Part shown: positions 1 through 64,000 of the stretch, piece after piece
How the letters are laid out: each line of letters begins with the position of its first letter
Numbering within the stretch: the stretch's first letter is position 1
Assembly: GCA_963693305.1 (NCBI GenBank)
Contig: OY855905.1
Location: 4,929,201 to 4,993,200 of the forward strand
Reading direction: 5' to 3'
Origin: Meandrina meandrites
Lineage: Eukaryota > Cnidaria > Anthozoa > Scleractinia > Meandrinidae
DNA length: 64,000 nt
Made by a program: the position numbers and the translations under genes
Notes under the pieces: model-generated
The model's database searches: none
Told to the model about the DNA's origin: nothing
What the model saw: the letters and a program-made list of their open reading frames with translations, nothing else

Positions 1-600
1 ATTTGTAATTTCACTCGTTTGTATGGGTAATCAAATGGTGACGAGTGAAATTAAGAAATAATTTCACTTGCGTTTTCACTTGCGTTTTTCCCGAGCCTTC
101 AGGCTCGGGAAATTATTAGAATTTTGACAAAACGCAAGTGAAATTATTTCCTAATTTCACGAATATATCATTTGGTTACCTTTTAATATCATGGGTGACA
201 AATTACGCTTACAATCGTAGTTTTTTAACTTGTTTATTGTATCGTCATGAACGAACCAGCTGGAAACGACGCCCGTGTAAAACGCTCAAAAATCCGCTCA
301 ATGCTATTCATGTTATCGCTAAAAGTTTATAAGACGGCCAAACAAACTGGCCAAGGTGAAATTCAAGCAAAAATGTGCAAAGTTTAAGCTTTAAGATCAT
401 CTTTTCAAATCTTGTACGCCATCTTGGCACTGAGACATGGGAAACGTTGCCATGGCAATTTTGTAATTTCACATGTGAAATTATAAATTAGCGCTAAAAT
501 TTCGCGCCAAAATTAAGGAGTAATTTTGTCACCCATGATATTAATATATAAATTAACGTTGAAATTTTGCGCCAAATTTAAGGAGTAACTTCTCTTCTAC
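1..600. repeat. AT-rich inverted-repeat region (MITE-like)
   Basis: Two arms at about 5-80 and 125-205 are imperfect reverse complements (aatttcactcg, aaattatttc, aaaacgcaagtg). They surround a small perfect hairpin, tttcccgagcc ttcaggctcggg, near 90-112. A second inverted pair, atcatgggtgacaaa near 190 and ttttgtcacccatgat near 525, suggests a longer fold-back unit. Two diverged copies of a segment ending in aaggagtaa lie at about 478-530 and 546-590. No gene is seen. It is probably a non-autonomous transposon relic cut by the window edge. Confidence 0.55.
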
Positions 601-901
601 GATATTATTCCAAAGAATTATAACTTGACTAATTGTTTCCTCTCCAAAATATCTCCTCTAGCCGTTATTTCGGATCTAACAAACGTCTGCTTACTTTTTT
701 TCCAGACTTCCCATTTTCGCCGACCAAGCTCGATCGTTCACTTTGAAATCTAGAGAGCGCTTCTGTAATACAGATACAAACGAGAATGGAGGCAGTCAGC
801 ATCAATTAGAGTAATATCTGTCCGTTTCGCCGAAAATCTAATTCATCGCGGTCTTATTCAACAATTACAAGACCATTTTTAGTAACCGCGAGTATATTAT
901 C

Positions 902-2098
902 ATGAGAAAACCCCGGGGGTTTCTTATGAAAAGTTGCATCATCGTTTGTTGTGTACTACTGGCCTGTTACGTGAGTTCGCGTATTGTATGGAAGCCAATC
1001 CTGGATTTAATTTCAGAAGATACTTCTTATAGCACGAAGCAACGTTTCACAACACAACGTCAAAATCATAAGCAACCAGCGGGGCAAGTTTTGAAAGAAC
1101 AAAACCTTCACTTCAATATTAAGCCACAGAACAGTGAAGGAAATGAGAATAAGAAACAGTCGCTTCCTAAAAGGAAAAATCTCATTATATTAAGTCAAGG
1201 AAGGGGAGGATCTTCTTTTCTTGGAGGGCTTTTCAATTGCAACCCTCATGTCATGTACTGGTTTGAGCCACTATTCGATGTCGGAAAATTATTAAATGTG
1301 AATTTGTTTATGGACGAGGAACCAATCACATACAAAGATACCTGCATTCGGTTAATCGACAGCTTTTTTACATGCAATTTCAGCAATATTACGAATACTA
1401 CTTTGTCAGAACTTTCTAAGAGCGGATGTCGGCGCCATAGTAAAGCACTAACAAGCGGGTATCTATGCCCTGCTGGCAAGCAAAAGTCTAATAGATGTGC
1501 ACCATTCTCGGAATCCCTACTGAGGAAGACTTGCAACTCTTATCAGCATACAGTTACCAAGATTTTGAGCCCGCGTTTGCCAAACAACACATTACAAAGT
1601 TTACCAGGGCATTTCGCCAACCAGAAGGGGTATGATGTGAAATTTATCAATTTGGTTCGGGATCCCAGAGCTGTGGTTTACTCGTGGGTCAAGTCACGCT
1701 GGATCAAGAATCACTCGGATCAAGAGTTTCGTGTAAATGCTCATAAGATTTGTGATCCCATCGAGAAAAATCTGCGATATGGTTTGCTCTCTCCTCCGTC
1801 CTGGCTAAAAAACCGATTCAAAGTAATTCGCTACGAAGACCTTGTGGTCAATACTACAAATGTAGCACGGGAGCTATACAGATTTGCGGGATTTGATTGG
1901 TCGATACGCGTTGATAAATGGATAACTGATCATGAACGGTCGCTGAGCAGTGCGGGTGATAAGAACCCGTATTCCCTGTACAGAAATGCTTCAGCTGTTG
2001 TTAGCAAGTGGAAAAGAGAAGCTTCAGAAGAGTTAATAACAGTTGTGGAAGATGTATGTGGCAGTTTGATGAATATTATAGGAAAATCCATTACATGA
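902..2098 (+). CDS. Golgi carbohydrate 6-O-sulfotransferase, single exon
   Basis: A 398-residue type II membrane protein of the carbohydrate sulfotransferase family (CHST1/3/5-like), which transfers sulfate from PAPS to sugars of glycoproteins or proteoglycans in the Golgi lumen. Residues ~10-26 form one hydrophobic segment after a short basic tail. A polar stem follows. The 5'-phosphosulfate loop is at ~96-112 (SQGRGGSSFLGGLF) and the 3'-phosphate loop at ~250-262 (LVRDPRAVVYSW). Several N-x-S/T sites are consistent with a lumenal domain. Length and intronless coding are usual for this family. Met1 is used; Met9, just before the membrane segment, is a possible alternative. The last codons and the stop lie in a palindrome (2081-2225), so the C-terminus may have been replaced by an insertion. 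The acceptor sugar cannot be told. Confidence 0.9.
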   Translation: MRKPRGFLMKSCIIVCCVLLACYVSSRIVWKPILDLISEDTSYSTKQRFTTQRQNHKQPAGQVLKEQNLHFNIKPQNSEGNENKKQSLPKRKNLIILSQGRGGSSFLGGLFNCNPHVMYWFEPLFDVGKLLNVNLFMDEEPITYKDTCIRLIDSFFTCNFSNITNTTLSELSKSGCRRHSKALTSGYLCPAGKQKSNRCAPFSESLLRKTCNSYQHTVTKILSPRLPNNTLQSLPGHFANQKGYDVKFINLVRDPRAVVYSWVKSRWIKNHSDQEFRVNAHKICDPIEKNLRYGLLSPPSWLKNRFKVIRYEDLVVNTTNVARELYRFAGFDWSIRVDKWITDHERSLSSAGDKNPYSLYRNASAVVSKWKREASEELITVVEDVCGSLMNIIGKSIT

Positions 2099-2114
2099 CG
2101 AGGGAATTCCACGT

Positions 2115-2177
<63 letters not shown>

Positions 2178-2225
2178 TCAAGTGAAATTTAACGTGGAAT
2201 TCACGAGTCAGATAATGGATTTTCC
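2081..2225. repeat. 145-bp near-perfect palindrome (MITE) over the sulfotransferase stop
   Basis: Starts ggaaaatccatta and ends taatggattttcc. The arms pair almost fully through aattccacgttaaatttcac and aaaccgatatcgca, with a loop of about 20 nt near 2150. The left end supplies the last codons and TGA stop of the sulfotransferase. Confidence 0.8.
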
Positions 2226-2539
2226 TTGAATCGCATAGAACCTTTTAAACATGAAAATGTGGTGACTGTTACGAATTTTACCCGGGATTTTAGTGCAGCC
2301 TCACTTTCAAGTCGCAATACCGCGCTGAATACCCTCGCATCTCTAGCCAATCAGAGCGCGCGAATTCTTTGAGCTATGCGATTCTATGGGTTATACTAAA
2401 TGGAAAAGGGGGGATAAATAAGTTTGTTTATTGCGTTCGACGATAGGAGAACGCAACCCTAATCTTGCGTTGCTAAAAAAAAAAATCGAGATTTCGTTTG
2501 GACCCACATTTGCCTCGCTTTCGTTATTGGCCTCGGCTT

Positions 2540-2950
2540 CACGATCTCACTTGAGTGGCGTCGGTGATTCCTTATATGGATTTCGATCATGCCACCATTG
2601 TCGACAGAGCGAGGGACTACCACAAGAGACTTTCCTTGAGGCTTGGCAGTCTGGGCGAGACCCCAACGCGGGCAATGAGCGTATTGACATACCAGCCATT
2701 TACAAGTCTTTCGCGTGATTCGATCTTGCAGATCTTGAAGCATTGTATGTAAGTCTTTTTGGTAATAAAGTTGTTGTTGTTGTTGCCCAAAAAATCGCTT
2801 TGTAACGTTTGCTATTGTAGCATGCGCCAAATAGTGATCCATTAAGAAAAGTCATTACGGCCTTTATGACATTTGAAACCGATGAACACCGAAGATGTAC
2901 GGTCGAAACGTTTTGAGCGTCTCCTGGCAAGTTACAAGTAGCACGTTGTT
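2540..2950 (+). mobile_element. Decayed Penelope-like retroelement 3' end
   Basis: Two overlapping frames together give a broken peptide. One reads DFDHATIVDRARDYHKRL. The other, after a frameshift, reads FLEAWQSGRDPNAGNERI and then DIPAIYKSFA. I recognise this as the C-terminal end typical of Penelope-type polyproteins in invertebrates (recall, not a search). Downstream are a short gtt run (2770-2785) and the sequence ggtcgaaacgtttt, often seen at the 3' end of such elements. The shift shows that the copy is dead. Confidence 0.5.
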
Positions 2951-4700
2951 CTTCAATGGTAAGCATGTCGAACGCACTACATAATCTACGATTACTCGTA
3001 GGTTTTATGTTTTCTTGTCATTTAATTGAAAATGGGGCACTACAGTGTAGTTAATAATGTGTCATGTTTTGCGTGTTCTCCTGGCTTTATACGGTGAAAT
3101 GACGTCACAGTAGAATAAAATTAAAAAAGAGTAGAACAAAATTAAAAATAAACACGCATGCGTGGACTTTTCAAGCTCGTGCATCAGTGCATCAGTTACT
3201 TCACTGAAATAAAACCTACGTCACTAAAGGCTCGGAAAAAGGGAATTGGCCGTACAGTTACACCGATATTCCGGTGGTTTTCAACCACAATTCTCTCGAC
3301 TGTGAGTTCTTCGGCAAACTTTAATTCCCTTTGGATTCGATAAGTTCCGACAGTGTGCAGTTGAACAGGAAAGTAGATGAATATTGTGACAACCCACTTC
3401 CCTTTAGGCAATTGTGTCATAGCCAGGTCATGAACGGGCCGGGTTTAAAAACAAGATATTTTGAGACGTGCTATTGATTTACAAACTTTCTTGCTTAGCC
3501 GCTGTAAGAGAGAGTAGTGCTGTTCTTCTTTACATCAAAGATAGAGGGTTTATAGAGGCACCAAGCGAAACATTTTCACAAAATGCAACGTAATGAAAAT
3601 TAAAAACTGTTAAGCCATGATTTGTATTTTTGTTTTTGTTGCTGTGAAAAAAAAAAATATATGTTCTGCACTCCCCACAAGATGGTGAGAGAAATTCCAC
3701 TTCCAGCTATGTTAGTAGGAAAATTCCCAGCCAGCTGTCTCGTGAACTTCCTTTTCCCAGCCAGCAATTGAACAAGACCATAATACGTCAAAAACTTATG
3801 CTTGTCCATATCTCTTCACTTTGTGGCATATTCCACCCGCTAGGAGATGCTATGAATTCTAAAAACAGCATTTCAGAGATTTTTAGTACTAGGATTTGGA
3901 ATTGTCATTTTAATTACTATTCCTCACCTCAGTTGCTCTGCACTACAATCTATAAACGTTCGTGACAGTAAGATTATATTAACCGTTTACTGGAATGTAG
4001 AATTGTAGGCAGTCATCAGTTCAAATTGTTTCGACTTTCCAAGTAACGCCTCACATCGCAAGACTCGACAAGACTCCAATCTCGTGATTCGCACACCAGC
4101 CTAAATAACCCTTTACGCAAGTAAAACCGGGATTTTTCAGGTGGAAAATTCTGAGAAATTAAACAATTGGCGGATACAATTATGTAGTCAAAATATCATA
4201 AAAACAATTCATGTAATCTAAATCACGGAGAAAACGGAAATGTAACCGTACGCAACAAAAGGACTCTTGAATGAGAATTTTATCTTATATTAGTCTGTTT
4301 TTAAAGAAAGGCAGTCAACTGCGTTCAAAACAAACTAACAAAGACGCGCGTTTTAATCAGAACCGAAATCGAAAGTGCCTACAAAGGGACGCTTGACTCA
4401 CAGAGTCCCCTATTTTAAATCTATTTTTAACTTCAACTGGAGGCAGTCAGTTGAACGTAAACTTGAAGATTTTAAAATCACAATACTGCGAGAAAGGTAT
4501 TAGAATCTTGAAAGGTTTTGTACTTCTTTTGTTTGAGAAAGGTCAATTGATGCAAATATAGGCCAATTTCGTTCCTCAGAACGAAAATTGTTTGACTTTG
4601 TTTTGGCGGAAGTTGTCATGAATATTCAGTTCTTAGTAAATTAATGCAATCTGAAAACTCGTGACACGGGAGCTACCCCGAACCTGGGGGTTACCCCACT
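2950..4700. other. Intergenic, no gene recognised
   Basis: AT-rich unique-looking DNA with only short open frames. The motif gcatgtcgaacgcactac (about 2964) recurs near 31993, so at least that piece is repeated. Nothing else is supported. Confidence 0.5.
4550..4586 (+). promoter_or_regulatory. Octamer motif and 8-bp inverted repeat upstream of the first cytokine-like gene
   Basis: ATGCAAAT (POU octamer) at 4550-4557, then TTTCGTTC-CTCA-GAACGAAA at 4567-4586. The second contains TTC-N4-GAA, the spacing of STAT6-type sites. Both lie about 200 bp before the start codon. This is a motif reading only. Confidence 0.25.
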
Positions 4701-4718
4701 TTTCTACATGAAATTGTG

Positions 4719-4724
4719 TATAAA
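4719..4724 (+). promoter_or_regulatory. TATA box of the first cytokine-like gene
   Basis: TATAAA lies 76 bp before the ATG at 4795, which would put the transcription start near 4750 and give a short leader. An in-frame TGA at 4738-4740 blocks any longer N-terminus read from this exon. Confidence 0.45.
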
Positions 4725-4794
4725 TTGTGTGAACCGTTGAATAAATGCTCAGTTACCGAGCGTATCCAGTTACCGAGTGAGTGAAGTGATAAGG

Positions 4795-7070
4795 ATGGAG
4801 ACCTTTGAAAAGACGAGCTTTCTGGAAGTTGCAGTGTTTTCAGCTCTAGTTAAAGATGAAAAGAAGCTTGTGATAACTACAGATGAAGTTAACACATTAC
4901 GCAGTTTGCAGGAACAACTTAATGAATTTCAGCGAAAGCTGTGCCAAGACGCTCTGGTAAGCTAGTAATTTCATTGCTCACAAACTTATTATTCTGTTAC
5001 GATTACCCGTTTCGGTTCAGCAAATACAAAAATACAAGATGTAAGTTCTGCTTGGTCCCGAAATATTAGATGTCTTAGAGTGGAAAGTCTTAAGACTGGA
5101 TAAAAATCGCTCCCTTCTGTGAAATGTTCATTAAATTATTTTATATTCTAAAATGAAAGTTATTATAGTCCACATTTCAGTGCAAACATCCTTGTCGTTG
5201 TTGTTAACGTGATTAATTTTACTTTAAGAATATCGATGCGTAGAAAATCAGTCATAAAACAATTACTCATGTTGTGGAACGTTTCGAGGAAATGTTAGTT
5301 TAATTTCCACCAGATGTAAACAATCAGTTTACACTTGGTGATTAAAAAAAGGTTTATCACATTGTTTATTTGATATGTAGTCTAATAAGTTCAGTTTGTA
5401 GATTTCATGTTGACTTTAAAGCAATTTGCTTTCTTTTTAATAGGCACCATTACTCCAGAGGCACGGATTGAATACTGAAATAGCTACATTGTTGCAATTT
5501 CATGAACTCAGAAAATCTCTCATAAAAAGGGTAAGTGCGATTGTCTCGTGAAATGTTTTAAATATTTTATAGCATCAAGCGCGTGCATTTTCTTAGCAGG
5601 GGAATTTCCCTTATCAGTGAATTATATATTGCATCATGGCATTGCATCATTCATTTGAACATTTGAAGCCACCGTGACCGACTTAGGAAGTATATTTTAA
5701 AACTATGATAGGCTGAAGGTGTCACTTTCGTTTTCGATTAATTTATGATGCCAGTGGCTGGCTTCTAAAGTGAACGTGAACTCTATCTCTTTCTATTCGA
5801 GAACCAGAAGTCTGCGAGAACTGAATATTTGGAAAACAAGAAGTGAAAATAAAAGAACGTCAATTGGTAAATATGATTATCATTATATCGCGAGGAGCTA
5901 ATCGTTAATTATTATATATTCACAATTAATTGCTCAACACAGGATACAGACGCAGGAATCATGGAGGATTACCTTCAGCGCTTCCGGTTATTTCACGCGG
6001 CTGTGGGACTGGTGACTAAGAGTGCACCTGAGAAGGGACAGGAACTGAGTCAGGACATCGAATCACTGCTAAGTGATATGTCGAGTGTGATCTGGAGAGT
6101 GGTAAGATTATCTCCTTTTTTCTTCTTGTTCATTTTTCTTTCCCTATCTTTGTTTGCGATTTCTTATCGTTATCTTCAAAATTTTTGTTGCGTTTTTATC
6201 CACGATTGTTCAAAATCGTACGCGTTCTTTTTGAAAATATCGAGAGGTGTATGGTGCTCGTTTCCGTTCATATTTGAGCCATAAGAAACGTATATATAAT
6301 AATTGTAGATAAATGATAATAAAAAAGTATTGCGGTTTGTATTTGCGGTAATATTTAGTATAATAATTATACATTTCCATTTATCAACCTACAGCTCAGA
6401 AAAAATGACATTTTTCCTCCTGCACCACCACGACCAGGACATCTGGAGGGACAGTTCGACCAAACTACCAGGAAATTTCTGGTAAGATTAAGATCTGGCT
6501 TCACATGTGATAAAGTGCTTTAGGTGCTTAGCAACTTCCGGTTTACAAACATAAAGAAAACCGGAAGTCATCTGTCAATGTTTTGACTTTGTACCGTTTA
6601 GGCTAGTGAAACGTGGAGTGTGTAGCGTGAAATGTGAAATGTGAAGTGCAAAGAGTGAAGCTCCTTTTAGCCAAGAATGCCACTTGTTTGGTATCCCATA
6701 CACTGATTGTTCACTCATAGACTTAAGCTTTTGGGAGCCTCGCATTAAAAAAAAATCCTGATAATTAACAACCCTTTTACATAAATCACTGTCCTTACGC
6801 GAAACAGAGAGTTTTGTTTCCTCTTGGCAAACCACATTCATTGCTGTGCAGTGATTGGATTAATAATATTTTTCCTTGTAGGAGGAAATCCTTGGTGAAC
6901 ACAACGAGGAAAACGTATGGATGGCTGGAATCACAATTGAAGAAGATTTCACTGACAACGACGAAGTCAGCTTGAAAACAATTCATGACGTCAGAAATTA
7001 CGTCATCGTTAGAGATCTTTATTACATGTTGATGCAGTTCCAAAGAAATCTTGGCCATCTGATTGGTTGA
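4795..7070 (+). CDS. CNTF-like four-helix cytokine candidate A (5 exons)
   Basis: Exons 4795-4956, 5444-5530, 5943-6101, 6395-6481, 6882-7070; all four introns are GT-AG and phase 0; 227 residues. ATG 4795 sits in a good context (AGGATGG). Exon 1 ends in an amphipathic helix (~30-54), like helix A. Exon 2 has HGLN followed by an acidic residue, resembling the AB loop of CNTF. Exon 3 holds two helices: the first has LQRFRLFHAA, matching the LQ-x-[YF]-R-x-F-H pattern of CNTF helix B, and the second (~114-136) matches helix C in hydrophobic spacing. Exon 4 is a proline-rich CD loop. Exon 5 has an acidic stretch and then a helix ending QRNLGHLIG, like helix D of CNTF, CLCF1 and CT-1. No signal peptide and only one cysteine, as in CNTF. 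The FxxK receptor motif is not evident. Similarity is from memory, so the family call is tentative; the gene model is firm. Confidence 0.8.
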
Positions 7071-7127
7071 CTTCCTTTTCACTGTCAGGACGGAAAGGGT
7101 CCTTTTGTGAAGATACAAAGAACACTG

Positions 7128-7160
7128 ATTAAATTAAATTAAATTAAATTAAATTAAATT
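7128..7160. repeat. (ATTAA)n microsatellite
   Basis: About six copies of aaatt, just 3' of the first cytokine-like gene and probably in its 3' UTR. Confidence 0.85.
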
Positions 7161-7437
7161 GCGAAGCATTATCAAACGCGCGTCTTCAGCAAAAATATAG
7201 CTACGTAGTAAATTATAGCTTTTAAAAACATCGTCTATCCTCGCTTATCATCGAGAATCAATATTGAAAGCAAGTAAATATTATAAGTAAATATTATAAG
7301 TTATTTATAATATGTACAGTAAGAAAGTAACCTGTTAAAGTTCTAAGATGTTGTATATAACTAGAACTATGCTCAGAGCTTTATCTATTCATCCAGACAT
7401 TGGTCAATGCTTCTTTATTATAAATAGAATATAATTC

Positions 7438-7832
7438 GAATACAATAAAAACCCGCGAGTAAGAACCTGCATTTTCCCAAGTTAGCCTAAACAGATTCTT
7501 GCATAATTAGCACAAATTTAGGCTAGTTAGGTTCTTAATAAGTTCTTATTTTCTGCATGAAGAAACTTTATAATGATGCTAATAGAATTTGTAATGTATT
7601 CCGCCTTTTCCTTTTATGAAATTTGCATACCTAATAAGTTGCTATAATAACATAAAAATGGCAATAATAGAAAACTATTGAAGCATTAATCACATGAATT
7701 TTGAATTTTAATCGATTTTAGAATATAAAAACCTGTTTCCAAAGTTTAGGCTAAACAGGTTTTTATACTAAGGGAGTCTAAATGGCCAATTTTAGCCTAA
7801 CAGGTTCTTACTCGCGGGTTTTTACTGTATTC
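7438..7832. mobile_element. 395-bp MITE
   Basis: Terminal inverted repeats of about 32 bp: gaatacaataaaaacccgcg on the left and cgcgggtttttactgtattc on the right. The repeated words aggctaa and aacaggtt lie inside. No coding potential. An AATAAA lies in the left terminus and could serve the upstream gene. Confidence 0.75.
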
Positions 7833-8167
7833 AAAGATGGTCCTCTCAACGGAGGCATTTAAGTCTATACAGACACATATCTTTTAGAATTAGGCTCAAA
7901 TTAATACAAGATTAACTACATTTATAAAGGGCATATCGTTACAGAGGATTATAAGTTTGGGAATAAAGTTGAAATAAACATTTGTTGTACATGCCATATC
8001 AATTTCCCTATTTTAAATTCGTTTTCAGTAGCATGATGATATTTTAAGTGCTTCCGTCACGTTTGGTCACGGAATTGCTATTATTCAAGAGTCAACGACG
8101 CGCACACACAGGCGCGATGGTTTGGCGGCTCACTTGACTCCAACCAGCCAGTTTGACTTTTCTCAGC

Positions 8168-8604
8168 TACAGTAGAGCCCCTATTAAGCTAGCGCAATCT
8201 GGTCTCCCCTAAAAACGACTGCGTGGGAGGCCACCCTCGAGGAAATGTCAAGATTGGCAGCTAAATAGGGGTTCGTCAGAAATTAGCATAAGGCCATTTA
8301 AAAAGGTTACGGTATTTCAATACAAACTAACGTGAAAAGGAATAACGGAACCACATGAAACGACAATAAGCCTGTGTTTGAATGATTTTGTCAGCCGTCA
8401 CTGTCCGAGCTTGTTCAAAATAAATCGAAACATCGTATATTACATTCTTACTAAAAACGATAGAAAAGCGCTCATCTGGACGGCAAAAATGTAGCTGCGC
8501 TTAAAAGGGGTTTTACTGACAATACGTTTCGCGACTTTAGTAGCTGGCCTCTTAAATAGGGGGTGGCCGCTCAATTGGTGGCCGCTTAATAGGGTTCGAC
8601 TGTA
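8168..8604. mobile_element. pogo/Tigger-like MITE with TA target site
   Basis: Begins TA-cagtagagcccctattaag and ends cttaatagggttcgactg-TA. TA duplication and CAGT termini fit pogo/Tigger non-autonomous elements. The interior repeats the words ggccgct and aataggg. Confidence 0.65.
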
Positions 8605-8810
8605 TTTCCAGTATTTAGTTTCCGACACATTCAGTGATCAAACAAACAAGAATTTTTGCAAAGGCGATATATGCCTTTAACGTTTTCACGCCTTACCGGC
8701 TCTTTGCTTCAATTCCTACAAATTATGTCAAATTTTTAACGAACGATAACAATCAGAGAATAAAGTTAAACCATCAACCTGGAGAAAGTGATATTTACGG
8801 ACACCCGACA

Positions 8811-9181
8811 TTAGGGAGCTTTAGCAAACTACGACAGCAACGGCAACGAGAACGTCGAGAAAAGCCCAATGTGTAGAACCATAGCTCTACATTGACTCTG
8901 CATGTGTGTTTGAAATCTTGGCCCATTTCCTAGTCGTTGTTTTCGAAACAACAACGTGAAATGACTAAATTCTGCTATTTTTGACAACGTGAACCACGAC
9001 GGCTAAGTTTTTTTTCTTTTTAGGGTTGAACGCTCTATTTCACTTTTCATCTAGAGCTATAGTTCTAAAAAGATACACTGAATACATCTGGATTGCTGCG
9101 TGATTCTCAAGTAAATTATAAATTCATTTTTTAGTAGCCGTTGTCCTCGGCGTCGCCGTCGTCATTGCTAAAGTTCCCTGA
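8811..9181. mobile_element. ~370-bp MITE
   Basis: Left terminus agggagctttagcaaactac, right terminus gtcattgctaaagttccct; the arms stay complementary for about 40 bp (acgacagcaacggcaacga against gttgtcctcggcgtcgccg). No coding potential. Confidence 0.65.
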
Positions 9182-9189
9182 TATTATGT

Positions 9190-10450
9190 TTTATGAAACA
9201 GCGACATTAGTTTGCAAAACTTTAAACTCCATATGATTTTGTTTCACGGATTTTAGCCAAATTTAGGCATGGGAAATGGCCATAAAATTCGGTGAAATAT
9301 AAAAATAACCGCTTAAAACAGTGAAGGAACATTTCACTAACACAACACAGAAATACAAAATAAGGTACGGATGGCGAAAAGTGAAGAAGATTGAATCGGA
9401 TTGCGATATGGGTTTTTGAAATACTGTTGGGTTGAACAGTTTTCAAGGTTAATCTCATTTGCTTGTAACTTTAAATTATAATGCCCGGGAGACAAATTTG
9501 GTGGTAATGAAGCTATGGTTTTGTCATTTAGATCCATAGAAGAAAGTCTTGAGAAACATTAAAGTATTTGGCAAAACTTAATAAAATAAACTTAACTCAA
9601 CCGTGACATACCCCCTTTGATATTTAAATTTTAATTTCTATGTTTAGAGGATACGATTTTCCAATAACCTCATTGTGGCAGCTAGAAAGAGTGGATTTAT
9701 TATCTATTCCAACTTTCTGACAAGTACCGTGTCACTCAAGCTAAGGTGAATCATCTTCCGCCAATTGACGTGACACTAAGTGATGTCACATGGGCGAGTC
9801 TATTTCATTCAAAACAGGAACGCGATTCAAACAGGAAGTTTAAAATGTTCCTTGGTCCACAGGTAATACTACCTTCTATCAAATAAATCAAATCAGTTTC
9901 ATTTTCCTTCTCCTTTTCGTTCTCTATAATGGCGGTCCTGGATAAATTTTGAGGAATTGTAGCATTATTTTTGGATTTTAATTTCTCGGTAGTTATGTGA
10001 TATGGTGACTCAACCATAGTAGGACGCGTCGCAGATTCCCGGAAACACAGGAAACTGAAATTCACTTGAATCGAAGAGATCTATTTTTGTGCAGCTCAAA
10101 TTGAATAAAGTCCACTCTGACACGACCTGAGAGAACGAGAAAATCAACTGCTTAAAATAACTAAAATAAAAGTGAAATTAATTTTGTTCATCGAAAAACC
10201 TCCAGTAATTTTGGCGTATTCAATACTATTAAATAGAAATAATTCAAAATAATTCAAGCCGTTTCTTTTTATTTTTCGAGCAAACGGAGTGTTTTTGTAA
10301 ATCTGCTTATGTTTTTTTTATTGTGACGCATGCTGATCAAACCTAACCCAAAACTAACCCATTATTTTCCTAAAACACGACGGCGTTGATGTTCCGTAAT
10401 TAACTGGGTTTGTCCTTGATAAACATCCCGTGACTATAACGGTGGTCAAC
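9190..10450. other. Intergenic between the two cytokine-like genes, no gene recognised
   Basis: AT-rich, with only short open frames on both strands. No splice-linked coding pieces or clear repeat were found. It presumably contains the promoter of the second gene; no TATA box as clear as that of the first copy is present, only caataaatac near 10511. Confidence 0.4.
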
Positions 10451-10621
10451 GGTCAGTTATCATGGCTTATTTACATCTTTGGGTTTTTCCCTTTCGCACC
10501 CATCCCGGGTCAATAAATACCCTGCTAGTTGCAGGGCGTTCATATTCTACAGATCAAGACTTTAAGAAAAGCAGCAAAGATTCGATCGACCTCGAGCACC
10601 AAACTACAATATACATCAACC

Positions 10622-13073
10622 ATGAAAGACCAAACGAAACTGCATTTCGCTCCATCTGAAGTACAAACTTTCCGAAGCCTATGTGACGAGTTGGATCGCT
10701 TACAAAAGGAACTTCAAGATGAGCTGGTAAGAGAGCCGAGCTGTTAAGAATATACAAATTAAATTTTCCTATAACCGCCACGCACTCCACTATCGCGTGT
10801 TGTCTTACATATTCAGTTCAATTTAGCAACAAAGTATGAATATTAAGTGAGTTATATGGAGTTTATCTTCTTGTACATTTTGTCACAATAAACATGGCAT
10901 TTGTGGGCGTTTATTTATTGCAAAAGTGAAGTATTGGGTGTCAGTTTTAATTTAATAATTTCTTATCAAAATACTCAGTGCAGAGGTGAGTGTAGGTAAA
11001 TATGTTTTACTTATTTTATTATTTTTTTCTTAACAGAAGCCCGAGTTACCTCACCGTGTACAGGATCATATACAAGCTTTACACTTTAAAGAACTCACAA
11101 ATTCTACCATCGATAGGGTAAGAGCGAAAATGAATTTACAAATCTGATCGCTAAAATAGCTTTCACGCCAGGCTCATAATTGAAAGGAAAACGGCTACTA
11201 TTTTCTTCGCTTAAACTTACTTCGTGTAAATCCGCAGTTCTATAAACCGTACTCTCATCTACCTTTTCTTCCATTCATCTTCTGAATCGTGCTGAATATC
11301 CGGTTTGATCGCTTGATCGGAAACGTTGCGTGATTCGCGTGACCAGTGCTAATTTTTGCGTTACCGAAAAGTTGGTTGGCACGCGAACCGCTTGTTGCGC
11401 CCGTGTTAGGTTTTCATTTTTAAGGAGGAAGTAGAAAGAAGGTTGTAATATTTCCGCTTTTCCTTGCTGTTTGTTAAACTGATGTAAAACCAATGTTTGA
11501 TCAACATGTCAATCAATGAAAATCATTTTTGCATTATTTCTACACAGGCGACAGACGCGGGAGTACTTAGTGACGATATGCAAAGGTTCCTAAGATTTGC
11601 AACGGCCGTGGAAATGGTGACTAAGAGCTCGAGAGATGAAAAAATACAGAATCTAAGCCAGCAATTAAAATCAGATTTAATTACCATCGCAAGTTTCATG
11701 AGAAAAGTGGTAAGTTGAATTATATTATTAGTAATTTCAGTTTCGTGAAAGAAATCTCACGATCTCATGTTTGCCCCGTGCAACAGATTACAGATTAATC
11801 AGTACACGCAAAAAAAAAAACAAACAAAAAAAAAAAACCGTCAGTTTTAGTAACAACTAGATAACGCCGGGTAGGTGCGGCGGCCTAACGGTTAGTGAGC
11901 TGGCCTCCGGATCGAACGGTCTGGGTTCGAGCCCTGGCCGGCTACAGGTATATAAAGTCTATAAATGGGTAGACACTACGTAGAAATGAAAAACCTTAAC
12001 TGGACAACGACATGATAGAGCCCAAACTGAAAGTCAAAAATGCAAACTCTGGACAGCTGTTTCGACCTGATTGGGTCTCGTCAGCAGAGTGTATGCCGCA
12101 CAGAATAGAACAACTAGCGTGAAGACAGTTGTCTATTCAGTGCTCGGGATAATGACGATCCGAGTGGGCTCAAATTCGAAAGCCCGCCCATTGACAACAG
12201 CCGCGTGACTATTACTCAATAGGTAAAGAATTCGAAATATCATGTCGTTGTCTCGATGTTTCTACGTAGTGTCAGCCTTGCAGTTTATCGTCTTTGTATT
12301 TTATTTTTGGCTGATCAGAGCTGTCAGTAGCTCCTACGTACACCAGCAGCATTTTCGTCCGCGGTCCCTTGCTTTCAGTTGACATTATAAATGGGTACCG
12401 GCGAATTTACTTCAGGGGGTAACCCTGCGATAGACTAGCATCCCATCTAGGAGGGAGTAACGCTCGGACCTGATGGGCCACTAGGCTCGTATGCAGACTT
12501 TACTTAGACTACTCTGTAGAGCCCAGGTTTTGGATGATGAGCAAGTAATCAGCCGGGTGGGCTTATCGCTTATAAGAATTCAGGGCGAGTATCCGGAACC
12601 GGTTGAAACCACTCTTAACAGCGCAGTAAAAAGCTGCATTTTTGTGTATGTTAAGGCAAAAAATCAAGAAATAACCATCACATGAAGCATTTATTTGATG
12701 TTGATGAGATTTCTAGCCTGACTTGCTGTTTCTCGTTTATCGCAGTTGAGAGAAAACGGTATCTCGCCACCACATCCACAAGACTTAAGTGGGCTAAAGG
12801 ATCGGCTAGACGAGTTAACAAGGTCGTTCTTGGTAAGAGAAAAGTAATTTAAACAAAATTTGGCAATTGATGCGTATTTTTTTTTCACATCTATTTGTCT
12901 AATGTTCGCCTTTTCTTCGTAATTTATAGAACGCCTTCGAGGAGATCGACAAGGAAAACACAGAATGCAGATTCGAAGAATCAGTCGTGGATGATGTCAG
13001 AAATTACGTCGTCGTTCAAACATTGGTTTATGTGATGTTGCTGTTTAAACGCGATCTTGGAAATCTCATATGA
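10622..13073 (+). CDS. CNTF-like four-helix cytokine candidate B (5 exons, paralogue of A)
   Basis: Exons 10622-10726, 11037-11117, 11548-11709, 12746-12832, 12930-13073; all introns GT-AG and phase 0; 192 residues. Same architecture as the gene 3.5 kb upstream: exons 2, 3 and 4 encode 27, 54 and 29 residues against 29, 53 and 29. Shared signatures are EV-x-T-x-RSL in exon 1, TDAG and VTKS in exon 3, LR-x-N-x-I-x-PP in exon 4, and DVRNYV followed by LG-x-L-I in exon 5. The final helix (VMLLFKRDLGNLI) aligns without gaps to helix D of CNTF and CLCF1 as I recall them. The N-terminus is about 20 residues shorter than in copy A. No signal peptide; two cysteines. ATG 10622 is the first in-frame Met. 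AATAAA at 13093 and 13356. Clearly a tandem duplicate, well diverged, so selection on both is likely. Confidence 0.8.
11868..12480 (+). mobile_element. tRNA-derived SINE with a second element inserted in it
   Basis: Pol III A-box-like cctaacggttagtgagc and B box gggttcgagccc lie at about 11886-11938. The typical coral SINE tail (gggtaaccctgcgatagact, agcatcccatctagg) lies at 12415-12455. Between them an insert of ~410 bp is bounded by a direct repeat, tataaatgggta (about 11961 and 12384), a likely target duplication. The whole sits in intron 3 of cytokine-like gene B. Confidence 0.65.
11973..12385. mobile_element. Element nested in the SINE
   Basis: Starts gacactacgtagaaat and carries the inverse (tttctacgtagtgtc) near 12260, with a second inverted pair aacgacatgata and tatcatgtcgtt. 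The flanking 12-bp direct repeat marks the insertion ends. Confidence 0.5.
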
Positions 13074-13504
13074 TCTCAGTCCCAAGCCTCGAAATAAACT
13101 TCTCCACACCTCACTGCAAGTTAAGGAAAAACGCATGCACAGGTGGAATTGGCACTGCTCGCATTCTCGTTCCCAGGTCTACTTGTTTCGTTTGTGCCGT
13201 TATATAACGAGCGAGTGAGAGAAACTGAAAAAGACGATATTTTCCTAAAATAATTTACCGTTAAGTTATCTGTGACTGGCTGTATCTGCCTTCAACCGAA
13301 GACTGTATTTATTTGTTATATTTATAGTGTATAAGTAAGTTATATATTTTTTAAAAATAAAAACAAAGTATGTACGTATCTGTCGTTTGTGTTGATTATC
13401 TCTGTTTACACTTTTACACAGGTCTTTCATTTTTCCCTCTATGGACATTTTTCCCCTTTCTTTGGACGGTCGTCTTCTTTGCGAGTGTTAAAAATAGTCT
13501 GCGT

Positions 13505-13630
13505 TCGAGCCCAGTGGTCCATCAGGACGGAATTTATCCCGGTTTCAGTAGCATGAAGCGACTAGGAGTAATTTTACTCTCTCCCCTCCTCCCCCCTTGA
13601 ATGGGATGCTAGTCCATCACAGGGCGTCAC
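13505..13630 (-). mobile_element. SINE fragment
   Basis: Contains gtagcatgaagcgactagga and gaatgggatgctagtccatc, shared with the longer SINE at 21575-21985. The tRNA-like head is missing. Confidence 0.6.
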
Positions 13631-14367
13631 GGCTACTAACTCAAGTTAAGACAGAGGTAACCTTAGGTAGCAATTTCAGTAATGTGACCTCTTCTCTGTT
13701 CATGGGAAATTTACGCCTTGGTGATCCAAAACAATGCGAACTAACTATTGTGATAACAAACGAACAACCAATCAGAATGTGGTCTTTGAGGTTTCGCTTG
13801 GCACATGCAAGATGTACATAAATATGGCAAAAACCACGCGTGAAAAATAACTGTGAGGGGAAAAAAAACGAAAAGCAAACAACAATTAACATAATACGAG
13901 AGCCTCACGTGTGAGTTTCATTTCATTTCCGTAACAATTTTGACCTAATCTACGTCGACGATTAACTAAGGACGATGAACAGACACGTTTTTGCCGGTAA
14001 GCCATGTTTACATTTTTTTTTAAAAGTATCGCCAATTAGGGCTCGCACGAATTACTTTGAAGTCTGACGTCATGTTATTCGGCAAACTGAAAATGGGTTT
14101 GGGCAGTGAACTTTCACTTCGAAATCTGTAAGTAACATCTTAATTTTTAAATTAAGATGTTATGATTAAAATCATAGTTCTTCCACGTTTGCAAAAACAC
14201 GTCAGCAGGAAGTCCGTTTTGCTCTCCCAGAAAGAAAAATACACACGCGCATATGTACACATAGAAACGCTTTAAAAACAATCTAATTTTGCAAAACCAA
14301 ACAGGGAGTCAACAAAAAAAAACATACACACATCTTATTCGGGTCTTCGTGTGGACATTTTTGCTGT

Positions 14368-14420
14368 CACTTCCTGTTAATTCTATTTCCGGTTATGGTG
14401 TTTTTTGTCGATGACGTCAT
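14368..14420 (+). promoter_or_regulatory. YKT6 core promoter region
   Basis: ETS-type cores (acttcctg near 14369, tttccgg near 14385) and a full cAMP-response palindrome TGACGTCA at 14412-14419 lie 130-180 bp before the start codon. This is typical of TATA-less housekeeping promoters. Motif evidence only. Confidence 0.4.
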
Positions 14421-14549
14421 CTTTAACAAAGGAAAGGCTACAAAGCCACGATCGTGTTGAACAAGAAAAGTTTCAGTCATCCAGCGGCCATCGATCCAGG
14501 ATTTGTTGTTAATGAAACCAGTGTATTCCGTTTTCGGGATAATCTAAAG

Positions 14550-15880
14550 ATGAAATTATATGCGTTAAGTGTTTTGCACAAAGATGTGAAGTCAAAAACG
14601 TTAGTTGCAGCGTTTGATCTCCAATCGTTTGGGTATTTTCAAAGATCAAGGTACGTAATGCTACAGTACGAAATATTTTCCTTCCGATTGCTTAAAATGA
14701 TCTGATATGTGAATCTAAAGTGTTATTTTCTACATTTCATCTTCCACTTTGTTTGAAATTAGTTATAATCTAATGTTATAAGTAATCTTGTACACATTTA
14801 TGTTTATAAATATCGAAACAAAATATAAGTTGTCAAAGTTCTGTTTATTCATGTACGTTTAGAAGTAGTATTAAGCTTATTCTATTTTAGAATACACTTA
14901 CATGTAAAAAATAGTAAAGTTTAAAGTTTAAGTTTAAAAATGTAACTAAGAATTAAGCTTATTTGGAACTGCTATATATGAGTATAAATGACTGAGGATG
15001 GAGCATTTAAGGACGTTCGCGCCAAAATCTTCCCACGTTCAGATTTTTAAATAACTTTACCTGCAGTTATGCATCAGTCAATTCCAGCAGTGCCCATCCC
15101 CCCCGGGCAACCCCGGGGCATTTCCTAATGTTGCCCGTCCCGGGGGTGGGGCATTTGCGTACCTCGGGTTGACCCCCGGGCATTTGACACGTGGTTTCGA
15201 AACCGTGGAGTGAGTCACGTATTCGTGATGGAGGCATTTATAGGCCAAGACATGGACTACGTTGCAGATTAGCTAGTCCATGAAGGACTAGAGAAGCTCG
15301 TGGATGTTCATGGATGTTTTTAAAGGTATATTTTCTGAATTTTAGATATTTCTTCATTGTCAAGAAGCAACAACTTGTATTATATTCTTATATCACCTAT
15401 CGAGAGATTGAAAACAATCAACCCGGGAGCGGGGCATTTGCCCGGTTCCCTCGTCCCCACCCCAGGGAATTTACCAAAGAAATGCTAATGCCCGGGGGTT
15501 AGCCCGGGGGGGGGATGGGCACTGCTGGAATTGACTGATGCATTAGATAATGACTAACTCGTGTCAGAAACGAAAAAAATTGGGGGGGTCACCACGCTTG
15601 TTTCGGAGATAAACCGTATGGAAGACCATAGTATTTATGGAAGCTTTGATAATTGATTTGAATTAGCTTACCTTGATTCAAGTTTAAAAAAATGAAAATG
15701 AACTAGTACAGCCAAGGTTTTTGTGTTGGCCTTAACTCAAACAGGCCTATTAAGTAAATATTTGCAATTGGTGTCATTCCTTCAGGTAGAGTGAACCTTT
15801 TGGAAGGATAATTGCTTGTCAAGCTCAGCGGCCAAATACATAAATTTGAGCCTACACGAGTCGAAAAACGAAAAAAAAAA

Positions 15881-15915
<35 letters not shown>

Positions 15916-18900
15916 TAAATGGAGAGAATTGGTAAAGGAAACTTTCTACGTAAAGAAAAACAGGGGTCACCAGGCATCTATGAGAGTTAAATCATCGCGA
16001 AGTTATCGCAACGGCTACTCACCCTATATGTGGTTGGGAAGTTTCCTCAGCGCGCACACTCGATGCATGACGTGGCGTAACGTTGCGACAGGAATTGCGT
16101 GCGCAGTAAGGATGCGCATAAACAATTAGCGCGAACGTCCTTAAGCCTAAATACATACCCCTATCATTCAGTTCTAATGTATTTCATATTTTGCATGTGT
16201 GACACTAGTTTTCCGAAACTTTGCTGTTATGTTCCTCTTGTTAATTCGATTTATATTTGGAAAACCGTGACCTTCTTATGCGTTACTAGCTTCACACATG
16301 TATAAGGCACAGGCATTCCATTTTCCAGCTGCAGATTGATCATGGGGCTCTCAGGCTAAGGGATTCTGTAGGGGGGAGGGAGGGATACTCAAGAATATTT
16401 TATAGTTGGGGGGGGGGGGGGGGGGGCTCTGTCCCCAGGTCCAAAGTCTAACCCTTTTATATACCAGTTTTGACAGAATTTAAGGTTACCCTCTCATATA
16501 CCAGTGTCTTTGATAGAAAATGATACCCCCTTACTCATACCATGGATAATGCCCTTAAAGAGGGGGACATTGGGGGTCGCTGAACACTGCATTACCGCAA
16601 AAAAATTTGACAAATACCGCAATACCGCAAAAAAAATCGGAAAATACCACAATTTTATAGTAAGCCTGTATAGCTGGTGGATTCCTTGACGCGAGAGCAA
16701 AAATAGAGGCAAAAACGAGCGGTGGGACCATGGAAACAATGGCACGGCCTTAAACGGGTTGTTAAAACAGTCAAATTGTAGATTAAAATGTGTGACAAAA
16801 TAAGGCCGTTTCAGGGTGCTTCCGAAACGACCAAAAACGGCTATAAATGGTCTGAAAAAAGTGAAGGATATGTTTTCATACCAACTATCGCATCCCGCAG
16901 GTTTGGAGAATACCGCAATACCGCAATTTAAGATTAAAACAAGAAGTTGCTATAGCAACTTAAAACCGCGCTTATATTTTTGGCTCATTAACAGCTTTCT
17001 TTCTCAAAAGTCACGGTTAAATTTAATCTGTTTGCATTATGCATGAGTAAAGGACTAGCAAAGTAGTCACGTTAGTCACACAATCCGAGGTTTAAGTTGT
17101 CCCCGGCTATCTTTAGCTTAGGGGTTTTTCCCTTCTAATGACGTAACCCCTGCACGTTCGGGCACGCTCAATTGTTTACTTTAGCAAATATTTCATTTCC
17201 TTTCAAATCTTTGAACTCACTTCGATGAAACAGCCAAAGAATTCACTTCGATTGCCTAAACCCACAAGAAATACTCGCAGAAGAGGAAACAAATTAAATT
17301 AATGACCGTCGCTTCTGCCAACGTAAACATGCAAATAAAACACAATGTTATTTGTCACGTAATGAAAGTGAAACCTGCAACATCAGCGCATTCCATGGCT
17401 GATGTAATACCTTTTTTCAGCGTATTCAACATTCGCTTTCAATCCAACGCTTCGATAAAACCAAAAGAAAATATACTTTATACACAATAAAGAAAACAAT
17501 ATCCGCAACATTTTCGGTACATTACAGTCGAAACCGAAGAAGCGTGAACGCCAAAAATAATTTCTGGAATGTTTATTGTTCTACAACCAATCAGATTTGA
17601 GACGTTACCGCAACAGTAATTAGCAAAAAGGTTTCGATTCTTTTATCACGAAACGACTTTTTCGTCTACATTAAGTCTTGAGATCACCACCGATTAACAA
17701 ACACTCTGGAATTATTACAGTCAAAATACTCAGCGCGTAGTATGTGCCGCTTAGAATTCCGGAAAAGTTTTGATTAACGGCGAACGGATGGCATTATTGG
17801 TTTCAAACATTCAAATTTAATTTGAATATTGTAGATCATCCAACCGTGAACACGTGAACACGTGAGCCTGTCAGAAATGAAGCAATTTGATTGGTTTATT
17901 TTTTACAGGTTCACGTGCTCACATGTTCACTGTTGGATGATCTACAATATTCAAATTTTAATTTGAATGTTTGAAACCAATAATGCAATCCGTTCGCCGT
18001 TAATCAAAACTTTTCCGGAATTCTAAGCGGCACACGCTGAGTATTTTGACTGTAATAATTCCAGAGTGTTTGTTAATCGGTGGTGATCTCAAGACTTAAT
18101 GTAGACGAAAAAGTCGTTTCGTGATAAAAGAATCGAAACCTTTTTGCTAATTACTGTTGCGGTTTGTTGCGGTAACGTCTCGAATCTGATTGGTCGTAGA
18201 ACAAAAAACATTCCAGAAATAATTTTTGGCGTTCACGCTTCTTCGGTTTTGACTGTAATGTTTCAACAGCTTTTGGCGAATAAACATCATAGGTTGCGTG
18301 ATTTCAAAGCCCCAATCACGATTTGGCCGAGTGGAGGTTTGGGTCTGGTCACCGACAAAAAAACGAAAAAAAATAATAAATCCCGTGTAAAGCAAGAACT
18401 GCGCTCGGCCCATGGCCGCGCGGTTAATTACCGAAATACCGCATGAAAAATTGGCCAATACCGCAATACCGCAAACCCCAATGTCCCCCTCCTTAAAGAT
18501 TTACTTAAATCAATCATTTGGGGTTTCGCTCAAAATATTCTGTGAAAGGCTCTTGGATAAAATACCACATCCAGTTTTCCCTACCCTGTTCTATACTTCA
18601 ACCTGTGAATTCACCACTACCCTTTAATAAAAAAAATTTGCAATGGTGTATTGCAATTCCTGAGTTTTGATTGGTTAACAGGCAATGGTATATAAGCTCA
18701 TGATATACCATTGACCACAAATATCGTAGCCAATAGGCCTTGACAAAAACAGTTGGGTAGCACAAATATTGCAGTTCTTTTGGCCATTGTTAAATATAAA
18801 ACAATTATTCCACTTGCGCTTGTTGGATATGAGATTGTTATAGCCAACGCGGCGCTATGCCCCTTGTTAGCTATCTATCATTTCATATCCAACTTTCCCT

Positions 18901-21900
18901 TGTGGAATTATTGTTAAGTATCCCCCCAGCCTGAAAAAGGCACACCTTTTGGGCAGGCTCTGAGCCCTTTATTTAAATGTAGTGGACAAAAAGGGTATAC
19001 CTGTCAACTCTCACACCTGTGGTTTGAAAACTTCCATCTCATGCTGGCTCATTGCTATGAACCAATTTCTCATGCCTAGGGAGTACAGCCTTAACTGACA
19101 CTCACTAAACACAGAAAACAATAGAAAAGTACATGTTGTTGATGGTACTTTCCTGGAATATTCCTTCAAATTTTGGAGAAAAAAGTTCTTGCGATGAGGT
19201 TGTGTTTGACCAAACAAATTCAGGGACTGGGTCACGGAAATCTTTGAAGCCTCTTTGAAAATATTCAGAGCATCCTCAGATGGGTCCACAGCCTTTTGAA
19301 TAAAGCACTTTCAATGATGACAGTCAGCCTCTATGTTATACTGAGAAACAGACTTTGCAATAATTATTAGTGCTTGTTATGTTTTTATATCAAACTCCCA
19401 AGGAATGGGAAAAGATTATAATTGTAACATGCAATTCTTTTTTATAGTGTGAAAGAATTTATGCAATTTACCAGTCAAATACTTGTGGAAAGAACAAGGA
19501 CAAATGAAAGAGCCTCAGTGAAGGAACAAGGTACATGTAAATGTCTGAAACAAAAACATAATTAGTCATTTGGGAGTGATGATGGTGGTTGTACTGAGTA
19601 ATGGTGAATTTGCAAAAATTGATATTTAAGGCAAGATTGGTACTGAACATAAAAAAATTAAAAAGAACATTCCTTACACTCCAGATGATATGTATCTTGG
19701 GCACTAATACTGGAAGAAGAAAAACACTAACCTGCAATCAGGCATTCTCTTTTTTTTGCAGTCGCAGGAAAGAAAAAAAGGAATGCCTGATACATAATAC
19801 ACAGTATTTGACAAAAAAGTACAGAATCTGGACATTTTCTGATTGGTCGCGATTTAAAAAGACAATTATATTAAACTGTATACTGATTGGTTACCTGAGT
19901 GAGTGGAAGTGTGGCTTTATTAATTAATACTTTTTAATGTATTTATTTTTTGTGGTTTCTATTACTGAAATTGTGTTGTTTTTTTTTGCGCAGAATATGT
20001 TTGCCATGTTTTTGTTAGATCGGATTCTCTTGGCGGAGTTCTCATCTCAGACCCTGAATATCCACAAAGAGTTGTTTTTACACTTTTGAATAAAGTAAGT
20101 ATTAAAATCAGCATTGCTCCTATCTCCAGTAAGCAAGGAAGGTGTTTTTAAATACTGTTTTCAGTTTAAGGGCCGAAGGAGTATAAATTACCCAAGGAAT
20201 GCATGGATGTTGCTGTTTTGATTATACGTACTACAGCTTCTGCCTTATGGTAGTTCAGCTTTATTGCATGCAAAAAGCTTATGACAAGTCTCCAGGCATC
20301 AGTGGCGTAATCAATGAGTAATCAATGAGTAACTGATTGATTAAATCAGGTGATTATTCATTTGATTACTGCCGATAATCAATTCCATGAGTAGTTGATG
20401 AGTAATCCATAGGCCACAAAATTTTCAGTTATTGATTAGCCATTGACAGGGCTTTCAATGAAACCTGGCACCTGCTGGATATATGAAGAAAGGAAAACAA
20501 GTTGAACATTATTAAATGATTTAAAGTTTTTGTGGAGAGTGCCTCTTGTTCCATAAAGAAACCTATAATTCATAGGTATACTTAGACAAGTCAGTATTGA
20601 CTGCGTTATAACAGGACATGCAAGAACTTGATTCCCAAAGAAACATTTCACTAAAAGAAACTGTATTTCTGAAGAATACAATAGATGAGCAATAAATGGG
20701 AAATCTTTGACATACATGTAATGATTTAGAATCAGATGAGTGACATCGATGAGTAAAACAATGAGTGATCAATAGGGCACAAATTATTTATTCTTTTAAT
20801 TAGTCATCAAATATTCATTGATTTATCAGCAGTAATCTTGAAATGACTAATTAATTTATCACTCATTGATTATCCATCGATTACTCATTAATGTCATTGA
20901 TCATCTATGAGATATCCCTGGAAACTTGTCTGTAACATGATTTTTTTAAATAGCACTTGCTTGAGTGTCAATGCATGACGCAAAATGTCATAAGATTTTC
21001 AAATTTTTCACAAAATCCTGTGACAATTGTAGCCTCAGGCAATGTTGGACGATAAAAGTTCTTAGTACAAAGTATGTGATTTTCTATGATGCAATCCCAA
21101 TGTAATGCGATAACATGAGAAATCTTTTGGGGTTGCCATGGCAATAATTTACCAGAGTTGTCTGTATCTTTATTTTTTATGTTTACTTTTAATTCTTTTT
21201 CAAGGTTCTAGAAGATTTTTCCCAGAAATTTTCGCCTTCAGTTTGGAAAACAGCAGAACCATAGTAAGCAAGCATTTTTTAGTATACATGACTGCACACT
21301 ATACTGTACGAATAAGGTGACGTCTGCATTGAGCCAAGTGGCCCCTACTGAGGCCCTGCCAGGGGGATTCTGTTTCGCTTGTCTAAATTTAAAAATGTCC
21401 CGTGTCGCTGTTTTATCGCACTTCATGTTGCTGTCGGTAGTTGAATTGAAGGAAAATTGCTTGTCCTTGTCGGAATTTAAGTTTTTCTATTAGGGTTGTC
21501 GTTTGTCGCAGTTTTATTTTACGTGCTGTCGCTACTTTTTTGGCCATGTCGCTTGTCGGAATTTACCCTGGCAGGGCCAGTCCATACTGCGAGAACTTAT
21601 CCTGGTTTCTGTAGCATTAAGCGACTAGGAGTATTTTTACTCCCCCCTGGATGGGATGCTAGTCCATCGCCAGGTTACCCCAAGCAAGCACCCAGTTATT
21701 TACCTGGGTGAAGAGAGGCACTGTGATTGTAATTGGTCTATCAACTTAATTGGTCTCATAAGTATGTTAAAAATATATACACGTATGGTTAAATCAAAAG
21801 TAGAAATGAAAAAAAAAACAAATGGGATTGCGCAAACTGGAAAAGTATCCCATGCGAAATGCAGCCCAAAATCTAATAAAAAATCTGATGAGAACATAAC

Positions 21901-24657
21901 ACAGTGACCCAAGTCAGGGCTCGAACCCGGACATTCCATCCAAAGCCCAGGGCACTAACCATTAGGCCGCCATGCCTCTCATGTACTGTACATGTATGTA
22001 TTAAGTTTGAAATTGCAGAATATGAATTGTATAACAAAGGAAAATACCAAATTGTCCCAAGGGTAAAATTGAACCACAACAGAATCATTTGAATATGTAT
22101 GATTGACTTTCTTGCATTCCTTTCACTTTGTGTAGCACAATATCCTGGCCAGAATGTGAGGAATATTTGACAAAGTATCAGGTATTCACATGACTTTGTG
22201 TGTTTCTTTTTTTTATAGTGCAAAAGACCTCCCCCCCCCCAACCAAATTATCCTTCTCTCTGTCTCTTAAGGTAGCAGGAGAGCCTTGCATTGAGAGTCA
22301 TACTTGCATGATGGTAATAGCATTTATGATGTCTGCAAAGCTGAAAACAATTCTTTTAGTGCTTCAAATGCTGGGTTTCTTTATCAAATTTCCTTTGGCT
22401 TAATGACAACACTGTATGTTGTTGTTGTTGATATACCAGACATTTTTGTTAGAATATCCCGTCCCCCTCCCCTCCCTCCCTCAGTCCCTCCCAAAATTAA
22501 AGTCAAGATGAAAAGTTCCGTTTAGGTGGATGGCAAACCAGTTTGTTTTTCATTTTCATTTGTCTTGTTGCCATTATCGGAATTGAATGCATTCACAATT
22601 AGAGGAAGCCATGCAGAACATCCTCAGCAGTTTTGACTGTAAAAACTGGAGATGATTGACATCCACTAAAACTTGACTTCTCTCCTGACATTTATGCTTG
22701 GAAGATCGTGTGTGATTGATCGGGTTCCAGCAAGTGTGACAACTAGTGTGAGAAAAAAGGTCTTTAATCTGCACGGCTTGCATGATCAGTGTCTGCATTT
22801 TTGGCATCACCAACAGAATCAAAGATTATTCTGCTCAAAGCTGATTTGCCGTTCAGCAGTTGATATTAACCAATAATTACGTGTGGGCTCAAGAAATCAA
22901 CGTCTGTGTTTTTAACCTTGGCATTGACCAAAAGAAAAGAGATTGACTAGTTCCCTCATATGGCTCATTTATTGTGTCGAGAAAAGTATGGTTATCTTCT
23001 TAAACACAGGATTATTAGTTTTTGTATAATTATTGGGTGTTTCGTTGTGTGACTATTCATTGATACAATGTCATTATATTGCTTTGTGAATATCACAGAA
23101 CCCAAGAGAAGCTGATGCAATGACAAAAGTACAAGCAGAACTGGATGAAACTAAAATAGTCTTAGTAAGTGCAACACAAACAAAAATAATGATTAATGAT
23201 CTTCCTCACAAAAACTGTGTAATATCTTAGCAATCGCCTGTAGTCCGATCAAGCATGATAGCCAACCATAATTACTTTCTGCATGCAGCTAGGATTCACT
23301 TTAAGTGTGACGTCTGTATATGCTGGTTGAAATCACTGTCAAGATTTTTTTGATTGGCTGTGACAGGGGTAGACCAGTAGTGTGGGACCTGGTGTTTTCT
23401 TTCTTGCAGTCTACTGATTTTAAAAACACTCACTTGTTCTCTGCCAGTTTGTTGCAAGTTTGTGCTTGTAGACGGCATAACTTACTGGTCAATGAAGTTC
23501 ATTTCCTTTGCATCATCTGTCTGATCTGCTGATCAATATGAACTTGATCGACAGCTCTCCTGACCAGTATTATTTACAGTGTATGTGTGTGTTTCAGACA
23601 AGGGGGGTCATTTCCAATCAAAACTAAGAATATACCTCAACCCCCTTAAGACTCAATTTAGAATGCCCGACTGCTAGTGATTTCGGCAATGATCATCACA
23701 GTCGTCTGCATCATATTCTGTGTTGGAGTTTTTCTTCTTAATTTTCAACCGATCTTTGTCTTAGTATTACCTTATAGCTCTCTCCGATTCTTTTTCAATG
23801 GTTAGTTTTTTGTTTTTCTTTCTCGTCGCACTTTTGAATTAAACCCCTAAACGAGATCAATCTGGGCGTGGCTCGAGCTTTTTTGACTCCTAAAAGATAC
23901 CCCCCAAAACTGAAAAATCATTTTCTATGTCTTCGCGTGCAACCCTAAACGAGACCTTGTTTAAATCTGCAATTTAAACAGCCCTAAGCGAGACGATGAC
24001 CTTCCTTAACTCTTATAGAATCCCCCCCCCCCCCCCGATTCTTTACTACATGTATATGCATTAATGTGCTTTTTTTTTTCTTTCCAGCATAACACAATAG
24101 AGGCAGTGCTACAAAGAGGAGAGAAACTCGATGATCTTGTAGAGAAATCAGAAGGATTGACCCTTCAATCAAAAGCCTTCTACAAAACTGTAAGTGAAAT
24201 AACTAATTAGGGATTTACATATTAAGTCGTCCTCACTGAATCTGGATTGTTTACCATAGTTTTGCAGCCAAGGACGTTCTAATGTTGTTGAACATTGTGG
24301 AAAAAGATATGGAGAACAGAATGTCGATCATGCCACTTATTATTAGCGGCTGAGTAACAGAGGCCAAACGAACCAGCATTTGCGTGTAACGTTTGTTGAG
24401 AATACGTGCGTGTCATTCACCATAGCCGTCACTATCACTCGTGCGTCGTTCCTTTTATTTCATGATTTCATTACCGGTACATCCACACCCACTTCCATCA
24501 GTTAAAGTTGCAAAAATTGTTGATTAAAAAATTACTTCTGCAGTTGCAGATATACATGAATCTTTATTTTGTTTTATATCAAGTACTATCCTGACAGCTC
24601 TTTTTTTAATTGTTTCAACAGGCGAGGAAAACAAATTCTTGTTGCTGTATACAATGA
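14550..24657 (+). CDS. YKT6: Synaptobrevin homologue YKT6 (R-SNARE), 8 exons
   Basis: Exons 14550-14650, 19448-19530, 19994-20094, 21205-21263, 22136-22181, 23099-23164, 24088-24189, 24622-24657; all GT-AG with phases that join cleanly to 197 residues (human 198). YKT6 is an R-SNARE for ER-Golgi, endosomal and autophagosome fusion that cycles between cytosol and membrane. The N-terminal longin domain starts [10 protein letters not shown] and includes [29 protein letters not shown] and [13 protein letters not shown]. The SNARE motif runs from [19 protein letters not shown] through [13 protein letters not shown] to [11 protein letters not shown], with the central arginine (QRGEK) kept. The end is NSCCCIQ: a CaaX-type box with an adjacent cysteine for palmitoylation, differing from the human CCAIM ending. 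Intron 1 is ~4.8 kb and full of fold-back elements. Confidence 0.95.
15007..16144. mobile_element. ~1.1-kb inverted-repeat element in YKT6 intron 1
   Basis: Outer ends ttaaggacgttcgcgccaaa and attagcgcgaacgtccttaa are reverse complements. Just inside are matching words (cacgttcagatttt near 15036 and 15884, the latter in direct orientation). A second MITE (15069-15543) is inserted in it. Confidence 0.55.
15069..15543 (+). mobile_element. GC-rich MITE, copy 1
   Basis: Terminal inverted repeats atgcatcagtcaattccagc and gctggaattgactgatgcat bracket cccgggg-rich arms. An inverted copy of the same element is at 26771-27226, matching over almost its full length (cgtggtttcgaaaccgtgga, gctagtccatgaaggactag). 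Confidence 0.85.
16550..18500. mobile_element. ~1.95-kb fold-back element with a huge internal palindrome
   Basis: The end sequence ccttaaagagggggacattgggg (left, ~16552) recurs inverted as ccccaatgtccccctcctta (right, ~18476). Near both ends are runs of aataccgc. The centre, 17519-18261, is a palindrome with arms of ~345 bp. It lies in YKT6 intron 1. No transposase frame is seen, so it is non-autonomous. Confidence 0.6.
17519..18261. repeat. ~740-bp near-perfect palindrome
   Basis: The left arm from cattacagtcgaaaccgaag to about 17868 is the reverse complement of about 17915 to 18261, with only scattered differences. The loop is ~45 bp. Could form a large hairpin or cruciform. The arms are far longer than a usual MITE terminus. 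Confidence 0.85.
18630..18920 (-). mobile_element. MITE, copy 1 (pair with 29655-29945)
   Basis: Contains caatggtatataagctcatg and the hairpin half ggatatgagattgttatagc / catatccaactttccc. The inverse of the copy at 29655-29945. Ends in aattattgttaa. In YKT6 intron 1. Confidence 0.7.
20285..20936. mobile_element. ~650-bp MITE in YKT6 intron 3
   Basis: Left end gacaagtctccaggcat and right end atatccctggaaacttgtc are imperfect inverted repeats. Both flanks repeat gattactcat / atgagtaatc words many times. No coding content. Confidence 0.6.
21575..21985 (-). mobile_element. tRNA-derived SINE, minus strand, in YKT6 intron 4
   Basis: Read on the minus strand, it starts with a tRNA-like head: A box near ggcctaatggttagtgc and B box gggttcgagccctg (plus positions ~21915-21970). 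It ends with the tail ggatgggatgctagtccatc (plus ~21648). Same family as 11868-12480 and 13505-13630. Confidence 0.75.
22190..23090. other. YKT6 intron 5, nothing further recognised
   Basis: Contains a C-run (~22231-22241) and short open frames. No repeat or antisense gene is supported. Confidence 0.4.
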
Positions 24658-24699
24658 ATTATTTGGTGGAGTTTAATCAGAGGACCCGAGTTATTTTTG

Positions 24700-25500
24700 T
24701 ATATAGATAAAAGTGTTTGCGTTCTAGACCAAAGGTGATCTACAAAAAGCCATTTTCGAATATAAAGATTCTAACTTCGCGAGCGTCTCGGAGTAATATG
24801 ATAAAGAAATCACTTAATTCAACGAGAGTTATAATTTTAACATGTCGAAAATGGCCAACTGAAAGAGCTATTTCCAAGAGGAAAGTTCTAATTAAACCTT
24901 TCGCCTTTCCGCTGTACACTACGTCTACACTTGTATTGATCCTAAATTGTACTGCTACAATGCCAACGACTTGGTAAATGTACGCATTTAGGAAAAGCAA
25001 ACGTTTTTATAACGGTATTTACATGAATGATACATAGAAAAAATAACTAGCATCTGTATAAGAAGAAAAAGTATAAGCTCTGAAGTAAAAATTCTCTCAA
25101 GGCGTATTTGTTGTTATTGCAATGTTATGCTGTGTTCGCCAAATAGCCCGTATTTACTAACTATTCAGTGAAGTGAATTGCTTTCCAAAAAACCTCACGG
25201 CCTTGCTTCAAATGGAAAGCCACACCGAAAACGTAAAGATATGAATTTTTATTTTCTTAAATATTATAAATCGTAAAAGAAGCAACAATTGCGCGTTTCA
25301 CATAAGGGTAAGGACGCCTGTAGCCTCCCACGCAGGGGCGATCGTGTTTCTGCCCCCCCCCCCCCCCCCCCAAGGATGTTAAGGTTTGACGTCACTGATG
25401 ATTTTGAAGAGCTGTATGCTCAAGAGCAAATAACTCAAAACTCCTCAACCATCAGGTGTACCAAGTGCAGAGGGAACAACTTGAAACCGTGTTATCGAGG
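24700..25500. other. Downstream flank of YKT6, no gene recognised
   Basis: Two overlapping 86-residue open frames on opposite strands at 24717-25000 have no recognisable content. A C-run lies at about 25353-25371. Confidence 0.4.
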
Positions 25501-25524
25501 ATCTCAAAAATGGTCAATGAACGG

Positions 25525-25805
25525 AAGTCAGTGTAGTCAACGAAGTCAGAGTATTCAGTGTAGTTAGTGTAGTCATGGAAGTCAATGTAGGAAGTGCAGT
25601 CAGTGTAGTCAACGTCGTCCGTGTAGTAAGTGAAGTCACTTTAGTCGTTGTAGTAGGTGTAGTCATTGCAGTCAGTGTAGTCAGTGTACTCAATATAGTC
25701 AGTGTAGTCAGTGTAGTGGATTTAGTTAGTCTAGTCAATGCACTGTCACTTTAGTCAGTGTACTCACTGTAAACAGTGTAGTCAATGTAGGCATTGTAGT
25801 CACTC
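25525..25805. repeat. gtagtcagt-type minisatellite
   Basis: Degenerate tandem repeats of 9-12 bp built on agtcagtgt / gtagtcaat over about 280 bp. The minus-strand frame here gives a Thr/Leu-rich low-complexity peptide that is not a real protein. Confidence 0.85.
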
Positions 25806-26251
25806 AGACTCGTTTCCAGTCGCTCCTGAGGCGGTTTTGACGAGTTTTGACTAGAACGCATTGCATCAAGGGAAGGCCGCAACCCTCACATCATTTCTCC
25901 CCAGTCTTTCATCACCTTTGAAGAACAAATAAGTAGGAACTGGGAACGAGTCTGGTAGTCACTGCAGCCAGTCCTTTCAAACCCGCTCCTTTACGTTTTA
26001 GTCCACTTTTGCCCAAGATTTTGCGCGCGAACGGAAATTGCACTTTTAGTGCAAGACACCTATTCATCCAGGATATAGGATATCTTCGACAATTTCTTCT
26101 GCCTGCGCGTTTCGCTTTTTTTATTTTCACAAAGGTCAAACTTGGCTCCTCTGCTCCCTGTGACTTGGCCAGGGAGAGAAATAAATCGTCGCTTTTTCGT
26201 AAACGAGTAAGGTGACCTAGATCAGTTTTTTTTCTCGTATTTTTGTTCCCC

Positions 26252-27555
26252 CGGGGTATCCAATCGATGAAATCGATAATCGATGACAATCGATATCAAT
26301 CGATACCAATCGATAGCAATTAATCGATTGATATTGATAATCGATGACCAATCGATGGCGAAGATTCGTGTGGTTATCGATTGGTATCGATTTTCAATAA
26401 CAATCGATATAATAATTGATATCGATTGGTTGCAGATTTCGTCACGTGTCAAAAACTGAAAGCTGACGGAATAGGCAGATAAATATCACATCTCATTTTT
26501 TTAATTGCAAACAGATTTCATTTTAACTCCCTAGAGTTACACAGAAATATTTGCATGTACAAGTGGCAAAGAGGATCCACAAGCTCGGATTGTAGGTGGC
26601 CGAGCTGTCCACGATTGTTAACTACTTTAAACGCGTTTCCGCGTTCTCCCCTCTTCTTGTTAGCAGTAAACACTTCACCGACATTCACCTCAAAACGACA
26701 AAGATGATAGCCTTTGACAACGCATCTTACATTCAGTAGAGCCTCTTCCCGGACTTCTTGCGTAGACATTATGCATCAGTCAATTCCAGCAGTGCCCATC
26801 CCCCCCCCGGGCTGACCCCCAGGCATTAGTATTTCTTTGGTAAATTCCCCGGGGTGGGGATGAGGGAACCGGGCAAATGCCCCGCTCCCGGGTTGATTGT
26901 TTTCAGTCTCTCGATAGGTGATATAAGAATATAATACAAGTTGTTGCTTCTTGACAATGAAGAAATGTCTAAATTTCAGAAAATATACCACGAGCTTCTC
27001 TAGTCCTTCATGGACTAGCTAATCTGCAACGTAGTCCACGTCTTGGCCTATAAACGCCTCCATCACGAATACGCGACTCACTCCACGGTTTCGAAACCAC
27101 GTGTCAAATGCCCGGGGGTCAACCCGAGGTACGCAAATGCCCCACCCCCGGGACGGGCAACATTAGGAAATGCCCCGGGGGTGCCCGGGGGGGGGGGATG
27201 GGCACTTCTGGAATTGACTGATGCATTATGAAATGGAAAGGCAATGACGGGCAGGTGAGTAATTCAAGTACACGTGCAGCGGTGTTTGTTCTTTGCATTG
27301 AGAAGACTGGGTCGGAGTTTGTTACCAATTTCGTCACCAGGGCTTCCTAAAATGGCGGATGATCGGACAGGTGGCGAGCGTGACGTCTGTTCGAGTTTAA
27401 TGTGCCAATCGATACCAATCGATGAACGGTTTTTGTGTGGTTATCGATTGATCATCGATTGACCGATACCAATCGATACCAACTAATTTTATCGATTGAT
27501 ATCGATTGATCGATTGGTTTTCCGATCATTGATTTTCATCGATTGGATACCCCGG
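26252..27555. mobile_element. Fold-back element with ATCGAT-rich arms, split by a MITE
   Basis: Left end ccggggtatccaatcgatga and right end tcatcgattggataccccgg are reverse complements. Both arms (26252-26450, 27405-27555) are packed with atcgatac / atcgatt words. The middle holds the GC-rich MITE copy at 26771-27226. Confidence 0.7.
26771..27226 (-). mobile_element. GC-rich MITE, copy 2
   Basis: Inverted copy of 15069-15543 with the same atgcatcagtcaattccagc termini and internal cacggtttcgaaaccacg. The high similarity suggests recent activity. Confidence 0.85.
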
Positions 27556-27559
27556 GTTT

Positions 27560-28600
27560 TGTTTCATTTCCTCACGAAACGGTATTGTTTTGGATTCGAT
27601 GTGAACTATTTACACAGTGAGGGCTACTATCCAATCAGAAGAACGCTCTTAACCACAATGTCAACACGGTGTAGCAAAGGCAAACAATCTCAATCTCGTA
27701 AAAACATGTTCTTCAAATATCAGAAAGATAATCGTCTGACGACTGCAATGCTTTTAAGTTCGATTAAAGCGATGTCTTGGCGAATAATTGTAAAGTAGGC
27801 TCTTTCCGTGTTTAATTGTCAAGTAAACATTCTAGCTACATGTATATTCTAAGAAAAAAAAATCCCACCAATGAGAGTGCTTGCAAGAGCAAACAAAGAC
27901 ACGATGCCTGTTTGCTGGCAGGAAGCCACGAAAAAGGGCAAGAGAAGGGCTAATTAGGAAGATTCTTTTCATTCTTATCCTTCCGCGATCTGGAAACGAA
28001 ACACTATTTCTATTTGAAATAGCTGCTTGTTGGTGTACATGTACTTTGCCAGAACTCGTAAGTTCAGCTCTGTTTCGGGGGAATGATCTTTTGTAAAATG
28101 ACTGGCCCCAAGGGAGTCCCCTCCACCCCCTTCCCGGCAGGCAGGGATCGTTGTAGTGGAATAAGAAATTCGTTGGAGAGTTGCCCATTCAAGAGCTTTT
28201 TCACTCGTAAAATAAAAATTTATATTCACAACGTTTGTTTTGTACGAAATAACACAAAGACGAATCAACTATAAAGCCCCGGCTAAACGATCAAGTATTT
28301 TCATCCAACATCGTGTTGGAAGAGCGTGTTTGACCGTTTTGCCGCCTTTCTCAACACTGTATTCAAATGGTTTCCCATGTTTGATCTAGATCAAACATTT
28401 TCATCCAACATTTTGCTTCACGAGCAAATGTTTGATCGTTTAGTCACCTCTGCAAACAAAGCAAGCCCAGGCGGGAAAAAGCAACCAATCAGAAACTGGA
28501 TCGGTTTGACGCGCGCGCGTGCACGTTATTAAATTTCAGCGGTAATACACAGAAAGCGTTACGTGGGCTCACTTTGTTCTATGTTTGATCAAACATTGTT
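27560..28600. other. No gene recognised; inverted tttgatc/gatcaaa words
   Basis: From about 28290 to 28600 the words catccaaca, tgtttgatc and gatcaaaca recur in both orientations, suggesting a decayed fold-back element. The rest is AT-rich with short frames. Confidence 0.4.
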
Positions 28601-28612
28601 CGCGAGTCTCCA

Positions 28613-28682
28613 GTGGCTCAGTGGTTAGATCATCCGATTTAGAATTCGGAGGGTCGTGAGTTCGAATCCCATCTGGGGCTCT
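28613..28682 (+). other. tRNA-like sequence (probably SINE-derived)
   Basis: A-box region ggctcagtggttaga and B box gagttcgaatccc. An acceptor-like pairing ctccag / ctgggg is present and an anticodon stem tccga / tcgga surrounds an 8-nt loop. The odd loop and mismatches in the D and T stems argue against a working tRNA. Confidence 0.4.
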
Positions 28683-28924
28683 AAGGATTGATTCGTCTCT
28701 GTGTTTTCATATTTATTTTTATTATGCATTGTAGTCACTCTCTCTCTTTTCATTGGCTAAGAGCCTGCAGTTAATTCTGGGAATCAGCGCAACCTACAGA
28801 TAATTCACTAATCTGCTAGCAGATTTCAAGTTCACGGGAGGTCAGTGGCATCTTACACACAGCAAAGTAAAAAAAAAAAACATGTCTCGTTGACAGTGCG
28901 TTTGTTGTTATTTTAAAACAATGT

Positions 28925-29052
28925 ATAATAAAACAGTTATTAGATTTGGTTTTTGTGATATCCGGAATAATCAAGGTCTCGGTAAGCGTTATCAGCACTT
29001 ACCTCGACCTTGATTATTCTGGAAATCACAAAAACCTCATCCAATAATTGTT
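28925..29052. repeat. ~125-bp inverted repeat
   Basis: aacagttattagatttggtt and gaataatcaaggtc on the left pair with gaccttgattattc and aacctcatccaataattgtt on the right. MITE-sized hairpin. Confidence 0.65.
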
Positions 29053-29447
29053 TAGTATCAGCAGTTTTATTTCGTACTGCTGGTAAACTGCAACACAGAC
29101 GAAACATATTTTGTAGAAAGTTTATTTCAGCATTGTACAGTCAAAATTTAATAAACACCACGTGATTCGAAGAACAGTACACAACATGAGACCAGATAAT
29201 GCATCAAGAATGGTAACAACTTCACAGTTCCTCACAATCACAAAAATTGAAATTGTTCGTCTAAAACAGGGGCACTGAAAAGAAAACAGGAGAACTGATT
29301 ACTTTTAAATATACATTTTGTACCGCTGTGCAAGATAAAAAAGTTTTATTACCCTGTGTGAGCTTCCTTATACAACTTCTATTAATTTTACAATTCCTTG
29401 GCAATAAATGGTTTCATTTCAGGACTACGGTACATGTGCATGTAGCT

Positions 29448-29474
29448 GGGGGGGGGGGGGGGGGGGGGGGGGGG
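29448..29474. repeat. G homopolymer run
   Basis: About 27 consecutive G; the assembled length is likely unreliable. Confidence 0.9.
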
Positions 29475-29654
29475 CAATGGCTAAAAATCAACCAACCATT
29501 AGCTGTTGCAAGCCCCATATTTTATAAGTACATGTACATGTATTTAAGTAAGTACTGTCCTTAAAAGCATTTTTTGACTTACACGAAAAAGCCTCTTGTA
29601 CTTGTTAAAGAGAACCTCTGCTCTTGAGGAAAGTTACTGTACTCTGCCCATGTG

Positions 29655-29741
29655 TATATTTAACAATTATTCCACGAGCGCGCGTTGGATATGAGATGGT
29701 AGATAGCCAACGAGGTGCGTAGCGCCGAGTTGGCTATAACG

Positions 29742-29775
<34 letters not shown>

Positions 29776-29945
29776 TTTTATCAAAAACGCCCAAAAGAAT
29801 TGCAATATTTGAGCTCCCCAGCTGTTTTCGTTGACGCGTATCGGCTACGAAACGCATGGTGAATGGTATATGAGCTCATATACCATTGCCTGTTAGCCAA
29901 TCAAATCTCAGTTTTTGCAATATACCATTGCTAGTTTTTAATAAA
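29655..29945 (+). mobile_element. MITE, copy 2 (pair with 18630-18920)
   Basis: Starts taacaattattccacgagcg, with the inverse gcgagtggaataattgtt at 29760-29777, then a segment ggtatatgagctcatatacc and gttagccaatcaaatctcag shared with copy 1. Confidence 0.7.
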
Positions 29946-30128
29946 CATGTATATGTCGTGGTTCAGTTTTATCATTGGTTCAAGTTTTATTTTCCTTTGG
30001 TTTTTGGGTATGGTGATGTATGATAGTGAGTTTAAAACAAAGGAAAATAAAATTTGAGCTAAGGACAAAATTGAGCCAAAACATCTACAAACATCTACAA
30101 ATAAAAATTATATAACTTTTTTATAATA

Positions 30129-33100
30129 TTACATTGCACCTTTCATTAATAATCCCACAAACAAACCTTTTGCAGCCTCAGCTTTTCTAATTGCCTCTAG
30201 TTCTGCTTTTTCCTTGGCCCGCAGAGCTTCTACCTCCCTGTCATGAGCTGCTATGGGTTTGAGGTACTCTGAGGAGATTTTTTAAAACAACAATTTATTT
30301 GAAGCCATTGCACTGTCTTGAAAAGATAGAATTAATCATAGAGTTCCTAGAGGCTTCTTGGTGTACATGTACAGTGCAAGGAATCAGATACTAAATTTTG
30401 TTTTTGGTACATTTTGTTTTTGTCTCTCCACCCACATGCTAGTATATTCACTTAATTCTGAACTGTACTGTACAATATATTGAGCCTAGATTATATGTAA
30501 CAACATGTCCAGTGCATGCAGCTAAGGGTAGCTAGCGCTTTTGTTGGTTCACCTATTTGTCGCGTAATTGGCGCGTGATCATGTGGGTGTCCAATTACAG
30601 GTATCCAATTTGAATTTGTTCATACTGAATATCTGTAATTGGACATCTGCGGCACTTGTGCATCAATCACATGCACTCGAATGGGTTTTTTTCTTGCTGT
30701 TTCCATTCTGTTTGTAAAACTGATTGAATATATCTTTGACTTTTTCACTTAGAGGTTCTCAAAGACTTCTTAACCACAGAATTTGTTATTGATATGATTA
30801 GTTACTAATTGGACCTCCTGTTGTACAATTCAGGGAGTAATCATGCTCGCAATTTCAAATTGGCTGAGCGTGCAAATTACTCGCACGATTTCTCCCTGAA
30901 TTGTACTCCACTCAGTTCAATTACTATTACTAACTAGCTTTTAATAAGGATGTGTAATTTGCACGGAATTTTACCACAAGAACTACGTGTACTGTATCAT
31001 AACAAACTAGTCCAGGTTTACTGTTTAAATAATGCTCTTGAAGATGAGGGTAGTCCATTCAACCAAAGTTGGACACCGCCACATAAAAGAAGCCATAGCT
31101 TATAAATCGCACGAGGCTCAGAAGGTACCAAGTTGTAGCATTGTCCCTCAGGGAGGGAGATGAGCATAACCGAGTGAGTGAGTAGGTGTGTTTGCAAGTT
31201 TGAAAGATATTGATTTCACTGTAAGAAGGATGACTTGAAATTTGTGCTTTATCTGAAGAAGGGGTTTAATGAATGGAGAAAAAAAGTGAATATAGACTAA
31301 CAGTTCCTGATAATTTAAAATAGAAGTTTTCAATAAGACACAAACACACACACAAAAACAAAAACAAAAGACAAAATGGTGGTCTGTTTAAATGAACCAA
31401 AGGTTGAAGAAAGGGTTGTAAACTGAACAAAAAAAAATTCCCATACTTAATTTGCCATTTTCAACACCAACCAAAATTGAAGTCAATATTCAAGAACAAA
31501 TTTAACCATGAATTCTTTTAAAGAAAATACAGTGTCTTTAACATTCTTCCATTGATAGCTGGTGAAGACATGCAAGACGTTTCAAGTTACAGTAACTGTA
31601 ACAATAACAAGAAATAATTATTTCCTTGAATGTGACAGGAATGCTTTTATACATGTATGATCTTAGTATAATGAGGTAAGAGTCGTGCAGCATCTTCACT
31701 GTTCTTTTTTGCAGCCATTTTTAACGAAATATATATTACAGTTTTTATGTGTCTGTTTTGTTGCATGTGAAATGATCTTTGCAGTGATGTACTTTAAATT
31801 TATTAACTTGGATGTTTGCAGTATGTGCTAGCTATATTTGAAAAATTTGTACACCATTTCTTGCTAAAAATTGCCATGATCAAAATGGCCAGTGTCCTGA
31901 TCATCTTTTTGACAAAATGCGCAATGATAAAAGGGTTAAGGGCCCACTGACATATAATTTTTGGATCCGTTGCTAGGAACTTTAATAGCGAGCATGTCGA
32001 ACCCACTACATAATCTACGATTACCCCTAGTTATAATTATCTAATTTTGTAAGCAAACTCATAGCAGTTGCTCTCATTATTATGCACATTACATTTTAAA
32101 GAAATGATAGGCATTATACCAGAAACCCATAAGGGTTGAAACGTGCAACTCCCTATGATTCGCATTGTACAAAGCGTTTGAACATTCGTTTCCATTAAGT
32201 ACCATATTTGGAAAACCACGAGAAGAAAATCAACCAATCAAAATTGCAATATTTGGATTAAATTCACAGCGTGCGCTAGCTCGCGCTAAATGGCGTAATC
32301 TTGTTTTTAAACAACTTTGGTTAAATAGAGTTAAATTTGGTTAAATTCCTCTGTTTCATCGTCATTTAATGGTCCGGAGAACTTCACTTGGATACTCTTG
32401 ATGAATTTCTTTAGTTTCTGTGAGTAATTCACGGTGTTTAGGTCGGAATTCAAGTGACTTACCGCAAAAGCGAAAATTTTCTTGCGTGTGTCGTTACGTG
32501 TGTAAATCATTCGCGTACAAGCTCCTTGTGTTTCCAAATATGGTACTTGGCAAACTGAATGTTCGAACGCTGTGAACGCGCGTTATACGTTTCAATTCCT
32601 TATGAGTTTCTGATTATACATGATGAAGTCAAATGTGCAAAATTCACCACCAAAACACAAGTAAGTTATACTGTTTTTCACATGGGTATTCTTTTCACCT
32701 TTGCTGCTTTGGAGATTCCTTCATGATAAAATTTGCAAGTCTGCACTTTGAAAGCCAGGCTTGGTGGTGAAACTAGCCAGTCTGACATGCATATGCATTT
32801 AAGAGATACATGTATGTATTAAATAAAATGTGTTTTACCATTTCTCTTGTATCCATAGGCCAAGCCGACCAACAGTGCAGCATATCTTGAAAACTGTTGA
32901 GTAATAAAATTTGGATTTATTTTAGGGCAGCTATAGACATGAATCTCTTATCATTATTCATCATTATTAAAAGCATCCAGTTTGATGTTACCTGCAGCTG
33001 TGACCATAAAATCTATCATCCTCAGAGCAAAATAAAATCATAATACTTCTTATGTAAGCATGAAGGAGATAATATGTATATTCAGGAAGTTTCATCAAGC

Positions 33101-34711
33101 AACGATCCGGAGTCCAGCGTGCTACCAATTAGACCATCACGCCTCCCACAATCTTATTGCAGGTTGAAATTAAATGTAAACTGAAAAGCAAAAACTGATA
33201 TAATTATTTCAGTACCAGTTTCATAGAGGACTCAATGCAACTTGTTTAGTTTTATCAGTACAGTAAATGACCCTTAAATGCCGAAGAATGCAGGGCTGGA
33301 AATACATGTACATGTACATTGTATTCTTTGGTATAACATACATCCACACCTCTTGGCAAGTAAGCAAAGCAAAATGGGTCTACAACTCTTCACAATAACA
33401 TAGTATACATATAGAACAACATTTCTCTGAATTCTCTACTAGTTCATTTGGGTACTGGACACAAATTTATGAGAACATGCAGTGTTTAACCACTGCTTTA
33501 TGCATGATAAATAAAGAAGGTGGTGAGTTTAACGCTTGGTGAATAAATGATTAACATGATATGTCATCTTAATAATTTACTCACTGAGCTTAAAATTCAC
33601 CATCTTCATTATTTATCACACATATGACGGCTTCGACATTGCTGATCCTAGTAGTATGCAGGACGCATGTCACACATGACCCTAGTAAATGGCCTAACTC
33701 ACCACAAGTCTCTGATAGCTCAGTGGTTAAAGGGCCCAGCCAGTATCTGGGAGGCCATGGGCTCAATTTCTGTCGAGGACTCAGAATTTTTTTTGGTTTT
33801 ATACAGATTGGCATTTTATTCAGTACTGTTTTGCCTTCTACTATATGTAAAAATTTCACACAGGCTGCTGAGAAGTTTGTAAAGTACTTGCAGCTTTTTG
33901 GCTATAAAATAGGCAATTTGTGGAAATCGATGATCGTAACCAAACAGACATGATCATCGGGAAACAGGGTATCACTGTCTTGGTTGTGTCGGTTTTCGAG
34001 GTCTTGAATTTTGCCTGCTGCAATCACCAGGCTACATTCTACAGTGTATGTACATGTAGGTTACGCCGAAGATCTTCAGCGTGGATTTCACAAGTTTGCA
34101 GCGTACTGGCGTTACGATCTTAGTCGGTGCGTTTTAACTGGCGTACAGATGACTTATTTTATATAACAATAACAAAGAACCTTGGCGTATCTTCGCCGTT
34201 GGATGTACACAGCATGCACCCTGGTGCAATCAGTCTTCTAATGGGCTTATTTTATGAACAATCTCAGAAACTAGAATTTCTAACCAAGCGAAAATCGTAA
34301 TCAACCCAACTTTAGCATTGTTTTTACTAAATTTACAACCAAAAGATCAATAAATTCGTTTTAATTTAACAACATCAACCCTATGATATCAGACGATCGA
34401 AGTAGCGTGTGAAGTGTCTGCTGCAACTACAGTATCCTTAAAGCGAATCCTGTCAGTATAACGATTAATTTTTGCCACATTAAACGCTTCATCGAAACAT
34501 GAGCAGCTAAAAAGAACTTAATAACATCGGAACACAAAAGTAACTAGGCTAAGCTTATCGCAACATCGGTCGATCTTTGAAGTTCCAAGCTTACATGTAT
34601 ATGATATTAGCTTACGACAAAAGTTGCCTGTGCCACCAAACAGACAAACTAAATATAACAACTTTACACATGTTAACGTACCCGAATCGCCGGATTCACC
34701 TTAACAGGCAT
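30129..34711 (-). CDS. ATP5ME: ATP synthase subunit e, mitochondrial (3 exons)
   Basis: Minus-strand exons 34711-34682 (10 codons), 32893-32839 and 30268-30129 join in phases 0 and 1 to a 74-residue protein. It starts MPVKVNPAIR, continues FSRYAALLVGLAYGYKRNE, then YLKPIAAHDREVEALRAKE and a short Lys/Ala/Glu-rich helix. Human subunit e has 69 residues with the same plan: a basic start, an R-Y-[SA]-A-L motif opening one membrane helix with a glycine-spaced face, then NYLKP and a charged coiled coil. Subunit e sits in the membrane part of complex V and helps dimerise it in the inner membrane. The C-terminus GLFVGLLMKGAM differs from the human acidic end; a GT inside exon 3 could support another splice form. 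Polyadenylation signal candidate at 29991-29986. Identified by eye; the model is coherent. Confidence 0.88.
30824..30905. repeat. 82-bp palindrome in ATP5ME intron 2
   Basis: tacaattcagggagtaatca pairs with the right end (tttctccctgaattgta); inner arms gctcgcaattt / aaattactcgc. Confidence 0.65.
32120..32625. mobile_element. ~500-bp inverted-repeat element in ATP5ME intron 2
   Basis: Left arm agaaacccataagggttgaaa with catttgg-type word ccatatttggaaa; right arm tttccaaatatggtacttgg and gtttcaattccttatgagtttct. The arms are imperfect reverse complements of ~95 bp. Lies within intron 2 except that its end is close to exon 2 (32839-32893). Confidence 0.5.
33098..33155 (-). mobile_element. tRNA-like SINE head fragment
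   Basis: On the minus strand, gtgggaggcgtgatggtcta is followed by attggtagcacgc and ctccggatcg, the same head as the SINE at 11868. The B box is lost. Confidence 0.5.
33710..33790 (+). other. Degenerate tRNA-like sequence
   Basis: tgatagctcagtggttaaag (A-box-like), then gggctcaatttctgtcgagg with a decayed B box. Probably a SINE relic in ATP5ME intron 1. Confidence 0.4.
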
Positions 34712-34785
34712 CTTCACCCTTGAAAGCAGTCGCTACACCTCGTAATTCTGCTGCAAAGTTACCACAAACGAGGTCCCTGAGACTA

Positions 34786-34800
34786 ATCCAAGATGGCGCT
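34786..34800 (+). promoter_or_regulatory. YY1-like motif near the ATP5ME start
   Basis: CCAAGATGGCGCTC matches the AAGATGGCG core of YY1 sites, which often sit at the starts of nuclear genes for mitochondrial proteins. It is ~80 bp upstream of the ATP5ME start codon, on the opposite strand. Confidence 0.35.
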
Positions 34801-35059
34801 CAGGTTGTACAAGAGAATCAGGCCCAAGATGCTTTTCACACCGTGAAGCCAAGTCCCAGTCTTCCAGCCAGTTTCTCGGTTGCGTGGAAGAGTTACAATA
34901 AACTCTGATGTCCAGCGTTCCTCTGCAATAAACTCAAGAAATCTGTTCACCCCGGCGCCGCCAAAATCTTTGCATGTTCTGAGGGATGTTTCTGGGTTTT
35001 CGACTCGGTGCTATTCCCATAGAGTGAGAAAAAGTAAAGAATTTCAAACTATTTTTTTT

Positions 35060-36310
35060 TTTTTTCAATAACGAGAGTTCACGTGCGCTCTATAGATCTG
35101 GTCGAGAGCTGTTGTGAAAATGCTACGCAAAGCAACATTTGGGAAACGTGATAAATAATCGCGACTTTTCCCGTAAAGCGAAACCGTCGAGTTGTGCGAA
35201 TAGGACATTTGGAGCGAAATGTTTGGCGACTTCAACTTCATCCAAAAGTGATCTCGGCCAACTTTATATATAATCCCTTTTATTTTTCCGTGCCATTTTC
35301 CTGTTTCAGGCGTTTGGTTAGTTTCAAATAGTTGGGGAGCAGCGCGAAATTCAGGATTAGTGCGACGAACGGCGAGTGGAAAAAAATGACGCAGGGAACG
35401 CTGGTTTGTGGAACCGGGCTGAAACTCTCTTCGCAATTTTTTTTGTTTTAAGAAGATTTGCTCCGGACGCTGAGCTGAAATCTCAGCCCGGCTAACCGGG
35501 ATGAAATTTTAGCCCACGCTGAAATTCGTCCCGTAATCGGCCCCTTAGGCCCCATTTATATGGCTCGGGTAGCCGAGACATATTAAGTTTGAAAATGAGA
35601 GGTTCTGGGGAAATTTATTCCTGCGTGCACAATGCGCAAGTAACTTCAAAATGTGGACTTCTGATACAAATCGAAAATGAAAGGTTAATATCCCTGACAG
35701 CAGTCACCATATACAGTGACCGTAACAAGCCCTTTATTTATTAGACCAATAGGGTTTAGCAATGAATCGAAAAAAAAAAACAATAATAAAGTACTTATCC
35801 AGACTTATGATATCGGTGGGCGTTTTGTGCGGTCAAGGATCGTCAAGCGTTGCATTTTAGCAACTGATTCCTATGTTGAATTTCTTTCGACATTATTAGT
35901 TTTTCCTGTTGATTACTGTCTACTGTAGCAAACATGAAAAGGAGAAAACGATTTAGAAAGCGGCATCGCAAGACAGAAGGAATCAAAGTGCAATTTCAAG
36001 TAAGTTTGTCATTTCAGAATTTCGAAACAGTTTTAGTGAACTATAGTGGTCGTGACAGTGAGAGGATGTCTGGCTTCAAGCATGAATGGCTTCCTTGTCT
36101 GAGTAGCTCAGCCATACACCCGATACAGATTCCTTCGGTAATCCCAAATAGAAAACAAGAGAACGAGAGGGAAACTCAAGCTATCGGTCGACTTCGATAT
36201 AGTTCTTATGCGAATGTGGTAAATTTAATGTTTGGAAGTATCAGATCCTCTATATTTTGGCCGATAAACACTGAGCCATGTTTTTCAGGTAAACTTTAAA
36301 GGGACAGGAA
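35060..36310. other. No firm gene; repeat fragment and two weak frames
   Basis: 35455-35590 holds a coral-type repeat piece (ctgaaatctcagcccggcta, atatggctcgggtagccgag). A 123-residue minus-strand frame (35065-35436) and a plus-strand frame at 35934 beginning MKRRKRFRKRHRKTEG, followed by a possible donor at 36001, have no recognisable domain. Confidence 0.35.
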
Positions 36311-36422
36311 TATACTAGCCTGCGAATACAGCCGCCTCTCACTCGCTCCCGCTACTACGTGCGAAATGCCAAACCGGCCGGGAGCGATGAGAGGCGGCTG
36401 TATTCGCAGGCTAGGAATATAC
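36307..36422. mobile_element. 98-bp palindrome with 9-bp target duplication
   Basis: ctagcctgcgaatacagccg at the left and cggctgtattcgcaggctag at the right are perfect reverse complements. The flanking direct repeat ggaatatac occurs at 36307-36315 and 36414-36422, a likely insertion footprint. Confidence 0.75.
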
Positions 36423-37421
36423 ACGAGAAATAACGCACAAACCCGAAGTTGGAATATAAAACAAGCTTAACCGGCGGGCAGACGACTTACGAATTTTAGT
36501 ATAAACACGACTGAGCTATTTACGGTTTGCACGGGCAACAGTACATCTATCATGAAAACCTCGAGCTATATTCAATGTTTTATTATTCATTTTTCCTCAG
36601 CCATAAGACAGTCGGGTCTTCTTTCGATCTAAACTCAGGCCAAGAGTTTTAATATACGTATTCGATAAATGGTATGTGCCTTGTGTAATTCTTGTTTGGG
36701 GTACAAATTGCTATTCAGTTCGCCTTTTTGCAGGGTATTTGGCTTTGGGTTAAGTACAACGAAGTATAATTTTCATCATTTAATGATAGAGCATTATTTT
36801 ATGCGGTTTTATTTCTGCTACGACAACAAGAACGCCACTCGGACTATTTCAAAATAAAGGCTTATCCTAATTCTGAATTATATTTGACTAAATATGAATA
36901 CAGGTTACGCATGAGTTATATGTTTCATGTGAATTAACTGCTGTTGATCATGTGGCAATTGGTCTCATGCAGTAAAGTGATTTCAAAAACTTTTGACTTC
37001 ACTTACACTTTGACGCAACGGCAATAGAAGAATATGTTTCGTTTGTCAAAATATGCTTCGGTCGTCAAAATTCTTGGAACAATTCCGAAACAGAAATCCG
37101 CTGACACTAATTTACAGGCTCGCATTACACGATAAAAGAGCCTTTCTTTGCCTGTTCAAATATGATTCTCGTCTCAGGGCAAGCGGAAAAGAGAGCACTG
37201 AGCTTTTTTATGTTGCTGTACTGCAGTAACAAATTATCCAGGATATTATCCCTTATTTTTTTAAAAAACGGCTGGAACATTGGAAATGTAAATCCAGAGT
37301 GTTGATTTGCTTAGCGGCCACTGACAATCCATGGACAGGCGGCGTGTTCTATCAGATATCCACGATCCACGAATCTGATTGTTTCCCGGTCGATCCCATT
37401 GTTTCCTATCTAGTGTTTATT

Positions 37422-37535
37422 CGGCGGCGCAATAAACTCACGCGGGATGTTTGGAGAACACGAGTAAAGCTTGTAAATCACGAGCCGTCACGAGTGTTTC
37501 ATGTCGCAACATCCTGCGTGGGTTTATTGTGCCGG
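37422..37535. repeat. 114-bp inverted repeat
   Basis: cggcggcgcaataaactcac / gtgggtttattgtgccgg with inner arms gcgggatgt / acatcctgc. Confidence 0.6.
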
Positions 37536-37539
37536 TAAA

Positions 37540-39170
37540 TCCCGGCGTAGAAATTGTGGTCTACTGCTTTTATGAAATAACCATGGAAACCGTTTGTCAA
37601 AGAAATAGGTTATAGTTCCAGAAAGTCTCTGCTTCGGGAATTTATTCGAATTAATTTATTCCGCATTGTTTTCTTCGACGAATGACATGCATGGCAGACT
37701 GCGGTACTGAAAGTGCATAAAACTAGAATCATTCAGGGAATCAATTGAAGCACGTACAGGGACTCAGCTAACTAAAGTTTCTGCCACCAAAACAATTTAC
37801 GCAAGCTTTCATCGCAGCCAATTTCAAGTAGTTTTTTCCTTTTTAAATTTGTTTTCCATTCCGAGTATATATCGAATGGAAAGATATTCGTGTATCATTC
37901 CAACCCGGTGAAAGCTGAACTGTTGCTCATGCACATGTTCAGGTTTTTCCTCATCTTCCTTCGCTCCAACGTTCCAACAGTGAGCGGGAAAATTCATTTT
38001 AGTGATCCACCCTCAATAAATTTTCATTATGATCATTTATGAGAATCATATCCTCTGTTTTAGTCATCTGATAGACCAAAATAAGACATTAAACTAACGT
38101 TGATTACTCGTCTTGTATACGCGTAGTCGAGCGTAGTGCTGCCATGCCGGGGAGCAGCAGCTTACCGATACAATAGAACATAGGTTTTTGACCAATTTGA
38201 CCAATCAGAGTGCGCGTAATATCTCAGTTAGATCATAATCCCTGTTAGTAGGAACTCAGTCGTGTTCTATTGGAAATCCGCGAATCTGATTGGTTCCCCA
38301 CTGTTGATTATTTTGTATCGGCTGAGAGTTGCCCGCGGAAATTTGCTGTTCTAGTTAGATATGTTAGTTTTAAGAACATCAAATTTCCAAGGGGCAACTA
38401 TCAGACCAATAGTTTCGAGACAACAACACTCTATCGTCTTAATTGTTCACCACTAAATTTTCTTTCGCGCGCGCATTCAGCTATTCAAAAACGAGCATCT
38501 TGAATTATCTTTAACTTTATAGGATTAGGTGTAACATACAAAACAAAAACAAACAAACAAGAAACCCTTTAAATGCAGATCAATCAAAATACGTATATTT
38601 TTGTCTGTAGGCCCGCTTGTTTACAAAAGATTTTTCACGGAAGAATACTATCCATCCGGGTATTTTCCGCGGATGAACACTATCGCGTCACGTGATCAAT
38701 TTAAAGACTACTCGCCCTCGTTCTCCATGAGCGATAGTCAATAGGGCTGGTCCTCGTTGACTATTCACTCATAGAAAACTCGACCTCGTAATCTAATTGT
38801 TAAATAGAATGCGATCGCGCGCGTTGCTCTTGAAAGGAAAAGTTTTTTTTTGAGTTTTGTCTTAAAAATACTGCAATCCTTCAACAATTAGACTACTTCC
38901 CCTCGTTTCCATGAGTGAAAGCGCCTCTTTCGCTTTCGGAAAACTCAAGCTAGTATTTTTTATGGTTAACGAAGTCAGATGGCCTTGTTATGAAAAGGGT
39001 CTACTTCAATTTAAACAAATTGGATACCTGTACTGATTTGGACAACCACGTGATCACGTGCCAATCACGCGACAACTAGGCGCGCTTAGAACCAATCAAA
39101 ATCGCGAATTTTGTTATAGATGCGATTATTGTTGCCATCATGCTCAACATTATCTAATAATTTTTCGAGC
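37540..39170. other. No gene recognised
   Basis: AT-rich with only short frames. Several GTGA/TCACGTGATC words around 38690 and 39050 suggest repeat remnants but no clear boundaries. Confidence 0.35.
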
Positions 39171-39259
39171 CATGTCCAATACTGGCCATGAAATCCCGGG
39201 TTTCTACACTTCATTCTCCTTCCACACTTCTTAATGTATAGAAGTAAAAAGTACTCTGA

Positions 39260-40562
39260 CAAACTAGGGATTATCATGACCTTTTCCCCAGTCATTCTAC
39301 CCTTGTCATTCTTTACTTAGTTCTACACTTCTCAAGTATGGAAGTGTAGAATACTCTGACAAACTAGGGATTATCGTGACCTTTTCCCCAGTCATTCTAC
39401 CCTTGTCATTCTTTACTTAGTTCTACACTTCTCAAGTATGGAAGTGTAGAATACGCTGACAAACTAGGGATTATCGTGACCTTTTCCCCAGTCATTCTAC
39501 CCTTGTCATTCTTTACTTAGTTCTACACTTCTCAAGTATGGAAGTGTAGAATACTCTGACAAACTAGGGATTATCGTGACCTTTTCCCCAGTCATTCTAC
39601 CCTTGTCATTCTTTACTTAGTTCTACACTTCTCAAGTATGGAAGTGTAGAATAGTCTGACAAACTAGGGATTATAATGACTTTTTCCCTAGTCATTCTAC
39701 CCTTGTCATTCTTTACTTAGTTCTACACTTCTCAAGTATGGAAGTGTAGAATACGCTGACAAACTAGGGATTATCATGACCTTTTCCCCAGTCATTCTAC
39801 CCCTGTCGTTCTTTACTTAGTTCTACACTTCTCAAGTATGGAAGTGTAGAATACGCTGACAAACTGGGGATTATCATGACCTTTTCCCCAGTCATTCTAC
39901 CCTTGTCATTCTTTACTTAGTTCTACACTTCTCAAGATTCTCAAGTATGGAAATGTAGAATACTCTGACAAACTAGGGATTATCGTGACCTTTTCCCCAG
40001 TCATTCTACCCTTCTCATTTTTTACTTAGTTCTACACTTCTCAAGTATGGAAGTGTAGAATACGCTGACAAACCAGGGATTATCATGACCTTTTCCCCAG
40101 TCATTCTACCCTTGTCATTCTTTACTTAGTTCTACACTTCTCAAGTATGGAAGTGTAGAATACTCTGACAAACTAGGGATTATCATGACCTTTTCCCCAG
40201 TCATTCTACCCTTGTCATTCTTTACTTAGTTCTACACTTCTCAAGTATGGAAGTGTAGAATACTCTGACAAACTAGGGATTATCATGACCTTTTCCCCTG
40301 TCATTCTACCCTTGTCATTCTTTACTTAGTTCTACACTTCTCAAGTATGGAAGTGTAGAATACTCTGACAAACTAGGGATTATCATGACCTTTTCCCCAG
40401 TCATTCTACCCTTGTCATTCTTTACTTAGTTCTACACTTCTCAAGTATGGAAGTGTAGAATACGCTGACAAACTAGGGATTATAATGACCTTTTCCCCAG
40501 TCATTCTACCCCTGTCATTCTTTACTTAGTTCTACACTTCTCAAGTATGGAGGTGTAGAATA
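39260..40562 (+). repeat. 100-bp tandem array, left arm (~13 units)
   Basis: Units of exactly 100 bp (phase points 39360, 39460, 39560, 39660 and so on) contain gacaaactagggattatc, ccttttccccagtcattcta, and an internal 11-bp inverted repeat, ttctacacttc-tcaagtatg-gaagtgtagaa. One unit has a small duplication (ctcaagattctcaag, ~39930). Units differ at only a few positions. Confidence 0.95.
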
Positions 40563-42004
40563 TTACTTGTGATTTCAGGTGAAATATCTCGGAAAAAGTG
40601 AATGCAAGGCTACGTGGGAGCCAAGCGATTGTTTACCAACGAAAATAATTGAGACATACAAAAGTCGACTAAACACAGTGGTAGTGGCTATCAGTAAGAA
40701 ATATAGTGGCCAGATTTCGTCTACTTTAAAGTTATCCATAGATGATCAATACCGTGAACCTCCAGAGAAGAAGACAAAGCAATCCAAAGTGGAAATACCA
40801 GACGAAGGGTAAGTGTTACTGCATGGCGGTCACCAGAAAGGTAAAAGTGTATCATTTCACACGGTTTGAATCTCACCGCAGAATTTTTGCAAGCAAGGAC
40901 GAGGAAGCAACAACTGCCTGCAACACAGAAAAAGATCGTGATGCAAAGCAACGAAAAAATGACCGCTCTGCAGGTATTCAACAGTGACATAAGTATAGAT
41001 GATGTTGATGGTTAGGAAGCTTTATTGTTTAATATACTGTCAGTCTGCTTCCTGTAAAATTCAATACTTTTGCTTAAAGTTGTTTGTAATTTGCTGAGAT
41101 ATTTACTGTGAACTTTTTTCCTGTTATCATGTAGGAATACTTTGTATTATGTCGCCATGTGGAGTGCCGGATTGTCCGGTGCGCAGAACTGTTCTGCTCA
41201 GAATCTAAAACGCAAGTTTACGCCATCTTACACGACGTGATAAGACGTAACGAGAAGCTGCTCGAAAACTTGAGTAAGCTTTGCGATCCAACCATGCATG
41301 AAAGGTTGTTTGTTATCAAGCAGTAATGAACTCATAACGGATGTTTCACTTAACAGAATGTACTTCTGCCTTTCAGGATATGTCATTTATGATGACGGTT
41401 GCCACTTGAAAAAATTTGCACAAAATCCATCTCGAAGGGACGTCACTGAAACGGCCAAAAGACTGTCGGACGTTTCCATTGTAGTAGATAAAATGCATAT
41501 GAAGGGCCACAAAGATCGATGGTGCAAAGAAAACTGTGATGCACGCAATATAGAAGATCTCAAAGAGGTAAATATTGATGAAGAAATAATGGTTTACTGT
41601 AATGATAACTATTAAGCGAAAGTCATTTTCATGTTACAACCGATCATCTCAAATATTACTTATCGTTCCTTTTTTGAAATGATAGTACTCTGTTTGTGTT
41701 TTACCTAAATATATAATATAAAATAATTTAACGACTTACTACTGAAATCTTGTACACCAATGCTAAATGAATATTTGGCAACCAAAGCGTTAATTCCGAG
41801 CACTAATTCTCCATAATTTCACGAAATACAATTTTTACACAAATGTAGTAATGATCACTTTAATGTATATTGAATTTACAGGTGGACAATGAAGTTTGCG
41901 AACAGACCTTTGCGTGGTTGTCCAAGTATGCTAAAATGACAAGAAAAATGAACAGAGAGCATTTTGTTTTCTTGACAATCTATTTGCAGCACTTGCATAA
42001 CGTA
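40563..42004 (+). pseudogene. Transposase exons: chromodomain half and C-terminal catalytic part
   Basis: Exon-like pieces with good splice ends: ~40579-40808 (YLGKSECKATWEPSDCLPTK, the second half of a chromodomain), ~40880-40974, ~41135-41271 (FVLCRHVECRIVRCAELFC), ~41378-41567 (GYVIYDDGCHLKKFAQ, then HMKGHKDRWC) and 41881-42002 (VDNEVCEQTFAWLSKYAK, then MTRKMNREHF). The DDGCHLK, H-x2-GH-x4-WC and N-E-x-CEQ-x-F-x-WLS motifs recall KDZ-type transposases (memory). The first piece begins at an acceptor directly after the repeat array, so the N-terminal part is missing or lies in or beyond the array. No single intact frame, so the copy is probably defective. Confidence 0.55.
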
Positions 42005-42164
42005 AGGGAGGTACAAAAGTTGAAAAACAGTCGATTTTTGTAAAAGTCACGTTATTTACAAGTTCAAGGGGAATGAGACTGATTTTGCAACTTACTGATA
42101 TGCTCCGCATTTTATCTTGAAATACAACAACTGTGTGCCTTATCATCAATAGTGTCAACCTTGC

Positions 42165-43095
42165 AATTTGATCGTATCTGTTCTGCGGCATTTTGCAATA
42201 ACAGCGCGTTTTGTAATAAGTTAAGCATTTTGTAATAACTTTTGCGGCATTTTGTAATAATCTGCGCATTGTGTAATAAAGGTGCAGCATTTTGTAATAA
42301 ATCCAGCCTGCGCATTTTGTTCAGCTGTTTACGGCAAAAACTGCTTTGACAGGTAATAGCAATAGCAAGGTATAACAACAACCGAACAATACTAAGGTAT
42401 AACAACAATAACAATAAAGCAGTTTAACAACAACCGAAAACACGCTAATACAGTAAAAATGACTAAACAAAAGGATATAGCATGTTATTTGCGCTAAAAC
42501 TGTTTTAATTCCGAACCAGCCTAAACCTATGGCATATATATAACTCGAGCCATGCATGATTCCACTGAACGATTGCTATTATACTCAAGAATTAATACAC
42601 TTGAAGGACCAAACTCCTTTATAAGCCGCCTTACACTGATTATACCAGGGGATCCATCAAGGTAGTATATTTTCGGTAGCAAGTCAAATTTCTTTATAAA
42701 GGCAGCATCCAAAATTTCGATTAAAGTTACTTTTGTCTACCCAGCGCTTAGTAACTCGAACTGAGGTTCCCACAACAAAAACAAAATACTATAGAAAGAA
42801 AATTAAAACGAACAAACGATCACAACTGTGATGATCACATAACACCACTCCCTCTAAATGGAAGTTAGCACGACTATTTGCTCCACACTGTTAACTTCCT
42901 GAGTCAGCCAAAGATGTCACGCAAATTAACTTCTCACAAAACAATCTTTTAAAATAATTCATTACAATTTCCGTATACTTACAAATATTACAAAACACTG
43001 CAGCCTTTATTACACAACGCACAGTTTATTACAAAATGCTGCAAAAGTCATTACGAAATGCGTAAATTATTACAAAAAGTGTTGAATAATGATTA
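42165..43095. mobile_element. Nested inverted-repeat element with gcattttgtaataa words
   Basis: At 42185-42305 the word gcattttgtaataa repeats five times. At 42985-43090 the reverse complement (ttattacaaaatgc) repeats likewise, and the two blocks pair in order. A ~930-bp insertion inside the larger transposon. Confidence 0.65.
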
Positions 43096-43504
43096 AAAAC
43101 CAGCAAAGCGGAGAACCTGGGAACTCGATCCCGAAGAAATCGCACGAAAGACAAAGCTTTACACTCTAGGACAGTAAGAAAGAACTGATACTAATCATAA
43201 ACGAGAGGGATAAAATATTTGTAACAAGTATTAAATTTAACTTTATTTGATATAATAAACAGAACAATTTACAAAAGAAATTGTGTGAACTCAAGAGGGC
43301 GTTTCACCTTGCTCACGCGCGTGTATCGTATTTATTATTTTGCTTGTCACGCACCTCTCACTCCCCTAGATGTAGAGAAACGTGATCACTTTTGCGTGCA
43401 TAGCGTCCCGTTTATTTATTAATGTGTTATTACCAAGGAGTTTCCACAAAAAAAGTAAAAAAGAAGCAAGCTCACGGAAAGGGCATTTGTAGTTTAAATC
43501 TTTA

Positions 43505-44990
43505 GTATGTCAGAGTACTCTACACTTGAGAAGTGTATAACTAAGTAAAGAATGACAGGGGTAGAATGACTGGGGAAAAGGTCATGATAATCCCTAGTTT
43601 GTCAGCGTATTTTACACTTCCATACTTGACAAGAGTAGAATGACTGGGGAAAAAGTCATTATAATCCCTAGTTTGTCAGAGTATTCTACACTTCCATACT
43701 TGAGAAGTGTAGAACTAAGTAAAGAACGACAGGGGTAGAATGACTGGGGAAAAGGTCACGATAATCCCTAGTTTGTCAGCGTATTCTACACTTCCATACT
43801 TGAAAAGTGTAGAACTAAGTAAAGAATGACAGGGGTAGAATGACTCGGGAAAAGGTTACGATAATCCCTAGTTTGTCAGCGTATTCTACACTTCCATACT
43901 TGAAAAGTGTAGAACTAAGTAAAGAATGACAAGGGTAGAATGACTGGGGAAAAGGTCATGATAATCCCTAGTTTGTCAGAGTATTCTACACTTCCATACT
44001 TGAGAAGTGTAGAACTAAGTAAAGAATGACAAGGGTAGAATGACTGGGGAAAAGGTCATGATAATCCCTAGTTTGTCAGCGTATTCTACACTTCCATACT
44101 TGAAAAGTGTAGAACTAAGTAAAGAACGACAGGGGTAGAATGACTTGGGAAAAGGTCATTATAATCCCTAGTTTGTCAGCGTATTCTACATTTCCATACT
44201 TGAGAAGTGTAGAACTAAGTAAAGAATGACAAGGGTAGAATGACTGGGGAAAAGGTCATTATAATCCCTAGTTTGTCAGAGTATTCTACACTTCCATACT
44301 TGAGAAGTGTAGAACTAAGTAAAGAATGACAAGGGTAGAATGACTGGGGAAAAGGTCACGATAATCCCTAGTTTGTCAGAGTATTCTACACTTCCATACT
44401 TGAGAAGTGTAGAACTAAGTAAAGAATGACAAGGGTAGAATGACTGGGGATAAGGTCACGATAATCCCTAGTTTGTCAGCGTATTCTACACTTCCATACT
44501 TGAGAAGTGTAGAACTAAGCAAAGAATGACAGGGGTAGAATGACTGGGGAAAAGGTCATGATAATCCCTAGTTTGTCAGAGTATTCTACAATTCCATACT
44601 TGAGAATCTTGAGAAGTGTAGAACTAAGTAAAGAATGACAGGGGTAAAATGACTGGGGGAAAAGTAATTATAATCCCTAGTTTGTCAGCGTATTCTACAC
44701 TTCCATACTTGAGAAGTGTAGAACTAAGTAAAGAATGACAGAGGTAAAATGACTGGGGAAAAAGTCATTATAATTCCTAGTTTGTCAACTGAGTATTCTA
44801 CACTTCCATACTTGAGAACTACACTTCCATACTTGAGAAGTGTAGAACTAAGTAAAGAATGACAGGGGTAAAATGACCAGGGAAAAGGTCATTATGATCC
44901 CTAGTTTAAGAGAGTTTTCTATACTTCTATACATTAAAACGTGTGGAACTAAGTAAAGAATGAAAATAGTAGAATAGTAGGTGGTAAGGT
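43505..44990 (-). repeat. 100-bp tandem array, right arm (~14 units, inverted)
   Basis: Same 100-bp unit as 39260-40562 in reverse (agtgtagaactaagtaaaga, tgactggggaaaaggtcat, gataatccctagtttgtc). The outermost units near 44880-45000 are more diverged. One unit carries a duplication (cttgagaatcttgagaag, ~44600), the mirror of the variant in the left array. Confidence 0.95.
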
Positions 44991-45316
44991 CGTTATATTC
45001 CCTAGTTTGTCATAGCTTTACATGCTTCTATACATTAAGAAGTGTGGAAGGAGAATGAAGTGTAGAACCCGGGATTTCATGGCCAGTGCTGGACATATGT
45101 GAATTTTTCAGAAAATTTTCAGTTTTGTAAACTTTGATGAATCAAGATTCACTGTTCTTGATTTTTCTGAAAAGGAATCTACAGCTTATTCAGTGAGATG
45201 TTCAAATACTCAACGTTAGAATTATTTCATTGTTTATATAGAAGCACAGAATTGGGAACTGTTCTGGTCATTGTCCAAACTGGTTAGTTGGGTTTACTGG
45301 TGTCGTGCAGAAGAGG

Positions 45317-48300
45317 ATGTGGCCAGTTCGCCGATCTCGAACAGACAAGTTATGGGAAAGCCGCAGGAATATAGAATACCAAGAAAAGGTTCGTGTTTAA
45401 CTCTACAATCAACAAGCTTTGTTTGCATGGCGATAAAACGTTACAGCATAGCAAAAGCATGAGGTAATTTCGATGAAAAATTCTATATAAAAAACAATAA
45501 AGATAAAACCAAACAAACAAACAAACAGTAATCGAGCGCGCGTTTAACAACTAATTTGCCTCTCATATCAATACAGGACAATATAAACTGCACTTATAGA
45601 CTGCAAAACAGTCGTTTTTTTCTCTTAAATCATCTTTTAACAATCGCTTTGATGAACGCTTTCTCAAGAAATACTACTGCTTTGCAGTCTACTGCACTAA
45701 TTGCAAATTAATATAATAATCAGTGGAGTTCATTAATTGCACAATCAAACCTGTAGTAAGCGGTCACCCTTAGGAAATGACCCACCAAACTTCAAGACAA
45801 TTGGTAACAGTAAAGTTCAGTAAGAAAATAGAAGCAGTTTCAGATCAGCCTTTGAACTTCCAGACTTTTGCACAATAACTTTCTGTAAAATCAAATCAGT
45901 ACAGCCGGTTTTTCCAAGTGTTTTTGATTTCCTCAAACACACGTTTATTTAAACACGCCACTGAATACAGGTCGTAAACATTCTGCCGTCCAGCCGTCTA
46001 CATAATCTAACACTCTCAGTAATGGTAATTTTTGTGGTAGTCGTCATTTCTGCCTGTAATTTGTAGGCCGGCTTTTACGTGGGGAGAAAAACCTAGCACC
46101 AAGACGAAACTGAGGCGATTCGCTCCTTAGATTTAAAGGCGAGTTCATACACCGTTTTACCGAGAGTGCACTGTCTGATTTTATTGTGCCGGACAACATC
46201 ATGAGAAAAAAATAACAGTATACGACCCTAACCTCGGCCTCTAGTCTCCAGCTTTGGGAAAAATAAGATTTATGTATTCTATATGGCTTTTTTATAATGT
46301 CGAATGATCATCATCTAGTCCTCTTTGTCCCATGGGGGACATAGGGCATCCACAATTGCCTTCCATTCCTGTCGATCTTGAACCGCTCTTGATCTCCATC
46401 AAGTCGCATGGCAGCAGCTTATAATCCTTTCATATCCGGCTTTATTCTTCCAGTGCAACAGGTTGGAAAGACATCTGAAGAAGCATCACAGCTTGCTTGA
46501 ACAACTACAAAATTTGGTTGAGGATGAGAGTTCAGTGGAGCTTGAGCAGGTAAGCAACCCTTTTTGCACAATGCATACTCCCCTTGATATTTTTCACGGG
46601 AATTAATTAGAAATAAGCGTTTTAAAAAATGGTGTCTGTTTTTTTACTTGCATAGGAATTGACAGAAATGTGTACAACCAATGCTAAACTTTTGTGCTTC
46701 ATCGCGAAAGGAGATCCAATGTGTAATCTGCCATCCAACCTTCAAGGTATCATTCAGTTCATGGTAACCTAGATTTATCCAGCCAAAGACAATAAACTGC
46801 AATCATTAATGTACCAATATATGGTGTTTCTTGACTACGTTGTCAGTCATAATGGCGAATATTGTATACCTAAAACAAAATATTCCTTAATAAACCCGCT
46901 TTTTTTCTTTTGACATAGTCAACTTGTGCAGCGTTAATTTCTTCACAACAGTAACAGCGCTCTTTTTGAATGGGGTCGAAGACTGACAGTTGCCAAATTG
47001 AGAAGCGCGTGCACCTCTCTGGACTGAATGAATGTATCCGTAGTTAGCAGGGGTTCATTAAGTCGGAATTTGTTACGTAAAACGTACAATCCACTCTATT
47101 ATATGCAAAAATGGCCGGTTCTTTCGAGAATTTTTGATCGTTAGTCCACTGAATAACTTCAAGGTTCCAAATTTTACCCATTAAAGACCATGACATGATA
47201 TATCTTAAAAGCCTTTGGTTCATAACAGAACAATGTTACATCATTATTTTGGGTTTCACTTTGCTTTTTTTATTTGTTTGCTTTTTAATAAGGTTTATTC
47301 GAGGATGCAATAAAAAAGGATGATTTTTTGAAGACAGAGCTTGAGCGTCAAAACATCCAACTTGTTAATCACAGAAGTGTGTTTGAGTCTGCTCCAGGCC
47401 GTCGAAGTTCAAGACAACTTCCGAAAATTAACACTATTGAAGAGGTGAAAGTTATTGAGGGGATCTTACAAGGTGGTGCAAAGATATGAACTTTATTTTT
47501 GAGTTATTAAAATAATATTTTACGAATGAGCGCAGAGAATGTGTAAAATGTTGTTTTTAACACGAGAAAATAGAATTTATATCTTTAAGCCGCGGTGTAA
47601 TTTTCTTTTTTATTTTATAGACAAAAACATGAATTAATAAAAGAAACTTTTGGGGTCATTGTTGGCGAGGATATCAAAAATACTCGCGTCTATACTTAAG
47701 TCCAAATTATGATCTGCTGAACTAATAGCACCAAAACAAATAACTACCTTCTACTTTGCACAATTCGGATTTTAAAAAGGGCCTTTGTCTGATGGTAAAT
47801 GTTGTGTTTCATGTTGTAGACTGATACCTCTTTGGAGCAATTATCAAGCACTTGTGATATCAAAAGAGAGCAAAAACAGGCTGCAGAAAAGAAACGTGTG
47901 CCAAGGTTTGTATTGTCGAATAATTGTAACTTTGTAGCGTTAGATACTGCAGACTAAATTTTCAATTTCACGATGATATCTCTATAGTGTATGTAAAAAA
48001 ATTATGCTGTAGGGTCTGTGTGTATTGAAGATATACAAATAATTATAAAAAACTTTCCGAGGCACTTGCCAGATAAAGACAAGAGCAGTTCTTGAAGGCT
48101 TCAAATATCACTCGTACCAGAATCTACAAATTCTTCTTAAGTTCGTGCGATTCCCACATTTCGGTAATATGTGTTGAAGAGAGAAAATATATTATGAGCA
48201 AAACATTTAATGGAAAGACTTGCAGTCATTTATAGCAATTTTATTTTCTTATCATCGTTCGTTCGTTGTTTATTATATAGGAAGCGAGGCTACCAACTCT

Positions 48301-51300
48301 TTGTGCGTAAGTTTCAAGAGCCTGGAAATGTTCTTGTGGATAATCTGAAACCATCTGACAAAGGAGAGAGTTTGGTAACAGCTGTGGAAGAAAAGATTGG
48401 CTACCTCCCTTCTGGCTGTGAACTCATGGCGGGAAGTAAAAAGGTATCAATGACTAGCAGTTCTGGTTTCATTCTTCTATAGTTGTTTTTCGTTTTAAAA
48501 TTTAGATTAGGGCCACTAAATAGCTTTTTTTATCTAGTATTACCCTCCATAAATAAAGTTGCTTGCTTATTGACTGACTGACTGACTGACTGACTGATCG
48601 GCTGGCTGGCTGGCTGACTGACTGACTGACTGACTAACTGACTAATTGGTCAGTATTTCCAGAAAATCAGCTTCGCACATGCATCACATTGTATTAAATG
48701 CAGGGTAAATCGTTCACACGCTGCTAACGGTTGCAAGAGATGTCCGACCTCATTCTGACAGGGACCTGAAGGGGGGAAATGGGAACTGGATTTGGCTAAT
48801 TTTTGACTGGGAAAATGAGGTTTGGGTCGTTGGGAATGGTGCCGGGACTTGGGCAAATGTAGGCAGGGATCGATAGCTTTGATGTTCACTGCCTGGAAAA
48901 AGTACTTTATTAAATATCCATTCAATTGTAGGTTTCTTTCTTGATTTTAGCTTCTAAAGAACCAAACATTGGAAGAGCAAGGGATTAAAGGTAAATCAAA
49001 CATCACTTTAAGACAAATCCGAGGTAAGTTTCCCCCGACGGACTCAGTTCAGGTCAAGAGTTAAAGAACCGTTATCACCAACGAAGCTACTGAAGAACTA
49101 CTCAGATAAAGTGACAACATTTCATGTATTTACTTTATAAAAGGTATGGAACCAAACACTGAAACATGTGGGGTTCAAACAAAGAAACCACAGAACAATA
49201 CTAAGCCTGTAAATGGTAAGCACTTCTAGTGTTTTATTTAATTATTTTCACTAGTTTTATTTAGCGACTATACGTGGAACATTTTTAACTAACCCAAAAC
49301 AGCTCTGAATCTATGGTATGCATGTTTTCTCATCAAGTCATTTTGACACCATTTGAAGCATGGTTGCAGTCTTATCATAGTTCCGCAACCTTTCACTTAA
49401 TTGTGTTTCTACAGGTTTGGAATCTCGCTTGGTTGATTATATTTGTTATTATAAAATGCAATTAAAATACAGTATTTTTGTTACCGGAAAATACCTGTTT
49501 AGAATCGAGACTCTTGTGAACGATTAAATACCACATACGTTTTGGGTGCAGAAGATGAAATGATAGGGTCAGTAAGCCGCTCGGCAGGCTTTCAACAGCT
49601 GGCGTTTGAAATCCTACGACAGAATAAAGCCTAAGTTTGTTTCAAAACTATTATTATCATGATAGATATATTTGATGGCAAAACAAGAAAGGAGGCATTA
49701 GTGAACCAAGTCAACAAAGAGCAAGACATTGACCCTGAATTTGATCCTGGCCAAGAAACAGATCAGGCATTTGGTATTTCTAAAGAGGTAGACGCATAGC
49801 TGGAAATGTTAGATTTCTGTTATTGTGTTCTATACAAGAGGTCCGGACCTAAATAAACTGTTTTATTTCTTCTTTACTTTGTATAATTAATTAGTAGATT
49901 AACCTTATTAATCTGAAAGTTTCGTTTTCTATTTAAGACTGAGGGCTCTTTGAAACAATCATCCAACCCTTGTGATGTCAAACTAAGAGAAAGCAATGAG
50001 GCCATTAAAAAGAAATGTGTTCCAAGGTTTGTATTGATGTTACAGAAATTCTGGTTTTGGTTTTGATTTTGCAGCGATTTTAGAAAAAGTTACAATAATT
50101 TAATATTCCTCTGTGCTGTGCAAGACTAAATTGAGCGAATTATGCCATATTAGACAATTAAAGTGTACCGCAGAAACGAAGAAATGCTGTTACCAAAGGG
50201 GAAAAAGGTTTATGTTCTTGTTGATTTTCACAGTAAACAAGTCTACCAGCTATTTGTGCGTAAGCTTCAAGAGCCTGGAATCGTTGTTGTGGACAACCTA
50301 AGGCCATCTGACAAAGGAAAACATTTGATTTCAGCCGTAGAAGGAAAGATTGGCTACTTGCCTTCTGGCTGTGAATTCATGGCGGGAAGTAAAAAGGTAT
50401 GACTGACAGTTTTTGTTTTACGCCAATCTTCTTTAATGCCATTCATTTTAAACTGCTATTGTGTTTGGAGTATTAGCTGTAATTTTTCTTTGCAAATGCT
50501 ATCTCTAAACTAAGCCAAATCAAGTGACAGAGTTAAACATCGATATCTTTAAATATCACATCAATCATGCAGCACATAGGCCAGAAATCAACGACAAGCA
50601 AGAAAACAAGTCACGTTATTTTTCTCACTGGACAGATGACTACCATTGGCTATCCGCAAAATTAAAACGTTTTCCAACTTGTGGCGGAAGTCAAACAAAG
50701 TAGACAATTGACTAATTAGTCAAGTTAACCCTTGCTATTTTCCATTCTTTTCGATTAAATAATGCCATTTACTTTTGTTACCATTGAATCTTTTTCTGAT
50801 TTAAGCTAATAAAGAACCAAACTTTAGAAGAACAAGGGATTAAAAGTGAATCAAACATCACTTTAACGCTTCATCTTCTTGGAGGTAAGGTTCGGATTTA
50901 TCTTCCTCGAACACAAAATTTCTAAACGTGCAATTCCTTATCTGAAAATATCGATTTTGTTAGGAGTGCATGTCACGAATTTTAAGGATCTGATCTCCAG
51001 GGCCAATGTACCGAAGAATTACTTACAGCAGGTAACGCCATTTCATTATTTACTTTACGGAATTAGGTATGGATCCAAACCCTGAATCAACTGGGAGTGA
51101 TACTAAGCCAGTAAATGGTGAGTGTTCGTATTTGTCAGTGATATATCCTTGCTTTAACACATCTACTCCTGGAGATTTTTGAAAATAAAAGAAGCTGGGT
51201 CACGGGCGGGCATGCGCATGCGGTGACGAAATATTCTGAAAAAATAGAGCCTAGCGTTTAAAAATCGTCGAAGAGATGGCTTACTATATTCTATCCGGAA

Positions 51301-54300
51301 GTATCTTGCCAATCCTTGAATGGCTTAGATCCTTGTGAGAGCTGATATACATAATTTGGCTGTTGTGGAGTACTTCAACTGAGTGAGTGAAATTTCCTTG
51401 ATGTCGTGAGTCTTCTCGTGGTGCTAGGCGGTCTGGGAACTATCCCAGACAAATACACGCTTCGAATGCCCTACCAATCCTGTCCAATTTTGGCAAAAGG
51501 GCTATCGAAGAATTCGATTGAATTAAATTTGGTATGTTTCCTGAAGCCGTCGCAGAAGCCGTGTACTGCAACTGTTGTTTTGAGGAACTCAGAGGCAAAC
51601 AATAAGGCAAGATGTTGCAGCGATAAGGCCTTCGCATTTCAAGCACTATAAGTCTTAATCGTTCTTTGGCAAATGTGGTGGTAACACAGCATTGCTACCA
51701 TTTTTTTAATTTTCTAAACCAAACCAGTCAACAGCCATTCTAAAAAAACAAAATCAAAATTAACTAAAAGCAAACATCTAATGTTTGAAACCCTCATTGA
51801 ATGAATTAATCAATAACAAGCTTTACTTGTGTGTAAGTATGTTGTAAGGGCGTCCATTAAGGAAGCCCAAGGATGATAGCCTAAATAATTATTATGTTTG
51901 ATTTTCTTATTCGATGTGTTATTTTTATTACTTAAAGTCCCTACGAAATGGAAAAAGGCTGAGGTCGCTAAATGGGTGGACGATGTTTGTGATGAGTATG
52001 AAATCGTCCCTGAGGAAGTCCAAGAATTGAAGTTATTAAATGGAGCTGGTCTCTCCTGTCTTCCAAAGGAAGACTGGCTTCGGAGATCACGTCAAGGCGA
52101 CTTTATGTTTATGAAATGGAATGAATTGGTCAAAACCCTCTCAGGAATGAACGAGAAAGCAAGTGCTTCCAATTCAGAATTCGATACCTTACCTATAAAA
52201 ACAAAAGGTTAGTAGAGTAGTTTCATAACTGAAATTAACTTTACCAGTTGAAATATTGTCTCTTTAGTAACATTATGGGCACTCGTTTTCTCACGTTAAA
52301 TTGAATTTGAACTTGAATTGAGTCTATTTTATGATTTTGTAACATTTGTAACATTTTATGTGTAAAACAGCATCAAGGTCCCGGTTGTTAAAGAGTGGAT
52401 AACGTCATCCGAGTGGGCAGCTACGCTATCCACTGGATACTGATTTATCTGATCGATAGAGTTATCCATGCCCTTTCAACAACCAGACCTTCAAAAGCCT
52501 GGGCTTAGTAAGGCAGTTCACGATATCCCACGTTTATTTAACAGATCAAGCTGAACATAAAGAGTCCTTAAGCGGAGCGACGAATGTTAAAGAAGAAAGT
52601 GCTGAGGTTCATGTCACGCATGTCCAAAACATGTAAGTACAATTTAAAAGGAAACAAAACAGAAAGCGATATCTTGAACACTGCCGGCGTAGAGTCGGCG
52701 TTTATTTCTGATTGAAAACCAGGCTTAAAAGTTTACAAATCTCGGCAGAACTCGGCAGAACTTTGTTCTAAAGTTCTCTTGGAAAGGAAATTACAGAATT
52801 CTTTAGACTGCAAAGAATGGTCGTCATTGAGAAGTGTTAAAATCAATCGTGTAGCAGACTAAACCGACAGTTTGGCATAAAATTGTATGAACTGGGAGAG
52901 TTTCGTTCGAAGACAAACTTACATTCACATTGCCGCTTAGATTCTTCTTCGAGTTTCTGTAATTCTTCATTATCTAGCTGAGAGGACTGATAACTTGCTT
53001 CTGTTAGGTCTTGCAGTCATTTTGTTGTTATAAAGCTCAAAAACAGCCTGTAGTTGCAGATGCCAGCGCCTCGACTCAAATTCAAGTGCCGCCAGCCAGC
53101 AAGAAAACGTCGCGAACAGTTGAATGGTTTTCAATTCTGATTGGCTGGCTTCGTTATTTTCTTGTTTCTGATTGGTCCACGACCGCAGGCTAAAATATAT
53201 TTTAGCCCGCTGAATTCTCCATTTTTGCCCGCAAAATACGCCGCAATGCCCGATGAAATAATTATAATTTCTGATTTTTGATGAGGAAAATTTTATTGTT
53301 TGGCGATACAGCGATATCCCATTCAAATTTCCGTATTCGTATCGTGACAAAAAATATCGCGGTTCAACGGTGCATCAATGCACCGGTGTATCGTTGCAGC
53401 CCTAGAATAAGAACGAAACATCTGTTAATATACACTCTATTCACGGCAAAAGTGCTCAGATGTACATCGTGACACACAACAGCTACTCCAGAGACGCTTC
53501 ATTTAAACAGTCACCACACCAATTCACACACGAATTCATCAACGATCTGCCCTCTGAACACTCATAGATTTGTCTCAACCTACCGTTTATTGTGTGGACA
53601 TTGTTTTAAATTGTTTTCGTGCTTCTCCCTGCAAGAACCGATCATTCTTGTTTGGTGTTGAGTGATCACAGTTGTTCCACTCCTCAAGTATACGACGTTT
53701 TCTCCATGCAGACGTCAATGTACCTGGCACATTTTCATCACACGGCTCACTCTGTATTACAAAAACAACTGAAGCATTTTTCCCTTCACAGGAAACCTGC
53801 ACGGATTAAAACTTTGCAGCAATCAGTACTGCACGGCTTGCCCTTTTCAACACTGAATAATCTTGATCTTAAAGGCCTAAACTTCGGTTCCAGCTACTTT
53901 TATTGCAATTGGGATCTAAGCTTAACCGGTACAAAGATGACCAACTCACCTCAACCCCTAGTGCCAGTTCTTTTCTATACGTTTTCCAGTTTCCGTTTAT
54001 CTCTTCTCCACTCTTTGCGTCAGTATAATCGTCGTCCTCCTTCTTGATCAGCCCTCCGCCTTTCCTTGTACGCATTGAAGGCAGAATTTACAATCTAGTA
54101 TCTGAATTTCCTGCTGTATAAAGAAGCACTGTATCCGGAGAACCCTTTCGCTTACATGACCTTCCTTTCTTCTGCCCTCAACTTCAGCTCAAGTATTGGC
54201 AAGCTCTTTTCTTGGTGCATCAATGGAGAGTCTCATCAAATCATGAAGATTTCTGTGAGCGCTCTTGTTAGCTTGGTACCAATAGTTTGAGCGGATTGAG

Positions 54301-57300
54301 TGTTCAGCTTAGGTTTCTTGTTTCTGACTCTCAATCTGGCCGTATTCGCGTATTAGCATTTATGTAACAATGAAAGTTATTTTCACTAAACAGTAGACTC
54401 GAATTATTCACCAGATGTCGTCGAGAGCTTATTATTCTCTACATTATTTTCGCTAATTTTTATTCTCTAATGTTTTGTTATTGGCCTTAGATCTGAAGAA
54501 AACAAAACAATTGGTCCATTTGGTGAAAAAAGCACATTTGATGATCTGGGGGAAACTCTGTCCATAGATCAAATAAGCAGCCAAGCACCAAACGTTGGCG
54601 ATGTAATCACGGCTATGGGCCTTTGTTCGTCACGACCTAACAACAGGGGAGGTGCTGGATCTGTGCTACTGAGAAACGATCCTCCAGCAGGCAGTCCTCA
54701 GTTTTTACAACTAAAAGTTGATATCCGAGCGAACCCAAATTCAAATGTTCGGACGAAGTACATAGTGGGGAATGTGCTCAATCTTCAATTTGGAGATGAG
54801 CTTGTCATCCGAGGGCGAGTGGAAGCACTTGACGATGGATTCAAAAGCAAAAGACAAGGTTTTAAAATTCTTCCATTTAAAGTTGTCGTTGATTCCGATT
54901 ACCACGCTGCTGTCAAGAAAAAAGTCGAAAAACTAAAACCACAATTGTTTCGACAATTCTCAACTCCTTGGCCTATAACCTATGGACTTTTTCCAGCGGA
55001 GTTAGACTCACAGCCCCTTTGGCTAGGTAATAAGCTTTTGAAAGATAAAGATGTAATTTGGCTACCTCCTGAAACCAGTCAACAGAAACTTAAAGAATTT
55101 GCTGTTGCAGCAAGGAATTGCCGAACAACTGACATATTGGTGGGTGTTAAGCCAGATGGTAGCCTTATTGGTACTAAAATGACAAGGGAAGAAGTTGGAA
55201 CGAGGAGAGAACTGTTATGTACATCAATCAATGCCATACTTCCATCCGGTGACCGTGCAATTAAATATTGTGAAAACGCTTCCGAGGCTACAAGTTTGGT
55301 TGCAGATGGTAAATCATCGTTTGTCGCCTTTATGTGGTTACAGGACCGCAATGATAACTGCAGTGAACCGTTCGAGGATGACAGCATTAGAGTGGTGATT
55401 CATGTTCACGTCGCAAAAGGAGCTAAACCTTTGTATTTCACGAAACAAGATGATACACATGCGTATGTTCGTGAGGTCACAAGTACACAGAAACTGACCG
55501 ACTTTGATGATTTACTCAGCCGACTAGAATCATTAGCTTGGCGGAACATTGCAGAAATAAACATTCAGCAAGAAATAGACAAGGCCTCAGTATTTATGAA
55601 GTGCCCAGAAAAGTATGAGCTTTTCAAACAACTTCACTTAGAAAGTAACCAAAGGGAATTTAAGGCCATCTACGGAGATCCCAAAGATATAATTTTGAAA
55701 GACTATGTTGCTAAATATACAGCCGCGTTTTTGAGCACCGAAGGTGGTGACATTTATTTTGGAGTAGAAGAAGACCAGAAAACGAAACTCGGTCATGTTC
55801 TTGGGGTGATCTTGTCAAGTGAAGAGAGAAAAGAATTATTAAGAGAAAGCGCGAAAATAGTGTGCAATTTCTGGCCTCCTGTTCACAGCAGCCAGTTTTT
55901 TATTAGATTTGTAGACCTCGAGTGTCAAGGTGGCCTTTCTAGACATGTACTGAAATACCCAAAAACATCTCAAAAGGGACAAGGCATACATATTTTACTG
56001 TCCACTGGCGAACAAAAAGCGGAAGAAATACAGAAACTCGCAAAACAAATTACAAGCAGGTTACAGCCAGGAAGTGGGAGATTGTCATTATTGCGAGTTG
56101 GACCTTCTCGCTACTGTTTAATAAGTGAACAAACAAAATCGGTTAATACTGAACAACTACTGGCAGACCTAGAAAAGGACCACAACTTCATGTCAAAGGT
56201 GAAGCTAGAAGAAATGGAAGAAGCAGAACTGGTCAAGGTGTCACGAGACCTATGTGTAGTGCATTTAAATGTCAAGAAGTCTCCATATCCGATTCATTTG
56301 TGTCATCCTCCCCATACCTTGAGGTTTGCTCCCAGCGGAGAACTCCAACCAATGCTGCCTTCAGATATCTTGGAACGTTTTAAAACGAGCAAAAGCGAAT
56401 TTAGCATTGAAACATTTCTTCGTTCTGTTGATAATTTTGACACAGGGTTTAATTCATTTATTTTAATGGCTTCTCCGCTCAAGTTTTATAACGAAGAAGA
56501 CATATATGGTATGGTGATTCCAGAGTGGCTTTTGGTCCTTGATTTTGACCAGCATCCGCACGAGAGTGGACATCTATTCCATGTCTTCCAGAAACAACAT
56601 GACCTTCACCAGGGAGAGAGGAACCTCTATCTTAACACACCTCTTGATCGCAAATTAAACATCAACCCAGATAATGGCACTAGTTGGTGCGCAGTTAGGG
56701 GCTATCAAGAACTCGCTCATACCCTTTCTGAAGGTAGCCATGGAGAATGGAACATATCACATGGGCAAATGGTTAAAACACATCTCAGTGATGAGCTTAT
56801 TGTCCAGGTAAATCCAAACCACCTTGTTGTTGTTTGTCTCTGTGATGAGGATCACGAAGATCTCCTACCATCTATGCAATTACTTCTGGAACACTTATTT
56901 TCCATCTGGAAAAGGACAACTATAATTTTTGTTTGCCCAAGTAGAGGTTCAGAAACTTTAATGATGAAAAAACTTATACAACCTCTTCATAACAGCTATG
57001 GAAACAGAATAAAGAAGGACAATGTTTTCGTCGTGTCACCGCAACATCTTGCCCGTCATCTTGCAGTAAAGCTCCCTGCCCCTTACTGCCCTGAAAATGC
57101 ATTTCAAATACCAAAGAAATTGCGTCTCCCTGATGGCGACCGCTCAATTCCAGAAACTCTTCCACAGAATATCAGACAAGCAGTGCATGGCCATTTGCAG
57201 ATTATGTACCTGAAAACCGGTATGGCAGCAACTCCTGAGGAGGTAGAGAAAGCCAGAGAGGACTTTTACTCGGGATCTGAGATAAGTTCTGTTGCGCTTG

Positions 57301-60300
57301 CTAATGGAATAGGTATTCATCGTCAGAAGATGAAGGAACTTAAGCGAGAACTCAAAGTTATGCTTAACGACAAAAAGTCTCATGTGTGCATGATTGTTCT
57401 AAAAGCTGAGCGAGGATCTGGCGCAAGTACCTTGAGCTTGCAGTTCCTTTACGAAAATCATGAAAGATTTCCCTGTGCGAAATTGATTGAGTTTCACGAC
57501 AGTCTTGTCACGAATATTGAAAAAATAAATCAGCACACTAAACTTCCCCTATTACTTTTTGTGGACAGCGAAATGGCCAGTCTTCAAGACTTCACAGATT
57601 TTAAAAATGAAGCGGAAAGAAGAAATCTTCATATGGCTCTCATTGTTGTTGAATCAGAAGTCTTCTACAGCACCAAAAACACGACAGGCAAACAAGGCCG
57701 CGGTAAAGGAAGGAGATCAAAGTTGACTGCAACACCATATTCAGCTGGTACAGCCCCTTACCAAATTGTAGAGCTAAGCCGTGAACTTGAGAAAATTGAA
57801 ATTCCCCACTTGGTTGACCAGCTTCGCAAAATAAAAAGTATTCCTGAAGCCAAGGAAGAACAACTAAAAGATCTACAGAAGAAAGCTGGAACTGAAAGCA
57901 GCCTTCGAAGGTTTGCCTATTTCAGTTTGACTATATTTGGGAAGAAATACACTGGTCTCGCTGATTATGTGTCTTACCGATTGAGCAAGTCCAACGAAAC
58001 TGAAGCAGAGATTCTGGAATTTCTTGCTTTGACCCACGTTTATACAGATTACCGTTTTCCAGTGAATGCGTTGGCTGGAATGCTTCAGACAAAAGTTGTT
58101 ATTTTGGAAAGTGTGTTTACAAATAATGATGTTATAGAGCTCTTGAGCCCACCAATTCAAGGAAAAGGCGAAAGAAGAATATCGTTTGGTGAAGTTGCAG
58201 AGGAAATTTTGAAGCAAAGAGCAGCAAAGAAGGAGATGCAATTTGACATCTTTTTAAGTGACCTCGCCCTAAGAATAGCAGAGAAAGTTCTTGCAGTTAG
58301 AGAACCGAGCAAGATGCTAGATCGAATCACGAGGCGTCTGTTTGTTACAAGTGAGTATGAAAGTAAGAAATTTTCTTCCTTGGTGCGCACATTAAAGGAC
58401 TATAGCAAGGATACTGCCCGTGATACAATGAAAGGCCTCGTGACTACCTTTCAAGAGGGCACGTCGATGTGGGCTCACCTGTTAGCTCATTTGGCAAAAT
58501 TTCATATGATAGAGTACGGTGCTTTTGACGAAGCTTCCATTTGTATCGAGAGAGCACTTAAAGAGCAACCTGATGATGTCCTCCTGCATCACATACGTGG
58601 TGACATCATACGTCTCCACATTCAGAATTTAAAAGAAAAAGAGGATCTTGACGTTAAAGAAGTGCTCAAACATGCCATAGTCAGCAGTTCATGCTTTCAA
58701 AAGGTACGAGAAAAACGTCCGTTGATGGAATATGGATACACATCAGATGCTTTGGTCCGACGTATCGTTATGCAAGCTGTTGTGAAGACCGTAGGTGCAG
58801 ACGGCCTTTTTACGGATTATTTAAACAAATTTCTGGAGGAGATGAAAGGCTCAAGTTATCGAGATCCTCTTCAAGACGAAGAAAAGTTTATCCTTGCCCT
58901 CATTCCTGACGCCTTTGAATTTCTTCGAGATGTAGCTGTCAGTGAACACACTGACCAACTAAAAAAGTCTTTATTAAAGGAAATGGGAAGCCTGGATGCA
59001 GTAAAAGGATTTTGCAAGAACTTAAAATGTCAAATGAAAGAATCTCGTGACTCTGGCTGGATCGATGAGGTGGTTAGGCGCACAACAAATCTCGTGAACA
59101 TTTTGGAAATGGAAACCGGTAACTTGACGACTGAACAGATAGATGAATGGATGTCAAACTTAGAGATGCACACCAAGGTTGGGCATGATGAGCATTGGAT
59201 GAAGCTGTGGATACGCTACAGTAGAGCTTCCTCTAAAGTACCTTCCCTGGTTAGCGTGCAAAAAGAGATTGAAGCTTGGATGGCAACGGCAAAAGGATTA
59301 TCGCTTTATGCAAACTTTTACAAGTAAGACATCATCTAAGAAATTTAAGAACCCATCCAAAAATCAATCACTTAAAAATATGAAAGTTGATTTTACTTCA
59401 GGAAACATCTAATGGCAGCGATACAAGTACTGCCAGAACAAGTATAAGCCACAATATGCCAGTTTTGTAGCATTTATCAAAAGAACATCATGGACATATT
59501 TTGTTCCAGAGAATCAATCGGCAAACTAAATAAACGCTAGAAATATGTTGCCGATATGTCGGTTTTATTTATACATATATTTTAAATATTTTCTCAGGGC
59601 AACCCCTGTCAGTTTTATTGTAGATATAAATGGTACCGTTTGAGTTTTTTCGAATTTTTCATATATTAGTCTTCTGGGCATTACACGTCATTATGCAAAA
59701 AGTTTTCCTTTACCTTGTATTTAATGTATCTTTCTTTTTGTATTTCAGTTACGTAATAGCGGTTCTCATAGCCCTTAAAGATCCTACTGACAAGGAGAAA
59801 ATGGAAAAGGCATGTAAAGCGATCGAGGAAATGCAGCGTAAACGTTATGTGAAAAAGCCCGGGACCGCATCTCAAGTACACTCTCTTCCGCTGGAGTGGC
59901 TTCATCCTAAAGAGGGTAGACATATCAACTCAGTTGACTCACTACTTCACCACGAAGATCTAGTCAAGGAGTACTTAAGCTGTAGCTCTAATACATCGAT
60001 TAGGCAAACTCGAGTCGGTCGTGAAATAATTGAACGAGCTCTCTTTGAAAGAGACATAAAAACTTTTCAAGGAGAAGTTGGCGGTATTGATGCAGACTGG
60101 AAAGGCAAGATTTACTTGAAGAATTATATTCCTGTGCATTTTATACCCTCCAATGTCACACCAAGTATGCCTTCAACTGGTGATACAGTGAGATTTGCCT
60201 TGTCATTTGGATTGAATGGTCCTCAGGCTTGGGCTGTTGTTTGTCAACCAGGCATGGCCAAGGCACGTAAAGCAGAAAACATTCGTCCTGTAAAAGAATT

Positions 60301-63300
60301 GGATACAGAGGATCAAAGTTCAGGTCTCGAAAGCTGTGATGAGGACGACATTGAAGTCCATGTAGAGAAGCCGTTATATCGAAAGCATATACCGCAGCGA
60401 AGTCAGTCTGACTGGGAAGTACATGTTGGCAAATCGCTTCAAGGAATTGTGTCCTTCACTAGCAATAAAGGATTCGGATACATCCAGAACCCAGCTATCA
60501 AAGAGACGTTGTTTTTTCACGCGTCACAGATTGTTCCTCCAGTGTCATCACTTAAAGATCTTCCAAACAATGCTGTTGTCTCTTTTAGTGTTGACAAAAC
60601 GGATAGCCGTGGATTTAGAGCTACGAACGTCCAACTTATAAAGGTATTTGGTATTGCTTGGTAGTGTTCTTACTGCTAAAGAAATGATTTCAGTAACTAG
60701 AATAGTTAAGGCTTTGATTTTTTTTACACAAAGAACAACCAGTGGAGATTTTATCTATCTTCATTTTCTGAAATTGAAAATGTAACACTCCTTTTACGTT
60801 TCTCACATTTCTTTTACGTTAAGCCCTGCGCCGAAGAACGTTTGTGTCCCAAACCCGGGCAATTTTTTTTCTGAAATGTTTCTGTTGTTCAATCTATTTT
60901 GTTTATTTTTGGTCGCTTCCGGTTTTAGGATCAGTCTGCCGTCTATATTTTTTGCATATTGAAAATATTTATCCATCTCGCATAACCAGATCAAAAGCTT
61001 TTTAATTGTCATGTGACATTCTTTTTCTGATGACGTCACAAAACTACAATGAGCGACAAAAGTAGTTGAGACAGGTGGTTAAAACGTGTGCCAATTCCGA
61101 TATTTCCATTATTCCACTTTAACTCCCGTGCAGATTGTGAACCACCCCGTCTCCCCCTGTTCAATGTTGTACTGGAACAAAGCAAGTATTACAGATAGCA
61201 AATCCAACATTTTTTGAGGGGGAGGGGGTTATATCGAAGAGGTGAGGGATAAGATGTGTCCAAGGTACCCAAGAAGAGCGGAGTGTCTCAACATTTTGGC
61301 TACTTATTAGCCTTTTATTCCATAATTTGGACGTGATTCAAAGGCGGATTGCCGAAGGCTTTAGTATGATACGTAAACCAAGGGACCAAAGATATCCAAT
61401 TACTTTCCTATCCCCATTTGTGTCTTAAAATAAGTTTCAACCGTTAATTAATGGTAGCTTATAAGTCAAGTAACCAAACCTTGAGACAAATGAGTTATTT
61501 ACATTGTTAAAATTGGTGATAATTAGTGTCCAACGAGTCTTAGGAAGATGCCACAGGTTGGACAACAGCTAGCTATTGAAATAAAAATATTCCAATTGAA
61601 CAGGTGAGCCAAGCCTTAATTGGCATGCGAAACCGTGTTTCTCTTACTTTGTCTGAAAGGATTTTGATGCCTACTTACCCGAAATAAAACAATACCTAAA
61701 GGACATACAAGCCGATGAAGAGGAACGTTCCATGGCACCGACCAAAATCCAGTAAGTGACATTATCAAGTTACTAGTAACGTTAAGACATCTAGTGATCA
61801 ATCGGCCTCAAAATATTTAGCCAAAGCTATCAATGAAGTTGTTTGCCAATGTTTATCTGTTACATTGTACAAAATTTAACAACTTATCCAGTGACATGTG
61901 AAGTCTTTCTACTAAATTTAATTCAATTCACGACGTTGCTTTGAAAGGAGGTTGTTTATGAGGTCTGTCTTTTTTATTGAACCAAACCTTCAAAGTCCTC
62001 GCATCAAGTTGATTCAGCTTTGAGCCTCGGAATTTCTCAAGTAATATTTGGAATACTTGGACTCTGTATATATCATTTACACAGCCCCTGGAGTTTGTTG
62101 TAGAACTTGAATTAGAACCTGTTAAAGCTTGGTGTTTCCTCTTAATTAATTAACTTGTCAATAATTTAAAGTATTGTATTGTAAAAAAGTATTGAATTGT
62201 TAAAGCTAACTGGTCAATGATTTAAAGTATTGTATTTTATTGCCAGTAGGCAATCAAGTAATATATTAAACACATTTCCAAACACCCAGAAGAGGGTTGA
62301 AAATACGACGCGCAGTGAAGTATTTTCGATGAACTTGAGGTGTTTGGAAAATGATGAAACACTCTCTCATGTGTTTGATATATCTTTTCATTCTATACTA
62401 AAACCACAGTCACGTTTCATATTTCCTTTTTTAACTAGTTTAAAAAAGAATAGTCAATAAGATCAATGCTCCAATTTTAAGGCAAAAAGTATACTTTAAA
62501 TTAAACCTTTGAAAATTATCTTTTCTCAAGTTTTGTGATACGTTGTTAGTTAATGCTGTCCCTCATAGGGTGGTCATATAAGAATATAAAATCCAATATG
62601 ACCTTTAAGCTAGTTTTCTGAACTGTATAAATTGGTTATTAATAGAGACCAAGCTAAAGTGATGAAACTTTCAAGGCAATCAGGCCGTCAAGAGGGAAAA
62701 GTAGTTAGCTTGCTGCCTACTCCCGAGAACGCCAGCTATGGCTTTATAGAGGTCACTGACACATCTGATCAAGTATTCTTCCATCAACGCGAGTCAGAGA
62801 TTACAGCTTCAGACATGAAAAGAATATCAGTGGGAACAAAAGTGCAGTTCAGCATTGCTATAAACAGAAAGGGCGACAAGTACATTGCCAAAGATTTTTA
62901 CATTCAGGTTAGTGTAGATCAGAAGCACATAAGCAAGAAGTTTACATCTAGTATTTGGGCCCCTGCTACGTCTTTCGTGAGAAGGCTATTTTTAGAACAA
63001 ACCTTGCGCGCGAGAAAATGATGTAGTTTATGGCGTGCACGTGCACGTGCAATCATGACGTGCACAACAATGAGATTGTTGCAAATTTTTGCAAGTAAAA
63101 TTATAGCATTCGGTCGCTGTCGTAATTGGTTTGTGAGGGCACTTAATTTTGGCGGACCATGAAAAGAAATATAGCAGAAACGGGCGAATTTTTTTTCACC
63201 ATGAGCCCGAAGAAGGTGTTTGTCAATAGCGATGCTTCAAAAAGGGTAGTCAAGACGAAGGAACTAATTAGGCAAATAACCACTTCTAATCGACATATCA

Positions 63301-64000
63301 ATGCATTGTTAAACAAACATTAAGTGAGAAAAAAAAATCATCAACTATAGTTGATGATTTGTTTTTAGCTTACCTTGATGAATTCTACAGGGTGAACATT
63401 ATGCGGAATGAATGAAAATCAGTATTTAAGGATAAAAGATTAATATTTCGAGCTTCAGGCTTAAACACCCAATAAAAGCATCGTGAATATCCTTGATGAA
63501 GCAAAAGAGGGGTTGTATGAGTAAATTAATTTCCTTAAAAATTGACTCTTGACTTGATTCTGTCAATGCCTTCGCTACCTCGACACGGTGATTTAGGAAA
63601 CAGACGTCACTACGTCATGTTTACTCAAACATAGCTAAGCAATATGAAAAGAGATTTGTAACTAATTGTTGGACTTCATGAGATTAATTTGGCTGAAAAC
63701 TAAGTGTTGCAACATAACGATTTAGAATACTCTTTTTCAAACAGAGTGAGCGACCACGAACTTCGTGCTCGTGTGGTTGGGAAGACCGCGTGGGTAGAGG
63801 AATCCAGGAAGGTTATATTTGTTTTCTCGATGAAAAAGGATTTGGTTTTATTTCTAAGGACAGCTCGTCTGGACGTGGGATTTATTTTCACCAGTCAGAT
63901 GTGAAAGGCGCTATTCCTTGGGTTCGGCTTTGTCGCGGCATGTTTGTTCACTTTAAAGTCTACGAAAACGACAAAGGTTGTATTGCAAGAGAAGTATCCG
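45317..64000 (+). CDS. SAMD9: Giant SAMD9-like protein with two ubiquitin-like domains (3' end beyond window)
   Basis: Exons: possible start 45317-45388, then 46454-46549, 46656-46746, 47293-47444, 47820-47905, 48281-48443, 48951-49023, 49144-49215, 49666-49787, 49938-50026, 50234-50396, 50806-50884, 51067-51117, 51938-52207, 52545-52632, 54491-59323, 59749-60643, 61660-61751, 62646-62907, 63745-edge. Phases join throughout from 46454. Order: helical N-terminus; two ubiquitin-like folds (QLFVRK, PSDKG, LPSGCE, ITL), the second ending LLGG; a SAM domain (51938 exon); AlbA_2-like box (SNQREFK, STEGGDIYFGVEED); variable middle; P-loop ERGSGASTL with LLLFVDSE; repeat-helical region; three cold-shock/OB domains (KGFGYI; YGFIEV; KGFGFI). 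Human SAMD9/SAMD9L are cytosolic antiviral and growth-restraining proteins with a SAM-AlbA-NTPase-OB plan; the ubiquitin-like pair is extra. The 5' end is unsure; the TAA at 59325 lies in an intron. Confidence 0.88.
46305..46430. repeat. Dispersed repeat fragment
   Basis: ctttgtcccatgggggacat, agggcatccacaattgcctt and ccattcctgtcgatcttgaa form a segment I associate with repeats in invertebrate genomes (recall). It ends just before the exon at 46454. Confidence 0.35.
48566..48642. repeat. (ACTG)n / (GGCT)n microsatellite
   Basis: Runs of gactgactgactgactg interrupted by ggctggctggct, in an intron of the SAMD9-like gene between the two halves of the first ubiquitin-like domain. Confidence 0.9.
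52923..54075 (-). pseudogene. Antisense exon-like pieces in the SAMD9-like intron
   Basis: On the minus strand, 54075-53950 reads MRTRKGGGLIKKEDDDYTDA and onward to a GTGAGT donor. 53802-53587 is open to a stop (PGTLTSAWRKRRILEEWNN). 53000-52923 is bounded by an acceptor (ctaacag) and a GTAAGT donor and reads QLDNEELQKLEEESKRQCE. No family is recognised. This may be a nested gene or a decayed transposon gene; the pieces are not shown to be joined. Confidence 0.3.
63336..63363. repeat. Perfect short hairpin
   Basis: atcatcaac-tatag-ttgatgat lies between an A run and gtttttag, in the last visible intron of the SAMD9-like gene. Confidence 0.6.

Follow-up and report, generated by a model that had tools for sequence, protein, structure and literature searches.

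The window analyzed here, a 64,000-nucleotide stretch of the Meandrina meandrites genome, lies within a 49.8-Mb contig of an assembly that comprises 551 Mb in 56 contigs. Two genes, copies A and B, are arranged in tandem on its plus strand. Copy A spans positions 4795-7070 and copy B positions 10622-13073; in each, five exons join into an open frame, of 227 and 192 amino acids (aa), respectively. All eight introns are bounded by GT and AG and interrupt the frame in phase 0, and the length of every exon is a multiple of three. Together with relatives predicted in other corals (see below), these features bear out the two neighboring five-exon genes proposed in a preliminary description of this DNA. 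Identity between the two copies comes out at 42% in one alignment and 47% in another. Both proteins are acidic (pI 5.1 and 5.2), and they contain one and two cysteines, respectively.

Exon 1 of copy A (4795-4956; 54 aa), an open frame ending in phase 0 at a GT donor, encodes an N-terminal tail followed by the greater part of predicted helix A, which was placed by homology to the model of a relative, P0003. The three internal exons, each with AG and GT boundaries in phase 0, encode the end of helix A and the AB loop, including RHGLN (exon 2, 5444-5530; 29 aa), helices B and C, including LQRFRLFHAA (exon 3, 5943-6101; 53 aa), and the end of helix C with the CD loop (exon 4, 6395-6481; 29 aa). 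Exon 5 (6882-7070; 63 codons including the stop) follows an AG acceptor and supplies the end of the CD loop and helix D (DVRNYVIVRDL...NLGHLIG). For copy B, helices were placed using the model of another relative, P0004. Exon 1 (10622-10726; 35 aa) encodes helix A, and the phase 0 exons 2 (11037-11117; 27 aa), 3 (11548-11709; 54 aa), and 4 (12746-12832; 29 aa) encode the AB loop, helices B and C, and a CD loop helix, respectively. Exon 5 (12930-13073; 48 codons including the stop) encodes helix D (DVRNYVVV...RDLGNLI). The motifs quoted in the preliminary description were all found: LQRFRLFHAA and HGLN in exons 3 and 2 of copy A, and QRNLGHL and KRDLGNL near the C termini of copies A and B. Intron 3 of copy B also harbors a type I hammerhead ribozyme on the minus strand (12046-12090; RF00163, 51.6 bits).

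The window contains several other features. Upstream of copy A, a plus-strand frame of 418 aa (842-2098) carries a sulfotransferase domain (PF00685, E = 6e-12), and a tRNA match lies on the same strand at 28607-28680 (RF00005, 38 bits). Two arrays of a minisatellite of about 100 bp (39220-40562 and 43553-45049), in opposite orientation, flank about 3 kb; an open reading frame between them (41274-41615) encodes a Cys/His-rich stretch that had no Pfam match and that presumably resembles KDZ-type transposases. An uninterrupted plus-strand frame of 1618 aa (54471-59327), which we take to be SAMD9-like, matches SLFN_AlbA_2 and, under the curated cutoff, an nSTAND NTPase. It is adjoined by two plus-strand frames with cold-shock domains (59630-60664 and 62614-63021).

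Twenty-four flanking 10-kb stretches were searched for further copies outside the window. One of them (L002) contains an intact third paralogue, gene C, encoding 207 aa at C3:4834395-4839042 (positions 5195-9842 of L002, minus strand), about 95 kb upstream of copy A on the same contig and on the opposite strand. Gene C follows the plan of copies A and B, with five exons and all introns in phase 0, and its nearest relative is P0007 from Oculina (80% identity). Nothing convincing was found in the other 23 stretches, where the best matches, of 21 aa (E = 0.005 in L023; E = 0.015 in L014), were read as chance. Weak tblastn matches within the window were read in the same way: those at 46069 and 42008 contain in-frame stops, and a third, at 18469 (E = 0.046; 30% identity across 47 aa), did not reappear when the search was repeated.

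A collection of 5.8 billion proteins, searched by a method that finds only relatives with short exact words in common, yielded 31 distinct proteins (P0001 to P0031), including P0011, which derives from the window. Rows with named organisms come from Oculina patagonica, Desmophyllum pertusum, Orbicella faveolata, Montipora capricornis, and Pocillopora meandrina, which are stony corals. Their labels are uncharacterized, hypothetical, or unnamed. A-type and B-type relatives have adjacent locus numbers in Oculina (ACROYT_G004672/G004673) and Desmophyllum (OS493_015110/015111), and the gene models of copies A and B therefore gain support from outside this genome. The frames of P0008, P0010, P0018, and P0030 are full length and uninterrupted on contigs of 951 to 1399 bases, shorter than the genes in the window, and spliced cDNA is the best reading of these contigs. 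In a tree of 17 rows, the B type (7 rows) separates from the A/C type (10 rows) with full support.

Structures predicted for P0003 and P0004 agree with each other on both the fold and the top-matching family. In each model, helix A is followed by a long AB loop, helices B and C separated by a short turn, a CD loop with an extra helix, and helix D; the models thus show the four-helix bundle, long helices, and long AB and CD loops of long-chain class I cytokines. The up-up-down-down order was taken from structural alignments with cytokines rather than from coordinates. Long-chain class I cytokines made up all of the best 50 matches listed for each model, with nearly the whole core aligned, and no other fold appeared among them. 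CNTF was the top match for both, at about 10% identity. The coral proteins are therefore predicted to share a fold with CNTF, IL-6, and G-CSF, in agreement with the four-helix cytokine fold that the preliminary description had proposed.

The exon plan, with intron positions taken from DNA and helix limits from the models, gave a similar picture. The introns of copies A and B occupy identical alignment columns, and all 12 introns of the three paralogues are in phase 0. On the models, the first intron falls 3 to 6 residues short of the end of helix A, the second precedes helix B by 3 residues, the third falls 3 residues short of the end of helix C, and the fourth lies inside the CD-loop helix. 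Portions of PMC12327624, citing Betts et al. 2001, describe three phase 0 introns conserved across four-helical cytokines, the first between helix 1 and the element after it, the second between that element and helices 2 and 3, and the third ahead of helix 4. Three of the four introns in each of A, B, and C occupy these places, dividing helix A, the AB region, helices B and C, and helix D as in long-chain class I cytokines, and one extra intron lies in the CD loop. IL-6 and growth hormone genes have introns at comparable places, and relative to the intron and helix positions of IL-6 the coral introns deviate by 2, -2, and -1 codons. Of 2 million random placements of four introns, 0.13% hit all three places to within 3 codons, with phase left out of the count.

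Sequence comparison was less informative. The preliminary description had suggested a search of Pfam profiles, but no cytokine family (CNTF, LIF/OSM, IL-6, or others) was reached by 14 family members at E values up to 10, and a sequence search of the PDB matched no cytokine. The matches that did appear were set aside as weak and partial: K-box (the best in Pfam, E = 0.0058) and GPP34 (E = 0.013), each in 2 of the 14 members, and, among PDB entries, the chain called THR2 (E = 0.046) along with F-box/LRR-repeat protein 5 (E = 0.24). A 16-row coral profile was then compared by hhalign with four single cytokines, CNTF, CLCF1, G-CSF, and IL-6. CNTF scored best (19.9 over 19 columns, 37% identity), with TDAGIMEDYLQRFRLFHAA aligned with TEAERLQENLQAYRTFHVL where coral helix B begins. 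Of 200 shuffles that kept the hydrophobic pattern, 5 reached this score, as did 3 of 200 in which the letters were fully shuffled. For CLCF1, G-CSF, and IL-6, the corresponding counts were 28, 30, and 45 of 200 pattern shuffles and 5, 18, and 36 of 200 full shuffles. Given these counts, letter-by-letter resemblance alone is weak evidence, and the CNTF match, with four cytokines tried, is suggestive only. The earlier motif comparisons with CNTF thus concern letters that are truly present, and in the helices expected, but do not amount to proof.

An ordinary helical bundle might be given a familiar cytokine shape by AlphaFold working from shallow alignments. We find such an artifact scarcely credible, because the two runs concur on fold and top family, neither lists another fold among its best 50 matches, and the exon plan read from DNA concurs as well, though the limits of the helices are those of the models. 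True membership in the CNTF/LIF/gp130 subfamily, with a coral receptor resembling gp130 or LIFR, would fit the place of CNTF at the top of both structural comparisons and of the four profile comparisons, and also the LQxF/YRxFH and HGLN-like resemblances. CNTF, CLCF1, and IL-27 p28 carry a Trp in the AB loop (W64 of CNTF, site 1); at what may be the corresponding place, the coral family usually has FxEL, and P0031 from Pocillopora has W, reading QWDEL where CNTF has QWSEL. The start of helix D argues otherwise. According to sections of PMC10022904, gp130-family ligands have Phe-x-x-Lys (for LIFR) or Trp (for gp130) at this point, and site 3 of CNTF lies at this end of the bundle. The LIFR-binding FXXK of CNTF and LIF was absent from 16 of 16 coral rows, and none of the 16 had, in the stretch inspected, the Trp of the gp130-binding cytokines IL-6, IL-11, and IL-27. 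The coral helix D begins with a nearly invariant DVRNY (V, R, and N in 16/16 rows; D and Y in 15/16); gene C, outside those rows, has DVRDY. Since this motif sits at the same bundle end as site 3 in CNTF, it may contact a receptor in some other way. Cytokine identity, as first proposed, therefore holds at the superfamily level, on the predicted fold and exon plan, but not at the level of the CNTF/gp130 subfamily. Membership in that subfamily is quite improbable, and the coral family should not be filed under CNTF.

The N termini bear on a further alternative. Inspection by eye revealed no signal peptide in copy B and none that was clear in gene C or in relatives from Oculina, Desmophyllum, Orbicella, Montipora, and Pocillopora. 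Only the start of copy A is moderately hydrophobic (residues 9-19, mean hydropathy 2.28, including one Glu), and this stretch is not clearly common to P0001 and P0003. In copies A and B, no ATG lies between the nearest upstream in-frame stop and the start, and the DNA would still allow an upstream coding exon. The earlier claim of few cysteines and no signal peptide thus stands for the cysteine counts and, by eye, for copy B, but is less clear for copy A. The lack of clear leaders, together with the acidity and low cysteine content of copies A and B, would suit proteins that owe the cytokine fold to descent or convergence yet have intracellular roles, such as that of a small helical adaptor or sensor; leaderlessness would then be the true state, and no receptor would exist. 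However, although most long-chain class I helical cytokines have a signal peptide, the closest structural match, CNTF, lacks one, and the exon plan and fold agree with those of secreted ligands; we consider a purely intracellular role unlikely.

We favor, with a probability of about 70%, the reading that copies A and B and the third paralogue form a stony-coral family of leaderless long-chain class I helical cytokines, homologous to CNTF, IL-6, G-CSF, leptin, and prolactin but belonging to none of those subfamilies. Each gene would then produce a small leaderless four-helix bundle, which, like CNTF, would most likely be released without a signal peptide, for instance on cell damage or via an unconventional route, and would bind a receptor of the class I type, marked by WSxWS, on neighboring cells and signal via STAT. 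Parts of PMC13203501, a BLAST-based survey from 2026, report STAT in Coelenterata; its results, its discussion, and one cited source give conflicting accounts of cnidarian JAK.

Searches of one open-access library, which lacks most subscription papers and preprints, turned up no published class I helical cytokine ligand from a cnidarian. The same parts of PMC13203501 place IL-6 family cytokines in vertebrates only. The cytokine class may be older than vertebrates. A broader proposal, to which we give somewhat less than even odds, is that corals have their own working class I cytokine system, with leaderless, damage-released long-chain ligands encoded by several genes and sharing descent with the ancestor of IL-6, G-CSF, leptin, and prolactin. 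The ligand class would then predate the split between cnidarians and bilaterians, and the coral proteins would perhaps be the missing ligands of CRLF3. If the coral genes do encode helical cytokines, both the hunt for early ligands and the question of how old the ligand class is would become testable in living animals, and fold and exon plan together could detect cytokines invisible to sequence searches.

Among insects, PMC13203501 names the Unpaired proteins as JAK/STAT ligands. Portions of PMC6797617 describe CRLF3 as a class I receptor present from cnidarians to mammals, with a natural ligand that is not known, and portions of PMC12409108 also cover it as a cnidarian class I receptor without a known natural ligand. 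CRLF3 is a receptor and not a ligand, and is a possible partner for the coral proteins. The coral proteins resemble CNTF, the top match for both models and the best of four in the profile comparison, in predicted fold, in being cysteine-poor, and apparently in lacking a leader. They differ from CNTF in sequence (about 10% identity), in a helix D without FXXK, in the extra CD-loop helix of the coral models, and in having five exons, compared with two in CNTF. Compared with genes of the IL-6, G-CSF, and prolactin type, the coral genes have no clear signal peptide, one or two cysteines in copies A and B, an extra phase 0 intron inside the CD loop, and a helix D that starts without Trp, but they share with them the predicted fold and the phase 0 introns located where helix A ends, where helix B starts, and where helix C ends.
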